From: Noviherbaspirillum saxi | Lineage (GTDB): Bacteria > Pseudomonadota > Gammaproteobacteria > Burkholderiales > Burkholderiaceae_D | Direction of reading: 5' to 3' | DNA length: 64,000 nucleotides | Assembly (NCBI RefSeq): GCF_003591035.1 | Contig: NZ_QYUO01000002.1 | Span: forward strand, 1,426,001-1,490,000 | In this document: one piece after another, positions 1 to 64,000 of the stretch | How the letters are laid out: every line of letters starts with the position of its first letter | Numbering within the stretch: the first letter of the stretch is position 1 | Translations under genes and position numbers: made by a program | The notes under the pieces: generated by a model | What the model saw: the letters and a program-made list of their open reading frames with translations, nothing else | Database searches by the model: none | What the model was told of the DNA's origin: nothing

Positions 1-2
1 TC

Positions 3-134
3 GATGCCGAACAATCGCTTGGCCAGAGCCAGAACACCCTGGTCAACAACGGCAACAACGCCGCTTTCGTTTCCGGCATCACTTCCACCGTGAAACCGCA
101 TCAGCATGGCACCAACACCATCAACTTCGGCTAA
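3..134 (+). CDS. C-terminal end of a double-glycine-type secreted peptide precursor (5' part outside window)
   Basis: An open frame enters from the left edge and stops with TAA at 132-134. It encodes 43 residues rich in Asn, Gln and Gly (for example SQNTLVNNGNN) with no cysteine. The composition matches the core regions of the two downstream peptides (223-489 and 619-903), so I infer it is a third member of the same family and the first of a tandem set. The diagnostic leader with the Gly-Gly type cleavage site would lie left of the window, so membership rests on composition and position only. It could instead be the tail of a longer Asn-rich surface protein. Confidence 0.5.
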   Translation, partial: DAEQSLGQSQNTLVNNGNNAAFVSGITSTVKPHQHGTNTINFG

Positions 135-155
135 TCCCTGTGAGCGAACCCCGAC

Positions 156-176
156 GGTGGAGGCCAGTCCTCCACC
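156..176 (+). other. Intercistronic stem-loop between peptide genes
   Basis: A perfect 8-bp inverted repeat (GGTGGAGG at 156-163 and CCTCCACC at 169-176) with a 5-nt loop lies in the 88-nt gap between the first stop codon and the next peptide ATG. No T-run follows, so it is not a textbook intrinsic terminator. A role in mRNA processing or in unequal expression of the peptides is possible but is inference. Confidence 0.5.
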
Positions 177-222
177 TACCGGATCCGCATCCCACCTCAC
201 CATACATTCCAGGAGTTACACC

Positions 223-489
223 ATGTCCACCATCGCCATTCACGATCTCGCCAACAGCACCGAACTCGACCAGCGCGCCATGTCGCGTGTACGCGGCGGC
301 ACCAACAGCTGGCTCGCCGGCCTGGGTCCGATTGCCAACATCAATGTCGGCGTCACCCAAAACCTGAACCAGTTCCAAAACGTCGAAGTCAACACTCTCA
401 ACAATGTCGGCGTCATCGGTGCAGGTTTCGTACCGCCCCATATCACTGTCAATCCTTCGCAGTGGGGCAATATCAGCGCGACCGTGTAA
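223..489 (+). CDS. Leader-bearing Asn-rich secreted peptide precursor, 88 aa
   Basis: The chosen ATG at 223 follows AGGAG (211-215) with 7-nt spacing; the longer upstream reading has no such site. The product starts MSTIAIHDL and reaches ELDQRAMSRVRGG at residues 14-26. That is an amphipathic leader ending in Gly-Gly, the site type cut by C39 peptidases, and such a peptidase is encoded in the ABC exporter at 3125-6184. The predicted core (residues 27-88) has no Cys and is rich in Asn, Val and Gly, with a patterned NINVGVTQNLNQ stretch, so lanthionine or disulfide chemistry is excluded. Its leader matches the next peptide at about 12 of 26 positions with no gap, while the cores differ. I do not recognise a named family. 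Export as a bacteriocin, signal or surface peptide is inference. Confidence 0.78.
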   Translation: MSTIAIHDLANSTELDQRAMSRVRGGTNSWLAGLGPIANINVGVTQNLNQFQNVEVNTLNNVGVIGAGFVPPHITVNPSQWGNISATV

Positions 490-542
490 AAACGGCACTG
501 GCTGAGGGACAACTAAGGATGCGGACACCTACTATGCGCCAT

Positions 543-558
543 TGGCACGCCAATTGCT
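543..558 (+). promoter_or_regulatory. Sigma54 (-24/-12) promoter upstream of peptide gene 619-903
   Basis: TGGCACGCCAATTGCT matches the RpoN consensus TGGCACG-N4-TTGCW exactly. The invariant GG is at 544-545 and GC at 556-557, the required 12-nt apart. The predicted start is near 569, leaving about 50 nt of leader RNA before the ATG at 619. An enhancer-binding protein of the sigma54 class is encoded at 1812-3128, which supports function. Confidence 0.85.
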
Positions 559-618
559 GTATGAAGAAGCAGGAGCATTTCTGACGCAATATAACCAACA
601 GCCACCTTGGAGACCATC

Positions 619-903
619 ATGACCACACTTTCTATCAAAGACCTTCCGCTGAACCGCGCCCTTGATTCCAAGGCAATGTCGGTCATTCGGGGCGCCGGCG
701 CACCATGGGTCTTCGGATGGATCAGGCCATATGTTGGTTCCACCCCTGCTTTCGGACCGGCTGTGAACTTTTTCCAGATCAACAATACCTATATCGCCGA
801 TCAGATGATCAACCAAATCCAGGTGGTTGACATTAACAACTCGGCATCGAATTCAAACATTAACGTCATCCTTGATGAACGCAGCACAAACCTGAAGCAT
901 TAA
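619..903 (+). CDS. Leader-bearing Asn-rich secreted peptide precursor, 94 aa
   Basis: The ATG at 619 follows the weak site TTGGAG; the in-frame start at 607 would remove the leader alignment. The product begins MTTLSIKDLP and reaches ALDSKAMSVIRGA at residues 14-26, the same leader length as the preceding peptide, with Gly-Ala instead of Gly-Gly at the presumed C39 cleavage site (Gly-Ala is a tolerated variant in such leaders). The core (about residues 27-94) has no Cys, starts with an aromatic patch (APWVFGWIRPYVG) and continues with an Asn/Ile-rich segment. It is transcribed from the sigma54 promoter at 543-558, possibly together with the phosphatase that starts 104 nt after its stop. The function of the mature peptide is unknown. 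Confidence 0.78.
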   Translation: MTTLSIKDLPLNRALDSKAMSVIRGAGAPWVFGWIRPYVGSTPAFGPAVNFFQINNTYIADQMINQIQVVDINNSASNSNINVILDERSTNLKH

Positions 904-1006
904 GCACGCAAGGCCGAGGATTTTGGATGTACGATGTTTATACGACGCGCGGCGGAACGTTGCCCCGCATGGCGTCGCGATGACGGCATGATTCGTGGAG
1001 ACTGTG

Positions 1007-1777
1007 ATGACTGATGCAACACACTTTCGATGGACATCCTCGTCGCGCTCCCACGTGGGCTTGATCCGTGAAATCAACGAGGATTCGTTTCTCGATCGGC
1101 CCGAGCGCGGCATGTGGGCAGTCGCCGACGGCATGGGCGGACACTCTTTGGGGGATTATGCGAGCCGCATGGTGGTCGCCCGACTGGACGACATTCCCTA
1201 TCCTGGCGATCTGAAAAATTTTTTGATCGAAGCGAAGAACCGGCTGCAATCGGCCAACCACGACCTGCGCCAGGAAGCGATCGTGCGCGACGTCTATATC
1301 ATCGGCAGCACCGCCGTCGTTCTTCTGGCATGGGAAAGTGAGTGCGGCTATCTGTGGGCAGGAGACAGCCGCATCTACCGGTACCGGCAGGGCGAACTGC
1401 AACTGCTGACGCGCGATCATAGCCAAGTCGAGGAACTCAAGGCCCGCGCCGGACTCAGCGACGAAGAAGCACAGCAACATGCGACACGCAACATGATTAC
1501 CCGCGCAGTGGGCGCAGCCGACATGCTGGAAATCGATGAAAACGTGGTGCAGGTCGACGACGGCGACATGTTCCTGTTATGCAGCGACGGTTTGAGCAAT
1601 GCAGTCAGCGAGCAGGAAATGCGCAACGCGCTTTCGGTTGGCGATTGTGGGCAGGCATCCGAAACCTTGATCAACATGGCGCTCAACGGCGGCGGACGAG
1701 ACAATATTTCCGCGGTTGTCGTGCGCGTGGACGATGATCGCAGAGGTGACATGACGGCGCTGAATCCGGCGCTGTGA
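1007..1777 (+). CDS. PP2C-family Ser/Thr protein phosphatase
   Basis: This 256-residue protein is a full PPM/PP2C phosphatase of the bacterial Stp/PrpC type, which removes phosphate from Ser/Thr using two or three Mn/Mg ions. Motifs appear in order: GLIREINEDSF, WAVADGMGGH (metal-binding Asp), GSTAV, AGDSRIYRYR, LTRDHS, ITRAVG, LLCSDGLSN and GGRDNISAVVV (metal-binding Asp). The ATG at 1007 is preferred over an in-frame GTG at 995 because GGAG at 997-1000 is spaced 6 nt from it. It follows the peptide genes and converges on the sigma54 activator with a 34-nt gap. No Ser/Thr kinase is visible in the window, so its substrate is unknown; the activator or exporter are candidates by position only. 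No membrane segment is seen. Confidence 0.93.
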   Translation: MTDATHFRWTSSSRSHVGLIREINEDSFLDRPERGMWAVADGMGGHSLGDYASRMVVARLDDIPYPGDLKNFLIEAKNRLQSANHDLRQEAIVRDVYIIGSTAVVLLAWESECGYLWAGDSRIYRYRQGELQLLTRDHSQVEELKARAGLSDEEAQQHATRNMITRAVGAADMLEIDENVVQVDDGDMFLLCSDGLSNAVSEQEMRNALSVGDCGQASETLINMALNGGGRDNISAVVVRVDDDRRGDMTALNPAL

Positions 1778-1811
1778 CAATACGCCGCAATTAGCCTGTA
1801 CATATTCGGCG

Positions 1812-3128
1812 CTACCGGCGCTGGATGGGCGTGTCGCCATTTCCGTCAGGCTGCACAGCCTGACGGCGAAAGTCCTTCGAATGAATGCCATGCTTTTTCA
1901 GCAGCATCTGCAAATGCGAACGGTTCATGTCGCAACGTCTGGCCAGTTCCGCCACCGTACCACCCACTTCCTTCAAACCTTTTTCCAGAAAGGCCTTTTC
2001 CGCCTCATCGCTGGCAATTCTCCTTGCGTCGCTCAATGAAGCGGGCGTGGCGTCCGGGATCGCGGTGCTTTCGTTTACCGTGGTCGCCGCAGTCTGGTTT
2101 TTCGGACGTATGTCGACCGGCAAGTGCACTGTATCGGCGGTTTCTCCGGCAAGACAGGAAAGGCGATAAATGAGATTGCGCAGTTCGCGTATGTTGCCGG
2201 GATAGGAATAAGACAGCAGGAAGGCGCGCAGCGCCGGCGACATTTTCACTGGGCGCCGCTTGAGCATTTCCGCCGCCTCGTCGCAGAAATAAGAGAACAG
2301 CAGCGGAATCTCATCCTTGCGCTCGCGCAGCGGCGGCAGGCTGACATGGATCACGCTCAGGCGATAGAACAGATCTTCGCGGAATGTTCCCTCTTCGCTG
2401 AGACGCCGCAGGTTCTTGTTGGTAGCGGCGACGATGCGGGCGTCGACGACGATCGGTTCATCCGAACCCACCCGCTGGATTTCGTGCGACTCCAGCACTC
2501 GCAGCAGCTTGACCTGACCGGGCAGCGGCAGTTCGCCGATTTCGTCGAGGAATATTGTGCCCTTATGCGCGCTTTCAAATTTTCCCTTGCGATCGTTCGC
2601 CGCGCCGGTGAATGCGCCCTTCTTGTGTCCGAACAGTTCAGACTCCAGCAGGTTGTCCGGAATCGCGCCGCAGTTGACGGAGATATACGGTTTGTCGGCG
2701 CGCGAGCCATTCGCATGGATCACTTTCGCCATCAACTCCTTGCCGGTACCGCTTTCACCATCGATCAGCACCGGCAGATCGGTCGGCGCCGCTTTTTCCG
2801 CGACTTCCAGCGCATCAAGCAATTCGGGGTTATCGCCAAACGTCCCTTCGAACACGAAGCTGCGTTCCAGCAAGGCTTGACGGCGTTGTCCCGGCAATTT
2901 TTCGGTCGGTTCGACTTCCGCGGCTGCAGCCTTGACGAACCGCTCCTTGTGAGAGAGTTGCAGGATTTCATCGCGCAAGGTGTTCGACTGACGCAGCAGC
3001 TTTTCGATTTCCGGCCGTTCCAGCCGCGACGCCCAGCGCAGGGTGGTACGCAGGATCTCGATCTTTTCGATCAAGCCCGCATACGACATCGCTGAACTGC
3101 CAGGTGTGCCAGGTTGAAAGAGTTTCAT
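1812..3128 (-). CDS. Sigma54-dependent transcriptional activator without receiver domain
   Basis: The 438-residue protein has an N-terminal region of about 95 residues that is helical and charged, with no receiver, GAF or PAS signature. An AAA+ sigma54-interaction domain follows: Walker A GESGTGK at 124-130, GAFTGA at 171-176 (the loop that contacts sigma54) and Walker B TIFLDEIGE. The C-terminus is a Fis-type helix-turn-helix (VAELARRCDMNRSHLQMLLKK). It would activate RpoN promoters by ATP hydrolysis, and the -24/-12 promoter at 543-558 is the obvious target. Its ATG overlaps the exporter stop codon as ATGA, so it is probably translationally coupled to the exporter. How it is switched is not visible; the PP2C enzyme next door makes control by Ser/Thr phosphorylation a guess worth noting. 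Confidence 0.92.
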   Translation of the reverse strand: MKLFQPGTPGSSAMSYAGLIEKIEILRTTLRWASRLERPEIEKLLRQSNTLRDEILQLSHKERFVKAAAAEVEPTEKLPGQRRQALLERSFVFEGTFGDNPELLDALEVAEKAAPTDLPVLIDGESGTGKELMAKVIHANGSRADKPYISVNCGAIPDNLLESELFGHKKGAFTGAANDRKGKFESAHKGTIFLDEIGELPLPGQVKLLRVLESHEIQRVGSDEPIVVDARIVAATNKNLRRLSEEGTFREDLFYRLSVIHVSLPPLRERKDEIPLLFSYFCDEAAEMLKRRPVKMSPALRAFLLSYSYPGNIRELRNLIYRLSCLAGETADTVHLPVDIRPKNQTAATTVNESTAIPDATPASLSDARRIASDEAEKAFLEKGLKEVGGTVAELARRCDMNRSHLQMLLKKHGIHSKDFRRQAVQPDGNGDTPIQRR

Positions 3129-6100
3129 GCCGCGCTCAACTGCTTTTGCACCAGTTGGTAATACATGCCGCGCCGGTCGACCAGTTCGTCATGCTGCCCT
3201 TGTTCCACGATCGCGCCTTCATACAACACCAGGATCTTGTCCGCACGCATGATGGTGCTGAGCCTGTGCGCAATGATGACTGCGGTGCGGCCCTTCAGGA
3301 TCTCGTGCATGTTGGTGATGATATTGCTTTCCGACTGGGTGTCGAGCGCCGATGTGGCTTCGTCGAAAACCAGCAGGCGTGGATCGTGATACAGCGAACG
3401 CGCGATGCACAGGCGCTGTATCTGTCCACCCGACAGGCCGGTACCGCGCTCGCCGACCGTCTGTTCGTAGCCGAGGGGCATCTTGGCGATGAAGCCGTGT
3501 GCGTCGGCCATCTTCGCCACTTCCTCGATACGCCGCCGATCCGGACTGCTGTCGCCGCTGGCGATGTTTTCCGCGATCGTGCCGGAAAAGACAAGATTGC
3601 TTTGCATGACATAACCGACTTGCGCCCGGTAATAATCCTTGTCGATCATGTTCATGTCATAACCGTCGATGACGATCTTGCCATCGGTGGGTGCATAGAA
3701 CCCGACCAGCAGCTTGGCCAGCGTGGTCTTGCCTGAGCCGCTACGTCCGACCACGGCAACCAGTTCACCCGGCCTCATTTCGAAGCTGATGTTTTCCAGC
3801 ACATAGGATGTTTCGTTACCGCCATACCGAAAATACACATTGTCGAATTGGATCGCGCCCTGCAGGTCGGGAATCACGATACGCGAAGGCAGATCGGCAG
3901 GTTTCTGTTCCGGTTCCATATCCAGCACATCACCCAATCGTTCCATCGCGACCGCGGCATCATTGAGCCTGCTCCACAAGCCGACCAGGCCCATCAGCGG
4001 AGCCAGCACGCTGCCCATCAGCGCATTGAATGCGATCAGTTGTCCGACGCTGAGTTCGCGCGCAAGCACGAGGTTTGCGCCTACCCACAGAATGGCAATC
4101 GTGGTGGCTGCATTCAGAACCTGGCTGCCGAGTGATACAAGGATGTTGAAGGCTTGGGCGCGATATTGCACGTCCAGCGACTTCGCATATTTCTTTTCCC
4201 ATTTCAGGCGCACGGCGCGCTCTATTCCCATGCCCTTGATGGTTTCCACGCCGCCCAGCGTTTCCATCAGGAAGGCTTGTGCTTCGGTGGAAGTGGTGAA
4301 CGCTTCACGCGCATAGTTCTTGATTCTCGGCGTGACAACCACGGTCAATACCATGATGGGAATGATGAAGGCGATCAGTACCAGTGTCATCCTGGCGTTG
4401 TATAAGAACATGATCGAGAAATAGATGAACACCATCAACAGGTTCAGTATGGTGGTCACCGTCGACTCGGTCAGGAACGCGCGTATCGTCTGGTTTTCCT
4501 GGAAGCGTGCAAGGATGTCGCCGGTCTTGCGTTTGGCAAAGAATGAATACGGCAGCGACATCGTATGACGGAAGAAATGCGACATCATGGCAAAGTCCAT
4601 GTTGCGGACCATGAAGTTCGCCAGATAGGCCCTGATGGTGGTCATCAGTTGCGTGAACACGTTGGAGATGATGAGGCCGGCAATCAAGAGATGCAGCAGG
4701 CCGACATTCTGATGCACGATCACGCCGTCCAGGATGTTCTGAATGATCAGCGGCGGCACGAGACCGAGCATTTGAATCACGAAGGTCGCGACGAACAGAT
4801 GAAAGAGAATTGTCTTGTAAGGCTTCAGGTAGGCAATGAAGCGCAGCCATGGCGAGCGCGTCGCGGCCAGCTCGGCCATTTCGGTGCCGGGTGTAAACAA
4901 CAGGCAGGTGCCGCTCCATCCGCGCTCGAATTCCTCGACCGTCATCTTCCTGAAACCGAGTGCCGGATCGGCCACCCAAATGTTGCGCTTCGAGACGCCA
5001 TAGACCACGACGTAGTGATAGCCTTCCCAGTGAATGATAAAAGGCAGCTCGAAGCCCAGCAGCGCTTCATAGGTGCATTGCACGCCGCGTGTCGTAAAAC
5101 CCAGCGAATCGCCGACACGAGCCAGGCTGTCCAGCGTGGCACCCTGCGTCGTGACATTGGCCAACTCGCGCAGCTTGCCCAGCGTCATGGAGATCCCGTA
5201 ATGCTTGCATAGCATTGCCAGGCATGCAGCGCCGCAATCCATTTCTTCGGCTTGCTCTATCAGCGGGAAGCGCTTGATGACGCGTTCGCCATGCTCTGGC
5301 TGGGTACGCAGGTCGAGCGTGACTGGACGCTTGCGCCGGTCCGCCAGTTTCTTTTGCCTGTGCAACTCTCTTTCTATGAACTGGATGCGCTCTTCCAACG
5401 CCTCGCGCAGTTTCGGATTGCGCTCGACGATTTGGTGGATCGTCTTTTCGGGAATCACCAATAGCGTGGTATCGGCATTGGCCGTCACTGTCGCCATCTG
5501 CTCCTGGCGCATGACGCAGGCTTTTTCGCCAAAGATTTCGCCATCGCGCAAGGTCGCCAGCGGATACTCTTCGCCTGCTTCGCTGCGTACGATCCTCACT
5601 TCGCCATGACGCACCACATAGAGCCGCCGGTCATCGCGCGTATCCTGCTTCAGGATTTCCTTGCCCGCACTCACGCGCTTGACGCCGACGCTGCGGATGA
5701 ATTCTTCCAGCTCTTTTTTGTTAACCTTGCCTTTCAGATCGAACAGGCGGGCGACAAAGCCGCCGGCAGAACTGATCGCCACATAGCTGGTGACAAATGC
5801 ATAAGCGGCGGGATTCTGCAGAATCACCGGCTCGATCGCCTGACGGGGAATGAACAGCAATTCGGTCTTCACCGACGCGCGCACCGACGACTCGTGCCGG
5901 TAGTCACGCAGCATGGCGACGTCGGCGAATACCTCGCCGACCTTGCGTACGCCCATGCTGATTTCTTTTCCTTGCTCTTCGGTAAAGATGCGCACCGAAC
6001 CGGTCTTGATCACAAACAAGCCATGCGCCGGATCGCCTGCATTGCATACGGTGTCGCCAAAGGCATAGAAGCGCGACTCCGCCTGCGCGGCAAGCCTTTC

Positions 6101-6184
6101 AAGCTCGTCGCGCGTAAACGGCGACAAGATCTCTACGGATGAAAGGAATTCCGTAACCGGCTGGAGTTGTGATGGTGCATCCAT
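3125..6184 (-). CDS. Peptidase-containing ABC exporter with two cyclic-nucleotide-binding domains
   Basis: This 1019-residue exporter has four parts. Two cNMP-binding folds lie at about 15-135 and 150-270. A C39 peptidase lies at about 305-430, with the oxyanion Gln311, catalytic Cys317 in MDCGAACLAM, His390 and Asp406 all present. A six-helix ABC membrane domain spans about 445-740. The ATPase follows, with Walker A GRSGSGKTT, signature LSGGQ, Walker B LLVFDEATSALD and H-loop IIAHRLST. C39 exporters remove double-glycine leaders while pumping the peptide out, so the RGG/RGA peptides at 223-903 are the expected cargo. The doubled cNMP module suggests gating by cAMP or cGMP, as in HetC-like and NHLM-type exporters; the ligand is not known. 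It sits between a parvulin gene (19-nt gap) and the activator (4-nt overlap). No outer membrane or adaptor protein is encoded nearby. Confidence 0.94.
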   Translation of the reverse strand: MDAPSQLQPVTEFLSSVEILSPFTRDELERLAAQAESRFYAFGDTVCNAGDPAHGLFVIKTGSVRIFTEEQGKEISMGVRKVGEVFADVAMLRDYRHESSVRASVKTELLFIPRQAIEPVILQNPAAYAFVTSYVAISSAGGFVARLFDLKGKVNKKELEEFIRSVGVKRVSAGKEILKQDTRDDRRLYVVRHGEVRIVRSEAGEEYPLATLRDGEIFGEKACVMRQEQMATVTANADTTLLVIPEKTIHQIVERNPKLREALEERIQFIERELHRQKKLADRRKRPVTLDLRTQPEHGERVIKRFPLIEQAEEMDCGAACLAMLCKHYGISMTLGKLRELANVTTQGATLDSLARVGDSLGFTTRGVQCTYEALLGFELPFIIHWEGYHYVVVYGVSKRNIWVADPALGFRKMTVEEFERGWSGTCLLFTPGTEMAELAATRSPWLRFIAYLKPYKTILFHLFVATFVIQMLGLVPPLIIQNILDGVIVHQNVGLLHLLIAGLIISNVFTQLMTTIRAYLANFMVRNMDFAMMSHFFRHTMSLPYSFFAKRKTGDILARFQENQTIRAFLTESTVTTILNLLMVFIYFSIMFLYNARMTLVLIAFIIPIMVLTVVVTPRIKNYAREAFTTSTEAQAFLMETLGGVETIKGMGIERAVRLKWEKKYAKSLDVQYRAQAFNILVSLGSQVLNAATTIAILWVGANLVLARELSVGQLIAFNALMGSVLAPLMGLVGLWSRLNDAAVAMERLGDVLDMEPEQKPADLPSRIVIPDLQGAIQFDNVYFRYGGNETSYVLENISFEMRPGELVAVVGRSGSGKTTLAKLLVGFYAPTDGKIVIDGYDMNMIDKDYYRAQVGYVMQSNLVFSGTIAENIASGDSSPDRRRIEEVAKMADAHGFIAKMPLGYEQTVGERGTGLSGGQIQRLCIARSLYHDPRLLVFDEATSALDTQSESNIITNMHEILKGRTAVIIAHRLSTIMRADKILVLYEGAIVEQGQHDELVDRRGMYYQLVQKQLSAA

Positions 6185-6203
6185 GTGTGAGCCATTCCCG
6201 CCC

Positions 6204-6956
6204 CTACCGTGCTTCGATGATATGTTCCTGCGCCCGGCCTAGCAGCCAGTCCTCGCGCAATTGCCGCCGGATTTCTGCCGCGGCTTCCTCATCAAGCGTG
6301 GCCGGATGCTTTGCCGTGACGGTAAAGATTTCGAATTGCGACTTGTCATGCGAAGCAAACGGGCCCAGCAGGTCGCCGACCTTCGCATTGAAGACCCGCG
6401 CTTCGATATCGGTCTTGAGCGAACCGCGCAAAACCTTGCCGATCACGCCGCCCCGCTCCCGGGTGTCGGCGATCGAATGTTCGCGCGCCATCTCGGCAAA
6501 GCTGTCGGGATCGTCGCGCAGCACCGACATCATTTCCTTGGCTTTGCCTTCTGCATCGAGCACGATATGGCTGACTTCGATGCTGTCGAATTTCGGTGAA
6601 TTCAGCTTGAAGTATTCTTCGATCGCACGCTCGTTGCAGACCTTTGCGATCATTTTTTCCTGGTACAGCGCATCGGTGATAAATTCCTCGAACTCATCCA
6701 GGCTGACACCGAGCGCGTCCAGGTACTGGTTCATGTCGGCCGCGCGGTGCAAGCCCTGGACCCGGCGGAACTGGTCCGCTCGTTCCTGTATTTCCTCGGC
6801 CGACACCGGAATCCCGCCCTTCTTCGCCGCATTCACCGTCAGCTTGTCGCGCACGATCTGTTCGACCAGACTCTCGAACTGGCCGCCGAGCTTCAGTATC
6901 CTGACGAAGTCATCGACATTGATGACTTCGTCATCGATTCGCACTATATCCGTCAT
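6204..6956 (-). CDS. Cytoplasmic parvulin-type (PpiC/SurA-like) peptidyl-prolyl isomerase for peptide export
   Basis: The 250-residue protein has an N-terminal helical SurA-like chaperone region (about 1-120) and a parvulin domain at about 125-220. The parvulin motifs are EVSHIVL, FAEMAREHS, ERGGVIGKVLRG and GDLLGPFASHDKSQFEIFTV. Unlike SurA or PpiD it has no signal peptide or membrane anchor, so it should act in the cytoplasm. Isomerases of this kind recur beside C39-type peptide exporters and are annotated as peptide maturation factors. Here it is the first gene of the operon parvulin-exporter-activator, so holding the precursors in an export-ready state is a reasonable inference. Both complete peptide cores contain prolines. 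Confidence 0.85.
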   Translation of the reverse strand: MTDIVRIDDEVINVDDFVRILKLGGQFESLVEQIVRDKLTVNAAKKGGIPVSAEEIQERADQFRRVQGLHRAADMNQYLDALGVSLDEFEEFITDALYQEKMIAKVCNERAIEEYFKLNSPKFDSIEVSHIVLDAEGKAKEMMSVLRDDPDSFAEMAREHSIADTRERGGVIGKVLRGSLKTDIEARVFNAKVGDLLGPFASHDKSQFEIFTVTAKHPATLDEEAAAEIRRQLREDWLLGRAQEHIIEAR

Positions 6957-7398
6957 CGCATCTGCTCCTCATGGGGAAGACCCAGCGCCGATGCAGCAAG
7001 GCTGCCGGAATCTGAAGTCGTGCCGCACGCGTGCAGCATTACTGCATTGAACATGCTTCTGGAAAAAACCACTGACACATTATCTACCGCATTAAACACA
7101 ATAGTAAGTAAGTGCGGATGATCAAAGCTGTGTTTGCTCAAGGTCTTCTGCGGCAATTCTGCAATGTGCTTAATCACCGGAAAGTATGACTTGTGTCCGG
7201 CGATTTTCGTCGATTGGTAGCGACGCCTGCGGTTGTTCGACAGTAACATCCTCTACCCTGCCTGAAGGCGACATCGCGTCATTGCATGCAGGACGCTGTT
7301 GATTGACAATAATCCCGGTGCCGCTGCACAGCGCCGTCCATTCCCCCGTAGAATGGAGGCATGCCGTATTTCGGCTCTGACTCCATTCGACTTCTTCC
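6957..7398. other. Intergenic region between divergent parvulin operon and MYG1-like gene
   Basis: These 442 nt separate divergent genes and should carry both promoters. I searched for a sigma54 site facing the parvulin operon and found none with the required spacing, so that operon is probably transcribed by a different sigma factor than the peptide gene. A small hairpin (CCATTC/GAATGG near 7338-7356) precedes the rightward gene. No RNA gene or supported small ORF is visible. Confidence 0.5.
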
Positions 7399-8340
7399 AT
7401 GATCATTGCAACACATTCAGGTAAATTTCACGCAGACGATGTCTGGGCGGCCACTGTGCTCAATATTCTCTTCCCCGGCAGCGAACTGATACGCACCCGC
7501 GATCCCGAAAAAATCCGGGCGGCCGATTTTGCAGTCGATGTGGGCGGCATTTGGGATCCGCAAGCCGGACGTTTCGACCATCATCAAAAAGGTTTCGCCG
7601 GCGCACGCGAATCGGGTGTCGTCTATGCCAGCGCAGGCCTGGTCTGGAAAACCCATGGCGCGCCTTGCGTGGTTGCGCTGGCGCGTTCCTCACTGCAAAC
7701 CGAATTGTCGGATGAACAGGCGCAACAGATTGCCCATGCCATCGATGGCGATCTGGTCCAGTATCTGGACATGTCCGATACCGGGGCGGCAAAGAATGCG
7801 CCTGGCGGCTACGGCTTGTCAGCGGTGATTTCCGGCTTCAACCCTACCTGGATCGATGAACAGCAGGCGGCCGACGCAGCAGCCGCGGATGGATTGCGAC
7901 TCTCTCAGTTCCGCCGCGCGATGGAGTTCATCGCCGACATTCTCGTGAATGCGGTGAAATACCGGGTCGGCGGGATGCTCGCGGTGGAACAGGTCCGCCG
8001 CTCCGAGCCGCTCGAAGACGGCGCCCTGCTATTTCTCGCCAACAGCGCCCTGCCCTGGGCCGCCATTGTTCGCAATGAAATGCCCAAGGTCCTGTTCGTG
8101 ATCAGCCACAACTTGAGTGAACAGCGCTATATGCTGCATACCGTTCCGGCGACCGTCGATACGTTTGAAGCGCGCAAGGATTTACCGGCGCGCTGGGCCG
8201 GCCTGCAAGGCGCGGAACTGGCCGAAGTCACAGGCGTTGCCGATGCCGGCTTTTGCCATAACAACCTGTTTATTGCATCCGCCGGCTCGTTCGAAGGCGC
8301 GCTGACCATGGCGCGGCTCGCGTTGGCCGAGAAAATTTAA
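7399..8340 (+). CDS. MYG1/UPF0160-family DHH phosphoesterase-like protein
   Basis: The 313-residue protein matches the MYG1 family. It starts IIATHSGKFHADDVWAATVL, followed by DFAVDVGG, then GRFDHHQKGF, and later GDLVQYLDM, AVISGFNPTW and the C-terminal substrate-binding part. The DHH-like motifs coordinate metal ions in this superfamily, and eukaryotic MYG1 is a 3'-5' RNA exonuclease. The bacterial role is not established, so I assign a metal-dependent phosphoesterase or nuclease only. The length is normal for the family. It begins a rightward series with sbcDC, with 96 nt to sbcD. No strong ribosome site is seen upstream of the ATG, but the conserved N-terminus fixes the start. Confidence 0.88.
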   Translation: MIIATHSGKFHADDVWAATVLNILFPGSELIRTRDPEKIRAADFAVDVGGIWDPQAGRFDHHQKGFAGARESGVVYASAGLVWKTHGAPCVVALARSSLQTELSDEQAQQIAHAIDGDLVQYLDMSDTGAAKNAPGGYGLSAVISGFNPTWIDEQQAADAAAADGLRLSQFRRAMEFIADILVNAVKYRVGGMLAVEQVRRSEPLEDGALLFLANSALPWAAIVRNEMPKVLFVISHNLSEQRYMLHTVPATVDTFEARKDLPARWAGLQGAELAEVTGVADAGFCHNNLFIASAGSFEGALTMARLALAEKI

Positions 8341-8436
8341 TCGATCATTTCACCTCTGCCGCCATGCGCGGCGGAAATGCTATATTCGCGCCCACGCCGG
8401 CGGTATCCTGTCCGGCATCGTTGCGAAAGGATTCTG

Positions 8437-9675
8437 ATGCGCCTGCTGCATACTTCGGATTGGCATCTCGGCCAGGCCTTGCATAATTACGACCGTGCAC
8501 ATGAACACGAGCGGTTTCTGGAGTGGCTGCTCGATACCATCGAAGAGCAGGCGGTCGATGCCTTGCTCGTTGCAGGAGATATTTTCGATAACGCCAATCC
8601 GTCGGCCGCATCTCAGCGTCAGTTCTATCGCTTTCTGCAACAGGCGAAACAGCGCGCACCTCAGCTCAACATCGTCATCATTGCCGGCAACCACGATTCG
8701 CCGGGCCGGCTGGAAGCGCCCCGACCTTTGCTTGAAGGAATGAAGATCACGATAGTCGGCCATGTGTCGCGCCTGCCCGACGGTACGATCGACCACACGC
8801 AACTGCTGGTGCCGCTGGTGCGGCCGGACGGCTCGGTCGGTGCATGGTGTCTCGCCGTGCCTTTCCTGCGGCCGGGCGACGTGCCGCGGGTGGAATCCGA
8901 CGGCGATCCTTATATGGATGGCGTGGCGCTGCTCTATCGGCAGGTGCTCGATGGCGCGCTGGGGCGGCGCGAAGACGGGCAAGCCATCATTGCGCTCGGC
9001 CATTGCCATATGACCGGCGGCGAAGTCTCCGCCGACTCGGAACGCCGCATTGTCGTCGGCGGTGCAGAAGCGCTCTCTGCCAGAATGTTCGATGCGCCGG
9101 TCGCCTATGCCGCGCTCGGCCATCTGCACAAGGCCCAGCGTGTCGCCGGCTGCGAGCATGTGCGTTATTGCGGCAGCCCGATCCCGATGTCCTTCGCGGA
9201 AGTCGATTACGCGCATCAGGTACTGTGCATCGATCTGAACGGCGATTCGGTTGCCGCGATACGCGAAATCCGGGTACCGAGGTCGGTCGAACTGCTGCGC
9301 ATACCGCGCCACCCCGGTACGATCGATGAGGCGCTTGCGGCATTGCATGCCCTCGACATTCCGCCGTTACCGGAAATTCACCGTCACGCCTATCTGGAAG
9401 TGCGGGTTCGACTGGATGGGCCGGAACCCGGCTTGCGCGCGAAGGTGGAAGCGGCACTGGAAGGAAAGCCGGTGCGTCTGGCAAAGATCGATACCAGCAC
9501 CGCGCGTCGCGTTGCCGAGCACGCCGAACCGATACCGGTCGACGACCTCGACACGCTTCAGCCGGATGAAATCTTCAAGCGCCTTTATCAGGCGCGTTAC
9601 GGCAGCGAGGTAAGCCCTGATCAGCTCGCCGCCTTTACCGAACTTCTGCTTGCGGCTGACCGCCAGCCATCCTGA
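8437..9675 (+). CDS. sbcD: Exonuclease subunit SbcD
   Basis: This 412-residue protein is the Mre11-type nuclease of the SbcCD complex, which cleaves DNA hairpins and processes double-strand ends together with SbcC. The metallophosphoesterase motifs are in order: TSDWHLG, AGDIFDNANPS, IAGNHDSPGRLE, ALGHCHMTGG and LGHLHKAQ. The ATG at 8437 follows GAAAGG with 6-nt spacing and gives the family-typical start MRLLHTSDWHLGQ; a longer in-frame start at 8377 adds a non-conserved extension. The stop is 6 nt from the sbcC ATG, so the two are translationally close, as is usual for this operon. Confidence 0.97.
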   Translation: MRLLHTSDWHLGQALHNYDRAHEHERFLEWLLDTIEEQAVDALLVAGDIFDNANPSAASQRQFYRFLQQAKQRAPQLNIVIIAGNHDSPGRLEAPRPLLEGMKITIVGHVSRLPDGTIDHTQLLVPLVRPDGSVGAWCLAVPFLRPGDVPRVESDGDPYMDGVALLYRQVLDGALGRREDGQAIIALGHCHMTGGEVSADSERRIVVGGAEALSARMFDAPVAYAALGHLHKAQRVAGCEHVRYCGSPIPMSFAEVDYAHQVLCIDLNGDSVAAIREIRVPRSVELLRIPRHPGTIDEALAALHALDIPPLPEIHRHAYLEVRVRLDGPEPGLRAKVEAALEGKPVRLAKIDTSTARRVAEHAEPIPVDDLDTLQPDEIFKRLYQARYGSEVSPDQLAAFTELLLAADRQPS

Positions 9676-9681
9676 CACGTC

Positions 9682-12600
9682 ATGAAAATACTCAAGGTTT
9701 GCGGCAAGAACCTGGCTTCGCTGGGAGGCGAATTCGCACTCGATTTTCAGGCCGAGCCGCTGCGCTCCACCGGCCTGTTCGCAATCTGCGGTCCGACTGG
9801 CGCCGGCAAGAGCACCCTGCTCGATGCGCTATGCCTGGCGCTCTACGATGCGACACCGCGTCTGGCGCGTGCGGGCAGCAAGGGCATAGGCTTGCCGGAT
9901 GTGCGCGAGGAAACGCTCACACCGCAGGACACGCGGACCTTGCTGCGCAGGGGTAGTGCCGACGCTTATGCGGAAGTCGAATTTCTCGGCAACGACAATC
10001 AGACTTATCGCGCGCGCTGGAGCGTGCGGCGCGCACGTTCGAAAGGCGACGGCGCATTGCAGAATGTCGGTATGTCCCTGTGGCGCATGCCGGAGCTGCA
10101 GCAGATTGGCGGGACCAATCGCGAGGTCAAGGCTGAAATCGAGCTGCGCATCGGACTGAGCTTCGAGCAATTCACGCGCGCCGTGCTGCTGGCCCAGAAC
10201 GAGTTCTCAGCCTTTCTGCGCGCCGACGACGGCGAACGCGGCGAGTTGCTCGAAACCCTGTCGGGCACCGCGATCTACAGCACGATGTCCAAGCGCGCCT
10301 ATGAGCGCGCCAAGGTAGAGCAGCAGGCATTGCAGCAGCTCGGTCTGCGCCTGGCCGACCATGCGCCGCTGGAACAAGCCGCACGGGAAAATCTGGAACA
10401 GGAAGCCGTGCAGGCAAGTGCAGCGCTCGGCTTGCTGGAGCAGCGCAAGGCGGCGCTCGATCATGAACTGCGCTGGCATCAGGCATGGGAAACGCTGCGC
10501 GTTGGCGAACAGCAGGCGCGCGATGAAGTCGAAAGACTGGTCGGCGAACAGCTCGCCCTCGCACCGCGACGCCGTCATCTGTCCAGAGTGGAAAGCATAC
10601 AAACAGCACGTCCGCTACTGCATGACCTCGAACGCGCTCAAGCGGCAATTGCCGCTGCCGGAACTGACATACAGGCCACCGAGCAGCAGCTGGAACACGC
10701 ATTGCAGCAGCAAACGGAGGCTGCCCGGGCGCTGCACGATGCCGAACATGCGCTACGCGCAGCCGATGCGGCCCGTGCGGCTGCCAACCCAGACCTTGAC
10801 AAGGCAAGATCACTCGACGCGCAGATCGAAGCGCTACAGCCTGAGCATGAACGCACTGTCGAAGCAGTCAGCAAGGCCCAGCGGGCCAAAGACGAAGCCG
10901 ATGCAAGGTTGGCGGACAATCGCCGCCGCAGGCAACTCGCCGACGTTGAAAGACAGAAGGCCGAGGCCTGGCTGACGCAACACGCAAGCATGCAGGCACT
11001 GGCCGTGAACTGGTCGCGCTGGGACACGCTACTGGCACAAGCGGCAGACACCAGCCAGGAGCACGATGAACTTCGCGGAAAGTTTTCACAGTTGCATGCC
11101 GAACTGGACAGAAAAAAGTCATCGAGCGATGAAGCGCGTGCGCGGCTCGCATCGGCTGTCGATGCGGTGGTGCTTGCAACCCGCCATCGGGACGACACGT
11201 CACGGAATCTGGTGCGTGTCGACATTATCGGAGTGCGTGATGAACGCCGTGCGATGGAAGCGCGGCGTGATTTGCTTGAGCAGGCCGAGCGTTTGTGGCA
11301 AGCCGTATTTATAAATCAGGCGGCCTATGACGGACATGTTGCTAAAGTACAGACGCTGGCCAGCACCGTGCAAGAAGTCGAGGCCGAAAGTGCGGCGCTT
11401 AGCCAGCGTATTCCACCCGCCAAGGCGAGCCTCGAACAGGCTGAGCGATTGTTGCGCATCGCCCAGGCCGAATGCAATGAAAATGTGGAAGCACTGCGCG
11501 CATCTCTTCAAGATGGACAGCCCTGCCCTGTTTGTGGCTCCGCCGATCATCCCTATGCCGGGAGCGATCATCGGCTGCAGGCGGTATTGGCAGGCATCGA
11601 AGGAGAAGTCGCACGCAACCGGACTAATGTCGAACAGCTGCTGGAGCAGCATGCAAAAGCAGACGCCATCGTCGCGGAATCGCGGCGGCAATACGCGGCC
11701 TTGCTGCAACAGAAGGAGAGCGTCGCAACATCCTTGTCGCAAGGGCTCGCGCACTGGTCAGTACATCCGGTTGCCGCTGAGGCCGCCGGCATAGCGCCTG
11801 CCGCATGCGCCGAATGGATAAGGGGATTACGTCAGGCCTGCAAGCTCAAGCTGGACGCCATTTCCCAAACAGAGCTTGCGGCAGACCAGGCAGCGCAGGC
11901 GCGCGACCACGCGCAACAAGTGCTCGATGAAGCGTTACGGATGCAGGCCGCATTGAACGACGCAGCCGTTCGCGCAAATGCCGAAGCGGATTCCGCTGTC
12001 GCAGAATCGTCAAGACTGGCAGACAAGCGCGCCGATCTGGCTCAGCGGCTCGATGCCAATCTGCTTCAGCTTGACGATGCCTTTAACGACGGTGAATGGC
12101 GCAAAGACTGGCACTCCTCGCCTGCCGCTTTTCGGGTTGCATGCGCCGAACAGGTTCAGCGCTGGCTTTCCAGCCGCACCACTAGTGAAGATCAGGCCGC
12201 ACGCATGGCAGAACTCGACCATGCCGGCATTGCGCTTGCGGACAGCCTCGCCAGATGCGCAGACGATCTGCAACAGATCAATGCACAACTTGCCGCTATC
12301 ACGACGCTTTTGGGGGAAAAACGTGCTGCACGCGAAAACCTGTTTGATGGCCGCGCTGCAAAGGAGGTCGAAGCGACATTGTCCTTCGCACTGGAACAGG
12401 CCAGGACGCAATGCGAGCAGCATTCGCAAAATGTGCAGCAATGTGGGCTCAAGGCTGCACGCGTGGGCGAATCGCGTGATCAGGCACGGCAACGTCTTGC
12501 CGCGCTGGAGCGGGAAACGAAATCAAGCCAGGACCGTCTCGATGCGTGGATCGACGCCTACAACCAGCGTGCAGATCAACAGGCCGGACCACTGGATAGC

Positions 12601-13425
12601 GTGCAACTGGAAAGTCTGCTCATGCACGACGATGAATGGATTGCCTCGGAACGACGGCATCTGCACGAAGCCGATGCCGGACTGCATTCCGCCAAGGCCG
12701 TCCTCCAGGAACGACAGGAACGCCGTGCCGCACACGAACAGGCGCGCCCATCCACGGAATCGATCGAAGGTCTGCAGGATGCGATGGCCACATTGCGCAC
12801 CGAACTCGATGGCTCAGCCGCACGCATGGCAGAACTGAAGCTCGCGATTGCCGATGATGATGCACGCCGGCTCCGATCGGCGGCAATGCGCGATGAGCTC
12901 GAGCGCCAGCAGGCAAGCACGCGATTATGGAGCCAGCTGGGCGAACTGATTGGTTCGGCCGATGGAAAAAAATTCCGCAACTATGCACAGCAATTCACGC
13001 TCGATGTCTTGCTCGGCTATGCCAATCGACATCTCGCCGAACTGGCGCGCCGCTATCGGCTAGAGCGTATCGCCAATACGTTGGCGCTGATGGTGGTGGA
13101 TCAGGACATGGGCGAGGAAGTGCGTTCAGTGCATTCGCTATCGGGTGGAGAATCTTTTCTGGTATCGCTTGCACTCGCGCTGGGTCTGGCGTCTTTATCG
13201 TCGAATCGCGTACGGGTCGAGTCCCTGTTCATCGACGAAGGATTCGGCAGCCTCGATGCAGATACGCTGTCGGTTGCAATGCAGGCGCTTGATGGTTTGC
13301 AGTCCATGGGGCGCAAGGTGGGCGTCATTTCACATGTGCAGGAAATGACGGAAAGAATAGCGACCAAGATCATAGTGCGCCGCGTTGCCGGCGGCAAAAG
13401 CATCGTCTGTATTGAAGGGGCTTAG
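9682..13425 (+). CDS. sbcC: Exonuclease subunit SbcC (Rad50-like SMC ATPase)
   Basis: The 1247-residue protein has the Rad50 layout. Walker A GPTGAGKST is at residues 37-45. Two very long coiled-coil arms rich in Ala, Glu, Gln and Arg flank a zinc hook CPVC at 615-618. A C-terminal ATPase half follows, with signature LSGGESFLVSLALALG near 1153 and Walker B SLFIDEGFGSLD near 1180. It dimerises through the hook and powers SbcD nuclease action on hairpins and palindromes. It follows sbcD by 6 nt. A homology cue worth noting is that this nuclease destabilises long DNA palindromes, and one sits at 36874-36927 of the same window. Confidence 0.97.
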   Translation: MKILKVCGKNLASLGGEFALDFQAEPLRSTGLFAICGPTGAGKSTLLDALCLALYDATPRLARAGSKGIGLPDVREETLTPQDTRTLLRRGSADAYAEVEFLGNDNQTYRARWSVRRARSKGDGALQNVGMSLWRMPELQQIGGTNREVKAEIELRIGLSFEQFTRAVLLAQNEFSAFLRADDGERGELLETLSGTAIYSTMSKRAYERAKVEQQALQQLGLRLADHAPLEQAARENLEQEAVQASAALGLLEQRKAALDHELRWHQAWETLRVGEQQARDEVERLVGEQLALAPRRRHLSRVESIQTARPLLHDLERAQAAIAAAGTDIQATEQQLEHALQQQTEAARALHDAEHALRAADAARAAANPDLDKARSLDAQIEALQPEHERTVEAVSKAQRAKDEADARLADNRRRRQLADVERQKAEAWLTQHASMQALAVNWSRWDTLLAQAADTSQEHDELRGKFSQLHAELDRKKSSSDEARARLASAVDAVVLATRHRDDTSRNLVRVDIIGVRDERRAMEARRDLLEQAERLWQAVFINQAAYDGHVAKVQTLASTVQEVEAESAALSQRIPPAKASLEQAERLLRIAQAECNENVEALRASLQDGQPCPVCGSADHPYAGSDHRLQAVLAGIEGEVARNRTNVEQLLEQHAKADAIVAESRRQYAALLQQKESVATSLSQGLAHWSVHPVAAEAAGIAPAACAEWIRGLRQACKLKLDAISQTELAADQAAQARDHAQQVLDEALRMQAALNDAAVRANAEADSAVAESSRLADKRADLAQRLDANLLQLDDAFNDGEWRKDWHSSPAAFRVACAEQVQRWLSSRTTSEDQAARMAELDHAGIALADSLARCADDLQQINAQLAAITTLLGEKRAARENLFDGRAAKEVEATLSFALEQARTQCEQHSQNVQQCGLKAARVGESRDQARQRLAALERETKSSQDRLDAWIDAYNQRADQQAGPLDSVQLESLLMHDDEWIASERRHLHEADAGLHSAKAVLQERQERRAAHEQARPSTESIEGLQDAMATLRTELDGSAARMAELKLAIADDDARRLRSAAMRDELERQQASTRLWSQLGELIGSADGKKFRNYAQQFTLDVLLGYANRHLAELARRYRLERIANTLALMVVDQDMGEEVRSVHSLSGGESFLVSLALALGLASLSSNRVRVESLFIDEGFGSLDADTLSVAMQALDGLQSMGRKVGVISHVQEMTERIATKIIVRRVAGGKSIVCIEGA

Positions 13426-13559
13426 CGCATCATCAAACACGATCGCGTTACGTTGCAAACGTTACATTTCTTAACACGACGACAATGAATCTTTCGGAGG
13501 AGAGCTGTCTGATTCAATGACACGACGATGTCATCTTTATCTACTCTGAAAGCATACGC

Positions 13560-13883
13560 ATGAATAAATTGATCGCTACTCTCTTGACAGGCTTGTTTGC
13601 AACTTCCGTGTTCGCTCAGGCGACCAACACAACAACTACGACGGCTCCCACCACCGGCATGAGCTCGGGTGCATCGACCACGCTCGAAACACCGGCATCG
13701 AAGGCTGATATCAAGGCGGACGCCAAAGCAGAGAAGGCAGACGCCAAGGCTGACGAGAAGGCGGCCAAGGCCGATGCAAAGGCACAGAAGAAGATCGCAA
13801 AGGCAGATGCCAAGGCGAAGAAAGACAAGGCCGAAGCGAGTGTAGATGCTGCCGAAAAGAAGGCGGACGCGCAATCCAAGTAA
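13560..13883 (+). CDS. Secreted or periplasmic Lys/Ala/Asp-repeat protein
   Basis: The 107-residue product starts with a clear signal peptide (MNKLIATLLTGLFATSVFAQA, cleavage after AFA or AQA). A Thr-rich linker follows, then an unbroken run of KADAKA-like repeats from about residue 48 to the end, with almost only Lys, Ala, Asp and Glu. The repeat should form a highly charged helix in the periplasm. Similar low-complexity exported proteins occur in Burkholderiales without known function, and I assign none. GAAAG sits 7 nt before the ATG. The gene is a single unit, closed by a strong terminator at 13911-13940. The repeat makes homology assignments unreliable because composition alone gives matches to histone-like and cell-envelope proteins. 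Confidence 0.75.
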   Translation: MNKLIATLLTGLFATSVFAQATNTTTTTAPTTGMSSGASTTLETPASKADIKADAKAEKADAKADEKAAKADAKAQKKIAKADAKAKKDKAEASVDAAEKKADAQSK

Positions 13884-13910
13884 ATGCGTTGTTGACACAA
13901 TTGCAGGAAT

Positions 13911-13940
13911 AAAAAAGGCAGGCATGGTCCTGCCTTTTTT
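13911..13940 (+). terminator. Intrinsic terminator after the Lys/Ala repeat gene
   Basis: AAAAAAGGCAGG (13911-13922), a 6-nt loop and CCTGCCTTTTTT (13929-13940) form a perfect stem flanked by A and T runs, 27 nt after the stop codon. It could work in both directions. Confidence 0.93.
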
Positions 13941-14118
13941 ATTGCATGCACGCACATGCCCACAAAATTTTCTTTGCAAACATTCAGTCAATACGAGCAG
14001 CGCTCGGTTCTTCAGTTCGCATAGAAGATGATGAACACCGACCCGACAGTCATCGGATATACAGCGATTTCACTCCGCATGCACAGTGAATTTCTCTGCT
14101 TACATATTGCACCGCGAC

Positions 14119-14146
14119 TTGTTCCCTCTGCCGTTGGACCTATACT
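14119..14146 (+). promoter_or_regulatory. Possible sigma70 promoter for the 83-aa gene
   Basis: TATACT at 14141-14146 is a good -10 element; TTGTTC at 14119-14124 is a weak -35 with a 16-nt gap. The predicted start near 14152 supports the GTG at 14174 over a TTG at 14150 as the translation start. Confidence 0.4.
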
Positions 14147-14173
14147 CGATTGACTGAACTCGCGGAGGTAGAC

Positions 14174-14425
14174 GTGGACAAGTACCGGATTCTTGAGCGC
14201 ATGATGCATAACGAGAATGAGGCAGTGGACACCGATCTCTATTGCATTTCTGCATTACTCGCCGAGCGCCTGGCAGAAATTTCCCCAAAATTAAGTTCTA
14301 GCGAGATGGAGCGCTTCATTGAAATAGGCGCTGCGATATGTCGTTACGGACATCGGGAATTCGGCGCGAGCGTTCCGGTCGAAGACTTATTTCCCCAGAG
14401 TGAAATCTGGAGCAATCTGCGCTGA
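14174..14425 (+). CDS. Small soluble protein of unknown function, 83 aa
   Basis: The GTG at 14174 follows GGAGG (14164-14168) at good spacing and lies downstream of a plausible promoter. The product (MDKYRILERMMHNENEAVDTDL...) is acidic and probably all helical, with no signal peptide, membrane segment or recognisable motif. It has two Cys residues, too far apart for a simple metal site. I do not recognise the family. It is followed 155 nt later by another small gene with its own promoter, so the two are probably separate units. The real-gene call rests on the ribosome site, the upstream -10 element and non-biased protein composition. Confidence 0.6.
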   Translation: MDKYRILERMMHNENEAVDTDLYCISALLAERLAEISPKLSSSEMERFIEIGAAICRYGHREFGASVPVEDLFPQSEIWSNLR

Positions 14426-14513
14426 TTTTCCTTGTGGTGCGGATTGAATTTGATGTCTATGTCGCGCACGGCCAACGACTCTTCCAAAGTCGTTGAAAAA
14501 ACGTCAATCGCGT

Positions 14514-14542
14514 TTTACACCGGACCTGCGCAGGCATATACT
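14514..14542 (+). promoter_or_regulatory. Sigma70 promoter for the 85-aa gene
   Basis: TTTACA at 14514-14519 (5 of 6 matches to TTGACA), a 17-nt spacer and TATACT at 14537-14542 (5 of 6 matches to TATAAT) precede the ATG at 14581. The predicted start is about 14549, giving a short leader. Confidence 0.65.
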
Positions 14543-14580
14543 CAGTTTTGTGCACTGCACTGCACTGTAGCGAGGTCAAC

Positions 14581-14838
14581 ATGCAAAAGTCGTTTTCCCG
14601 TTCGTCGCCAACCAAGGTTCTCCCTGTCGGCGATATTCCGCCAAGCGCTCCAGCCTTGTTCGAGTCTGATCGCTCGGATCGCCCCGAAAAACTGACGCGT
14701 GAAGATGTATCGCGATGCATCAATATCTGGGCCAAGATGTACCGCCTAAGTGATGATGACACCAGTACCGCAGATCTATGCATGCCGCCGCGTACATGTA
14801 TCGGTAGAAGTCCCGATCGCCTTAAACGCTTTGATTAA
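14581..14838 (+). CDS. Small protein of unknown function, 85 aa
   Basis: The ATG at 14581 has GAGG about 8 nt upstream and lies just after a good sigma70 promoter; an earlier in-frame ATG at 14548 would sit at the transcription start and is disfavoured. The product starts MQKSFSRSSPTKVLPVGDIP, has a disordered Ser/Pro-rich N-terminus, a short helical segment (REDVSRCINIWAKMYRLS) and a basic C-terminus. There is no signal peptide or membrane segment, and I do not recognise the family. The 268 nt that follow, up to the VanZ-like gene, contain no supported gene. Confidence 0.55.
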   Translation: MQKSFSRSSPTKVLPVGDIPPSAPALFESDRSDRPEKLTREDVSRCINIWAKMYRLSDDDTSTADLCMPPRTCIGRSPDRLKRFD

Positions 14839-15106
14839 TTGAAAGCGATATAACCGGCCATACCTGACCGGACTACCGGGAGGGGATACGCTGGACGGCG
14901 ACATGCTTCGCCCCCTGACGGTCCACTACCGATCCCGCTCCTTAACATGACGAAGAAATCAATGGATTTTTTCGATTGCAAGGCGCAGGAAGAGCCAATA
15001 ACGGTGCCTATTAGCGAAGAGTGCGACGCAGGCAGGCGGCTCGGCGCCCCCCGGAAAAAGACGCAGTTTCATGTCCCGTTAGGGGGCAGGATTGGCATAC
15101 CACCTG

Positions 15107-15505
15107 CTAAGGCGCCGCAACCCTGCGGCGAATCACCGGCAATATTGCCGATAGCAGCGCCGACATGACAATGCCGGCGCTTGCGTCCACAGACCAGTCT
15201 CCGATCGCTGCGCGCCGGTATGGCAAGAAGCTCTGCACATATTCATCAAGCGCGCCCATCATCGCAATCAGAATCACGGTTCGCGTTCCCTTGAACGCGC
15301 TCTCTCCTTGAAATCCGGTGAATAACAAAAAAGCAATCGCTGCATAAGTGACAAAGTGGAGTACCAACCCAGTTGCGTACTCCCCTACTTCCCCCCGCGC
15401 GCCCGGGATCGATCCAAAGACCAGAACGGCCATATAAAGAAAAATGGCCAGCCAAAACCGATGTTTCCGGAAGTGCTCATCAATAAACAGTGATGTTGGA
15501 TTCAT
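15107..15505 (-). CDS. VanZ-like family membrane protein
   Basis: The 132-residue protein has four predicted hydrophobic helices: FWLAIFLYMAVLVFGSIP, an internal TGLVLHFVTYAAIAFLLF, TVILIAMMGALDEYVQ and a C-terminal helix. The VanZ-like signature is DEYVQSFLPYRRAAIGDWSVD, with the acidic pair and the WSVDASAG turn typical of the family. VanZ was named for low-level teicoplanin resistance in enterococci, but most proteobacterial members have no known role. Length is normal for short members. The ribosome site before the ATG is weak. It is an isolated leftward gene, convergent with the small rightward genes. Confidence 0.85.
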   Translation of the reverse strand: MNPTSLFIDEHFRKHRFWLAIFLYMAVLVFGSIPGARGEVGEYATGLVLHFVTYAAIAFLLFTGFQGESAFKGTRTVILIAMMGALDEYVQSFLPYRRAAIGDWSVDASAGIVMSALLSAILPVIRRRVAAP

Positions 15506-15812
15506 TGTTCTATTGGATTAATCATAAATCGTAAAGCTTATTGCCCAACAACGAATGTGGCTTGGGCATTGCGCAAACTCCTTTGATAAAGAATACGTGC
15601 ATTCATTGCTCACGTATCTCGTCAAGTAGTCCGCTTTATCGTATCCTGAGCGCCCCCTCATGCCTGAAGGCATGATTACACCATTGCACGTCATATTATT
15701 TCCGGCGTGTCGATGGAGGGGCAGCAGATCATCATTACCGGTGGTCATGCTCTGGCCCTGCGGCAGTCGTGCCGAAGCAGGTGTGACACACGAAAGTTTC
15801 GAAGGAATATGC
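15506..15812. other. Divergent intergenic region, no gene supported
   Basis: These 307 nt separate the leftward VanZ-like gene from the rightward nucleoside-recognition gene. An open frame from 15660 runs into the latter but lacks a ribosome site and conserved sequence, so I treat it as leader. A small hairpin (ATGCCTGAAGGCAT near 15660) is the only structure I see. Confidence 0.4.
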
Positions 15813-17042
15813 ATGCTCAACGGGTTGTGGCTGGGCTTTTTTGTCATCGCGGCATTCAGCGCATCGGCGCGCTGGTTGCTGGGTGGAGAATCGGCTGTTT
15901 TTGCGGCAATGGTAGAAAGCCTGTTTGCCATGGCCAAATTGTCGGTCGAGGTAATGATTCTGCTGTTCGGGACGCTGACGCTATGGATGGGATTTCTTCG
16001 AATTGCAGAAAAGGCAGGACTGGTCGATATACTGGCGCGTTTGCTCTCGCCACTGTTCCGACGTCTGATGCCGGAAGTCCCAGACCGTCATCCGGCTCTT
16101 GGCTTGATCACGCTCAACTTTACCGCCAATGCCCTGGGACTCGACAATGCCGCAACGCCGATGGGTTTGAAAGCGATGCGAGCTTTGCAAGAGCTGAACC
16201 CGAATTCCGGCACGGCAAGCAATGCCCAGGTACTGTTCCTAGTGTTGAATGCGTCTTCATTGACCCTGCTTCCGGTGTCAATCTTCATGTACCGGGCACA
16301 ACAGGGTGCCAGCGATCCAACCTTGGTCTTTCTTCCCATTTTGCTGGCAACTACGGCGTCCACGCTTGCCGGATTCCTTTCGGTAGCCTTCGTGCAGCGT
16401 ATCAAATTGCATGACCCGGTTGTGCTTGCCTGGCTGTGCGGTGCCGGACTGGCGCTGTCGGCCGCAATAGCCACGCTTGCAGGAATGTCAGCAGTTGCCT
16501 TGGCCGCCCTGTCTTCGCTCCTTGGCAATCTGGTCTTGTTCAGCCTAATTGTGGTCTTTGTGGTGTTCGGCGCGCTGCGCAAGGTGCCGGTATATGAAAG
16601 CTTCGTCGAAGGTGCCAAGGAAGGCTTCGACGTGGCCCGTAACCTGCTGCCCTATCTGGTCGCGATGTTATGCGCAGTCGGCGTGCTGCGTGCCTCAGGC
16701 GCGCTGGATATGTTACTGGAGGGATTACGCTACCTGATCCAGGTTGCCGGCTGGGATACGCGCTTTGTCGACGCGCTGCCGACCGCCCTGGTCAAGCCGT
16801 TTTCAGGTAGTGCCGCACGCGCGATGCTGATCGAATTGATGAAGACCAGCGGCGTGGACAGCTTTCCCGCTCTGGTTGCAGCCACGGTGCAAGGCAGTAC
16901 CGAAACGACTTTTTACGTGCTCGCCGTGTATTTCGGCGCAGTTGGCATCCAGCGAGCCCGTCATGCGGTTACTTGCGCACTGTTGGCGGACGTCGCGGGC
17001 GTCATGGCGTCGATCGGCGTGTGCTACTGGTTCTTTGGATGA
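15813..17042 (+). CDS. Fused SpmA-SpmB-like nucleoside-recognition (Gate domain) membrane protein
   Basis: The ATG at 15813 follows GAAGGA, giving 409 residues; the longer open frame upstream is not conserved. Two nucleoside-recognition/Gate domains lie in tandem. The N-terminal half carries MLNGLWLGFFVIAAF, LGLITLNFTANALGLDNAATPMG and NASSLTLLP, as in spore maturation protein SpmA. The C-terminal half carries EGAKEGFDVARNLLPYLVAMLCAVGVLR, KPFSGSAARAM and GSTETTFYVLAVYFGAVG, as in SpmB. In Bacillus these are two separate genes needed for spore core dehydration; in non-sporulating proteobacteria the fusion is common and the substrate is unknown. About ten membrane helices are predicted. It is followed by a short leftward gene 22 nt away, so it ends its transcript. 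Confidence 0.9.
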   Translation: MLNGLWLGFFVIAAFSASARWLLGGESAVFAAMVESLFAMAKLSVEVMILLFGTLTLWMGFLRIAEKAGLVDILARLLSPLFRRLMPEVPDRHPALGLITLNFTANALGLDNAATPMGLKAMRALQELNPNSGTASNAQVLFLVLNASSLTLLPVSIFMYRAQQGASDPTLVFLPILLATTASTLAGFLSVAFVQRIKLHDPVVLAWLCGAGLALSAAIATLAGMSAVALAALSSLLGNLVLFSLIVVFVVFGALRKVPVYESFVEGAKEGFDVARNLLPYLVAMLCAVGVLRASGALDMLLEGLRYLIQVAGWDTRFVDALPTALVKPFSGSAARAMLIELMKTSGVDSFPALVAATVQGSTETTFYVLAVYFGAVGIQRARHAVTCALLADVAGVMASIGVCYWFFG

Positions 17043-17064
17043 ATGCGCCGGGAATCGGTTATCT

Positions 17065-17289
17065 TCAACGTGCACGGGAAAGAATCACCAGCCAGCGGCG
17101 CAGTACCAGCAATTCCAGGTGGCCGGCTTCCACGCCTGTGCTGCAATCGAGGACTGGATTCACTTTGTAATAACGTTTACGGAAATCGTGGCAGACAAAC
17201 AGTTCACGCTTGCCGAAGCGTACCAGGAACGAAGTGGGAGCGTATTCGAGACCAAAACGCGGGCTGAAAGAATGATTCAGGTGAGCCAT
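17065..17289 (-). CDS. SOS-box-associated small protein, 74 aa
   Basis: The ATG at 17289 follows a strong AAGGAG site with 7-nt spacing. The product begins MAHLNHSFSPRFGLEYAPTS and continues LVRFGKRELFVCHDFRKRYY; it is basic, with two Cys, and has no signal peptide. I recall similar unnamed small proteins in Burkholderiales but can give no function. A perfect LexA box (17343-17358) lies about 54 nt upstream in the promoter region of this gene, and no other gene starts from that side, so I infer damage-inducible expression. The gene is monocistronic, convergent with the SpmAB-like gene. Confidence 0.75.
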   Translation of the reverse strand: MAHLNHSFSPRFGLEYAPTSFLVRFGKRELFVCHDFRKRYYKVNPVLDCSTGVEAGHLELLVLRRWLVILSRAR

Positions 17290-17342
17290 GATGATTCTCC
17301 TTTTTCCGAAAGCGTGAATGAGCAGTTACTGTAGCACAAGTA

Positions 17343-17358
17343 CTGTATAAATAAACAG
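17343..17358 (-). promoter_or_regulatory. LexA (SOS) operator
   Basis: CTGTATAAATAAACAG is a perfect CTGT-N8-ACAG site with an A/T-only centre, and the palindrome extends to TA..TA on both sides (17341-17360). It overlaps the expected promoter of the 74-residue gene. The gammaproteobacterial consensus is also used by betaproteobacterial LexA. Confidence 0.85.
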
Positions 17359-17498
17359 TAATTTCGATAAGTCACTTTACCTGTAGTAAGTGGCTGCTGT
17401 AATTAACTAGTTCCGGAAAGAAATAATCAGGCTGCAATTGCCCTTGGATTGACGGACCGATGAACGCCACGCGCAACCGTGAAGCGCCGGCTGGATGC

Positions 17499-18167
17499 TC
17501 AAGAAGATCGAACGGCGGCAGGCTTTTCAAGCGCCTTGTCGTTGTGTGTCTGCGAAGTCAAATCGCGTAACGAAGCAAGGGCAAGCGCAAGAAAAGCGAC
17601 CGCGCACAGCTTGTAGGTGAGCTTGACCCATGTGCGGGATGCATTCCGAAACAGGCGCGCAATGACCGCAGCGCAAAAAAATGCCCACAGCACTGACGCC
17701 ATCATGAATCCGGAAAAGAATACTGTGTAGTCCACATAGCCTGGCTGTTGAATGCCGACAGCACCCATTGCGCTGCCGATGGCAGCCCAGAATGCGAGGT
17801 TTTGCGGATTGGTCAGGGATAGAGTAGCCCCAGAGCGCAGCGCGGGACGTGAAGAGGCCCTCGGCGATGGCACAATTGAAAATTCCCGGCTCGCCGCGAT
17901 CCAGGCATCTCTTGCCAGCCAGAGTAAATAGATTGCACCGGCCAGACCGATCGGCAAGCGCAACGCCTCAAGCTGAAGCAGCATGCCAACGCCGACCAGT
18001 CCCAGCACAGCCCAGGTAGCGTCTCCTACCAGCGATCCGACCTGAACCTCAAACGCTGGCCGGAAACCTCCCCGCACGCCTTGACGCACCGTTTCTGCAA
18101 ACACCGCGCCGGGTGCGGCGTTAAAGACAAGCCCCAGCAGGAAAGCCGACAGAAAAAGACCAATCAT
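17499..18167 (-). CDS. LysE/RhtB-family amino-acid exporter
   Basis: The 222-residue membrane protein has the LysE pattern. The N-terminal helix FLSAFLLGLVFNAAPGAVFAET contains the family NAxPGP-like turn. It is followed by the GGFRPAFEVQVGSLVGDATW segment, then LSLTNPQNLAFWAAIG, and two C-terminal helices. Such proteins export amino acids or small metabolites by proton exchange; the substrate cannot be read from sequence. The C-terminal tail (SQTHNDKALEKPAAVRSS) is hydrophilic and somewhat long. It is preceded by the class A PBP gene in the opposite order on the same strand, with a 46-nt gap, but a functional link is unlikely. Confidence 0.88.
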   Translation of the reverse strand: MIGLFLSAFLLGLVFNAAPGAVFAETVRQGVRGGFRPAFEVQVGSLVGDATWAVLGLVGVGMLLQLEALRLPIGLAGAIYLLWLARDAWIAASREFSIVPSPRASSRPALRSGATLSLTNPQNLAFWAAIGSAMGAVGIQQPGYVDYTVFFSGFMMASVLWAFFCAAVIARLFRNASRTWVKLTYKLCAVAFLALALASLRDLTSQTHNDKALEKPAAVRSS

Positions 18168-18213
18168 GTTGATAGCGCGTAGTGGATAGTCGTGTGAAGT
18201 ATCTCAGTAAAAA

Positions 18214-20673
18214 CTAGTTTCCTCCTCTGTACATATTGTCATCCAGCGGGGTGCTCGGCTTTTGCACCGGTGCGGTCGATGGCGACGGCGCCGGCCCTGC
18301 GGGCCGGTTGCCAAACAGGCGCTCCCAGAAACCGCGGGTGTCTTCGACACCCACTGCCGAGACGCCATTGCCGTTGACGTACTCCTTGTACATCCAGTCG
18401 CCCTCCACCTGCGCAATACCATCCGGCAGGCCTCGTTCGAATGGCGCCTTGCCTTTCAATGCAGTGCGCATGTAGTCGATCCAGATCGGCAATGCCACCG
18501 TGCCGCCGAACTCCCTGCCGCCGAGCGAGCGCGGCTTGTCGTAACCCATCCATGCGACGCCGACCGTGTTGCCGCCATATCCGGCGAACCAGCCGTCCAT
18601 GGCGTCGTTGGTCGTACCGGTCTTGCCCGCAAGGTCGCGCCGACCGATTTTCTGGCTGGCTGCAAAGGCGGTGCCGCCATTGATCACATCGCGCATCATC
18701 GTATCCATGATGAAGGCATTGCGGCCATCGAGTACGCGGTTTGCCTCGTCGCCGGCCTTGACCGGGTTGGATTCGGTCAGCACATTGCCGCGGTTATCGA
18801 CGATCTTCTGGATCAGGAAAGGCGTCACTTGATAACCGCCATTGGCAAATACCGCATACCCCCTTGCCATTTGCATGGGTGTGACGGACCCGGTGCCAAG
18901 CGTCATGGTGAGATTGGCCGGATGCTTGTCCTGATCGAAGCCGAAACGGGTCAGGTATTGCTGTGCAAAGCCCGGCGTGATCGATTGCAGGATGCGGATC
19001 GACACCAGGTTCTTGGATCGCTTCAGCCCGGTACGCATGGTGACCGGCCCATCGTACTGGCCGTTGTCGTTCTGCGGCTCCCACGACTGTCCACCGGTTT
19101 CGGAAGCATTGATGATGAGCGGGACATCGTTGACCAGCGTACCCGGCGAGAAGCCTTTTTCCAGCGCGGCCGAATAGATGAAAGGCTTGATGGTGGAACC
19201 GGGCTGCCGCCAGGCCTGATTGACATGGTCGAACTGGTTGAAGGCGAAGTCGAAGCCGCCCACCATCGCGCGCAGCGAGCCATCCTGGGCGTCGAGCGAG
19301 ACGAATGCGGCCGACACCTCCGGCATTTGCGTAATTGCCCATTTCTTTTTGGCGTCGCGGATTACCCTGATCACGGCGCCCCGGCGAATCCGGTTCTGTC
19401 CCTTGCTGGTCAGCGCGGAGGAGGCAAAGCGCAGGCCTTCGCCGGAGATTTCGATATCGTCGCCGGACAGCAGATCCGCACGCACGAGCTTGGCCGATGC
19501 CGAGGTCACCACCGCGGATTGCAGTTCGTCGCTGTCCGGGTACTTGAGCAATGCTTCCGACACGGCTTGCTGCCGCTCGTCTTCATCCGCCGGCAGATCG
19601 ATGAAAGCTTCCGGGCCGCGATAGCCATGCCGACGCTCGTAATCCATCACGCCCCGGCGCACGGCATTGTAGGCCGCATTCTGGTCCGCGCTGTTCAGCG
19701 TGGTGTAGACGCTGTAGCCATGCGTATAGATGTCGTCCTTGTATTGCGCATACATGTACTGGCGCACGGCTTCGGCGGCATGTTCGGCATGGGTGCTGTA
19801 GCGGCGGCGGTCGCTGCGCACCACCAGTTTCTCCTGCGATGCGCGCGCATATTGCTCGGGCGTGATATAGCCGAGTTCACGCATGCGCTTGAGGATGTAT
19901 TGCTGGCGTTGGCCGGCACGGGTCGGATTGACGATGGGATTGGCGCCGGCGGGCGCCTTCGGCAGGCCGGCCAGCATTGCGGCTTCGGCAATCGTCAGGT
20001 CCTTGACTGCCTTGCCGAAATACACGCGCGCAGCGCTGCCGAAACCATAAGCCCGCTCACCCAAATAAATCTGGTTCATGTAGAGCTCGAGGATCTGGTC
20101 TTTCGTCAGATGCCGCTCGATTTCGTAGGCGAGCACGATTTCATGGATCTTGCGGCCGTAGGTTTTCTGGCGCGACAAGAAAAACGTCCGTGCTACCTGC
20201 ATCGTGATGGTCGAGGCGCCTTGTGCCCGGCTTGAACGAAGATTGGCCAGGCCCGCGCGAATGACGCCGATATAGTCGACACCGCCATGTTCATAAAAAC
20301 GGTCGTCCTCGATCGACAGCAATGCCTTTTTCATCACGTCCGGCATTTGGGCGATCGGAATGAAATCACGCCTTTCCTCGCCAAATTCTCCGATCAGCAC
20401 TTCATCGGCGGTATAAACACGCAGCGGAATCTTGGGACGGTAATCGATCAACGCGTCAAGCGACGGAAGGTTGGGCGTAACGAACAGCGTCACGTAACCG
20501 AAAACAAGCAGGCAGACCAGGATGAAGGCCGCAAACAGGACTGCGCCGACCTGCAGCAACCGGCCGGACAGCGGCATGCTCGACGATTTGCGCGATGAAG
20601 ATGAAGTGCGCGACTTTCTGGCCAACGTTATCCCCTTTTTGAATTTCTCAGGCAACGCCACTTTAACAGGCAT
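18214..20673 (-). CDS. mrcA: Class A penicillin-binding protein 1A (bifunctional glycosyltransferase/transpeptidase)
   Basis: The 819-residue enzyme polymerises and cross-links peptidoglycan. A Ser/Arg-rich cytoplasmic tail and one membrane helix (about 41-66) precede the GT51 domain, with catalytic Glu in IEDDRFYEHGGVD (residue 122) and STITMQVAR. An OB-like insert follows, then the transpeptidase with nucleophile Ser in PGSTIKPF (about 490), SKN in RSKNLVS and KTGTTNDAMDGW (about 685). The C-terminus is Pro/Ser-rich. The insert and length fit PBP1A rather than PBP1B. The start is uncertain: a weak site precedes the ATG at 20673, and Met33 (SMPLSGRLLQ) is an alternative. It is not next to the usual pilM-pilQ/aroK genes in this window. 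Confidence 0.95.
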   Translation of the reverse strand: MPVKVALPEKFKKGITLARKSRTSSSSRKSSSMPLSGRLLQVGAVLFAAFILVCLLVFGYVTLFVTPNLPSLDALIDYRPKIPLRVYTADEVLIGEFGEERRDFIPIAQMPDVMKKALLSIEDDRFYEHGGVDYIGVIRAGLANLRSSRAQGASTITMQVARTFFLSRQKTYGRKIHEIVLAYEIERHLTKDQILELYMNQIYLGERAYGFGSAARVYFGKAVKDLTIAEAAMLAGLPKAPAGANPIVNPTRAGQRQQYILKRMRELGYITPEQYARASQEKLVVRSDRRRYSTHAEHAAEAVRQYMYAQYKDDIYTHGYSVYTTLNSADQNAAYNAVRRGVMDYERRHGYRGPEAFIDLPADEDERQQAVSEALLKYPDSDELQSAVVTSASAKLVRADLLSGDDIEISGEGLRFASSALTSKGQNRIRRGAVIRVIRDAKKKWAITQMPEVSAAFVSLDAQDGSLRAMVGGFDFAFNQFDHVNQAWRQPGSTIKPFIYSAALEKGFSPGTLVNDVPLIINASETGGQSWEPQNDNGQYDGPVTMRTGLKRSKNLVSIRILQSITPGFAQQYLTRFGFDQDKHPANLTMTLGTGSVTPMQMARGYAVFANGGYQVTPFLIQKIVDNRGNVLTESNPVKAGDEANRVLDGRNAFIMDTMMRDVINGGTAFAASQKIGRRDLAGKTGTTNDAMDGWFAGYGGNTVGVAWMGYDKPRSLGGREFGGTVALPIWIDYMRTALKGKAPFERGLPDGIAQVEGDWMYKEYVNGNGVSAVGVEDTRGFWERLFGNRPAGPAPSPSTAPVQKPSTPLDDNMYRGGN

Positions 20674-20701
20674 TGAACCCGGGGATGTAACGCGTTGTTA
20701 C

Positions 20702-20731
20702 GACAGGTGCGCGATGCGGCGCGCACCTGTC
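20702..20731. other. Perfect 11-bp inverted repeat between two leftward genes
   Basis: GACAGGTGCGC (20702-20712) and GCGCACCTGTC (20721-20731) form a GC-rich hairpin with an 8-nt loop. It lies after the 108-residue gene and before the PBP gene on the same strand. Without a T-run it is a weak terminator candidate or a binding site. Confidence 0.55.
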
Positions 20732-20775
20732 TGCAGCCGGGAAGGCTGCGTTTCAGAGCAGATAAGGATTAGCGA

Positions 20776-21102
20776 TTAATGAAGATGTTGTTTCAGAGTG
20801 GAAATGGCCTTGCGGGCTTGGCGTACCGCATTTTGCAGTTGCACGTCCACATATTCGGTCTGGCTGCATGCCTGCATCGCGCGATCACCGATTTTTTCCA
20901 GTTTGGATACGCATTGCCGCAACTGGTCCGGACCCTGGCCCTGCTCGGCAACCTGACTTGCATGATCGGACTCCCGCTCGAGCTCACTCAGGCAGGTACG
21001 CAGACGGTCCGGCACATCACTGCTCATTTCACACATCTGTGCCGCGTTGTCGATACATTGTTCCACTTGAGAAAAGCGCTCTTTGAGCTGTGTTGCTTGC
21101 AT
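20776..21102 (-). CDS. Small helical protein of unknown function, 108 aa
   Basis: The ATG at 21102 follows a strong AAAGGAG site; upstream codons in the same frame look non-coding. The product is all-helical with heptad-like spacing and repeated Cys (QCIDNAAQMCEMSS, LRTCLSELERESDHAS, LRQCVSKLEKIGDRAMQACSQTE). It appears to contain two internally similar helical hairpins, each with Leu-Arg-x-Cys then Leu-Glu. There is no signal peptide, so it is predicted cytoplasmic. I recognise it only as the kind of short conserved protein seen in Oxalobacteraceae; no function is known to me. It is a single gene with a hairpin downstream. Confidence 0.7.
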   Translation of the reverse strand: MQATQLKERFSQVEQCIDNAAQMCEMSSDVPDRLRTCLSELERESDHASQVAEQGQGPDQLRQCVSKLEKIGDRAMQACSQTEYVDVQLQNAVRQARKAISTLKQHLH

Positions 21103-21292
21103 AGCATCTCCTTTGAATGCAACGATGGATGCCGTTTGGTACTTGTCCCTTTTGTTAGTTCCGGATATCGGTAAATTTCTATAAAGAGAAAAATGCAAGC
21201 CGGCACAACGTCAGTGTTTGTACTTTGTACATTTTTTCGGTAAAGATGAATACCGGTTGCCGCCTTGCCGGCAAGATTGCACCTGGAGGGCG

Positions 21293-22495
21293 ATGGCAGG
21301 CATCTTGCACGTCATTTCAGATGTTTTCGCAGTTAAGGTGCATGCCGTGAAACCCCATCCTTTTCGTGACCGCCGTGATGCCGGACGTCAACTTGCCGCC
21401 GCTCTCGCCTTTCTCAGATCCAGCCGGCCGGTCGTACTCGCCTTGCCACGTGGCGGCGTACCGGTTGCCTATGAAGTGGCCATAGCGCTCGACGCACCGC
21501 TGGACTTGCTGCTGGCACGCAAGATTCCTGCGCCGGGTTTTTCAGAGTTCGGCATCGGGGCTGTAGTTGACGGCGATCCGCCGATCCGTGTTCTGAATCG
21601 CGCTGCGGTGGAACGTCTCCAACCCTCGACGGAATATCTGGAGGCCGAAGTGCAGCGTCAGCTGGCGGAAATTGCCAGGCGACGGCTGGCTTATTGCGGC
21701 GAACGAGCGCCGATATCGGTAATTGGCCGCAATGTGATACTGGTCGACGATGGCGCCGCGACCGGGGGCACGATGAAGGCGGCGTTGCGCGCATTGGCGG
21801 GCATGCGCACAGGCAAACTGGTATTTGCCTTGCCGGTCGCCCCCTCCGATACCCTATCCAGCCTGCAGGCTGAAGCCGATGAGGGCATCTGCCTGGTCGT
21901 GCCGCCAGGCTTTCGGGCGGTCAGTCAGTATTACGACGACTTTGCACAAACCGGCGATGACGAAGTGACGGCCCTGCTGGCCGCGGCCGCCAGTCGCGAA
22001 CTCGTTGGTGTCGCCGCCATGGAGAACGTGATGAAAACCCTAGCGCAGGCCATGACGCATGACGTCAGTATCGTGGGGCCGCACGACAACGTGCAGCGCG
22101 CCGCATTGATCATGAGCGACTGGGATGTCGGCGTGCTGCCGGTATGCGACGGGCAACGCCTGATCGGCATGATTACCGAACGCGACATTGCACTGCAGAC
22201 AGCCGCCGGCAGGACTGCTGAAGAAATCCGGGTCGCCGATGTCATGACCGATGAAGTGGAATGGTGTTTTGAAGACCAGGACACCGCCGAGGTCCTGCAG
22301 CGAATGAAAGAGCTGCAGCTGTCTCGCATTCCCGTACTTGACCGTGACATGCGGCTGGTCGGCATGGTGGCACTGAAGGATTTGGCACCGACTGAGGACG
22401 TGCCTGCCGAGCCATCTGCCGCGGGTGACGAAGAAGGCAAGGAAATCGTACGCCTGCGCCGGCCGCAATCGGACCAGGCCGATGGCTGGTTTTGA
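21293..22495 (+). CDS. Phosphoribosyltransferase fused to a CBS-domain pair
   Basis: The product of about 400 residues joins two modules. The first is a type I phosphoribosyltransferase (FRDRRDAGRQLAAAL, LALPRGGVPVAYEVA, LLLARKIPAPGFSEFGIGAV) with the PRPP loop VILVDDGAATGGTMKAAL, of the family usually annotated as a stand-alone predicted phosphoribosyltransferase. The second is a CBS pair (from about residue 250: AMTHDVSIVGPHDNVQRAALIM, then VADVMTDEVEWCFEDQDTAEVL), a module that binds adenosine nucleotides. The join suggests nucleotide-controlled activity, but the substrate is unknown. GGAGG lies close to the ATG at 21293; GTG at 21347, just before the conserved FRDRRDAG, is an alternative start. 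It stands before the hemerythrin and BrkB genes. Confidence 0.83.
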   Translation: MAGILHVISDVFAVKVHAVKPHPFRDRRDAGRQLAAALAFLRSSRPVVLALPRGGVPVAYEVAIALDAPLDLLLARKIPAPGFSEFGIGAVVDGDPPIRVLNRAAVERLQPSTEYLEAEVQRQLAEIARRRLAYCGERAPISVIGRNVILVDDGAATGGTMKAALRALAGMRTGKLVFALPVAPSDTLSSLQAEADEGICLVVPPGFRAVSQYYDDFAQTGDDEVTALLAAAASRELVGVAAMENVMKTLAQAMTHDVSIVGPHDNVQRAALIMSDWDVGVLPVCDGQRLIGMITERDIALQTAAGRTAEEIRVADVMTDEVEWCFEDQDTAEVLQRMKELQLSRIPVLDRDMRLVGMVALKDLAPTEDVPAEPSAAGDEEGKEIVRLRRPQSDQADGWF

Positions 22496-22690
22496 CCTGA
22501 TTGATTCCATGCACGTGGTCGACAATATGCGGGCGGGCTTGGGAAGGCTGCCCGATCAGCGTCAACGCGCGCAAGTCATTGCCGAATTGTAGCGAAGTTG
22601 CAGAATGCGGCGCGCAGGTATGTTGTTTGCAAGGGTGTGCAGTTCTCTGCATGCCCATATCAACAACGAGCAACAATGAAGGAGATCATC

Positions 22691-23278
22691 ATGATGAAAT
22701 CGTTCACCGACAGGATGTCGCCAAGCATTACCAACATGATCCGCATGGACCATACCTCGGTACTGGAAACTTTCCATCAGTACGAAATCAGCAGCAGCCC
22801 GCAATTGAAGAAAGCCCTGGTCAGCACCGTCTGCCTCGCTTTGGAAATTCATGCGCAACTGGAAGAAGAAATCTTTTATCCGGCCATGCGCGATCTTGCC
22901 GACGACACATCGCTCGTCGGAAAAAGCCTTCCCGAGCATAACGAAATACGGCGCCTGATCGGACAGCTGCATACAATGCAGCCGGCCGACCCGACCTATG
23001 ATCAGACCTTCATGGAATTGATGCGCAATGTACTGCACCATGTCGCCGATGAAGAAACCACGCTGCTGCCGGATGCCGAACGTCTGCTGACCGACCGGCT
23101 GGGCGAACTCGGCATGCAGATGACCAAACGGCGCATGCAATTGATGGCGCCGCGCGTCGGCGAAATCGCGTCCAATACCGCACGTTCGCTGCCGACCAGT
23201 TCCATGCTGGTCGCCGCCGGTGCCGTACTGGCCGGGACCTATTTCGCAAAGCGGGCGATGGACCATCGTCATCACTGA
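22691..23278 (+). CDS. Hemerythrin-like HHE-domain protein
   Basis: AAGGAG at 22679-22684 precedes the ATG at 22691, giving 195 residues. The four-helix hemerythrin domain keeps the di-iron ligands in order: MDHTSVLETFHQYE, ALEIHAQLEEEIFYPAM, LPEHNEIRRLI and LHHVADEETTLLPDAE. Such proteins bind oxygen, NO or iron. A C-terminal extension has a hydrophobic stretch (SSMLVAAGAVLAGTYFAKRAM) that may anchor it to the membrane, followed by a His-rich end. It begins a probable rightward unit with the BrkB-like gene 12 nt downstream. Gene clusters of this type are often seen among stress-related genes, but that is only suggestive. Confidence 0.9.
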   Translation: MMKSFTDRMSPSITNMIRMDHTSVLETFHQYEISSSPQLKKALVSTVCLALEIHAQLEEEIFYPAMRDLADDTSLVGKSLPEHNEIRRLIGQLHTMQPADPTYDQTFMELMRNVLHHVADEETTLLPDAERLLTDRLGELGMQMTKRRMQLMAPRVGEIASNTARSLPTSSMLVAAGAVLAGTYFAKRAMDHRHH

Positions 23279-23290
23279 CACGCGTGCACG

Positions 23291-24277
23291 ATGGCGATTG
23301 CCCCGAACAATAGTCGTGTGCTACCCGGACGTCCGCAATCAGGCGCCCGTCCGGGCATGATCAAACGAAAGAACCGGCGGCTGCACGGCTTTCGCGGTGT
23401 CAGTCCTGTGCTTGTTATCAAGAAGGCAGGCAAAGAATTTCTTGACGACGACATGACCACGTATGCGTCCGCCCTTTCCTATCAGGTCTTGTTCTCGATT
23501 TTTCCTTTCATTATTTTCCTGATCGCCTTGCTTGGGTTTCTCCATCTGTCGAGCTTTTTCGACTGGCTGCGGGGGAATGCGCAACTGTTCCTGCCGCAGG
23601 AAGCGATGGGACCGGTCAACCAGGTAATCGAGGAGTTGCAGCAGCAGAAATCCGGCGTTCTCTCGCTCGGTGTCGTTGTCGCACTATGGTCCGCATCGGC
23701 CGCTGTGCGCGCAACCATCAATGCATTGAATGTCGCCTACGATGTCCGCGAAACGCGCCCCGCATGGAAGTTGTATCCACTGTCACTGATCTATACCGTG
23801 GGATTTGCCGCCCTGCTGATTGCAGCGGCCGCCCTAATGACGATCGGTCCGCAAGCGATGCAGTGGATCGCGGTCCAGTTCCGGATAGAGCAATTGTTCG
23901 TGACGCTATGGGCGGTCCTGCGCTGGCCAATTGCCCTGCTGCTGCTGACGCTGTCGGTCGCCGTGATCTATCACGTAGCGCCCAATGTCAGGCAACGCTT
24001 CCATTTCATCACCCCGGGCGCGGTGCTCGCCATCCTGTTCTGGATCGCCACATCCCTCGGCTTCAATTTCTACGTGAGCAACTTTGCCAATTACAGTGCC
24101 ACCTACGGCAGCATCGGGACCATCATCGTCTTGCTGCTTTTCTTCTTCATCTCTGCCTCTGCCCTGCTGTTTGGAGCTGAAGTCAATGCAGTGATCGAAC
24201 AACATGCGCCGCAGGCGGAAACACCGGATGGACAATCATTGAGCGAAGCCACTGAGCCGGAGCACAAAAAGCCATGA
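23291..24277 (+). CDS. YihY/BrkB-family inner-membrane protein
   Basis: The 328-residue protein has the YihY/BrkB signature. An N-terminal amphipathic segment is followed by TTYASALSYQVLFSIFPFIIFLIALLGF, ALWSASAAVRATINALNVAYDV, LLLLTLSVAVIYHVAPNV and TPGAVLAILFWIATSLGFNFYVSN, then YGSIGTIIVLLLFFFISASALLFGAEVN. About six helices are predicted. The family was once called ribonuclease BN by mistake; its real function is unsettled. The first 22 residues are not typical, and Met23 (MIKRKNRRLHG) is a possible start. The stop overlaps the aldo/keto reductase ATG by four bases, indicating coupling. Confidence 0.9.
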   Translation: MAIAPNNSRVLPGRPQSGARPGMIKRKNRRLHGFRGVSPVLVIKKAGKEFLDDDMTTYASALSYQVLFSIFPFIIFLIALLGFLHLSSFFDWLRGNAQLFLPQEAMGPVNQVIEELQQQKSGVLSLGVVVALWSASAAVRATINALNVAYDVRETRPAWKLYPLSLIYTVGFAALLIAAAALMTIGPQAMQWIAVQFRIEQLFVTLWAVLRWPIALLLLTLSVAVIYHVAPNVRQRFHFITPGAVLAILFWIATSLGFNFYVSNFANYSATYGSIGTIIVLLLFFFISASALLFGAEVNAVIEQHAPQAETPDGQSLSEATEPEHKKP

Positions 24278-25107
24278 GAACCACGACGCTGCCGATGGGC
24301 GAGCCGGTCCCCATTCTCGGGCAGGGAACCTGGAAAATGGGAGAAAGCAAACGCCGGCGCAGCGATGAAATCGCTGCCTTGCAGGCGGGGATCGATATCG
24401 GCATGACTTTGATCGATACCGCAGAAATGTATGGCGACGGCATCACCGAAGAACTGATCGGTGATGCGATTGCCGGCCGACGTGCCGACATTTTTTTGAT
24501 CAGCAAGGTGCTGCCGCATCATGCAACACGCCGCGGCACCGTTGCTGCCTGTGAAGCCAGCCTCAGGCGGCTGAAGATCGATTGCCTCGACCTGTATCTG
24601 TTGCACTGGCGCGGACAGGTCCCGCTGGCAGACACGCTGGAAGGATTCGATCAACTTGCCAGGGATGGAAAGATTCGTCATTGGGGAGTCAGCAATTTCG
24701 ATGTCGCCGACATGGAAGAGTTGGCGGGCGTCGCAGGAGATCGGCAACCTGCTGTCAATCAGGTTCTGTACAACCTTACGCGACGCGGTATCGAACACGA
24801 TCTCGTGCCATGGTGCAAGCAGCGCGGCATTCCGGTCATGGCCTATTCGCCTGTGGAGCAGGGAATGCTGCTTGCATCGCCGCCGGTCCAGCGGATAGCG
24901 GATCGCCATCGTGCCACACCGGCTCAGGTAGCGCTTGCGTGGGTGCTGCGATGTCCGGGAATGATTGCCATTCCCAAGGCAGGCTTGGAAAAGCATGTGA
25001 AGGAGAACCGCGCCGCGCTCGATCTCGTGCTCGACCGGGAAGATCTCGATGCGCTGGATCAGGCGTTTCCGCCACCTCGGTCGGCACAGCCTCTTGAAAT
25101 AATTTAG
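24274..25107 (+). CDS. Aldo/keto reductase
   Basis: The 277-residue enzyme is an NADPH-dependent aldo/keto reductase of the bacterial YeaE/DkgA type. Motifs are IPILGQGTWKMG-like GQGTWKMGES, the tetrad Asp and Tyr in LIDTAEMYGDG, Lys in LISKVLP, His in LYLLHWRG, then HWGVSNFDVADMEEL, QVLYNLTRRGIE and the cofactor-site IPKAGLEKHVKEN. It reduces carbonyl compounds; the physiological substrate is not visible. Its start overlaps the BrkB-like gene (ATGA), so both are likely co-translated. The stop codon falls inside an 11-bp direct repeat. Confidence 0.93.
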   Translation: MRTTTLPMGEPVPILGQGTWKMGESKRRRSDEIAALQAGIDIGMTLIDTAEMYGDGITEELIGDAIAGRRADIFLISKVLPHHATRRGTVAACEASLRRLKIDCLDLYLLHWRGQVPLADTLEGFDQLARDGKIRHWGVSNFDVADMEELAGVAGDRQPAVNQVLYNLTRRGIEHDLVPWCKQRGIPVMAYSPVEQGMLLASPPVQRIADRHRATPAQVALAWVLRCPGMIAIPKAGLEKHVKENRAALDLVLDREDLDALDQAFPPPRSAQPLEII

Positions 25108-25124
25108 CTTAGCTTTAGCTTAGC
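25103..25124. repeat. Tandem 11-bp direct repeat at the end of the aldo/keto reductase gene
   Basis: TTTAGCTTAGC occurs twice back to back (25103-25113 and 25114-25124). The first copy contains the TAG stop codon. It looks like a local slippage duplication rather than a functional site. Confidence 0.7.
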
Positions 25125-25149
25125 TGATGAGGTGTGTAGAGATACGAAC

Positions 25150-25410
25150 TTAAGCCAGCATGGCGTCCACCATCGCATATCCCTTCTTGAATCCCGCTTC
25201 CACCGCCGCTTCGGCGGAAGGATAGCCGGCCTCGACTCCTTCGTCACCGGATTGCGCGCTCACTTCGCTCGCCGAACCCGAATCGTCTCCACGCTCGGCG
25301 ACACGAACGCTATAGTCCCAGGACGTCTTGTTCTTGTTGCGCGGCAAAGGCGATACATGCACCTCGATGCCGCGATACTCCTCGGTATGCCAATCCTGCT
25401 GTTGTGCCAT
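25150..25410 (-). CDS. Small conserved hypothetical protein, 86 aa
   Basis: The product begins MAQQQDWHTEEYRGIEVHVSPLPRN, continues with a beta-strand-like YSVRVAERGDD, an acidic Ser/Gly linker, and ends with a short helix (PSAEAAVEAGFKKGYAMVDAML). It is acidic, cytoplasmic and has no Cys. The layout of a small beta sheet plus an Ala-rich helix is typical of short stress-related hypothetical proteins in Burkholderiales, but I cannot name the family. It is downstream of the acetoacetyl-CoA synthetase operon on the other side of an 86-nt gap and is probably a separate unit. Confidence 0.6.
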   Translation of the reverse strand: MAQQQDWHTEEYRGIEVHVSPLPRNKNKTSWDYSVRVAERGDDSGSASEVSAQSGDEGVEAGYPSAEAAVEAGFKKGYAMVDAMLA

Positions 25411-25496
25411 GGTAGTCGTGCCGGTCTGAATATGATAACGATCGTAGCGCCGGCACGTTCACCGGCAATTGAGAAATCTCACGCGTCGCCCCAATG

Positions 25497-27476
25497 CTAA
25501 GCCTTCTCCGCAGCACGAGTACGCGCAAACTCGACGAAGTAAGCAAGGCTGCCCGGATTGCTCATGGCATCCGGGTTCGCCACTTCATCCACAGCCATCC
25601 CGAGCAATAGCTTCTTGACCGGCAGTTCCATCTTTTTGCCGGTCAGCGTGCGCGGAATCTCGGTCACGGCGAATACTTCGTTCGGCACATGCCGCGCCGA
25701 GAGCGCGGTGCGTACGTTGTCGCCGATCGCACGCACCAGCGATGCATCCAGCGTTACGCCCGGACGCAGCACCACGAATAGCGGCATATAGGATTCGCGT
25801 CCGAGATATTCGAGGTCGACCACGAGGCTATCGATGATCTCGGGCATACCCTCCACTACGCGATAGATTTCGCTAGTACCCATGCGTACGCCATGGCGAT
25901 TGATCGTCGTATCGGAGCGGCCGTAGATGATGGCGCCGCCGCGCGGCGTAATGCGCAGCCAGTCGCCGTGCCGCCACCAACCCGGATAGGTATCGAAATA
26001 ACTGTCGTGATAGCGTCTGCCTTCCGGGTCGTTCCAGAAATACAGCGGCATCGAAGGCATGGGCTTGGTGACGACCAGTTCTCCCACTTCATCTACCAGC
26101 GGCTTGCCCTGTTCGTCCATTGCATATACCGCAATGCCAAGGCAGCGGCACTGCATTTCACCCGCATACAGCGGCAGGATCGGACAGCCGCCGACGAAGG
26201 ATGCAGCAACGTCGGTGCCCCCGCTGATCGATGCGAGCAGGATGTCGGAACCCAGTTGCTCGTAGATCCAGTTGAACGCATCGGCCGATAAAGGCGATCC
26301 GGTCGAGCCTACGGTGTGAAGCCGATGCAGGTCGGCGAGCTTGCCCGGGGCGATGCCGGCTTTCATGCAATTGGCATAGTAGGCGGCACCGGCGCCGAAC
26401 ACGGTCAGCTGCGCTTCTTCGGCAAACTTCCAGAGCGTGCCGAGATCGGGGTAACCGGGATTGCCGTCGTAGACCGCAATGGTTGCGCCGACCAGCAGGC
26501 CGGTCACCTGCGAATTCCACATGATCCATCCGGTCGTCGAAAACCACATGAAGCGATCGTCTTCACCGATATCGCTTTGCAGTGCATGGCCCTTCAAGGC
26601 TTCGATCAGTGTCCCGCCCTGACCATGCACGATGGGCTTAGGCATGCCTGTCGTTCCCGACGAATACACGACCCATAAGGGATGATCGAACGGCAGCTGT
26701 TCGAAATGCGGTGTGCTGTCGGCGGCCAGCAGTTCACTCCAATTGCGGGCGCCGGCAACGCTTGCATCGGAACGCAGGTAAGGCAGCAGCACGACATGTT
26801 CCAGCGTCGGCAGCGCTTGTACCAGGCCTGCAACCACATCGCGCCGGTCGAAATCCTTACCGCCGTAGCGATAGCCATCCACGGCGAACAGCACCTTGGG
26901 CGCGATCTGGCCGAAACGGTCCAGTACGCTGGGCGTTCCCATGTCGGGCGAGCAGCTTGACCATACCGCGCCTATGCTGGCGCATGCATAAAAAGCGATT
27001 ACCGTTTCCGGCACGTTCGGCATATAGGAAACCACCCGGTCGCCCGGCTGCACTCCCATCGCACGCAATGCATTGGCTACCGACCCGATTTGCCGGCGCA
27101 TCTCGTTCCAGGAAATGCTGACCGTCTCGCGCGCCTCGGATTTGCCGATGATCGCGGCTTGATCCCCATCGTCGGCATGGAAACGGAACAACTGCTCGGT
27201 AATGTTCAGCCTCGCACCGTCGAACCATTTTGCGCCTGGCATCTTGTAACTATCGAGGACGCTTGTATAAGGCGTCGAATGACGCATGTCGAAGTATTGC
27301 CACAACGACTCCCAGAACGCTTCGATATGCCCGACCGACCACTGCCACAACTCCTGATACCCATCGAAGCTCAGCTGCCTGGTCTGTCGCAGCCACTGCA
27401 TATAGTCGTGCATGCGGCTCTCTGCGATACGTTCGGGAGTGGGAGTCCACAATGGTAAAGGATTGTTGTCTGCCAA
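25497..27476 (-). CDS. aacS: Acetoacetate-CoA ligase (acetoacetyl-CoA synthetase)
   Basis: The 659-residue enzyme activates acetoacetate with ATP and CoA to acetoacetyl-CoA, feeding ketone bodies or polyhydroxyalkanoate intermediates into central metabolism. It begins with the family N-terminus (PLWTPTPERIAESRMHDYMQWL). The adenylate-forming P-loop YSSGTTGMPKPIVHG is near residue 270, followed by WFSTTGWIMWN, SISGGTDVAASFVGG (the acetoacetyl-CoA synthetase version of the A5 region) and GRSDTTINRHGVRMGTSEIYR. The C-terminal catalytic lysine lies in TLTGKKMELPVKKLL. The length is normal. It is preceded by an MFS transporter gene 30 nt upstream on the same strand, so the two are likely one operon. 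Confidence 0.96.
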   Translation of the reverse strand: MADNNPLPLWTPTPERIAESRMHDYMQWLRQTRQLSFDGYQELWQWSVGHIEAFWESLWQYFDMRHSTPYTSVLDSYKMPGAKWFDGARLNITEQLFRFHADDGDQAAIIGKSEARETVSISWNEMRRQIGSVANALRAMGVQPGDRVVSYMPNVPETVIAFYACASIGAVWSSCSPDMGTPSVLDRFGQIAPKVLFAVDGYRYGGKDFDRRDVVAGLVQALPTLEHVVLLPYLRSDASVAGARNWSELLAADSTPHFEQLPFDHPLWVVYSSGTTGMPKPIVHGQGGTLIEALKGHALQSDIGEDDRFMWFSTTGWIMWNSQVTGLLVGATIAVYDGNPGYPDLGTLWKFAEEAQLTVFGAGAAYYANCMKAGIAPGKLADLHRLHTVGSTGSPLSADAFNWIYEQLGSDILLASISGGTDVAASFVGGCPILPLYAGEMQCRCLGIAVYAMDEQGKPLVDEVGELVVTKPMPSMPLYFWNDPEGRRYHDSYFDTYPGWWRHGDWLRITPRGGAIIYGRSDTTINRHGVRMGTSEIYRVVEGMPEIIDSLVVDLEYLGRESYMPLFVVLRPGVTLDASLVRAIGDNVRTALSARHVPNEVFAVTEIPRTLTGKKMELPVKKLLLGMAVDEVANPDAMSNPGSLAYFVEFARTRAAEKA

Positions 27477-27506
27477 TTTATCGTCTCCGTGATTGTCGGT
27501 TGTCCG

Positions 27507-28727
27507 CTAACTTGCCGGTTTATTCTTGAGCTTGCTGCTGAAACTTATCGCGACGGCCAGCACGCCGAGCGCGCCGGCGATCATGATATTGCGCGTGCCG
27601 ATGCGCTCGACCAGTGCACCGGCGATGCCGACGCCGATCGACTGTCCAATGAAAAAGGAGGCGGCAAACGCCGACACTGCCGCACCACGCCGCTCGGGTG
27701 CCATCTGGGTGGCATTGATCTGCAAGGTATTGTGCAGCATGTAAAAGCCCAGCCCGGCGATAAAACATCCAATGATCGCCCACCACCAGACCGGCGCCAG
27801 CCCGATGCCGGTCAAGGCGACAACAATCAGAATCCCGCCCCAGCGCGACAGACCTGCTTCTCCCATCCGCTGCACCAGCAACCGGGACAGCACTGCAAAC
27901 ACAAAGCCGCCAAGGCCGAACAGCATCACCAGCGAGCCGGATGCGGTCAGCGATAATCCAAAGGTGTGGTGGACATGCGACGCGATAAATGCAAAGGCAC
28001 CGTACAGAAAAGCACCTTCCAGAAATACGGTCAGCAATATGCGGCGTGCCCACGGCTTTTTCCCTATCTCGCGAAATTCATTCACCATGCGCGATATCGC
28101 CGCACCCTGCGCGCGATGCAGCTGGCGCGCATGTTCAGGCAGGCTACCGTTCAGGTAGAGCAAGGCCACACCGACGACGAGAAATATGCCGACGACAAGG
28201 AAGAAAGGCAGCCGCCAGTTCTGCGCATCGGCCGCCACACCGCCCGCGAGTACGCCGGCGGCAAGTCCCAATATCTGTCCTATCAAAAAGCGTGCAAGGA
28301 CCGGTTGCCGGTCCTGATAAGGAATCACATCGCCTATCCATGCCATCGACAGGGGAATGATCGCCGCCGCGGTTGCACCAGCCAGCAGGCGCGCCGTCAG
28401 CAGCGATACAAAACCTGGGGCCAATCCACACAACGCGGCCGTCAACGCGCACGCCAGAGAAGCACAGGCAACGATGAAATATTTTCCATAGCGGTCTCCG
28501 AGCGGTCCGAACAGCAACTGCGACACGCCATAAGAAATCGAAAACACCGTAATGACGAGCGATGCATCGCCCAGCGATACACCGAATTCCTGCCCGAGTT
28601 GCGGCAGCATCGGGTCGGTCACCCGCAGCGAAATTCCGCTGCCGAACGCGGCCAGCGACAATAGGGGCACGGCGGCACGGGGAATCGCGGGTTTTGCAAG
28701 GGATGTAGTCTCGCTGGGCTGCTTCAT
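27507..28727 (-). CDS. MFS transporter (drug/metabolite efflux type)
   Basis: The 406-residue protein shows twelve predicted helices. It has the MFS motif A (FGPLGDRYGKYF) between helices 2 and 3 and the DHA1-type motif in LLTARLLAGATAAAIIPLSMAWIGD. A second half follows from VNEFREIGKKPWARRILLTVFLEG. It resembles small-molecule efflux permeases rather than sugar carriers; the substrate is unknown. It precedes the acetoacetyl-CoA synthetase gene by 30 nt, so export or uptake of a short-chain acid is a guess only. The region from 28728 to 29000 upstream holds no other supported gene. Confidence 0.9.
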   Translation of the reverse strand: MKQPSETTSLAKPAIPRAAVPLLSLAAFGSGISLRVTDPMLPQLGQEFGVSLGDASLVITVFSISYGVSQLLFGPLGDRYGKYFIVACASLACALTAALCGLAPGFVSLLTARLLAGATAAAIIPLSMAWIGDVIPYQDRQPVLARFLIGQILGLAAGVLAGGVAADAQNWRLPFFLVVGIFLVVGVALLYLNGSLPEHARQLHRAQGAAISRMVNEFREIGKKPWARRILLTVFLEGAFLYGAFAFIASHVHHTFGLSLTASGSLVMLFGLGGFVFAVLSRLLVQRMGEAGLSRWGGILIVVALTGIGLAPVWWWAIIGCFIAGLGFYMLHNTLQINATQMAPERRGAAVSAFAASFFIGQSIGVGIAGALVERIGTRNIMIAGALGVLAVAISFSSKLKNKPAS

Positions 28728-29000
28728 GAATGGAATTCGGATCAGATAAACGCGTCCGGCACGCTACCGCGCATCGGCACGCGCACGGACGACCTCGGCA
28801 GCGGGAGAGCCTGCGTTGAATGCTTCATTCTAGAGTGAAATTGCCGGACGCGTATTGGGCAGGGTCCGAGTTCCAGCATCAATACACAGCAGCACTCATG
28901 CCTGCCTGCTCCAAGGTCAATTGCGCATGCGCAAAGCAGTGCCCGAAAGCCCCGATCTGCCGTATGATTGTCTTTCCTGTTTTCCTGGATATATTTGGCA

Positions 29001-29771
29001 ATGCCGGCTGCTATTTCTGTGCTGCTCGATCCCCGCGATGTGCAGGTGCGCGCGGACGACCCGTTCCGTCTGGATTTTCCGGCCCTGACCGATCATCATG
29101 CGATCTGCATCGGCCTGACGATGGAACCGCGTCACCACGACATGCTGCGCGCATTTGCGCTGCGCCATACCCTGGCCGACGAACACGCTCGCGCAGAACG
29201 ATTCGCACGGCCGGAAGACGGCCTGCGCAATCTGATCGGACGCGCACTGTTGCGCAAGGTCGCATCGCACTATGGCGGCATGGACCCGGCCCAAATCATC
29301 CGCAGCAACACCTGGGGCAAACCGGAACTGGAAGGCTGCAGTACCGGTTGCAATATCAGCCACACCGGCAACCAGGTCTGGGTTGCGGTATCCAGGCATG
29401 CACATGTCGGCATCGATATCGAATCCGCGATCGCACCTCAGGAGATACGGGATCTCGCAGCCGGCTTTCATCCTGATGAAGTGGCGGCCCTGCGCAAGAT
29501 GCAGGATTCGCGCAATGCAACGATGCGTTGCTGGAGTCGCAAGGAAGCGGTGTCCAAGGCAACCGGGCTTGGCGTATCGCTGCCATTGCGTGCATATGCA
29601 GTGGACTGCGAAGTGCGCCCTTCGTCCTGGCTGCGGGTGGCTCCCCCGAAGACTTCGCGCAATGATTGGACCACCGTTGACCTGCCGGTAGGCAAAGATT
29701 ATGTCGCCGCGCTTGCGATCGAAGGTCCGGTGTCGAAGGTCGATATATTAAAGCTCAAGTTGATGCCATAA
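29001..29771 (+). CDS. 4'-phosphopantetheinyl transferase (Sfp type)
   Basis: The ATG at 29001 (MPAAISVLLDPRDV) is preferred over an upstream TTG at 28968. The 256-residue enzyme moves phosphopantetheine from CoA to a Ser on acyl or peptidyl carrier proteins. It has GRALLRKVASHYGG, SNTWGKPEL, NISHTGNQVWVAVS, the metal-binding VGIDIES and WSRKEAVSKATGLG. The size is that of Sfp/Gsp enzymes acting on secondary-metabolism or fatty-acid carriers. No NRPS or PKS genes are in the window, so its partner is elsewhere. It ends in a hairpin shared with the convergent binding-protein gene. Confidence 0.92.
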   Translation: MPAAISVLLDPRDVQVRADDPFRLDFPALTDHHAICIGLTMEPRHHDMLRAFALRHTLADEHARAERFARPEDGLRNLIGRALLRKVASHYGGMDPAQIIRSNTWGKPELEGCSTGCNISHTGNQVWVAVSRHAHVGIDIESAIAPQEIRDLAAGFHPDEVAALRKMQDSRNATMRCWSRKEAVSKATGLGVSLPLRAYAVDCEVRPSSWLRVAPPKTSRNDWTTVDLPVGKDYVAALAIEGPVSKVDILKLKLMP

Positions 29772-29774
29772 GTC

Positions 29775-29804
29775 GCTCACGCGTGCATAACTGCATGCGT
29801 GAGC
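29775..29804. terminator. Hairpin between convergent genes
   Basis: GCTCACGCGTGCA (29775-29787) and TGCATGCGTGAGC (29792-29804) pair over 13 positions with one G-U, and a 4-nt loop. It lies 4 nt after one stop and 14 nt before the other. There is no T-run, so factor-dependent or stability roles are possible. Confidence 0.55.
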
Positions 29805-29817
29805 AAATGCGAGGTGT

Positions 29818-31092
29818 TTACGAAGGCCGCTTCATCTTGCAGCTGGTGGCAAGCGCAGTCTGCGACAGCGGCAGATAGCGTTCGGTTTTGAATCCGTATC
29901 CGCTGCCTTCATTGTCAAACCGTACCGATCCATCCGCAGTCTTGCGCATCACCGATACATAGAGCGGCTGCAGCAGCTGGTGATCGTCGGCACGCATGGT
30001 CGCTTCATGGAAGGCATTCCTGAAGCGGGCGCCTTCCAGTGCGCGCGCCACGGCTGCCGCTTCCGTGCTGCCGGCCTTTTCAATTGCCGATGCCAGCATC
30101 TCTATCATCAGGTGCATGCGCAGATGCACGTAATCGTCTTCGGGTTGCGGATAGCGTTGCCGGAATGCCTGGTAATACGCATCGCTGGGAGAATTGCTCA
30201 CGCCCTGGCCAGTATTTGGATGCCATTCGGCCACCGCGCGCACACGTCCAACGCCCGCTTCGCCGATTGCGGCTGGCGCGCCCAGCCCGTTACCGTAAAA
30301 CGTGTAGAACTTCACATTGAGTCCGCCCTCCTTTGCCGCCTTGACCAGCAAGGTAAGATCATTGCCCCAGTTGCCGGTGATAACGGTATCGGCACCGCTG
30401 GCGCGGATCTTCGCAATGTACGGTGTGAAATCCTTGATCTTGCCTATCGGGTGCAATTCATCGCCGACGATGGCGATATCCGGGCGCTTGCTGCCCAGTT
30501 GGGCACGCGCAGAGCGGGCAAGCTGCTGGCCAAAGCTGTAGTCTTGTCCGATCAGATAGACGCGATGCGAACTTGCATCGTCCTTGATGACTTCGGTCAA
30601 GGCATGCATGCGCATGTCGGCATGCGCATCGAATCGAAAATGCCAGAAACTGCATTTATCGTTGGTGAGCGTGGGATCGACCGCGGAATAGTTCAGAAAC
30701 AGCAGCCGCTGTTGCGGTGTGCGTTGGTTATGTTTTTCAATGCCATCGATCAGGGCCGCAGCGACGGCTGAGCTATTGCCCTGCACCACAAAGCCGATGC
30801 GCTGATCGGTCACTTGCCGCAGCGCGATCAACGATTCTTCAACCGCCTGCTTGTTGTCGAAGGTGGCCAACGCGAGCGGACGAGCACCCTCGGGCAGGCG
30901 GACGCCCCCCTTCGCATTGATGCGGTCAATCGCATATTGCAGGTTGCGAACCACTGCCTGGCCGGCATTGGCGAAAGGACCGGATAGACCATCGATCATG
31001 CCGATGCGGATCGGTTCGGCGGCTTGCGCGGCACCGGCGATGCCGAGCAAGGCAGCCAGCACGCAAGAAGAAATGCGGGAAGTTTGGAACAT
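29818..31092 (-). CDS. Periplasmic amino-acid-type ABC substrate-binding protein
   Basis: The 424-residue protein has a signal peptide (MFQTSRISSCVLAALLGIAGAAQA, cleavage after AQA). A type I periplasmic binding fold of the Leu/Ile/Val-binding (Peripla_BP_6) family follows: EPIRIGMIDGLSGPFANAGQAVVRNLQYAIDRINAKGGV, GNSSAVAAALIDGIEKHN, AVDPTLTNDKCSFWHFRFDAHADM, YLIGQDYSFGQQLA. Such proteins deliver branched-chain amino acids, urea or aromatic compounds to ABC importers. No permease or ATPase gene is nearby, so it is an orphan component; ligand specificity cannot be read. It is followed on the same strand 140 nt ahead by ribA. Confidence 0.9.
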   Translation of the reverse strand: MFQTSRISSCVLAALLGIAGAAQAAEPIRIGMIDGLSGPFANAGQAVVRNLQYAIDRINAKGGVRLPEGARPLALATFDNKQAVEESLIALRQVTDQRIGFVVQGNSSAVAAALIDGIEKHNQRTPQQRLLFLNYSAVDPTLTNDKCSFWHFRFDAHADMRMHALTEVIKDDASSHRVYLIGQDYSFGQQLARSARAQLGSKRPDIAIVGDELHPIGKIKDFTPYIAKIRASGADTVITGNWGNDLTLLVKAAKEGGLNVKFYTFYGNGLGAPAAIGEAGVGRVRAVAEWHPNTGQGVSNSPSDAYYQAFRQRYPQPEDDYVHLRMHLMIEMLASAIEKAGSTEAAAVARALEGARFRNAFHEATMRADDHQLLQPLYVSVMRKTADGSVRFDNEGSGYGFKTERYLPLSQTALATSCKMKRPS

Positions 31093-31234
31093 GAATGAAA
31101 TGTCTGTTGAAGCAGGCCCGTCAACATCGCGCAGAAGCGCGCATTGTCGGAAGCCGCAAGATCGTCACCGGTGACCGGAACGATAGCCGGTGACGATCAT
31201 GCAAAAAAGAAAAAAGCGGCAGGCCCGGACGAGA

Positions 31235-31876
31235 TTATTCAAAGTCCAGCATATGCCCGAGCTTTTCCTGCTTGGTACGCAGGTAGCCGATATTGTGCTG
31301 CGTATGTACGGTCAGAACCGGAATTCGCTCGGCAACCTTGACGCCATAGTCGGCCAGCTTTTTCATCTTGCGCGGATTGTTGGTCATCAGGCGTATCGAA
31401 CGCACGCCGAGATCGCCGAGAATATGCGCGGCCACCTCGTAATCGCGAATATCGACCGGCAGGCCGAGGTCGAGATTGGCCTCGACGGTGTCGCGCCCCT
31501 GGTCCTGCAGTTGATAGGCCTTGATCTTGTTGGCCAAACCAATTCCCCGTCCCTCATGGCCGCGCAGATAGACCACCACGCCCTGCCCTGCTTCCGCAAT
31601 GCGCGCCAGCGCAGCATCGAGCTGTTCGCCGCAATCGCAACGCATCGAACCGAAAATGTCGCCGGTCAGGCATTCCGAATGCACGCGCACCAGCACGCCT
31701 TCCTGATCCTTGAGTTCTCCCTTGACCATTGCCACATGTTCGACGGTTTCACCGATCGGCTGGTACACATGGATGCGGAATTCCCCATGCTTGGTCGGTA
31801 AAAGCGAGGATGCGACATGGTCGAAAATCTTGTCGGAGCCGGCCGTCGCCGTTGCTTGCTCTCCGTTGTTATTCAT
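31235..31876 (-). CDS. ribA: GTP cyclohydrolase II
   Basis: The 213-residue enzyme opens GTP to 2,5-diamino-6-ribosylamino-4(3H)-pyrimidinone 5'-phosphate, the first step of riboflavin synthesis. The zinc ligands are Cys69, Cys80 and Cys82 ([20 protein letters not shown]). The catalytic and substrate motifs [15 protein letters not shown] and [11 protein letters not shown] are intact. It is a stand-alone RibA, not a RibBA fusion. No FMN riboswitch is visible upstream of its ATG, and the spacing to the pirin gene (76 nt) is compatible with either separate or joint transcription. Confidence 0.96.
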
Positions 31877-31951
31877 ACTGTAATGTCCTAGTCGTAATAA
31901 TCGGACAGGCAGCCGGCGTCTACCGCAGGCTGCATCAATCCGCCCCGCAGT

Positions 31952-32848
31952 TTAACTGAAAGCCTCCGGCGGTTTGGGTTCGTCCGGCAAGGGAATCCAC
32001 TCGGTCTCGTCCGGGACCTGGCCGAATTCCTGCGCACGCCACCTTTCCTTGGCTTGCTGTATCGCTTCCTTGCTGCTGGAGACGAAATTCCACCAGATAA
32101 AGCGGTCGCCATCCATCGGTTGCCCGCCCAGCAGCATGAGACGCGTCTGCGTGTCAGCCTCTATTGTAGTTTCTTGTGCGTCGGTAAGCACGGCCATGTG
32201 CTTTTCGGCAAGCTCGGCGCCGTTGATGCGGATGCTGCCGTCGACCAGATAGACCGCGCGTTGCGGGTATTCCGCCGGCAGGCTCAGGCGGGCGCCGGCT
32301 TTCATCTCGACTGCGGCATAAAACATGTCCGAAAAGGTCGTGGCCGGCGCGGTGTGGCCGAATGCGCGGCCGGCGACAAGACGCAAGCTGACGCCGGGGA
32401 ATTCGACCTGGGGCAAGGATGCTGCCGGATGGTGTTCGAACGCGGGGGCCGTATTTTCATGTGATTTTGGCAATGCGACCCAGATCTGGATGCCTTGCAG
32501 GGTACCGCCGCTCTCACGCAGCGGATCGGGCGAACGCTCGGAATGCGCAATGCCGCTGCCGGCCGTCATCCAGTTGACATCGCCGGGGCGGATTTCCTGG
32601 ATCGTCCCTAGCGAATCACGGTGCAGGATCGCGCCTTCAAACAGGTAAGTCACTGTCGCCAGGCCGATATGCGGATGCGGCCGGACATCGAGCCCGGTGC
32701 CCGGCGCGAATGCCGCCGGTCCCATGTGGTCGAAAAAAATGAATGGCCCGACCATCTTGTGCGGATGGCTGGGCAACAGGCGACGAACCTTGAATCCGTC
32801 GCCCAGGTCCTTGAGATGCGGTTTAACCAGGGTAAAAGGCGTGTTCAT
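31952..32848 (-). CDS. Pirin-family cupin protein
   Basis: The 298-residue protein has the pirin layout of two cupin barrels. The N-terminal half carries VRRLLPSHPHKMVGPFIFFDH, the metal-binding HPHIGLATVTYLFEG and TAGSGIAHSERSP; the C-terminal half is YAAVEMKAGARLSLPAEYPQRAVYLVDG and ends near WIPLPDEP. Bacterial pirins bind iron or other metals and some oxidise quercetin or modulate metabolic enzymes; the role here is unknown. A second pirin of different sequence lies at 33007-33885 on the same strand, 158 nt upstream, with which it does not share close identity. Confidence 0.9.
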   Translation of the reverse strand: MNTPFTLVKPHLKDLGDGFKVRRLLPSHPHKMVGPFIFFDHMGPAAFAPGTGLDVRPHPHIGLATVTYLFEGAILHRDSLGTIQEIRPGDVNWMTAGSGIAHSERSPDPLRESGGTLQGIQIWVALPKSHENTAPAFEHHPAASLPQVEFPGVSLRLVAGRAFGHTAPATTFSDMFYAAVEMKAGARLSLPAEYPQRAVYLVDGSIRINGAELAEKHMAVLTDAQETTIEADTQTRLMLLGGQPMDGDRFIWWNFVSSSKEAIQQAKERWRAQEFGQVPDETEWIPLPDEPKPPEAFS

Positions 32849-33006
32849 GGGCAGACATTCCTCGCTGTGGTGGTATCCCGGCCATTATCCGCTTAACCCG
32901 GACAATTCACCGGGGCGCAGGATGACGGTGCTCAAGTTGCGAGGCAGTTTGCGTTCCCGCGCCGGCCAACGGCAAAATCGAGGGCCGGTCCGGCGAGTTG
33001 TCCGGA

Positions 33007-33885
33007 TTACGCCGTCTGCGTAAATTTGCCGCTCTGGAAGTCGGTGATCGCCTGTTCGACTTCCTCGACCGTATTCATCACGAAAGGTCCGTACTGCACG
33101 ACAGGCTCACGTAGCGGCCGTCCGGCCAGCAAAAGAAATCGCGCGCCGCCGGCATCGGCGTGCACTTCCACCTGTTCGCCCGGCGACAGGAATCCTGCGC
33201 TCTGCGACTTCAACGGACGCGGTGCATCGTCCGACCCGACCTTGACGCTGCCTTCGAACACGTACAGAAAGGCGTTATGCCCGCCGTCGACCGGATGGGA
33301 AAAGACCGCGCCCGCCGGCAATTCGACGTCGAAATACAAGGGCGCGGTGGTCAAGCCCTGGATCGGGCCGTCGACGGTCGCGCCATCGATTTCCAGCGTT
33401 CCGGCAATGACCTTGACCCGTCCGCCACCCGGCAATGCCGCCACCGGAATCTCGGCAGCGGGGATGTCGCGGTAGCCGGCCGGCTTCATCTTTTCCTTTG
33501 CCGGCAAATTGATCCACAGCTGGAAGCCGCGCATGCGGCCTTCTTCCTGCTGCGGCATTTCCGAGTGAACGATGCCGCGTCCCGCAGTCATCCACTGCAC
33601 GCTGCCGCTCATCAGTTCGCCGACATTGCCGAGATGGTCTTCATGCCGCATATGACCGTCCAGCATATAGGTGACGGTTTCAAAGCCGCGATGCGGATGC
33701 GCGGGGAAGCCGGCAAGGTAATCGCCCGGATTTTCGGAGGAGAATTCGTCGAGCATCAGGAAAGGGTCGAGGCGCGTCGCCTGCCCCTGCCCGAGCGTGC
33801 GGCGCAATTTGACGCCGGCGCCGTCGGAAGTGGCAAGACCTTCGATCACGCGTTGCAGGGTTCGGGAGGAGACAGTGGTAGTCAT
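33007..33885 (-). CDS. Pirin-family cupin protein (quercetinase-like)
   Basis: The ATG at 33885 (MTTTVSSRTLQRVIEG) is chosen; a long upstream extension in the same frame reads through the azoR region and is not conserved. The 292-residue protein has RLDPFLMLDEFSSENPGDYLAGFPAHPHRGFETVTYMLDG and TAGRGIVHSEMPQQEEG, with the metal ligands of the first cupin, and LTTAPLYFDVELPAGAVFSHPV in the second. It follows azoR by 106 nt on the same strand. The divergent LysR gene upstream of azoR probably controls this pair, and pirin plus azoreductase is a frequent electrophile-response combination. Confidence 0.9.
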   Translation of the reverse strand: MTTTVSSRTLQRVIEGLATSDGAGVKLRRTLGQGQATRLDPFLMLDEFSSENPGDYLAGFPAHPHRGFETVTYMLDGHMRHEDHLGNVGELMSGSVQWMTAGRGIVHSEMPQQEEGRMRGFQLWINLPAKEKMKPAGYRDIPAAEIPVAALPGGGRVKVIAGTLEIDGATVDGPIQGLTTAPLYFDVELPAGAVFSHPVDGGHNAFLYVFEGSVKVGSDDAPRPLKSQSAGFLSPGEQVEVHADAGGARFLLLAGRPLREPVVQYGPFVMNTVEEVEQAITDFQSGKFTQTA

Positions 33886-33991
33886 GGCAGTTTCTTTCTT
33901 GATTGTCCGCCTGCCGGCTACGACTGCTGCGGCAGCTGGGCGAATACGTTGTTGACATCGGCGGAGGCAGGCCTGCCTCCGCCCGCAAACT

Positions 33992-34612
33992 TCAGGCGGC
34001 GGCCCGCAGCGGAGCAGCCAGTTGGCGGATTTCGGTTGCGGCATTCGACAGCGCCTGCTGCTTGCCCGCGTCTCCCATTGCCAAACCTTCAGCATAGACA
34101 AACTCGACATCGGTCAGGCCGATGAAAGCCAGGAAATCGCGCACATAAGTGGTCTGGCTGTCGCGGGTAGTGCCAGCATACATGCCGCCGCGCGCTGCAA
34201 GGACATATACCTTTTTATTGGTCAGCAAGCCGACCGGACCGGTTTCGGTGTAACGGAAAGTGACACCGGCGCGCGCCACATGGTCAAAATAGGCTTTCAG
34301 AGTCGAAGGGATGCCAAAGTTGTACATCGGCATTCCGAGCACGATGACGTCAGCACTACGCAGTTCATCGATCAGGCCATCCGAAAAACCGACGACCGCT
34401 TGCTGCTCGGCGGTACGATCCTCGGCCTTGGCGAGAAATGCCCCGAAGCGTTCCGCGGTAAGGTGCGGCACCGGATCGGCGGACAGGTCGCGGGTCTTTA
34501 CTTCCACCTGCGGATTGGCTTCCTTCCAGGCGGCGACAAATTTGTCGGAAAGCTGGCTGGATTGGCCGTGACCGGCAAAAAGGCTGGAGTTAATTTGCAG
34601 TAAGGTTGTCAT
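33992..34612 (-). CDS. azoR: FMN-dependent NADH-azoreductase
   Basis: The 206-residue flavodoxin-like enzyme reduces quinones and azo compounds with NADH and FMN. It begins LLQINSSLFAGHGQSSQLSDKFV, with the FMN phosphate loop, then LRSADVIVLGMPMYNFGIPSTLKAYFDHVARAGVTFRYTETGPVG and VYVLAARGGMYAG. The length is typical. It is divergent from a LysR regulator gene with a 104-nt gap, which is the usual layout for an inducible quinone or electrophile detoxification unit, and is followed by a pirin gene. Confidence 0.95.
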   Translation of the reverse strand: MTTLLQINSSLFAGHGQSSQLSDKFVAAWKEANPQVEVKTRDLSADPVPHLTAERFGAFLAKAEDRTAEQQAVVGFSDGLIDELRSADVIVLGMPMYNFGIPSTLKAYFDHVARAGVTFRYTETGPVGLLTNKKVYVLAARGGMYAGTTRDSQTTYVRDFLAFIGLTDVEFVYAEGLAMGDAGKQQALSNAATEIRQLAAPLRAAA

Positions 34613-34716
34613 GTCGTTTCTCCTCAGTGGTGGGTGGATGAGTTCATTAAACTATTTATTCAGCCGATAAAAAAGTAGAATAATTAGCGTCAATCTATCT
34701 AATCATCCGATTATTT

Positions 34717-35631
34717 ATGGAAAACCAATACATCACCCTAGAGCAATGGCGCACGTTGATTACCGTGGTCGACACCGGCGGCTATGCGCAGGCTGCCGAT
34801 GTTCTGCATAAAAGCCAGTCGTCCGTGACCTATGCGGTGCAAAAAATCGAATCGCTGCTAGGTGTCAAGGCATTTGAAATCCAGGGTCGCAAGGCGATTC
34901 TGACGCCGACCGGTCAATTCCTTTATCGTCGCGCCAGGGCCTTGCTGGAAGATTCAAGCGCTCTGGAGCGGGCGGCGAAACGCTTGTCGGCCGGATGGGA
35001 GGCGGAGATCCGGATTGCTGCCGAAGTGATCTTTCCAACCTGGTTGCTGCTCGGCTGTCTCGACAAGCTGGGGATGGAAAGCCCGCATACACGCATCGAA
35101 CTCATCGAGTCGGTGCTCGGCGGGACCACCGAAGCGCTGCTGAACGGCCAGGTCGATCTGGCCATCGTCGGGCGGGTACCGCCGGGATTTCTCGGCGTGC
35201 ATCTAATGAGGCTGCGCTTCATACCAGTGACGAGTCCCGGTCATCCTTTGCATCAGCTGGGACGCAAGGTCACGATGGATGATTTGCATGCACACCGGCA
35301 TATGGTGGTGCGCGAGTCCGGCAGCCGGCGCGACACGCGCATTTCCTCGCTCGAAGTCTCGCAACGCTGGACTGTCAGTCATATCGCGACGTCGATTGAA
35401 GCGGTCAGGGCAGGCTACGGCTTTGCCTGGTTTTCGGAAGAAAAGATCTTGAACGAACTGCGCGACGGCAGTCTCAAGCCTCTGCCGATGGGCGACGGTG
35501 GCGAACGCTTTACCGACCTATACCTGGTGCTGGCCGATGCCGACAGCGCCGGTCCGGGTACGCGCCGGCTGGCGGAAATCATCCGCACCGGCGTCGAGAC
35601 GGAGTGCATGCACATTCACGACCTGGAATGA
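34717..35631 (+). CDS. LysR-family transcriptional regulator
   Basis: The 304-residue protein has an N-terminal winged helix-turn-helix (LEQWRTLITVVDTGGYAQAADVLHKSQSSVTYAVQKIESLLGVKAFEIQGRKAILTPTGQ, about residues 8-65). An effector-binding domain of the periplasmic-binding-protein type follows. It is divergent from azoR, and the 104-nt AT-rich gap (34613-34716) is the likely shared control region. I infer it activates azoR and the pirin gene in response to quinone-like or electrophilic compounds; the inducer is not known. A run of A/T near 34650-34690 would hold both promoters. Confidence 0.92.
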   Translation: MENQYITLEQWRTLITVVDTGGYAQAADVLHKSQSSVTYAVQKIESLLGVKAFEIQGRKAILTPTGQFLYRRARALLEDSSALERAAKRLSAGWEAEIRIAAEVIFPTWLLLGCLDKLGMESPHTRIELIESVLGGTTEALLNGQVDLAIVGRVPPGFLGVHLMRLRFIPVTSPGHPLHQLGRKVTMDDLHAHRHMVVRESGSRRDTRISSLEVSQRWTVSHIATSIEAVRAGYGFAWFSEEKILNELRDGSLKPLPMGDGGERFTDLYLVLADADSAGPGTRRLAEIIRTGVETECMHIHDLE

Positions 35632-35734
35632 ATATCTACCCGCCTGCCCGCATCGTGCTCCGCCGCTGCAGTCGTTTGCCATGCGGAGGATAATCGCGAG
35701 GAAAGCAGAAACGACACGCAACAAGGAGCCGAGC

Positions 35735-36874
35735 ATGAGCGCAGCGTCACGGATAAAAGCAGATTACATCATCATCGGAGCAGGCATCGCGGGTGCGTCC
35801 ATCGCCTACTGGCTCGCACCGCATGCGACCGTTCTGCTACTCGAGCAGGAATCCCAGCCGGGTTATCACAGCACCGGCCGCTCGGCCGCACTCTTCATGG
35901 AAAGCTATGGGCCGCCGCAGGTCCGGGCACTCACCTGCGCGAGCCGCGCCTTCCTCGAATCCCCGCCGCCCGGATTTACCGAGCATCGCATCCTGTCGCC
36001 GCGCGGGGCGATGATGGTCGCCACCCATGGCCAGGCAGACCTGCTTGATGAACATGACGCGATCGTGCGTTCAGTGTCCGCTCACGCGCAACGCTTGCAG
36101 GCGGATCAGGCCTGCGCGCTGGTGCCGGTATTACGGCGCGAGCAAATACTGGGGGCCGTGCACGAACCGGATGCTTCGGATATCGATGTGCATGCGCTCC
36201 ATCAGGGCTACCTGCGCGGCGCACGTGCGGCCGGTGCCCGTCTGCTGTGCGATGCCGGTGTCACTGCGATGGAACACACGCTTGGTATGTGGCGCGTTGA
36301 CGCGGGCGCATGGCAGGTCGAAGCACCCGTTGTCGTCAATGCGGCAGGCGCCTGGTGCGATGTGATCGCCGCCCTTGCCGGCGTGGCGCCGATCGGGCTG
36401 GTGCCGATGCGGCGCTCGGCGTTTACTTTTGCACCCCCGCCTGGAGTGGATGCATCGCGCTGGCCCATGTTTATCGGTGTGGACGAGTCCTACTATGTCA
36501 AACCTGATGCGGGCATGTTGCTCGGCTCGCCGGCCAATGCCGATCCTGTGCATCCACATGACGTACAGGCAGAAGAACTCGATATCGCCATGGCGATCGA
36601 TCGGATCCAGAGCATTTCGACTCTTGTCATACGGCGTCCCCAGCATGTATGGGCCGGCCTGCGCTCATTTGTCAGCGATGGAAGTTTCGCTGGGGGCTTT
36701 GATATCGGCAAACCGGGATTCTTTTGGGCTGCCGGGCAAGGCGGCTACGGGATTCAATCTTCTGCCGCAGCGGGCCAGTTGTATGCAGCATTGCTTCGTG
36801 GAATTGACGTGCCGAACCAGCTCGCAGCCTTCGGTGTTGACGCGACGCAACTCAGTCCCGCACGCCTGCGATGA
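35735..36874 (+). CDS. FAD-dependent oxidoreductase (DadA/DAO type)
   Basis: AAGGAG precedes the ATG at 35735 with 8-nt spacing; the longer open frame overlaps the LysR gene and is not real. The 379-residue protein has the FAD dinucleotide fold (YIIIGAGIAGASIAYWLAP... LLLEQE near 12-45), the family GYHSTGRSAALF, VVNAAGAWCD and the C-terminal FFWAAGQGGYGIQSSAAAGQL. Enzymes of this group oxidise D-amino acids, glycine or sarcosine-like amines; the substrate is not evident. It lies 103 nt after the LysR gene. Its stop codon is inside the left arm of a 19-bp palindrome. Confidence 0.88.
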   Translation: MSAASRIKADYIIIGAGIAGASIAYWLAPHATVLLLEQESQPGYHSTGRSAALFMESYGPPQVRALTCASRAFLESPPPGFTEHRILSPRGAMMVATHGQADLLDEHDAIVRSVSAHAQRLQADQACALVPVLRREQILGAVHEPDASDIDVHALHQGYLRGARAAGARLLCDAGVTAMEHTLGMWRVDAGAWQVEAPVVVNAAGAWCDVIAALAGVAPIGLVPMRRSAFTFAPPPGVDASRWPMFIGVDESYYVKPDAGMLLGSPANADPVHPHDVQAEELDIAMAIDRIQSISTLVIRRPQHVWAGLRSFVSDGSFAGGFDIGKPGFFWAAGQGGYGIQSSAAAGQLYAALLRGIDVPNQLAAFGVDATQLSPARLR

Positions 36875-36927
36875 TTCATAAGAGAAACTTTATTGCAAAT
36901 GTAAAAACTAAAGTTTCTCGTATGAAT
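36874..36927. repeat. Long imperfect palindrome (19-bp arms) overlapping an oxidoreductase stop codon
   Basis: ATTCATAAGAGAAACTTTA (36874-36892) and TAAAGTTTCTCGTATGAAT (36909-36927) are complementary at 18 of 19 positions, with a 16-nt AT-rich loop. The left arm begins on the last base of the oxidoreductase stop. It may fold as a long transcript-end hairpin, although no clean T-run follows, or be a large regulator-binding palindrome. Confidence 0.8.
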
Positions 36928-37270
36928 TAAATTGGGCGGCAATATTTTCCCTGGTTCAAATACTTGCCGTATTTAACGATTTTTCTAGATGAAATCGGGA
37001 ACATTGCACATCTTCCTTCTTCTAAAGATACCTGCTGTCCAGTCGCACGGAAACGTTTATTCAGTGAAATTTCCGCGCGAGAAAATCTGGTAGCGCCGAT
37101 ACCCGATCCACTTCACGCTGGAAGCACTTACGCTGTTTCACCGCCTGATGCCGAAGTCACTCCGGACGGATATTGCAGCGTTATCGCTGGCCGTCCTCAA
37201 CATCGACGGCCTGGACGAACGATTTTCAACAGAGACCGCCCAAATGCCGCGGCTCCCAGCGAGATAAAAA
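36928..37270. other. Leader region before the GGDEF-EAL gene, no gene supported
   Basis: These 343 nt hold no ribosome-bound start or conserved protein. An open frame from 36964 overlaps the next gene and lacks coding character. The region presumably carries the promoter of the response regulator at 37271. I see no recognisable riboswitch. Confidence 0.4.
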
Positions 37271-39106
37271 GTGCGCAAACCAAAAATACTGCTAGTAAAC
37301 GATCACCCTGCCAGCCTGCTCGCCCTCAAAACTCTTCTCGTCAATTCGCCTCAGGGGGACGAATATGACTTGATCACTGCCACGTCCGGCGCGGAAGCGC
37401 TGCGTGCGGTATTGGATCATGAATTCGCCGTCATTTTGCTCGACGTCAGCATGCCGGGGATGGATGGCTTTGAAACTGCAGAGACCATTCATTCGCATCC
37501 GCGTTCGTCATCCGTGCCCATCATCTTCATTACCGCGCACTATGCGGATGAAATGAATCGCCTCAAAGGTTACCTGCATGGCGCCGCTGACTATCTGATC
37601 AGTCCGGTCATTCCGCAGATTCTGCAAAGCAAGATATCGGTCTTCATCGAATTGTCGCGCAAAAATCTTGAACTCGAAGCGCAAAAGGAAGAACTGGCAA
37701 TGATGAACCGCGACCTTCAGGTGCAACAAATGCAGGACCTCAAGAAGATCAATGCCGCCCTGGAATCCGAGATCATCGAACGCCGGCAGGCCGAAGAGCG
37801 TGCACATGAACTCGCCACACGCGATCCGCTGACCGGCTTGATGAACCGGCGTTCGCTGACCGATCGTCTTGAACATGCAATTGCCGTCTCGGCGCGTCAT
37901 GGTCAACGCCTGGCCTTGCTGTTTCTCGATCTCGACAAATTCAAGAGCATCAATGATGCGCTCGGCCATGACGCGGGAGACGATCTGTTGCTGCAGGTTG
38001 CGGACCGCATTTCGGACTCGGTGCGCGAATCGGATATCGTCGCGCGCCTGGGCGGTGACGAATTTGTCGTGCTGATGGAAGCGCTGCCTTCCTATGCATC
38101 GGCCGCCGAAGTCGGCAGAAAAATCGTTAACTCGATCGAACATTCCTTCCATATCGGCACGCAAAATATCAAGACCTCGGCAAGCGTCGGCATTGCACTT
38201 TATCCGCAGGATGGCAATACCATGCATTCGCTGATGCGCAGCGCCGATCTTGCGATGTACCATGCAAAGCAGGAACAGCGCGGCAGCATTCAGTTCTTTC
38301 ATGAAGAACTGAATGTACGCATGCTCGAACGTTCGCGGCTGGAACATGAACTGCAGCATGCACTCGAAAACGACGAATTCGAACTTTATTATCAGCCCAA
38401 GGTGGAAGCGCGCACCGGCCGCATCGCCGGCGTGGAAGCCTTGTTGCGCTGGCATCATCCACGCCTCGGATTGCTCAGCGGCGGAGAGTTCATCAGCGCG
38501 GCGGCCGATACCGGACAATTGGTGACGATAGGCGAATGGGTGATTGGCGCCGCCTGTGCGCAGTCGCGTTTGTGGCGCGATTCGGGGATGGATTTTCCGA
38601 CGCTGCCGATTGCGGTCAATGTCGCGATACCTCAAATCTATGCCGACCTGCCGGAAGTCATCGAACGCCAGTTGCGCAAGCATGGCGTTCCGCCGTCCAG
38701 CCTGCAGTTGGAAATCACCGAATCGCTGGTGATCCGCGATGTGGAAAAAGCGACCTCCGTACTGAAGGAAATCAGCGAGAGCGGTATCACGATTGCCATC
38801 GACGACTTCGGTACCGGCTATTCGTCGCTGTCGGTACTGAAAGCCTTGCCGATCGATATCCTCAAGATCGATCAATCCTTTGTTCGCGATCTGGGCAAGG
38901 ACCTCGGCGACCATGCGATCGTGGAAGCCATCGTCAACATGGCGCGCGCTCTTGCCCTGCGTGTCGTCGCTGAAGGCGTCGAAACCCATGAACAACTGAC
39001 CATCCTGCGCGAACTCGGCTGCGACGAACACCAGGGCTATTACTACAGCCGCCCGCTCCCGGCGCAAGATTTCACCGCGCAGATGCTGCACATCAATGCC
39101 GCCTGA
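37271..39106 (+). CDS. Response regulator with GGDEF and EAL domains (c-di-GMP turnover)
   Basis: The 611-residue protein has a receiver domain with phospho-acceptor Asp58 (ILLDVSMPGMDGF), a short helical linker, and a diguanylate cyclase domain with intact GGDEF at 261-265. The inhibitory RxxD site (RESD) lies five residues before it. The phosphodiesterase domain has EAL at 389-391 and catalytic stretches ITESLVIRD, IAIDDFGTGYSSL, LKIDQSFVRD and AEGVETHEQL. Both catalytic centres look active, so the net output depends on regulation. It reads from a GTG at 37271. The poly-HAMP hybrid kinase starts 33 nt downstream, so the two form an operon and the kinase probably passes phosphate to Asp58. 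Confidence 0.95.
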   Translation: MRKPKILLVNDHPASLLALKTLLVNSPQGDEYDLITATSGAEALRAVLDHEFAVILLDVSMPGMDGFETAETIHSHPRSSSVPIIFITAHYADEMNRLKGYLHGAADYLISPVIPQILQSKISVFIELSRKNLELEAQKEELAMMNRDLQVQQMQDLKKINAALESEIIERRQAEERAHELATRDPLTGLMNRRSLTDRLEHAIAVSARHGQRLALLFLDLDKFKSINDALGHDAGDDLLLQVADRISDSVRESDIVARLGGDEFVVLMEALPSYASAAEVGRKIVNSIEHSFHIGTQNIKTSASVGIALYPQDGNTMHSLMRSADLAMYHAKQEQRGSIQFFHEELNVRMLERSRLEHELQHALENDEFELYYQPKVEARTGRIAGVEALLRWHHPRLGLLSGGEFISAAADTGQLVTIGEWVIGAACAQSRLWRDSGMDFPTLPIAVNVAIPQIYADLPEVIERQLRKHGVPPSSLQLEITESLVIRDVEKATSVLKEISESGITIAIDDFGTGYSSLSVLKALPIDILKIDQSFVRDLGKDLGDHAIVEAIVNMARALALRVVAEGVETHEQLTILRELGCDEHQGYYYSRPLPAQDFTAQMLHINAA

Positions 39107-39139
39107 TCCCCCTGATTCGCCCCACTTAAGAAACGCCCC

Positions 39140-42100
39140 ATGGATATGAGAACCGAAACGCATGACGAGTTGGACGTCAAGGTATTGCTTGCCACCTTAA
39201 GAGCCCTGAAAAAGGGCGACTTCTCGGCGCGCATGCCCGCGGACTGGACCGGTCTCGCCGGCAAGGTCGCTGACACGCTCAACGAGATCATCGAGACGAA
39301 CCAGAGCATGGCCGAGGGCATCACCAACGTAAGCCGGGTCGTGGGCCGCGAAGGCCGCCTGACCCATCGCGCATCGATGCCCAATCTTTCCGGCGGCTGG
39401 GCCACGATGGTGAAATCGGTCAATTCGCTGATCGATGACCTGGTGCGGCCGACTAATGAGATGGCGCGCGTGATCGGTGCGGTCGCCAAGGGCGATCTGT
39501 CGCAAACCATGTCGCTCGATGTCGATGGACGTCCCCTCAAGGGACAGTTCCTGCAATCGGCCACCACGGCCAATACCATGGTCGACCAGCTTGGCTCGTT
39601 TGCATCCGAAGTGACGCGGGTGGCGCGTGAAGTGGGTACCGAGGGCAAGCTGGGCGGCCAGGCCAACGTGCCGGGCGTGGCCGGTACCTGGAAAGACTTG
39701 ACCGACTCGGTGAACTCGATGGCGGGTAACCTGACTTCGCAGGTGCGTAACATCGCGGATGTGACGACCGCGGTGGCGAACGGCGACTTGTCGAAAAAGA
39801 TTACGGTGGACGTGCGCGGCGAAATCCTGCAGCTCAAGGACACGATCAACACCATGGTGGATCAGTTGCGTTCCTTCGCTTCCGAAGTGACGCGTGTCGC
39901 GCGTGAGGTGGGCACCGAAGGACGGCTAGGCGGTCAGGCCTATGTGCCGGGCGTTGGCGGCACCTGGAAGGACTTGACCGACAACGTGAACTTCATGGCG
40001 TCGAACCTGACTGGTCAGGTGCGTAACATCGCGGAAGTGACGACCGCGGTGGCAAACGGTGACTTGTCCAAGAAGATCACAGTGGACGTGAAAGGCGAAA
40101 TCCTGCAACTGAAGGACACCATCAACGTGATGGTGGACCAGTTGTCTTCGTTTGCATCCGAAGTAACGCGAGTGGCGCGTGAAGTGGGTACCGAAGGCAA
40201 GCTCGGCGGACAGGCACATGTGAAAGGCGTTGCCGGCACATGGAAGGATCTCACCGACTCGGTGAACTCGATGGCGGGCAATCTGACTGGGCAGGTGCGT
40301 AACATTGCGGATGTGACGACCGCGGTGGCGAACGGCGATCTGTCGAAAAAGATTACGGTGGACGTGAAGGGCGAAATTCTCGAACTGAAAAACACCATCA
40401 ACGTGATGGTGGACCAGCTGAACTCATTCGCATCCGAAGTGACCCGGGTGGCGCGTGAAGTCGGTACCGAAGGCCGCCTGGGCGGCCAAGCCAACGTACC
40501 CGGTGTTGCAGGTACCTGGAAGGACTTGACCGACTCGGTGAACTCGATGGCGGGCAATCTGACCGGGCAGGTGCGTAACATCGCCGACGTGACCACGGCG
40601 GTGGCGAACGGCGATCTGTCGAAAAAGATCACGGTCGACGTGAAGGGAGAAATCCTTGAACTGAAAAACACCATCAATACGATGGTGGATCAGTTGTCGT
40701 CGTTTGCATCGGAAGTCACGCGCGTGGCGCGTGAAGTGGGTACCGAAGGAAAATTGGGTGGCCAGGCTTATGTACCCGGTGTCGGTGGTACATGGAAAGA
40801 CCTGACCGATAACGTGAATTTCATGGCATCCAATCTCACAGGCCAGGTGCGTAACATCGCGGACGTGACCACGGCGGTGGCGCGCGGCGACCTGTCGCGC
40901 AAGATCACCGTCGACGTGAAAGGCGAAATTCTTGAACTGAAAGACACCATCAATGTCATGGTGGACCAGTTGTCTTCGTTCGCCTCCGAGGTGACGCGCG
41001 TCGCGCGTGAAGTCGGTACCGAAGGCAAGCTGGGCGGACAAGCGAATGTGCCCGGCGTCGCAGGCACCTGGAAAGACTTGACAGACTCCGTGAACTCGAT
41101 GGCGGGTAACCTCACGGCACAGGTGCGCAACATCGCGGACGTGACTACCGCTGTCGCGAGTGGCGACCTGTCGCGCAAGATCACGGTGGACGTACGCGGT
41201 GAAATTTATGAATTGAAAAATACCATCAACGTGATGGTGGACCAGTTGAACTCCTTCGCCTCCGAAGTGACGCGGGTGGCACGAGAGGTGGGTACCGAAG
41301 GCAAGCTCGGTGGACAAGCACAGGTTAAGGGCGTAGGCGGCACCTGGAAAGATCTGACCGACAACGTCAACTTCATGGCATCCAACCTGACCGGTCAGGT
41401 GCGTAACATCGCGGAAGTGACGACAGCGGTGGCGCGCGGTGATCTGTCGAAAAAAATCACCGTCGACGTGAAGGGTGAAATTCTCGAACTGAAAAACACC
41501 ATCAACGTCATGGTGGACCAGCTGTCGTCGTTCGCATCGGAGGTAACGCGTGTTGCGCGCGAGGTCGGCACCGAAGGCAAGCTGGGCGGACAGGCGAATG
41601 TGTCCGGTGTGGCCGGCACCTGGAAGGACTTGACCGACTCGGTCAATTCCATGGCGGGCAATCTGACTGGCCAGGTGCGTAACATTGCCGACGTGACCAC
41701 GGCGGTGGCGAACGGCGACCTGTCGCGCAAGATCACCGTCGACGTGAAGGGAGAAATCCTTGAACTGAAAAACACGATCAACGTGATGGTGGACCAGTTG
41801 CGCTCGTTTGCCTCCGAGGTGACACGCGTGGCGCGTGAAGTGGGTACCGAAGGCCGTCTCGGCGGTCAGGCAAACGTTCCTGGTGCGTCCGGGACCTGGC
41901 GCGACCTGACCGACAATGTGAACTCCATGGCGTCGAACCTGACCGGTCAGGTGCGTAACATTGCGGCCGTGACGACGGCGGTGGCGCGCGGCGATCTGTC
42001 GAAAAAAATCACCGTGGACGTGAAGGGTGAAATTCTTGAATTGAAGGACACCATCAACGTGATGGTGGACCAGCTATCGTCGTTCGCATCGGAAGTGACG

Positions 42101-45100
42101 CGCGTGGCGCGTGAAGTGGGTACTGAAGGAAAACTGGGCGGGCAGGCACAGGTCGAAGGCGCGGCCGGTACCTGGAAGGACTTGACGGACAACGTGAACT
42201 TCATGGCGGCGAACCTGACCGCGCAGGTGCGTGGTATCGCCGGTGTGGTGAGTGCGGTAGCGAAAGGCGATCTCAAGAAGAAGCTGACTGTGGCTGCGCG
42301 CGGTGAGATGGCGACGCTGGCCAACACGATCAACGAAATGACCGATACGCTGGCGGTGTTTGCGGATCAGGCCACCACGGTGGCGCGCGAAGTCGGTGTG
42401 GAAGGCAAGCTCGGCGGACAAGCAAGCGTGCCGGGCGCATCGGGTACCTGGAAGGATCTGACCGAGAACGTCAATCAGCTCGCAGCGAACCTGACCAACC
42501 AGGTGCGTGCGATCGCGGAAGTGGCGACCGCGGTGACGCGCGGCGACTTGTCGCGCTCGATTCAGGTCGAAGCGCGCGGCGAGGTGTCCTACCTCAAGGA
42601 CAACATCAACGAGATGATCCGCAACCTGAAGGAAACCACGCAAAAGAATGCGCAGCAGGACTGGCTGAAAACCAATCTTGCGCGATTTACCCGGCTGCTG
42701 CAAGGCCAGCGCGATCTGCAAACCGTGTCGGCCCTGATTCTTTCCGAGCTCGCGCCCCTGGTCTTTGCCCATCACGGCGTGTTTTACATGATGGACTCGG
42801 CGCAGGAAGATGCGCATCTGCATCTGATCGCGAGCTATGGTTTCCGCTCCACCAACAACATGCCGCGCTCGTTCCGCCCTGGCGAAGGCCTGGTCGGACA
42901 ATGCGCACTGGAAAAGCAGCGCGTGTGGCTGACCAATGTGCCGCGCGACTATGTCGTCATTTCATCCGGCCTCGGCGCCGCGCCGCCGACCAATATCGTG
43001 GTATTGCCCATTCTGTTCGAACAGCAGGTGAAGGCGGTGATCGAGATCGCTTCGCTGGAACGGTTCACTGAAACCCACCTGAACTTCCTCGACCAGTTGA
43101 TGGAAACGATTGGCGTGGTGCTTAACACGATTGAAGCAAACAGCCGCACCGAAAGCCTGCTTACCCAGTCGCAATCGCTGGCGCAGGAACTGCAACAGAC
43201 CAATCTGGAACTGGCGGAAAAGGCGCGCCTGCTGTCCGAGCAAAACATCGAGGTCGAACGCAAGAATAGCGAGGTCGGACAAGCCAAGCTGGCACTGGAG
43301 GAAAAGGCAACCCAGCTTGCCTTGTCGTCCAAGTACAAGTCGGAATTCCTTGCCAACATGTCGCATGAATTGCGTACGCCACTCAACAGCCTGCTCATTC
43401 TTGCGCAACAGCTGTCCGACAACCCGGAACATAACCTGTCCGAGATTCAAGTTGAATTCGCAAAGACGATTTATGGTTCGGGTAGCGACTTGCTGACGCT
43501 CATCAATGACATTCTCGACCTGTCGAAGATCGAGTCGGGTACGGTGACGCTGGAAATGAGCGACTACCGCTTCGAAACCATGCGCTTGTATGTCGAGCGT
43601 ACCTTCAGCCATATGGCCGAGGCGAAGAAAATCCAGTTCTCGGTCGAACTGGACGACAATCTGCCGACCGCGATGCGCACCGACACGACACGTCTGCAAC
43701 AGATCCTGAAAAATCTGCTGTCCAATGCGTTCAAGTTCACGTCGCATGGCCGCGTCTCGCTGCATATCGGCGTTGCGGCAGGCGGTTGGACCAGTGATCA
43801 TCCGATCCTCTCGCAAGCCGAAGCCGTGCTGGCGTTTTCGGTGACCGATACCGGAGTCGGGATTCCGACGGACAAGCTGCAGCTCATCTTCGAGGCCTTC
43901 CAGCAAGCCGACGGCAGCACTGCCCGCAAATATGGCGGTACCGGCCTCGGCCTTTCCATCAGCCGCGAGCTGGCCCGCCTGCTGTCCGGCGAAATCCGCG
44001 TCGAAAGTGAGGTCGGCAGCGGCAGCACGTTCACGCTGTATCTGCCGTATTGCTGCGACAGCCTTACCGAAGACAAGGATCGACGTCCGCTCGCATTGCC
44101 GGCGCCGGTCGATGACGATACACACCTCATCGACCATGAGCCGGAAAAGGCCGAAGTGCAGCCAGCGGTCCTGGACAGCGACGATGACAGCGAGCTGCCG
44201 TTGGACGATCGGGCACTGGTATCGCCGGGCGACCCGGCGGTGCTGATCGTTGAAGACGATGAAGAAGTCGCGCGCGCCCTGCTCGATCATGCACGCGAGC
44301 ATAACTTCAAAGGCATTGTGACGCGCCAGGCGGATTCTGCACTCGCCTTGACCCGCGATTATCTGCCGACCGCCATTCTGCTCGACCTGGACCACGCGGA
44401 AGCCGACGGTTTCACCGTGCTCAACCGGCTCAAGCGCGATCCGGGTACGCGCCACGTACCCGTGCATGTATTGTCGGTCAGCGATGTGCGGGAGCATGCA
44501 TTGCGCAATGGTGCATTCTCTTATCTGAAAAAGCCGTGCAGCATGGAAGACTTGCAGCAGCAACTGTCACGCATCCAGGATTACGTCACCAGCGACAAGC
44601 GGCACCTGCTGGTGGTGGAAGACGATACGCTCCAGCGCGAGTCGATTGTCAAACTGATCGAAGGAAACGATGTGCATATCGAGGCGGTCGGTACCGGGCA
44701 GCAGGCGTTGCATCAACTGCAACGCACGCCTTTCGATTGCATGGTGCTGGACTTGCGGCTGCCGGATATTGACGGCTTTGCATTGCTGGAGCAGATCAGC
44801 AGCGATCCTGCGCTGAAAGACCTGCCTGTCGTGGTGTACACGGCGTCGGAACTGTCGCCCGAGGCAGTGGAGGATCTGCAACGGCTCGCGAAGACGGTCG
44901 TGCTGAAAGATGCCCGCTCGCCGGAAAAGCTGGTCGCCGAGACCGCGCTGTTCCTGCATCGTCCCCACGCAAGCCTGCCCGAGCAACAGCGCAGGATGCT
45001 CGACGATGCGCATGCATCCGACACCACGCTTGCGGGCAGAAAGGTATTGATTGTCGATGACGACTTGCGCAATATCTTTGCGCTGAGTTCGGTGCTCGAG

Positions 45101-45403
45101 CGCCAGCATATGAAGGTGCTGTATGCGGAAAACGGGCGCGATGGCATCGAAGTGCTGCACTCCGATCCATCGATAGAAATTGTGCTGATGGATATCATGA
45201 TGCCGGAGATGGATGGCTACGACACGATGCGCGCGATCCGGCGCATTCCGCACTTCAAGTCATTGCCCATCATCACGCTCACGGCCAAAGCCATGAAAGG
45301 CGATCGCGACAAATGCATTGCGGCCGGTGCTTCGGACTACATCACAAAACCCGTCGATGCGGCGCAGCTGCTGTCGCTGATGCGGGTGTGGATGCCGGGC
45401 TGA
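39140..45403 (+). CDS. Soluble poly-HAMP hybrid histidine kinase with GAF and three receiver domains
   Basis: The 2087-residue protein starts with about thirteen HAMP-like units, eleven of them exactly 92 residues long (191-1202), each ending in [15 protein letters not shown]... [12 protein letters not shown] domain follows (about 1200-1330), then a coiled coil and a histidine kinase core with His1409 in [10 protein letters not shown] and ATP motifs DTGVGIP and [10 protein letters not shown]. Three receivers have Asp1749, Asp1871 and Asp2018. There is no membrane segment, so it acts in the cytoplasm. The plan matches group III fungal Nik1 kinases and their bacterial relatives, in which HAMP stacks relay osmotic or cell-wall signals. 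Receiver 1 has Ala in place of the usual Pro after Asp, so it may be degenerate. It is co-transcribed with the GGDEF-EAL regulator. Confidence 0.96.
39710..42745. repeat. Eleven tandem 276-bp units encoding HAMP repeats
   Basis: Units begin at 39710, 39986, 40262, 40538, 40814, 41090, 41366, 41642, 41918, 42194 and 42470, with no insertion or deletion between them. Middle units are nearly identical at protein level (for example [17 protein letters not shown] in almost every copy), while the flanking unit 39419-39709 is longer by five codons. DNA copies differ mainly at third positions, so they are old repeats under selection rather than a fresh expansion. Confidence 0.95.
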
Positions 45404-45410
45404 GCATGAA

Positions 45411-45440
45411 AAAAGGCAGAGGGCGATGCGCTCTGCCTTA
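45411..45440 (+). terminator. Terminator between kinase and chemotaxis receptor genes
   Basis: AAGGCAGAG (45413-45421) and CTCTGCCTT (45431-45439) pair around a 9-nt loop just after the kinase stop codon. The A-run on its left (45409-45414) gives a T-run for the opposite strand, so it may serve the leftward receptor gene best and act in both directions. Confidence 0.75.
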
Positions 45441-45461
45441 TCCATCCAATAATGACGTGTT

Positions 45462-47135
45462 TCAGCTGCGCATGCCGATCGCCTGATGCTTTGCAGCGGC
45501 AAGCGCGACCGCTGCGGGCCTCTGCAGCTTCTGTCTGCCCGGTGTGATGTCGATGGATTGTGAGAGCGCAGTGCGTGACGACGCTGAGGTCGTGCTGAGA
45601 TCGAACGCGGCGACCGTCTGCCCGAGAGCGGCGGCACGGTGCTGCATCGCCGATGCCGCTGCCGCGGCTTCTTCCACCAGGGCGGCATTGTGCTGTGTCA
45701 TTTCATCCATTGTCGCAATCGCGCGATTGATCTCTTCGATGCCGACGCTCTGCTCCTGGCTCGCTTCGGTGATCTCGTTCATGATGTCGGCCACATGCTT
45801 GACCGCTGCGACGATTTCTTCCATCTGCCTGCCTGCATCATCGACCAGTGCATTGCCGCTCTCGACCTTTTTCACCGAGTCGCCGATCAGATCCTTGATT
45901 TCTTTTGCGGCTTGCGCCGAGCGTTGCGCCAGCGTGCGTACCTCGGATGCGACCACCGCGAAGCCGCGTCCCTGTTCGCCTGCCCTGGCCGCTTCGACGG
46001 CGGCATTCAACGCCAGGATATTGGTCTGGAACGCGATGCCGTCGATCACGCCGATGATATCGACGATCTTGCGCGAACTATCCTTGATGGAACTCATGGT
46101 ATCGACTACGCGGCCGACCACTTCACCGCCCTTGACCGCGGATTCCGACGCGGACTGCACCAGCTGATTGGCTTGCTGTGCGTTTTCGGCATTGTTCTTG
46201 ACGGTCGAGGTCAGTTCTTCCATCGACGACGCGGTTTCTTCCAAGGCGCTGGCCTGGGATTCGGTACGCGTCGACAAGTCCGCATTGCCTGCCGAAATTT
46301 CATTCGACGCCACGCTGATTTCTTCGGTACCCGCCCGAACCTGGCTCACGATGCCGGACAAGCTTTCATCCATTTCCTTGAGTGCCTGCAGCAATTCGCT
46401 GGTTTCGTCCTTGCCCTGCACCTGAATTTGCGCACCCAGCTTGCCTGCCGCAACACGCTTGGCCACGCCGACCGCGTCGCGCAAGGGCAGCGTGATGCTG
46501 CGCGTGGTGAAGACGGAAAGTATGCCGCCGATAATCACGGTCAGGATAGCCGTGACAAGCAAAACGGTCGTCATGCGCCGGCCGGATGCGTCGGTTTCCT
46601 GGATCAGTCTGTCAACCGCCTGCTGTTGCATGCCGACCAGCTTGTCGATCTCGACAATAGCCTTTTGGTTAAGCGGATCGATGGCCGATGAAATTACTTT
46701 GCCGGCGGCTTCGTTCGCATATTCCTTGACCTTTTGAATCGCTTCCTGGAATGGCGCCTCGGATTGCTTGTTGAGATCGGCGATGGTTGCGACGATCGCT
46801 TTTTCTTCAGCGGTCAGTCCCAGGGCCAGCAGCTTTTCCTGGGCTTCCTGGAAGCGCTTGCGCTGAGCCTGCGCCTTGCCTTCTTCGCGTTGCATGTCCG
46901 GCGTCGTGTATTGCAAGCCGACGTTGCGCATGGCGATTCCGCCTTCGAGCACCGCACCGCGCATGGCATTCGCCAGTACCGCCTTGGCGTTGGCGTATTT
47001 CATTCCATCGCTCTGGACTTGGCGTGCTTTCGCGCTGATGACGATGTCGGCACCCAGCACGCAAACGAGCAACACAAGAATAATGCCGAAGCCAATACCC
47101 AGCCGCGTACCAATTTTCACCGTACGTAGATTCAT
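45462..47135 (-). CDS. Methyl-accepting chemotaxis protein
   Basis: The 557-residue receptor has an N-terminal membrane helix ([22 protein letters not shown]), a periplasmic four-helix-bundle sensor domain (about 35-185), a second helix ([20 protein letters not shown]) and a HAMP segment ([26 protein letters not shown]). The conserved signalling tip contains [50 protein letters not shown]. It signals to CheA/CheW. The C-terminus ends without the NWETF-like CheR-binding pentapeptide, so it relies on other receptors for methylation. The ligand is unknown. It is a single leftward gene; the 481-nt gap upstream holds its promoter. Confidence 0.95.
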
Positions 47136-47616
47136 CTTTGTCTCCCAATCCTCTTGCCTGCTGCGACGGTCGCGCCTGCCAGGCTTAAACCTGGTCGATT
47201 TAGTTTGAGCGCCGTTCCCTGGGTCGGGAATCGGACCGTCGCATTGGCCCGATTCACCGCTGCCTCACAGTCGCCTGCAAGCGTGCGTAAAAACCCAGCA
47301 CGGTCAGTGTAGTCCACAACACACATATTTTCCAAGCAGCAATTTCTTCGGCTGATTTACGTTGGAAAATGCTGTATGGATATTGAACGGATAGCCGTTC
47401 GGCCTGAACGCAAAAAATCCCGCCACAAGACGGGTTTACGAGTCGGTGGGAGCGGATAGATGCTTAATCCACGGAGCAGCGGCCAATCACTGCTATTCAT
47501 TGCCTGTTTTTTATACAGCAAGCATGTAATGCCCAAAATCCCGACATAAAGAGGAATGTTGCGCCACCGCGTCATCGGCGGTGGATTTCATTAAAAAGAT
47601 AACAACGCGCAGACTC
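47136..47616. other. Intergenic region with a leftward terminator, no gene supported
   Basis: This region holds the promoter of the chemotaxis gene (right of 47136) and the 3' end of the beta-lactamase-like transcript. A 72-residue open frame on the minus strand (47357-47575) is crossed by the terminator at 47412-47437 and lacks a ribosome site, so I do not call it. I looked for a flagellar sigma28 promoter and found only a partial match. GAACGG/CCGTTC near 47385 is a small palindrome. Confidence 0.45.
47412..47437 (-). terminator. Leftward terminator after the beta-lactamase-like gene
   Basis: Read on the minus strand, AAACCCG, an 8-nt loop and CGGGATTTTTT make a short hairpin followed by a T-run, about 180 nt after the stop codon at 47617. 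Confidence 0.6.
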
Positions 47617-48810
47617 CTAGAGCAACGCCGCGTAGACCAGGTTGCGAAAGAGCTGACGATAATGATCGCGCCGCTCCGGCGCCTGCATCAGCAGGATCGC
47701 AAGCAGTTTTTCCTGAGGGTCGATCCAGAAATAGGTACCTGCCAGGCCGCTCCATGTGTAATCGCCGACCGAGCCTGGCATGGCCGCCATGCCAGGCGCA
47801 GTACGTACCGCGAAACCCAGTCCGAATCCATAGCCGGGGCCTGGCAAGTAGTTCAAGCCCTGCTTCACCGCCGGCAGTTCGTCCAGATGATCGCTTGCCA
47901 TCAGGCGCACCGAGTGCCGTGACAGGATGCGCATACCGTCGAGTTCTCCTTCGTTGGCAAGCATCTGTGCAAAGCGCAGATAGTCATGGACGGTGGACAT
48001 CATACCCCCGCCCCCGCCAAGGAAATTCGGACGACGGCGCGGCTGGTTCAGACGAACTTCGGCACCGGTGACGGGATCTTTCGCAAAGGCTTCGGCGATA
48101 CGATGATGATGCTCCTCCTCGACCCAGAAGCCGGTATCGCGCATGCCCAGGGGACGCAGGATGCGTTCGGCGAGAAACCGGTCCAGCGTCATGCCGGATA
48201 CGCGTTCAAGCAGCACGCCGAGCACATCGGTCGAATTGCTGTATTCCCATACTGTTCCGGGCTGAAATTGCAAGGGTAGTTGGCCGAGCGCCTGGATGAA
48301 CTCGTCGTTGCTCAGGCGCGGATGTCCGACTCCGGCCTTGAGGTATTCGGCCTTGACCAGCGAATCGCCAAAAATGCCATACGTCAGTCCCGAGGTATGC
48401 CGCAACAAGTCCTGAATGGTGATCGGCCGATGCGCCGGCTCAAGCTCCAGCGTCCGGACGCCATCGACATCGACACGTTCACGGCCGACCTGCATATTGC
48501 CCAGTTCCGGCAGATAGGTCGATACCGGATCGCTGAGCAGAATATTTCCCTGCTCGATCAGCATCATGACGCCGACTGAAACGATAGGCTTGGTCATCGA
48601 ATAGATGCGGAAGATCGTATCGAGCCGCATGGGCGCGCCGGTAGCGGGATCCTGCACGCCCAGCGCTTCTTCATAAGCGACCTTGCCGTCGCGCGCGATC
48701 AGCATGACAGCGCCGGGAATGTGCCCTGCGTCGATGTCGGTCTGTATGCGTCGGGTCAGTGCGTCCAGGGCGGACGCGGAAAAACCTTCATGTACAATGC
48801 GGTGGTTCAT
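47617..48810 (-). CDS. Serine hydrolase of the class C beta-lactamase/EstB family
   Basis: The 397-residue protein has the beta-lactamase-like serine hydrolase fold. The nucleophile is Ser71 in SMTKP (S-x-x-K), the Tyr of YSNSTDVLG (about 190) acts as the second motif, and ADILLMQAPERR-type C-terminal segments follow. Family members include EstB-type esterases, D-aminopeptidases and penicillin-binding proteins; few are true resistance enzymes. No signal peptide is seen, so it is more likely a cytoplasmic esterase than a secreted beta-lactamase. It is a leftward gene, with the P-loop protein gene on the same strand 122 nt upstream. Confidence 0.88.
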   Translation of the reverse strand: MNHRIVHEGFSASALDALTRRIQTDIDAGHIPGAVMLIARDGKVAYEEALGVQDPATGAPMRLDTIFRIYSMTKPIVSVGVMMLIEQGNILLSDPVSTYLPELGNMQVGRERVDVDGVRTLELEPAHRPITIQDLLRHTSGLTYGIFGDSLVKAEYLKAGVGHPRLSNDEFIQALGQLPLQFQPGTVWEYSNSTDVLGVLLERVSGMTLDRFLAERILRPLGMRDTGFWVEEEHHHRIAEAFAKDPVTGAEVRLNQPRRRPNFLGGGGGMMSTVHDYLRFAQMLANEGELDGMRILSRHSVRLMASDHLDELPAVKQGLNYLPGPGYGFGLGFAVRTAPGMAAMPGSVGDYTWSGLAGTYFWIDPQEKLLAILLMQAPERRDHYRQLFRNLVYAALL

Positions 48811-48932
48811 TGGCTTGCCATCCAGTTGTTATACCAATCCGCACGACTTTCAGCGCACGGCTGCCGCGCCTCTGGAAAATCAAACGATCGTTTTTTATTT
48901 TAATCGATTCACTGCCAAGTAGTCTCTATTGG

Positions 48933-49595
48933 CTACACCAGGCCGTCATCATGCTCTTTCAATCCAAGGAACCGGGCAGTTACCGACCTATGCCTCTCCC
49001 AGTCCCCAGGGATAAATTCAATCGTTAGTACGGGCATTTTCATTCGCAAGACCAGTGCATCGCAAAGCTCGGCGTAGTCCGCCCAGAATCCATGCATTCC
49101 GCCTATTCCCTTGAGCCCTTCACATTTCGAGTACCAGGTGTTCTCCAGATATCCGGAGACTTGATTGGTCCAACCCTCTCCGCGTAGCTGCGATACGTAT
49201 TGCGAATGCTGACGGGCATCTTGCGGACGCAGGTACACCATTCGGGGATTCAAGGGCGCCACGATCTCCTCGAAACGACTAAAGTAGTCCCCGATAGCCG
49301 GCAGCCCGATCTCCATCATGAAACGTACAGTGGACTGAAACGCGCTTCCCTCAAGGATATGAATGGTATCGTCACTAACACAACGATCGACAAACCGGGA
49401 CCAGGAGCGCAGACACTCCTCGATGAAATTTTCGCATCCGTTCCTGTGTATTTTTAGCGACGCGGGATGCACGGGGTGGTCCACAGCCTCCTCCAGAAAC
49501 CATGTCGCACCGTACCCGGATTGTCTCGCAAGTACGCAAAGATACTCTGCCATGGTGCTTTTGCCCGCACCCGGTAATCCCTCAATCAGCCACAT
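48933..49595 (-). CDS. P-loop NTPase/kinase-like protein of unknown function
   Basis: The ATG at 49595 (MWLIEGLPGAGKSTMAEYL) is chosen; an upstream TTG at 49616 overlaps the neighbour gene's stop. The 220-residue protein has a Walker A loop GLPGAGKST near its start and RQSGYGATWFLEEAVDHPVHPASLKIH, but no recognisable nucleoside-kinase lid or guanylate motif. Aromatic-rich motifs (YLRPQDARQHSQYVSQLRGEGW, GFWADYAELCDALVLRM) do not match a family I can name. The small size resembles chaperone-like or gluconate-type kinases. It sits 11 nt after a secreted protein gene, so the pair is co-transcribed. It could phosphorylate a small molecule or a tRNA; that is inference. Confidence 0.65.
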   Translation of the reverse strand: MWLIEGLPGAGKSTMAEYLCVLARQSGYGATWFLEEAVDHPVHPASLKIHRNGCENFIEECLRSWSRFVDRCVSDDTIHILEGSAFQSTVRFMMEIGLPAIGDYFSRFEEIVAPLNPRMVYLRPQDARQHSQYVSQLRGEGWTNQVSGYLENTWYSKCEGLKGIGGMHGFWADYAELCDALVLRMKMPVLTIEFIPGDWERHRSVTARFLGLKEHDDGLV

Positions 49596-49606
49596 TTTCA
49601 ATAATC

Positions 49607-50296
49607 TTATGCACAACCGATTTGTTGCATCAGCTGTTGCGTCTCCTTCAGTTTCCGACTGTAGCCTTCCATTGTTCTTGCATCCCCGCCGGTTCGTTGA
49701 AGGGATTTGATTTCCTCGATCTTCATTGACAGGTCAGCGCATGCGGGATTTTTTCCGCCTGTTCTTTGCCTGATATCTGCTCCCGAAGCAGACACATTGG
49801 TCGGTACTGCCTTTGGCTGAATGCGATTGTCGACAGGCTGGCTATCAGCTGTGCCTTTAAGCGGTTTGGATGCCTCGATGAGGGCTGCATAGCGCGCCTG
49901 ACGCTCCTTCTCTGCAATGCATTCGTTTTCTATTCTTGAACGTACCTGCGCTGCGGTTCCTCGTTCACCATAGACCTCTTCTATCAAATTCCGCCGCGCC
50001 GAATTCGATGCCTGGCTCAAGGCCTGCTCCAGCGTCAAACCTCCTTCACGTTGCCATACGATCTTTTGAGCATCGTTACCGCGTCGAGAACACGCTGCAT
50101 CGGCAGCGCCGGATTCCGCTTCTCTCGAACTCGTCGAAATTCCTTTTATCGTTTCCAGTTTTCCGTTTTCGCAAGGACGGTCCTGATAGGCATTGCCGCA
50201 CTTGAATAGGGATTGCGCGAAAACTGAACCGCTCGGACCATACATGACGATCAGCGACAGGATCAAGACGAATGGTTTTACAGGAAGTGTTTGCAT
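49607..50296 (-). CDS. Secreted or periplasmic protein of unknown function, 229 aa
   Basis: The protein starts with a signal peptide (VLILSLIVMYGPSGSVFAQ, cleavage after AQ or VFA). An N-terminal Cys pair (LFKCGNAYQDRPCENG) resembles the small DUF4124-type secreted domain. The central part is helical and Gln/Arg-rich (LTLEQALSQASNSARRNLIEEVYGERGTAAQVRSRIENECIAEKERQARYAALIEA), and more Cys sit near the end (NPACADLS and IGCA). The end is another helical segment (GYSRKLKETQQLMQQ). Disulfides between these Cys would be possible in the periplasm. It is the first gene of a pair with the P-loop protein. The 221 nt upstream, to the end of the intron, contain no supported gene. Confidence 0.75.
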   Translation of the reverse strand: MQTLPVKPFVLILSLIVMYGPSGSVFAQSLFKCGNAYQDRPCENGKLETIKGISTSSREAESGAADAACSRRGNDAQKIVWQREGGLTLEQALSQASNSARRNLIEEVYGERGTAAQVRSRIENECIAEKERQARYAALIEASKPLKGTADSQPVDNRIQPKAVPTNVSASGADIRQRTGGKNPACADLSMKIEEIKSLQRTGGDARTMEGYSRKLKETQQLMQQIGCA

Positions 50297-50520
50297 ATAT
50301 GGCGGGTAAACGCGCTTGGTGTCTACTCTATGGTTTTAATGAAGGGATGTGGAAAGCAGACTTGTATGCTGCCATGCTCAAACAATGTGAGCAATACTGC
50401 ATCTATGGGATAAGCCTGAAGATATTTGTGAATGGATCGACACATTGGTCGACCATTTATTGAGGATAAATGCGATTGCCTATCGTGGCCGCTGCCGAAC
50501 GTCGCACCGAATGCAGGATC

Positions 50521-50592
50521 GAGTAGGGGGTGAGATCGCCCTCACCGCCCTCTCACACCACCGTACGTGCGGTTCCGCATACGGCGGTTCAT
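50521..50592 (-). ncRNA. Group II intron domains V and VI
   Basis: The minus-strand RNA folds CCGCCGTATGCGG with CGCACGTACGGTGG, the domain V hairpin that holds the catalytic metal. A second hairpin of domain VI follows (GTGAGGGCGATCTCACCCCC). It is immediately downstream of the RT stop codon at 50592. Confidence 0.75.
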
Positions 50593-51983
50593 TAATCAAA
50601 CTGGAAGCGCTGCCGGGTGCCCGGCAGCGAAACCAAACCTAGTGTGTCAAAGAAGCGTTTTGGAAACGCATCGTTCATGTGGCTGGCGCCGGCGTTCCAC
50701 CATGGGCCACGTTCATTGCTTGCCGATTTCCATGCCCGATGTGCGGTGAGGCCCCTTTGCTGCAGGCGCCGGTTACGTGTCGCCGGATGTTTCCATTGAC
50801 GCCATAACAGGCACCGCAGCTTGCGACGTATCCACCCGTCCAGCTCTTGCAGCACACCTTTTACCTCGGTCAGCCGGAAGTACGACATCCAGCCACGCAA
50901 CACTGGGTTGAGTGCGGTGATCGTGGCGACGAGGTTGCGCGAGGCATTTCCGACGACGATTTCCCGCACCTTGTCTTTCAGCCGCTTGATGCTGCTGTCG
51001 GCGATCTGCAGACGTACCTGCTTGTGTCTCGTAAAGCTGTAGCCAAGAAACTTCCTGTGCCAAGGCCGCGCCACGGCGCTTTTCTCCCGATTGACCCGAA
51101 GCTTCAGTTTGCACTCCAGGTAATCGGTGATTTCTGCCATTGCGCGCTGTCCTGCCTTTTCGCTTCCAACATAGATATTGCAGTCGTCGGCGTAGCGGCA
51201 GAACCGGTGTCCCCGGCGCTCCAGTTCACGGTCAAGATCGGTCAGCAGGATGTTCGACAGCAGTGGTGACAGGGGCCCACCTTGCGGTGTACCCTCCGTC
51301 CTCGCGCTGACGATCCCATCGGCCATCATGCCCGCTTCGAGGTAGCGCCGGATCAGTTTCAAAATCCGTTCGTCCTTGACCTTGCGTGCTACCCGCGCCA
51401 TCAGGATGTCGTGGTTCACACGGTCGAAGAACTTCTCCAGATCGAGGTCGACCACCCAGCGGCGGCCTTCCCGGATATAGCCTTGGGCTTGCTGTACCGC
51501 TTGCCATGCATTGCGGCCCGGGCGAAACCCGTAGCTGTGTTCGGAGAATCCGGATTCACATTCTGGCTGTAGAACTTGCAGCAGCGCTTGCTGGATCAGT
51601 CGATCCAGCACCGTCGGGATGCCCAGTGTTCGTATTCCGCCGTTCGGCTTCGGTATTTCCACTTTGCGTACCGCGCGGGGCAGGTATTCGCCTGCCAGCA
51701 GTGCTGCCCTGACCGCTGGCCAGTGTTGTTGCAGCCATGACTTGAAGTCGGCCACGGTCAGTCCATCGCCACCCGCAGCTCCCTTGTTCCGCATGACCCG
51801 CTCATACGCTTGCCAGAGGTTATTACGTTCGACCACGGCCTCCATCTGCCACGGCCCTTCCGCTTTCGTTTGCCCATCCGCCGCCGTGCTTGCCTCGGCA
51901 CCCGGCACGATCCACCGCAATTTCCGATCGCTTCCTTCCGTGTCTGGCGCAGTTGCCTGCTTTGTTGCGTCGTCGGCTTGCAT
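50592..51983 (-). CDS. ltrA: Group II intron reverse transcriptase/maturase
   Basis: The 463-residue protein has the RT domains 0-7: AYERVMRNKGAAGGDG, VEIPKPNGGIRTLGIPTVLDRLIQQAL, SEHSYGFRPGRNAWQAV, WVVDLDLEKFFDRVNHD, TPQGGPLSPLLSNI and the catalytic RYADDCNIYV. A maturase domain X (RNLVATITALNPVLRGWMSYFR) follows. The endonuclease (HNH) domain at the C-terminus is absent, as is usual for class C introns that use DNA replication for priming. The N-terminal 45 residues are not conserved; another Met (MEAVVERNNLW) is possible as the start. It needs its own intron RNA to work, and both are here. Confidence 0.95.
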   Translation of the reverse strand: MQADDATKQATAPDTEGSDRKLRWIVPGAEASTAADGQTKAEGPWQMEAVVERNNLWQAYERVMRNKGAAGGDGLTVADFKSWLQQHWPAVRAALLAGEYLPRAVRKVEIPKPNGGIRTLGIPTVLDRLIQQALLQVLQPECESGFSEHSYGFRPGRNAWQAVQQAQGYIREGRRWVVDLDLEKFFDRVNHDILMARVARKVKDERILKLIRRYLEAGMMADGIVSARTEGTPQGGPLSPLLSNILLTDLDRELERRGHRFCRYADDCNIYVGSEKAGQRAMAEITDYLECKLKLRVNREKSAVARPWHRKFLGYSFTRHKQVRLQIADSSIKRLKDKVREIVVGNASRNLVATITALNPVLRGWMSYFRLTEVKGVLQELDGWIRRKLRCLLWRQWKHPATRNRRLQQRGLTAHRAWKSASNERGPWWNAGASHMNDAFPKRFFDTLGLVSLPGTRQRFQFD

Positions 51984-52136
51984 CGAGGTCGAATGTCCTA
52001 CTCGCGTTGTTCATGTTCAGGCCTTCGGCAGGATTTCTGGACTCACCGTCCCCGTCCTCGCCTACTATGCCCTCTGCTGACTTCTGCATAAGCATCCCGT
52101 CATCTCGCGATGCCGGTAGCACAATGGCACGTATGC

Positions 52137-52167
<31 letters not shown>

Positions 52168-52414
52168 ACGCTTATGCCTGTCGGATCTACCCCGCAGCCT
52201 TCCGGACAAGTTTCGGGCTTCGACGGTAGATGACGTCTTACCCGGCTGCGTTGCCTCCTATCCGCTTCCTGTTCGTCAGGCCAGCGCTTTGCCTTCGGCT
52301 TCCTTCAGATTCACAGTCGCCCGCGACACCCTTGCCGTTCAGCTAGCTCTTCCCCTTGTCGGGTGAGCAAAGGACTTTCACCTCCAAGTGAGTGCGCCCT
52401 GCCGGGCGCACACC

Positions 52415-52446
52415 AAAAAAAATGGCCCGAATCCGGGCCATTTTTT
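52415..52446 (-). terminator. pbpG terminator, target of the intron
   Basis: The A-run (52415-52422), TGGCCCG (52423-52429), loop AATC, CGGGCCA (52434-52440) and T-run (52441-52446) form a bidirectional terminator. On the minus strand its T-run is at 52422-52415 and the intron begins at 52411, so only three bases (GGT) separate them. Confidence 0.93.
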
Positions 52447-52461
52447 ATTTGAACGCGACTT

Positions 52462-53394
52462 TTACATGCTCGGACGCTTCTTGCGTGCCTTGGTATTGCT
52501 CACCGCGCCACCTTTCGCCTTGACCAGCACGACCGACGCCTGATTGCCGCGCGACTTGCGCTGGGCAACGCGTGGCGCCGGTTTGGCAGCAATCATCGGT
52601 TCGCCAGTCAGCAAGCGCTGCACGTTTTCGGCGTCGACCATGCGCGCCGCACTTTCCTTGGCATTGAGCAGCACCACAATGACGCGCTTGCCGGCTGCCT
52701 GGAAACGCATCACCAGGCAGCGGCCTGCTTCGCGAGTGAAGCCGGTCTTCGATAGCAGGATGTTCCAGCCGTCGCGGCCGACCAGGCGGTTGGTATTGTT
52801 GTACTGCACCATGCGCCCATTCATGTCCATCAAGTCACCGGTTTCGGTACTCATCTGGCTGATTTCCGGATAAGCGGAGGCCGCCGCAGCCATTTTGACG
52901 AGGTCCACGGCAGTCGAGCGGTTATACGGCGACAGTCCGGTCGGTTCTTCGATCGCGGTCTGGTGCATGTTGAGAGCAACCAGCTTATCCTTTACTGCGG
53001 CGACAAATCCAAGATGACCGCCCGGAAAGGTGCGCGCCAGAGCGGCAGCCGCACGGTTATCGGAAGACATCAGCGACAGTTCAAGCAAAGCCTTCCGCGA
53101 CAGCACGACGCCAACAGGAACACGCGAAGAACTATGCTTGAGCGTATCGACATCGCTCTCGTCGATGCTGATCAGTTCATTCATGTCCAGCCGGGCGTCG
53201 AGCACCACCATGGCGGTCATCAATTTGGTCAGCGAAGCGATCGGCACCACATCGTGTGCATTCTTCTCGAGCAGGACGGTACCGGAGTCTTCTTCGAACA
53301 CCAGCGCATGCTGGGAACTCAACGGAACCGCAAATGCCGACGCTGCCGTGCTCAGCAGCAGCGTCATCAGGGTTTTTTTGATCATGTAGGCCAC
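52462..53394 (-). CDS. pbpG: D-alanyl-D-alanine endopeptidase, PBP7-like
   Basis: The 310-residue periplasmic enzyme cuts peptide cross-links in peptidoglycan. It has a signal peptide (MIKKTLMTLLLSTAASAFA, with Met4 an alternative start) and the low-molecular-weight PBP motifs: Ser54-x-x-Lys57 (SLTK), SDN at 111-113 and KTG at 216-218. The C-terminus is a Lys/Arg-rich tail (RVAQRKSRGNQASVVLVKAKGG...KKRPSM) longer than in E. coli PbpG, perhaps for binding the wall or DNA. It stands alone and ends at the terminator used by the intron. Confidence 0.94.
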   Translation of the reverse strand: MAYMIKKTLMTLLLSTAASAFAVPLSSQHALVFEEDSGTVLLEKNAHDVVPIASLTKLMTAMVVLDARLDMNELISIDESDVDTLKHSSSRVPVGVVLSRKALLELSLMSSDNRAAAALARTFPGGHLGFVAAVKDKLVALNMHQTAIEEPTGLSPYNRSTAVDLVKMAAAASAYPEISQMSTETGDLMDMNGRMVQYNNTNRLVGRDGWNILLSKTGFTREAGRCLVMRFQAAGKRVIVVLLNAKESAARMVDAENVQRLLTGEPMIAAKPAPRVAQRKSRGNQASVVLVKAKGGAVSNTKARKKRPSM

Positions 53395-53611
53395 AGTAAA
53401 AAAGGTTGTACTACGGCACTAATCATAGCTGCTTAATGAATGGCAAGGTTTGCTAAAAAGCATTGAATTGAATAAATATTTTTAAACGTTGCGAATGCGT
53501 CTTGACCACTTTTCAACCTCGATCCACAGCGCTCGCCCGGCCTGGCCGACGGAAGCAGCGGCTTCCCGATACAATCGAGCGCATTCCCCCTTTCCATTCC
53601 TGAGGATTACC

Positions 53612-54580
53612 GTGACGTCTTCCGCTTTTCCACCGTGCAGGGTGCTGGTCGTCGGCGCCGGCGCGATCGGCAGTTTTTATGGTTCTCTGTTGCAGACGCA
53701 GGGCGCGGAGGTATCGGTCGTATGCCGGTCAGAACGCGAAGCCGTGTCCCGGGACGGCTTTCATATCGAAAGCAAACGCCTGAGCGACCGTGTATTCCGG
53801 CCGGCGCAGACGCTGGGCAGCGTCGCGGACTACCAGGGTGGGCCGCCGGATTTCCTGATCCTCAGTGTCAAGGTGGTGGAAGGAACCGACCGCGCCGCGC
53901 TGATCCGCGATGCGGTGGGGCCGCAAACCGCGATCGTGCTGATCGAAAACGGCGTGGAAATCGAAGAAGAGATCGCTGCCAGCTTTCCGGACAACGAGTT
54001 GATCAGCGCCCTCGCCTTTGTCCAGGTCAGCCGGGTCGGGCCGGGCAAGGTCAAGCACTTTGCCTACGGCGACCTGACCTTCGGCAATTACCCGTCCGGC
54101 CTGAGCGAACGCAGCCGGCAGCTCGGCGCCATGCTCGATAGCGCCGGGATAAAAAGCACACTGACTGAAGATGTCGTGACCGGCCGCTGGCAGAAGTGCC
54201 TGTGGAATGCGGTCTTCAATCCGATTTCGGTGCTGGGCGGCGTGCTCGACACCGGCCATATCCTGTCCGGCGCGGAAGGAGAAGCATTCGTGCGGCGCGC
54301 GATGCAGGAAGTCTGCGCGATCGCGGCTGCTACGGGGCATCCTTTGCCGCCGGCCCTCATCGATCAATTCATAGAAGGCACGCGCAAGGCGCCGCCTTAC
54401 AAAACCAGCATGGCGCTGGACTATGAAAACGGCCGCCCGATGGAAACCGAAGTCATACTCGGCAATGCGGTACGGGCGGGACGCCGGGAAAAGGTGGCAA
54501 TCCCGGCCCTGGAAAGCCTGTATGCGCTGATGAAGATGGTCGAACTCAAGCAGGCTTCGTCATCGACACCGCAGGGCTGA
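53612..54580 (+). CDS. 2-dehydropantoate 2-reductase family protein
   Basis: The GTG at 53612 with TGAGGA 5 nt before gives 322 residues; the upstream open frame adds a non-conserved 41 residues. It has the Rossmann loop VLVVGAGAIGSFYG, SVVCRSEREAVSRDG, the PanE/ApbA catalytic Lys in RWQKCLWNAVFNPISVLGGVLDTG and ETEVILGNAVRAGR in the helical domain. Enzymes of this family reduce ketopantoate for pantothenate synthesis with NADPH; since several paralogues usually exist, I do not assign panE. It is convergent with the M48 protease gene, 15 nt away. Confidence 0.9.
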   Translation: MTSSAFPPCRVLVVGAGAIGSFYGSLLQTQGAEVSVVCRSEREAVSRDGFHIESKRLSDRVFRPAQTLGSVADYQGGPPDFLILSVKVVEGTDRAALIRDAVGPQTAIVLIENGVEIEEEIAASFPDNELISALAFVQVSRVGPGKVKHFAYGDLTFGNYPSGLSERSRQLGAMLDSAGIKSTLTEDVVTGRWQKCLWNAVFNPISVLGGVLDTGHILSGAEGEAFVRRAMQEVCAIAAATGHPLPPALIDQFIEGTRKAPPYKTSMALDYENGRPMETEVILGNAVRAGRREKVAIPALESLYALMKMVELKQASSSTPQG

Positions 54581-54595
54581 AAGTTACAAAACCGT

Positions 54596-55471
54596 CTACT
54601 TCCGGAATTCGCCCAGTCGTACAGTGAGAGGCTGTCCCTGGCTCGCCGGCAGGCTGTCAAAACGATCCTGCATCAAGCGGTCCAGCATGTCTATGCGTGC
54701 GGACGGCGCGGGGTGCGTCTTGAAGAGCAGTGAAAATTCTCCATCGCCCGGGTTCTGCGCCTGCAGGGTTTGCAGTACGGAAGGCAGGCCGAACGCATCG
54801 TAGCCGGCACGCGCGGCGATCACGACGCCGAGGCGATCCGCTTCGAACTCGTCCTCCTTGTCGAGGCCGCTTGCATACAGTTTGCGTCCGACATTCATCA
54901 ATGCATTGCGTGCTTCCGTGTTGCCGCCCTTGTTGGCTGCGATGACAAAGTCCCCGAGCAAGGCCATGCCGGCATTCTTTTGCACTGCCCGCAAATGATG
55001 CTTTTTTAGCACGTGCCCGATTTCATGCGCGAGTACGCCAGCCAGTTCAGCTTCGCTGCGCATGCGTGCAAGCAGTCCACGGGTAACGAAAATATAGCCG
55101 CCTGGTGTAGCGAAAGCATTGAAGCCGGCGTCGTCCAACACGCCGAAAGTCCATGGCAGGTCTGGCCGTTCAGTCTGCAGCGCAAGCCACCGGCCCAGTG
55201 TATTGACGTAGCGTTGCAGTGCGGGATCGGCAACCAGGGGCTTGGCTCCGAGCAGGGTGGCAGCGAATTCCTGGCCGATGTGCACTTCTTCGGATTCATC
55301 CGGCTCGCGCGATGCCTTGGTCAGATTGCTGACGGTGTTGCCGATGTTGATTCCCCCCAGCTTGTCGCCGATCTTGCCCAGTCCCGGGAGCGAAAACGGC
55401 AGTTGCGCACTGGCGGTCACCGCCGTTGCGGCAAATGTGAGGCCGACGATAGCTTTGACAATGTGGCGCAT
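54596..55471 (-). CDS. M48-family metalloprotease with signal peptide
   Basis: The ATG at 55471 (GGAGGG upstream) gives 291 residues. A signal peptide (MRHIVKAIVGLTFAATAVTASA) precedes an M48 protease whose zinc site is HEIGH at 149-153 (GVLAHEIGHVLKKHHL). A third acidic ligand lies in EDEFEADRLGV (about 205). The N-terminal part with PALQRYVNTLGRWLALQ and the loop FNAFATPGGYIFVTRGLL are also typical. It is a soluble, export-directed relative of BepA/YfgC, which helps outer-membrane protein assembly and degrades misfolded clients; without the TPR domain of BepA it is closer to small YcaL-like lipoprotease relatives. It is the third gene of the cyclase-SH3-protease operon, its ATG being 1 nt after the SH3 gene stop. 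Confidence 0.92.
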   Translation of the reverse strand: MRHIVKAIVGLTFAATAVTASAQLPFSLPGLGKIGDKLGGINIGNTVSNLTKASREPDESEEVHIGQEFAATLLGAKPLVADPALQRYVNTLGRWLALQTERPDLPWTFGVLDDAGFNAFATPGGYIFVTRGLLARMRSEAELAGVLAHEIGHVLKKHHLRAVQKNAGMALLGDFVIAANKGGNTEARNALMNVGRKLYASGLDKEDEFEADRLGVVIAARAGYDAFGLPSVLQTLQAQNPGDGEFSLLFKTHPAPSARIDMLDRLMQDRFDSLPASQGQPLTVRLGEFRK

Positions 55472-55472
55472 C

Positions 55473-56015
55473 TCAGCTTCCCTCCATGTTGCGTGTGGCG
55501 GCCGTTTGCGGCTCCGGCAAGTAATCGACCTTGAGCGGCGACAGCTTGCTGCGATCGGCAAACGCCTGGGCGGCATTGCGATCCGTGCTAAAGCGCTGGG
55601 CCTTGTTCAGTTCGGCGGGATTGGCTTGCGCATGCTGCAGATCTTCTTCGGACAGGCCGCGCACACCGGTGGTAACGGTCGCGGTGTTCGACGTGCGTCC
55701 GGACGATAGCAAGCTGTTGAGCGCACCGAGCGGATTGCCGCTGACCGGTGCGGCGCTGGGAGCGGCGGCCGAATTTTCCTGCTTCAACGCGAGCATGCGT
55801 ACCCAGCCACTTTGGCCAGCCGCGGTCTTGACCTGGGTCCATGCGCCTTTGCGTGCAATGACCTCGACCCTGGTGTTTTCGGGCAGGCTTGCCACGCTGC
55901 TTGCATCGGACTGAGCGTGCGACTGCAGGTCGGTCGCGCGGCTGGTCAGCGCGGATTCGGCGTACGCCATGCCGGACGCCAGCATGGCAGCCAATGCCAG
56001 AGGCAGATATTTCAT
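55473..56015 (-). CDS. Secreted bacterial SH3-domain protein
   Basis: The 180-residue protein has a signal peptide (MKYLPLALAAMLASGMAYA). A bacterial SH3 fold follows (about 22-80: ALTSRATDLQSHAQSDASSVASLPENTRVEVIARKGAWTQVKTAAGQSGWVRMLAL), then an Ala/Ser-rich linker and a C-terminal segment of its own (VRGLSEEDLQHAQANPAELNKAQRFSTDRNAAQAFADRSKLSPLKVDYLPEP). SH3 domains of this class bind peptidoglycan or proteins at the cell envelope. Its ATG overlaps the stop of the cyclase gene (56012-56015), and the protease gene begins 1 nt after its own stop, so all three are translationally coupled. The operon layout suggests that the three proteins serve one envelope-linked response. Confidence 0.85.
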   Translation of the reverse strand: MKYLPLALAAMLASGMAYAESALTSRATDLQSHAQSDASSVASLPENTRVEVIARKGAWTQVKTAAGQSGWVRMLALKQENSAAAPSAAPVSGNPLGALNSLLSSGRTSNTATVTTGVRGLSEEDLQHAQANPAELNKAQRFSTDRNAAQAFADRSKLSPLKVDYLPEPQTAATRNMEGS

Positions 56016-57895
56016 GCGGTTTTTCTCCTTGGTTCAAATAGCTCGACGGCTGCCAGGCGCCCTTTCACCGCAAACGCGCCATGATGGCAAAAATCCGTCT
56101 CATCCTGTACGCCCGCCGCGCGCATCGTGTCCTCGGTCACGAGCACGCGCGCCACGCCCTTGGTCAATCCTTCGACGCGGCTGGCAAGATTGACGGTGTC
56201 GCCAATCGCGGTGTAATCCAGTTTGCGTTGCGCGCCGATGAACCCGACCACCGCAGGGCCCGTATGCACGCCGATGCCCACATCGAAATCGCCGGTGTCG
56301 GAACCTTCGGCGGCCAGTTCCTGTTTGAATTCAATCAGCACCTGCTGCATTTCCAGCGCCGCTGCCACCGCGCGCCGCGCATGCAGCGGGTCTTCCAGTG
56401 GTGCGCCCCAGAATGCCATGATGCAGTCGCCGATAAACTTGTCGAGGGTTCCGCCATGACGGAACACCACTTCCACCTGCCGTTCGAAATAACGGTTGAG
56501 CAGCTTGACCACTTCCTGCGGCGGGCGACTCTCCGACAGCGTCGTGAAGCCGCGAATATCGGAAAAGAGCACGGTGATATCGCGGGTACGGCCGGACAGG
56601 CTTTCGACGGTTTCGCCCTGGTCGATGATCTGTCGCACCACATTCGGGTTCAAGAAGCGGCCGAACAGCGAGACTGCCTGTTCGCGCGCACGTCGTTCAC
56701 GCAGATAGCCGGCAAGGGCCGCGCACAGAAAACAAATCCACGCAAACACGAGCGGTGTGACGACCGGCAGCAGCCAGCCGCCCGCAAGCGCCGCATCGGC
56801 GGTCATTACCGCAGCAAGGGAAAGCGTGACCAGCAATGCCCCCGTCAGCATCGGATGCAGGCGGCGGGAGAAAGCTACGGCGGCCAATGCGATCAGGACC
56901 GCTCCCAATACGAACGATGCAATTTTCGGGGCCGGCGTCAGGCTGCGGTCAGTGACAAGGTTATCGATCGCCACGGCGAGGATGTCGACACCCGGATAAC
57001 CCGTATCGAGCGGCGTCAGATGATGATCGAAGGATCCGGCGGCCGATGAGCCGATCACGACGATCCTGTTGCGAAACAGTTGATCGAGCGCACGCATTTC
57101 ATCGGTAGTCAGGGTCGGCCGCTGTTCGGTCAGCAAGCGGTACAGCTCGCTGTAGCGCAAGCGCTTGTGACCTGCTTTCGGCCAGCGCATCATGAATTCC
57201 GCCTGTGCCGGAATCCGCCTACCGAATTCGCTCGCCACCCGCGCCGGGAGCGATGGAAGGCGATAGCCGCCAACCTCCGTATGCAAGCGATAGCGGCGTA
57301 ATACGCCGTCTTCGTCTTCGATACTGTTGACCAGGCCCAGCCGCCATGCGGATTGCTCGATTGCGGCCGGCAACATAAGGGCTGCACGCGCATCGGGATT
57401 GCCGCTCGCGATGCCGAAGGCGGGTGCGAGGCCATGCAGGGAATTGCCTGATGCATCGAGCGATGGATGCGCCCGCACCGCGGACAAGAAAACATGTGGA
57501 GTGGCGCGAATCGCCTCGGAGAGACGGGCGTCGCTCTTTGGCCGCTTCAAGTCCCTTTCTGCAAACGCGATGTCGAAGACAACGGCGCGCGGTGCAAATT
57601 CTGCCAGCCCTTCCAGCAGGTCGGCATGGATTTCACGCGGCCATGACCACAGGCCGGCAATGTCTTGCATGGCCTCGAGGCTGGCATCGTCGATATCGAC
57701 AATGACGATGCCCGGATCGGCGGCATAGTCTGCGGCGTGACGGCGCATGAATACATCCGACAGCCGCAGCTCGGTGGTCGCCAGCGTATGAACGGCGAAC
57801 ATCTCCAGCGCCATCAGCCCGATCAGGGCAAGCGCAAGAACAGAATGCCGGGACAGCGCCCGGTGCCGGAATGGTGAAGTCGAGAAGAGCTGCAT
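56012..57895 (-). CDS. CHASE2 sensor adenylate cyclase
   Basis: The 627-residue membrane protein has an N-terminal helix (VLALALIGLMALEMFAVHTL) and a periplasmic CHASE2 sensor region (about 40-300: LRLSDVFMRRH, IVIVDIDDASLEAM, VFDIAFAERD, then RNRIVVIGSSAAGSFDHHLTPLDTGYPGVDILAVAIDNL). Three or so helices follow (about 320-400), and a class III nucleotide cyclase domain at about 440-600. Metal-binding Asp lies in VLFSDIRGFTTLSE and FIGDCIMAFWGAP, and the adenine contacts are plausible from DYTAIGDTVNLASRVEGL. It makes cAMP in response to an unknown periplasmic signal. It begins the operon with the SH3 protein and M48 protease, and its promoter lies right of a terminator at 58025-58058. Confidence 0.93.
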   Translation of the reverse strand: MQLFSTSPFRHRALSRHSVLALALIGLMALEMFAVHTLATTELRLSDVFMRRHAADYAADPGIVIVDIDDASLEAMQDIAGLWSWPREIHADLLEGLAEFAPRAVVFDIAFAERDLKRPKSDARLSEAIRATPHVFLSAVRAHPSLDASGNSLHGLAPAFGIASGNPDARAALMLPAAIEQSAWRLGLVNSIEDEDGVLRRYRLHTEVGGYRLPSLPARVASEFGRRIPAQAEFMMRWPKAGHKRLRYSELYRLLTEQRPTLTTDEMRALDQLFRNRIVVIGSSAAGSFDHHLTPLDTGYPGVDILAVAIDNLVTDRSLTPAPKIASFVLGAVLIALAAVAFSRRLHPMLTGALLVTLSLAAVMTADAALAGGWLLPVVTPLVFAWICFLCAALAGYLRERRAREQAVSLFGRFLNPNVVRQIIDQGETVESLSGRTRDITVLFSDIRGFTTLSESRPPQEVVKLLNRYFERQVEVVFRHGGTLDKFIGDCIMAFWGAPLEDPLHARRAVAAALEMQQVLIEFKQELAAEGSDTGDFDVGIGVHTGPAVVGFIGAQRKLDYTAIGDTVNLASRVEGLTKGVARVLVTEDTMRAAGVQDETDFCHHGAFAVKGRLAAVELFEPRRKTA

Positions 57896-58024
57896 ACGGC
57901 AGCACCTCCCGCGCCGCCGGATATATATTGATATAAAGCAATATTAACCGGGTGCGGAAGGAAGTGCCACCCGAACCGGCATAAGGCGGTCGCGGTGGCC
58001 CGCGCCGCGTTGTTTGGACGGCCA

Positions 58025-58058
58025 TAAAAAAACCCCGGCGCATGCCTGCGTCGGGGTT
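58025..58058 (-). terminator. Strong terminator after the prolyl-hydroxylase-like gene
   Basis: AACCCCGGCGCA (58031-58042) pairs with TGCGTCGGGGTT (58047-58058) around a 4-nt loop, with one G-T. The A-run at 58025-58031 gives a T-run on the minus strand, the transcript end for the gene at 58100-58960. It also insulates the cyclase operon. Confidence 0.9.
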
Positions 58059-58099
58059 AAAACAGCCTTCGAGGAGAAGTTGATGATGCCGAAATGGCT

Positions 58100-58960
58100 C
58101 TAACGGTATTCGCGCTGCCTCAGCCACTTGGTGGCGATCACCTTGACGCCGCGTGCGACCGGCTCGCCGGCGTGCAGCGTCTTCTGGTCGGGATTGCCGT
58201 AATGGTCGGTATTAAGAAAGCAGACAGCGGAGCCCTTCTTGGGCTGCACCTGCAATCCGATATTCGGGAAGGATGTGCCGCCGCCCTCCTCCACCTCGCT
58301 GAGGTACATGATGATGGTCGCGACCCGCTGCCCGCCGCGCTCGAGATGCTTGCGCGGCCCGGGTGACGCCGCATCGAACCAGTCGTAGTGTGGGCGGTAT
58401 TCGTTATCTTTCTCGTAACGAAGCACTTGCAAGCCTTCGCCGTTTTCCACCGGCCAGTCGATCAGCGCCGCGAGGCGGTTTTCGATGCGCGACACCAGTT
58501 CGCATTCGCCGCGCTGCAGCATGGCGCCGCGACTGCTGCGATGGGCATGCACTTGAGTACTGCCGTCGCGGTCCGACACGACAGGCGAACGCTCAAGCCG
58601 GCTTTCGGTATAAGCGATCATCGCATCGCATTCTTCATCGCTCAGCACATTGCCGAACAAAACCACGCGCGGCGCTTGGAGCGAAAGCAGTACCTGCACC
58701 TGACGATCAAGCGCCTGGATGGTATTGGATGCGCCATCCAGGCGAGGCATCGGTTGAATGGCGGGAGCTTGCGCCTGTCCGTCGCCGCTGCGATGCAGCG
58801 CTTCGTCGATCGCTGCCCGTGCAAGCTGCCCGTCGAAATGGCCATCGCGGACCATGATCGCGGCCATTTCGTCCGGATGGCAGGAGCGCGCCAGGTTTGC
58901 ATTGATCCATGCCTGCCATTCCTTTGGCAAAGCAACAAGTGCGGAATTCATCATCATCAT
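58100..58960 (-). CDS. Prolyl 4-hydroxylase-like 2-oxoglutarate/Fe(II) dioxygenase
   Basis: The 286-residue protein has a C-terminal P4Hc domain. The iron ligands are His191 and Asp193 (RPHYDWFD) and His263 (KTLHAGEPV), with Lys273 (GVKVIATKW) for 2-oxoglutarate. An unusual N-terminal part of about 100 residues (ALVALPKEWQAWINANLARSCHPDEMAAIMVRDGHFDGQLARAAIDEALH) looks like a small helical substrate module. The start lies in a tandem run of four Met codons, so the exact first residue is uncertain. Bacterial enzymes of this kind hydroxylate Pro in proteins such as EF-Tu or act on free substrates; no partner is visible here. It is monocistronic, closed by a strong terminator. Confidence 0.92.
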   Translation of the reverse strand: MMMMNSALVALPKEWQAWINANLARSCHPDEMAAIMVRDGHFDGQLARAAIDEALHRSGDGQAQAPAIQPMPRLDGASNTIQALDRQVQVLLSLQAPRVVLFGNVLSDEECDAMIAYTESRLERSPVVSDRDGSTQVHAHRSSRGAMLQRGECELVSRIENRLAALIDWPVENGEGLQVLRYEKDNEYRPHYDWFDAASPGPRKHLERGGQRVATIIMYLSEVEEGGGTSFPNIGLQVQPKKGSAVCFLNTDHYGNPDQKTLHAGEPVARGVKVIATKWLRQREYR

Positions 58961-59195
58961 GCTAAGTATCTCTCGCGTTAAACATTACCGCGCATGACAG
59001 ATCTGCAAGATTGCTTGCCGCCTTCGCTGGCGCTGCCTTACGGGTATTTCTGTGACGCAAGACTCCCTTAATGGTTCCTCATGAGCATCAATTATCCTTA
59101 CTACGCTTGCAAGTTGTATATCGGGAAAAGGATGAATTGAAAGGTCAGCGAAAAAACATGAATTTAAGACTTTTCCTACGATTAAGAACTTGGTA

Positions 59196-60179
59196 TTAAG
59201 GCATCAGTTTTTGCCACGGTGTGTTTATTCTCCAGTGTGTTGCCCATGTATCAGGCAGCACCAGGGATAACGCGCCGATATCGGTGACCATGGTGCCCAA
59301 CCCCGATGGCGTGATCGTCACGCCGTCCGTCAGTGCAGGGAAACGGCTTTCGACTTCCGCCTTTACCAGCGGCGCAAGCCATTCGCCGTGATGCACCCAC
59401 ACGCTGCCGCCGATCACAAAGCGTCTTGTGTCGAGCGTCGCGGTCAGGTTATACAGCGTCCGCCCGAACCATTTGGCCGCCTCGGCCGCAACCTGTCGCG
59501 CATCCGTTCTACCGTCACGCGCCGCATTGAACAGGTTCGCAGCCGTCATGTTTAACCGGTTCGCAAGATTGCGACCGGATATCAGACTTTCGATATCGCC
59601 CCGGTTGCCGCATCCGCAGACCGCATCTTCCTGTTCATTCATCAGCATGTGGCCGGCATGCCCGGCATTGCCATGCTTGCCGCGCAACAGGCGGCCGTCC
59701 ACGCACAGGCCGAACCCGATCCCGGTGCTCCAGGTGACATACACGCAATTGGGTTCGTCCTGCACTGCGCCGAAAGCGCGCTCTCCCGCGAGCGCGGCGA
59801 CGCAATCATTTTCGATGACCACGCGCGAATATTTTTCCCGTAACACTTGTTCCAGCGGCACGGTTTTCCAATCGTTCGGAAGATCGTTAGCCTTGGCGCC
59901 CGCGCCGCAGATATTCGGCGTCGACAAGGCGAGCAACCCATCCTCCAATACGAACGGGCCGCATGAGGCCACGCCGATGCTGTCGATCCGGTCGTCGGGG
60001 ATACCGGCTTGACGACAGGCTGTTTGCAGAAGTTCGATGGCCTTTTCAGGCAGTGCGCGCCGGGTACCCGACTTCGGGGTCGGCGCCGTGATCCGTGCGA
60101 GCGGCCCTTCCGGTCCCGCCACAATGGCGGCGATCTTCGTGCCGCCGATATCCAGCGCGCCAATGTAGTGATCCTGCAT
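59196..60179 (-). CDS. ROK-family sugar kinase (probable glucokinase)
   Basis: The 327-residue kinase has the ROK phosphate loop (ALDIGGTKIAAIV near residue 8-20), the catalytic Asp in VVIENDCVAALAGE and STGIGFGLCVDGRLLRGKHGNAGHAGHM. The zinc-binding site is atypical (CGCGNRGDIESLISG), with Asp replacing the usual third Cys. ROK kinases phosphorylate glucose, fructose or amino sugars. It is the last gene of the trehalose operon, 32 nt after the GH15 gene, so phosphorylating glucose released from trehalose or glucans is a good guess. The C-terminus is normal length. It begins MQDHYIGALD at an ATG with no strong ribosome site. Confidence 0.9.
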   Translation of the reverse strand: MQDHYIGALDIGGTKIAAIVAGPEGPLARITAPTPKSGTRRALPEKAIELLQTACRQAGIPDDRIDSIGVASCGPFVLEDGLLALSTPNICGAGAKANDLPNDWKTVPLEQVLREKYSRVVIENDCVAALAGERAFGAVQDEPNCVYVTWSTGIGFGLCVDGRLLRGKHGNAGHAGHMLMNEQEDAVCGCGNRGDIESLISGRNLANRLNMTAANLFNAARDGRTDARQVAAEAAKWFGRTLYNLTATLDTRRFVIGGSVWVHHGEWLAPLVKAEVESRFPALTDGVTITPSGLGTMVTDIGALSLVLPDTWATHWRINTPWQKLMP

Positions 60180-60211
60180 AATTGCTCCGTTTCAATGCGT
60201 TTCAATGCGTC

Positions 60212-61999
60212 TCAATACGCCTTATCCCAGGCAATGCTAAGCCTCGATGCGCACTGGATCAACCCTACCATGCTGTAGGTCTGCGGAAAATTTCCCCACA
60301 ATTCTCCGCTTTCAAGCGATACATCTTCCGCCAGCAATCCCAGGTGATTGCATTTCCCGAGCACATTTTCGAACAGCTTGCGTGCCCGCTCGGTTTCGCC
60401 CATTTTGGCGAGCGCAAGTATCCACCATAAGGTGCATACAAGAAAAGCCGACTCGGGCCGGCCGAAATCGTCTTCCTCGTCATATCGCAACAGAAAGTCA
60501 CCGCGACGCAAATGCTTTTCCACCGTATTGACGGTGGCGACAAAGCGCGGATCATTAGGTGCGAGAAACTGGAACTCGGCCATCAGCAAGAGGCTGGCGT
60601 CGACCCGGTCGCCCTGAAAGGTGGACACAAAACTGCCGATCACGGGATTCCATGCAGCCTCGCAGATATCCTGATGAATGTCCTTCGCATGCATGGCCCA
60701 TTGCGTCTGCCGTTCGGGTAATCCAAGATGGCCGGCGATCACCGCAAGCCGATGGCAGGCAGCCCAGCACATGATGCTGGAAAAGGTATGTACCCGCCGC
60801 GAACCGCGCAATTCCCAGATGCCGGAATCGGGCTGCCGGTAACAGCGCACCGCTTGTTCACCGAGACGTTCCAGGTCGAGAAACATGTGCCGCCCGGCCG
60901 GACGTTCAAGCCGGGTATCGAAAAACGCCTGCGTACTGGCCAGCACCGCTGCGCCGAATACATCGTTCTGTACCTGACCGTAGGCGAGGTTGCCGATCCT
61001 TACCGGCCCCATCCCGCGATAACCATCCAGGCCGGGGGCAATGCGCTCTTCAAGCACGGCCTCGCGCCGTATGCCATAGACCGGTTGCAGCGGCGCATCG
61101 CGACTGTCGGCGATGATGTTGAGAATATAGTCGAGGTAATGTTCCATGGTCCCGGTCGCGCCAAGACTGTTGAGAGCATTGACCACAAAGTAGGCGTCGC
61201 GCAGCCAGCAATAGCGATAATCCCAGTTGCGGCCGCTGCCGGGCGCCTCGGGAATGGAAGTCGTCACCGCAGCGACGATGGCGCCGGTGTCGTCGAAGGC
61301 ATTGAGCTTCAGGGTAATTGCCGCGCGGATCACGACTTCCTGCCACTCGAAAGGGATGGCAAGATTGCGCACCCAGCGATGCCAGTAGGCGCGCGTCTTT
61401 TCATAGAAGGAACGGCCTACATCGTGCGCCGCGCCGTCCACCGTTTCATCCGGTCCCATCAACAGCGTCACGCTTTCATGCAGAAAGAAGGGACGCTTGT
61501 CGAGCACCGAGGTCAGCGATGCATCGGTGGTCAGGCGCATCGATTGCGACAAGCCGATGTACGACACATGATGCGCACCGGAGCGCGTTTCGGCGCGGCC
61601 GTCGCCGTAGCCGACCGCCGGAGCGACATGCAGCGTGATACGCGGGCGCCCGGCAGTGCGCCGCACGATGCGCACCACCATTGCCGGCGCAAACATCCGA
61701 CCATGCAGATAGAAGCGCGGGGCGAAATCCACCAATTCTATGCCATTGCCGCCGCTATCGCGCATGCGCGTTACCAGAATGGCGGAATTGCGCTCATAGT
61801 ACTGATCGATCGCCACCACATCGTCGAGCGTGACACCAATTTCGCCAATGGCGGCTTCCCGCTGTTCGGACCGCAGCAACGAGCAGCATATGGGATCGCT
61901 ATCGAAATAGGGATAACACCACCAGACGATAGACCCGCGCTTGTCGACCAATGCGCTAGTGCGCGAATTGCCGATCAAGCCGAGGTCAAGCGTCGTCAT
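60212..61999 (-). CDS. Glycoside hydrolase family 15 protein (glucoamylase/trehalase-like)
   Basis: The 595-residue protein begins MTTLDLGLIGNSRTSALVDKRGSIVWWCYPYFDS, the N-terminal beta-sandwich of bacterial GH15 relatives, and continues with the alpha6/alpha6 barrel catalytic segments (NWDYRYCWLRDAYF and ESGELWGNFPQTYSMVGLIQCA near the end, which contain the two catalytic Glu). GH15 enzymes release glucose from alpha-glucans; some actinobacterial and proteobacterial members split trehalose. Its gene overlaps otsB by four bases and is followed by a sugar kinase gene, so a trehalose recycling role is a fair inference. No signal peptide is seen, so it acts inside the cell. Confidence 0.93.
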   Translation of the reverse strand: MTTLDLGLIGNSRTSALVDKRGSIVWWCYPYFDSDPICCSLLRSEQREAAIGEIGVTLDDVVAIDQYYERNSAILVTRMRDSGGNGIELVDFAPRFYLHGRMFAPAMVVRIVRRTAGRPRITLHVAPAVGYGDGRAETRSGAHHVSYIGLSQSMRLTTDASLTSVLDKRPFFLHESVTLLMGPDETVDGAAHDVGRSFYEKTRAYWHRWVRNLAIPFEWQEVVIRAAITLKLNAFDDTGAIVAAVTTSIPEAPGSGRNWDYRYCWLRDAYFVVNALNSLGATGTMEHYLDYILNIIADSRDAPLQPVYGIRREAVLEERIAPGLDGYRGMGPVRIGNLAYGQVQNDVFGAAVLASTQAFFDTRLERPAGRHMFLDLERLGEQAVRCYRQPDSGIWELRGSRRVHTFSSIMCWAACHRLAVIAGHLGLPERQTQWAMHAKDIHQDICEAAWNPVIGSFVSTFQGDRVDASLLLMAEFQFLAPNDPRFVATVNTVEKHLRRGDFLLRYDEEDDFGRPESAFLVCTLWWILALAKMGETERARKLFENVLGKCNHLGLLAEDVSLESGELWGNFPQTYSMVGLIQCASRLSIAWDKAY

Positions 62000-62778
62000 G
62001 CGCGCTCCGCTGCGGGCCGGCCTGCAAGCCGGACAATCAATTCATCCAGCAAACGCAGAATGTCGCGCGGATAAGGCAGGAAAAAATCTGCCGCGCTTTC
62101 CGCAGAGTGTTCGATACGCACCGATAACACCTCGGGTCTACGCATACGGAAAACGTCTTCATCCGTGACATCGTCGCCGACATAGAGCGCACCGGCCGCA
62201 TCACCGAGTTCCATCAGGCGCAGCAAGGCACTCCCCTTGTGGCAAGCATCCTGCGCCAGCAGATTGAATACGCATTTCCCGGCAACCACACGCGGCGCAG
62301 GCGACAGGCCGGCAAACAAATTCTCCAGCTGTCTTGCGCTTTGATCCACATCCTCCACCTGGCGGTAGTGCACGGACAATGAATAGCGCTTGTCTTCGAG
62401 CTGGATGCCGCGATCGAACTCAGGCTTTGCCAATGCAAGATCCAGTTGCACGCGCCAGGTGCTGCAGGTCGCCTCGTGCTCGGCGGCGAGCCCTTCCCAG
62501 CCGGGTACGCCTTCCAGGCCATGATTGCCGACGACAAAGTCAGGCTTGAAACCCAGGCGTGCACTGATATCGAGCACCGAGCGCCCGGTGATGATGGCAA
62601 CCGGCGCAAGCTTTGCCAGTACCAGCAGCCTTTCGCGAATACTGTCCGGCAAGCGGGCTTCATCCGGAATCGCCACGATAGGCGCCAGGGTGCCATCGAA
62701 ATCGAATGCGCACAACATGTGGCCGTTCACAAGCTTGTCGAGGCGTTTGACGCCTGCGTCTGAAAAAAGAGGTCCCAT
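61996..62778 (-). CDS. otsB: Trehalose-6-phosphate phosphatase
   Basis: The 260-residue HAD-type phosphatase removes phosphate from trehalose 6-phosphate. The nucleophile Asp26 and acid Asp28 lie in CAFDFDGTLAPI. The other HAD motifs are IITGRS and GDDVTDEDVF, and the cap has the family ELHRFRVE-like VHYRQVEDVDQS and GKCVFNLLAQDACHKGSAL. The stop overlaps the GH15 ATG (61996-61999), and otsA ends 2 nt before its start, so all are coupled. In betaproteobacteria the product serves osmotic and desiccation protection. Confidence 0.96.
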   Translation of the reverse strand: MGPLFSDAGVKRLDKLVNGHMLCAFDFDGTLAPIVAIPDEARLPDSIRERLLVLAKLAPVAIITGRSVLDISARLGFKPDFVVGNHGLEGVPGWEGLAAEHEATCSTWRVQLDLALAKPEFDRGIQLEDKRYSLSVHYRQVEDVDQSARQLENLFAGLSPAPRVVAGKCVFNLLAQDACHKGSALLRLMELGDAAGALYVGDDVTDEDVFRMRRPEVLSVRIEHSAESAADFFLPYPRDILRLLDELIVRLAGRPAAERA

Positions 62779-62780
62779 GT

Positions 62781-64000
62781 CTACACCACGCGACGCAAGG
62801 ATTTGCGGCTGTGCGAGCGGATCTTGCTCATGATCCTTTCGCGCTGGCGCAATCGCGCGGCATCGAGCAGCATGCGGCCCGCCCAGCGGTAAATATTGAA
62901 ATCCTTGACCAGCGAACGCATGCTGCGCATCCGCTCGGACTGTTCCGCCTCCGGCATGGTGAGCGCGCGGTACAGCGCGTCCGCACTTTGCTCGATATGG
63001 TAAGGATTCACCATCAGCGCTTCATGCAACTCGCGCGCTGCCCCGGTGAACTGGCTCAGCACCAGGACGCCGCGATCGTCGTCGCGCGCCGCGATGAATT
63101 CCTTGGCAACCAGATTCATGCCGTCATGCAGGCTGGTGACCAGGCAGGTTTCCGAGGCCCGATAGTAACGGGTCACCTGTTCCGAATCGTGGTGTTCGGC
63201 TTTCAGGATGAGCGGCTGATAGTTGCCGCTGGCGAAGCGGTTATTGATCCGCTGGACCAGGGTGCGTACCCGTGTCTCGAAGTTCTGGTATTCGTCCAGC
63301 GAGGAACGTGTCGGCGCGGCGATCTGGATCATGGTGAATTTGCCGACCAGGTCGGGATGCAGTTCCAGCATTCTTTCGATCGCCTGAAAACGTTCGATGA
63401 TGCCCTTGGTGTAATCGAGACGGTCGACCCCGACGGCCAACAGATGATTAGCAGGCAAGCCATGTTCCTCGCGTATGGTCTTGCGGCATTCCGCCACCGA
63501 GGGTTGTTCACTGTTGGGCTCGGGCCAGGCAATCGAAATCGGATAATGTTTCACCTGCGTCAGCTTGCCACCATACGAAATCGTTGACGCTTCGTGTTCG
63601 ATGCGTGTTTCCAGATAACGGTCCACCGTTTCGAGGAAATTCTTGCAATGCAGCTGGGTATGAAAGCCGAGTATGGTACTGCCCAGCAAACCTTCAAGAA
63701 TTTCTTCACGCCATGGGCAAATGCCGAAGGATTCGGGATTGGGCCAAGGAATATGCCAGAACGTGATGATCGTTGCTTTCGGCAACTGTTCCTTCACCAT
63801 GCGCGGCAACAGCGCGAAGTGGTAATCCTGTACCAGTACGACAGGATCGTCGGTGCGGGCTTCCTTGACGACTGCATCGGCAAAGTGCTGGTTTACCGCT
63901 TCGTACTGTTCCCAGTCCGATGAGCGGAAGACCGGGCGCACATGGGCGATATGACAGAGTGGCCACAGGCCTTCGTTCGCGAAGCCGTAGTAATAGCCTT
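62781..64000 (-). CDS. otsA: Trehalose-6-phosphate synthase (partial, 5' end outside window)
   Basis: At least 406 residues of the C-terminal part of a GT20 trehalose-6-phosphate synthase are present, which joins UDP-glucose and glucose 6-phosphate. The open frame continues to the right edge with [16 protein letters not shown] upstream of the first internal start codon, so the start is beyond base 64000. Motifs are [62 protein letters not shown] and [13 protein letters not shown], with the nucleotide-sugar site in [24 protein letters not shown]. It is the first visible gene of the otsA-otsB-GH15-ROK operon. Confidence 0.96.

Follow-up and report, generated by a model that had tools for sequence, protein, structure and literature searches.

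This locus places small Asn-rich peptides beside an ABC exporter that carries its own peptidase, and raises the question of whether the two belong to one dedicated secretion system, how such a system would be controlled and what the peptides do outside the cell. The window, that is, the whole stretch of DNA analysed, comprises 64,000 nucleotides of the 6.5 Mb genome of Noviherbaspirillum saxi (G000:C2:1426001-1490000). The results given below lend good support to a type I exporter of the C39 kind that has its own regulon; the peptides could serve as components of a cell-surface material, as weapons or as signals.

Gene content of the locus and its surroundings

The features of the locus are as follows, peptide classes (A to D throughout) having been assigned by patterns devised in this analysis.

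1..134, + strand: 3' end of a class A precursor gene (whole gene L005:13859-14134 = G000:C2:1425859-1426134)
223..489, + strand: class B double-glycine precursor, 88 aa (leader profile E 7.3e-15, same gene in L005)
543..559, + strand: sigma54 -24/-12 type site TGGCACGCCAATTGCTG, 76 bp before the class C precursor start
619..903, + strand: class C double-glycine precursor, 94 aa, leader end IRGA (leader profile; the conserved copy preceding PP2C)
1007..1777, + strand: PP2C-type Ser/Thr phosphatase, Stp1-like (PF13672, 7.7e-12; NCBIfam 197.3 bits, below the cut-off of 230)
1812..3128, - strand: sigma54-dependent activator, EBP (Sigma54_activat 1.4e-69, GAFTGA; C-terminal helix-turn-helix, weak HTH_8)
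3125..6184, - strand: cNMP-cNMP-C39-ABC exporter, a peptidase-containing ABC transporter (PCAT), 1019 aa (Pfam and NCBIfam matches)
6204..6956, - strand: parvulin-type peptidyl-prolyl isomerase, 250 aa (Rotamase 2.1e-12), first gene of the parvulin-exporter-EBP operon

The parvulin, exporter and EBP genes form a single tight operon on the minus strand, with the PP2C and precursor genes on the plus strand, where one transcript probably covers both the class C precursor and PP2C. An initial annotation, made from the sequence alone, had placed the precursors, a C39 exporter with two cNMP modules, a parvulin, a PP2C phosphatase and a sigma54 activator at these positions, and the Pfam and NCBIfam matches bore out the placement of all parts; the third precursor, which it had described as cut by the window edge, was recovered whole in the upstream stretch L005.

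The five-part set proposed in that annotation proved too small, as HlyD, an outer-membrane channel, a double-FHA protein, an FHA-GAF-HD-GYP protein, a Ser/Thr kinase (STPK) and a caspase-FGE protein are encoded next door, with leader-bearing genes elsewhere too. L005 opens with the caspase-FGE protein and the STPK, the latter with DUF4384, and holds three precursor arrays at 4750-5787 (three genes), 8109-9048 (three genes) and 13527-14903 (four genes, one of them cut by the window edge and two inside the window), so that seven whole precursor genes lie just outside the window. The class B precursor at 223..489 has a paralogue at L005:5114-5380 that differs by one residue. Farther upstream, L139 encodes HlyD (11223-12725), the double-FHA protein (12593-15088), the outer-membrane channel (15089-16705) and an FHA-GAF-HD protein (16633-18570), these ORFs being given with the longest possible starts and partly overlapping; the last carries the HD-GYP signature HHEKLDGSGYP, read by eye. 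Two DUF4399 proteins are also encoded in L139. The HlyD, at C2:1403226-1404596 with an OEP channel gene beside it, is 74% identical to the HlyD of Paraburkholderia xenovorans LB400, which was the query that located it. In LB400 itself (L116) the channel, double-FHA, HlyD, parvulin, exporter and EBP genes are contiguous.

Exporter relatives numbered 259 in genome contigs, and the best 80 of these were used for comparison (L057-L136), which biases the 80 loci towards close relatives. Each locus spans at most 23 kb; 63 are full length and some are cut by contig ends. EBP was present in all 80 loci, parvulin in 79, PP2C in 70, HlyD and double-FHA in 66 each and the channel in 65, followed by DUF4399 (59) and caspase-FGE (54). 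STPK and FHA-HD-GYP were found within only six and five of these loci of up to 23 kb, respectively, and a kinase/FHA relay may therefore not be universal. The main counts below are from L057-L136 alone; L053 and L054 overlap L132, so that a few sites are doubled in larger counts, which gave the same picture.

The exporter and its partner proteins

The exporter matched cNMP_binding in two stretches (PF00027, 1.4e-35), Peptidase_C39 (PF03412, 5.3e-40), ABC_membrane (PF00664) and ABC_tran (PF00005), and its closest named relatives are from Noviherbaspirillum, with identities of up to 90%. The catalytic residues of the C39 and ABC parts had been reported as present, and this was borne out across the relatives: C317, H390 and D406 of the C39 domain and K819, LSGGQ, D941, E942 and H973 of the ABC domain were invariant in 80/80, with the remaining ABC motif positions kept in 77 to 80 of 80. 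Of four C39 domains in the genome at E ≤0.001, located in open frames of 1037 aa (this exporter), 311, 261 and 349 aa, only that of the exporter lies in a frame long enough for an ABC exporter. Of the sequence features of PCATs and type I secretion, a C39 domain with its catalytic Cys, His and Asp, intact ABC motifs, HlyD and a channel were found.

A canonical cAMP-binding cNMP domain possesses a phosphate-binding cassette with a phosphate-contacting Arg. Comparison by eye with the cAMP motif as it is generally known showed this Arg to be replaced by His97 in the first module (79/80 relatives) and by Gln229 in the second (80/80). The description of the exporter as cNMP-binding accordingly holds for the fold, which occurs twice, and not for this contact; judged from these residues, the label is probably structural only and canonically bound cAMP is unlikely.

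The best NCBIfam match of the parvulin was TIGR04500, at 96.2 bits and hence below the cut-off of 180; no signal peptide was seen by eye. A domain scan of the EBP matched no receiver domain. Its GAFTGA motif has A at the second position in 76/80 relatives and is invariant at the other five, Walker A is kept in 80/80, and the helix-turn-helix is retained. D41, D194 and D232 of PP2C were invariant in the 70 relatives aligned.

Precursor peptides

The two complete peptides of the window share the 26-residue leader ascribed to them, ending in RGG and RGA; the general double-glycine rule is set out in the available part of PMC3223724. Cleavage after VRGG would leave the class B precursor (223..489) with a mature part of 62 aa and a calculated pI of 5.2. 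Ten leaders of this genome served as seed for a leader profile, which gave 218 matches in a first pass and 219 after three more passes, 15 of them from this genome's own stretches, with the window counted twice over. After removal of window duplicates, weak matches and matches lacking a start Met, 214 of the 219 were retained. The 80 loci contributed 190 leader genes (in 73 loci) encoding 183 distinct peptides, and yielded 140 first genes, 138 of which have at least 300 bp upstream. The GG pair occupies leader positions 25-26 exactly in 166/190, many others being shifted by one or ending in GA. In 68/69 loci a leader gene lies at most 500 bp before PP2C, and in 63 the one closest to PP2C belongs to class C. 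Median dN/dS was 0.10 for class C and 0.24 for class A (60 non-independent pairs each, at 75-97% identity), and the leader genes look to be coding and under purifying selection.

Mature parts from the 80 loci are rich in N (13.9%) and Q (6.4%), and the pattern Q-x3-Q-x-Q occurs in 136/184 against 2.25 after shuffling. The reported lack of Cys holds for the two complete window peptides but not for the family at large, as 15/183 distinct mature parts contain Cys. With this genome and two further genomes included, 181/198 mature parts of classes A, B and C formed one BLAST-connected group. Three scattered genes of this genome have the same leader (C2:143227, C2:255324 and C1:1639961) and lie 1.17-1.29 Mb from the exporter or on another contig; that at C2:143227 sits behind its own palindrome and sigma54 site (see below). 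All three were recognised through the leader, searches with the whole precursor being weak (E 0.08-0.8), and no BLAST link was found between their mature parts and the main family.

The peptides gave no match to a curated family above chance level when the window precursors were searched against Pfam and NCBIfam, 64 class A members against Pfam and 37 class C members against NCBIfam. A class A profile matched 708 proteins at E ≤0.001; among the 120 of these matches listed there was no Pfam domain, and names, if any, were hypothetical or uncharacterized. The 64 class A members together matched 16 Pfam families at E ≤1, and neither an amyloid-repeat nor a curlin family was one of them. AlphaFold models of one class C and one class A precursor were of too low quality for a fold search and lend no support to a fibre, with mean pLDDT values of 43.5 for class C, with two 3-residue strands, and 60.2 for class A, with no strand. 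A test for strand-like periodicity was negative, with a lag-2 autocorrelation of hydrophobicity of -0.045 against -0.018 for shuffled sequences.

Sigma54-like sites and an upstream palindrome

The first pattern used for sigma54 sites was too narrow, matching 62/154 first genes, and was widened after seeing the sequences and run with shuffled controls. A sigma54-like site was then found within 160 bp of 68/74 class A and 56/59 class C first genes in the 80 loci, where shuffling expects 0.9 in each class; for the two classes together this amounts to 124/133 against 1.8 expected. The corresponding figures were 1/4 for class D first genes, 0/79 for parvulin, 0/80 for the exporter, 0/69 for PP2C and 3/78 for EBP.

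A palindrome was also found upstream of precursor genes. In its strict form, CCAACA-N9-15-TGTTGG, it occurs 49 times in the 1.74 Mb of the 80 loci, and 48 copies lie at most 600 bp upstream of a leader gene; no leader gene was found for the other (L101:2898). A relaxed form precedes 45/74 class A and 46/59 class C first genes (0.7 and 0.6 expected), and many precursors are without an upstream palindrome. Seven permuted-arm controls gave no matches except for ACCAAC (three) and AACACC (one), all near leader genes. Two apparent palindromes before exporter and parvulin genes were discarded as artefacts, the start of a contig having truncated the loci concerned (L106, L124).

In the present genome, ATCCAACA-N14-TGTTGGAT with at most two mismatches occurs in only two places, both before precursor arrays. 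Strict arms with 9-16 bases between them occur at seven places genome-wide, four of them before precursors, and the reversed control pattern at one. Two of the other three, C1:2641048 and C3:1335224, lie in coding DNA as judged by their ORFs; at the third, C2:1232865, a sigma54-like site is present and no leader gene was found. The palindrome and the sigma54 site are separated by 148-149 bp at three arrays of this genome and by 139 bp at C2:143011. Among 23 pairs, from a set in which a few overlapping stretches count double, 12 had a spacing of 131-149 bp and 11 one of 206-365 bp.

From its position we infer that the palindrome is the binding site of the EBP. The sequence features of a sigma54 regulon are all present, comprising a GAFTGA activator, -24/-12 sites and upstream candidate activator sites. 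If so read, the combination of palindrome and sigma54 site would make cargo genes predictable anywhere in a genome.

Distribution

Among 249 genomes of one family (that of G255), the exporter was found in 79 (E ≤1e-40), the class C profile matched 80 and the class A profile 81 (E ≤1e-6). Leader-bearing genes without such an exporter had been set beforehand as the refuting test of the initial annotation: all 79 exporter-positive genomes matched both precursor profiles, and only 2/170 exporter-negative genomes matched either. The two exceptions are G566, with a partial class C match containing an internal stop and two weak class A matches, and the fragmented G602, with class A only. The two profiles are not fully independent, since the class A profile can cross-match class C. 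This co-occurrence and the conservation described above support the proposed linkage of sigma54 control, double-glycine leaders and a cognate exporter.

Relatives of the exporter occur in Paraburkholderia, Caballeronia, Cupriavidus, Noviherbaspirillum and Aromatoleum. A close exporter was present in only three of 399 sampled genomes of the order, this one included, and the system is therefore patchy. Among 398 genomes of the phylum there were seven more cNMP-cNMP-C39 exporters, at 30-33% identity, and the neighbourhoods of five were read. In L176 there are genes for an EBP (40%) and a parvulin-like protein (22%), and inspection by eye added an HlyD-like gene; L175 contains a partial EBP (40%) together with an HlyD-like gene (24%); for L177-L179, genes were recognised by eye as FHA-like, HlyD-like or channel-like. 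The leader profile found no convincing precursor at these distant loci.

The system is common to many soil bacteria related to Burkholderia and is undescribed in the open-licence PMC literature searched. To the 708 proteins matched by the class A profile can now be assigned a probable exporter, a probable activator and a probable control relay, in genera that are common and live in association with plants and soil.

Proposed function and alternatives

It is highly probable that the locus encodes a secretion system with its own regulon. In the scheme that we propose, the EBP, together with RpoN, would switch on the multicopy, scattered precursor genes by binding the palindrome some 130-150 bp, or at least 200 bp, upstream of the sigma54 promoter. 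The C39 domain would cut the 26-residue double-glycine leader as the peptides leave by way of the ABC exporter, HlyD and the outer-membrane channel, a path on which the cytoplasmic parvulin probably escorts the peptides. Two gates may act after translation, one formed by the two cNMP-fold modules of the exporter, whose ligand is probably not canonically bound cAMP, and the other by a relay of Ser/Thr kinase, PP2C and FHA proteins. What is generally established for C39 exporters and sigma54 activators leads us to predict the cleavage, export and control of the peptides.

Outside the cell the peptides would most likely self-assemble into surface or matrix material, with class A as the major subunit and class C as a conserved minor one. 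Granted the secretion system and its regulon, this last step stands at about an even chance. The composition, near-neutral charge, recurrent Q-x3-Q-x-Q core and copy number of the peptides and the conserved class C gene beside PP2C speak for a structural material, and the lack of a confident fold, of strand periodicity and of an amyloid profile, together with weak matches to bacteriocin models, speaks against it. Taken as a whole, EBP-controlled, dedicated type I secretion of small Asn/Gln-rich proteins that assemble outside the cell is the reading to which we incline, with modest confidence. A wider version of it, namely a new extracellular-polymer pathway in which a C39 type I exporter is gated by a nucleotide-binding module and a Ser/Thr relay, the sigma54 regulon supplies major (class A) and minor (class C) subunits, and a related module recurs in distant members of the phylum, is put forward only tentatively.

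A double-glycine leader with a C39 exporter is the classic route of bacteriocins, and the peptides might instead be microcin-like bacteriocins directed against related soil bacteria, the paralogues widening the target range. Class A is variable and multicopy, each exporter-positive genome giving 1-9 matches to its profile (a count that takes in cross-matches to other classes), and weak matches were obtained to the lactococcin G-beta/enterocin 1071B model for 15/37 class C members (best E 0.0044) and to Bacteriocin_IIc for one of 64 class A members (E 0.1). The intervals separating adjacent precursor genes, however, do not exceed 322 bp in 58/60 cases (median 67), which leaves little room for immunity genes between them; the 184 mature parts are not cationic, with a median net charge of -1 and pI of 5.3; and class C is under purifying selection (median dN/dS 0.10). 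Near-neutral, Asn/Gln-rich, multicopy peptides without neighbouring immunity genes favour a material over a bacteriocin or a signal, and we regard the bacteriocin explanation as unlikely, if one to be taken seriously.

Slightly less probable again is that the peptides act as extracellular signals in a population-sensing circuit, with feedback by way of the kinase, phosphatase, FHA proteins and EBP. The precursor promoters adjoin the probable activator, PP2C lies directly behind a precursor in 68/69 loci, and HetC, a characterised cNMP-PCAT, is proposed to export a signalling peptide (PMC10986499, in the part available). Against this, mature parts that are mostly 60-80 residues long are large for signals, and the several divergent paralogues in each genome make them redundant; nor did a dedicated receptor gene catch the eye. 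Were the peptides RiPPs modified by an enzyme encoded elsewhere, with the leader serving both maturase and exporter, the strong conservation of the leader would be accounted for; a list of genes that accompany graspetide loci includes a TIGR04500 isomerase family (PMC8939145, as far as its available text goes), and the caspase-FGE and DUF4399 genes are linked in 54 and 59 of the 80 loci. Set against these points, no ATP-grasp, YcaO, radical SAM or lanthionine enzyme stood out when the gene lists of L005, L139, L116, L065, L060 and L098 were read, and Cys is scarce (15/183 mature parts). We regard a RiPP pathway as highly improbable.

Comparison with known systems

The colicin V type bacteriocin exporters of Gram-negative bacteria likewise combine a C39-ABC exporter, HlyD and an outer-membrane channel with leaders ending in GG. 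The present system differs from them in the addition of cNMP modules, a parvulin, a sigma54 activator and FHA and kinase parts, and in precursors that are scattered, near-neutral and without neighbouring immunity genes. With the NHLP or TIGR04500-associated peptide maturation systems it shares a C39 exporter plus a PpiC-like maturation protein, whereas its exporter (560.6 against 853.3 bits) and parvulin (96.2 against 180 bits) both score below the curated cut-offs, no modification enzyme was noticed in the gene lists read, and no NHLP precursor family was matched by the two window peptides or by class C.

Curli and other functional amyloids are also built from small, Asn/Gln-rich secreted subunits, with major and minor types such as those proposed here; the differences are that no amyloid-repeat profile was matched by the class A members and that the predicted export is of type I, with leader cleavage. 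The PpkA-Fha-PppA control of type VI secretion similarly arranges a kinase, a PP2C phosphatase and FHA proteins around one secretion machine, which in the present case is a type I exporter; no T6SS genes were noticed in the gene lists read. A candidate from Azoarcus BH72 (PMC3262810, available part) was set aside as another system, its C39 match being poor (E 0.51).

The nearest characterised protein found, and the one characterised cNMP-PCAT in the literature searched, is HetC of Nostoc PCC 7120. According to the part of PMC10986499 available, HetC is an ABC exporter that contains a peptidase and has a cNMP domain at its N terminus; it binds ppGpp and is proposed to export a signalling peptide, its substrate being unknown. 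Both proteins have a cNMP fold fused before the C39 and ABC parts and are suspected of peptide export, but a single cNMP domain is described for HetC in that text, while the exporter described here has two and its candidate substrates form a family with a leader and a regulon. The cNMP-bearing C39 exporters would thereby gain a system with candidate substrates that can be named and tested.

Precursor arrays and their cargo

In the stretch that reaches into the window from upstream, the palindrome, the promoter and the first precursor gene are present twice (L005:7800-8400 and L005:13200-13830), with DNA near-identical by eye and an identical encoded protein. The recent doubling of this unit indicates that precursor arrays expand through segmental duplication. 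A HipA-like kinase and its helix-turn-helix partner, identified by eye only, lie between the arrays (L005:9121-10790, minus strand).

Class D peptides, listed below, are short and frequently Arg-rich; a sigma54 site is mostly absent before them, preceding one of four first genes in the best 80 of 259 exporter loci.

Class D leader-bearing peptides
L005:5587-5787
L060:20096-20299
L065:15443, minus strand

In three genes distant from the exporter (L020:5227; L021:5961 and L022:6324, both minus strand), the same 26-residue leader precedes a mature part that shows no relationship to the main family, and the exporter may therefore accept diverse cargo.

Elsewhere in the N. saxi genome (G000:C2:1232865), a sigma54-like site lies 179 bp downstream of a palindrome at which no leader gene was found; this palindrome is possibly another target of the activator, or a chance occurrence.

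Distant exporters and a bacteriocin model

Distant cNMP-cNMP-C39 exporters from other genomes of the phylum (L175-L179) are adjoined by HlyD-, FHA-, EBP- or parvulin-like genes. The lactococcin G-beta/enterocin 1071B bacteriocin model was matched weakly by 15 of 37 class C precursors (best E 0.0044; alignment A2).
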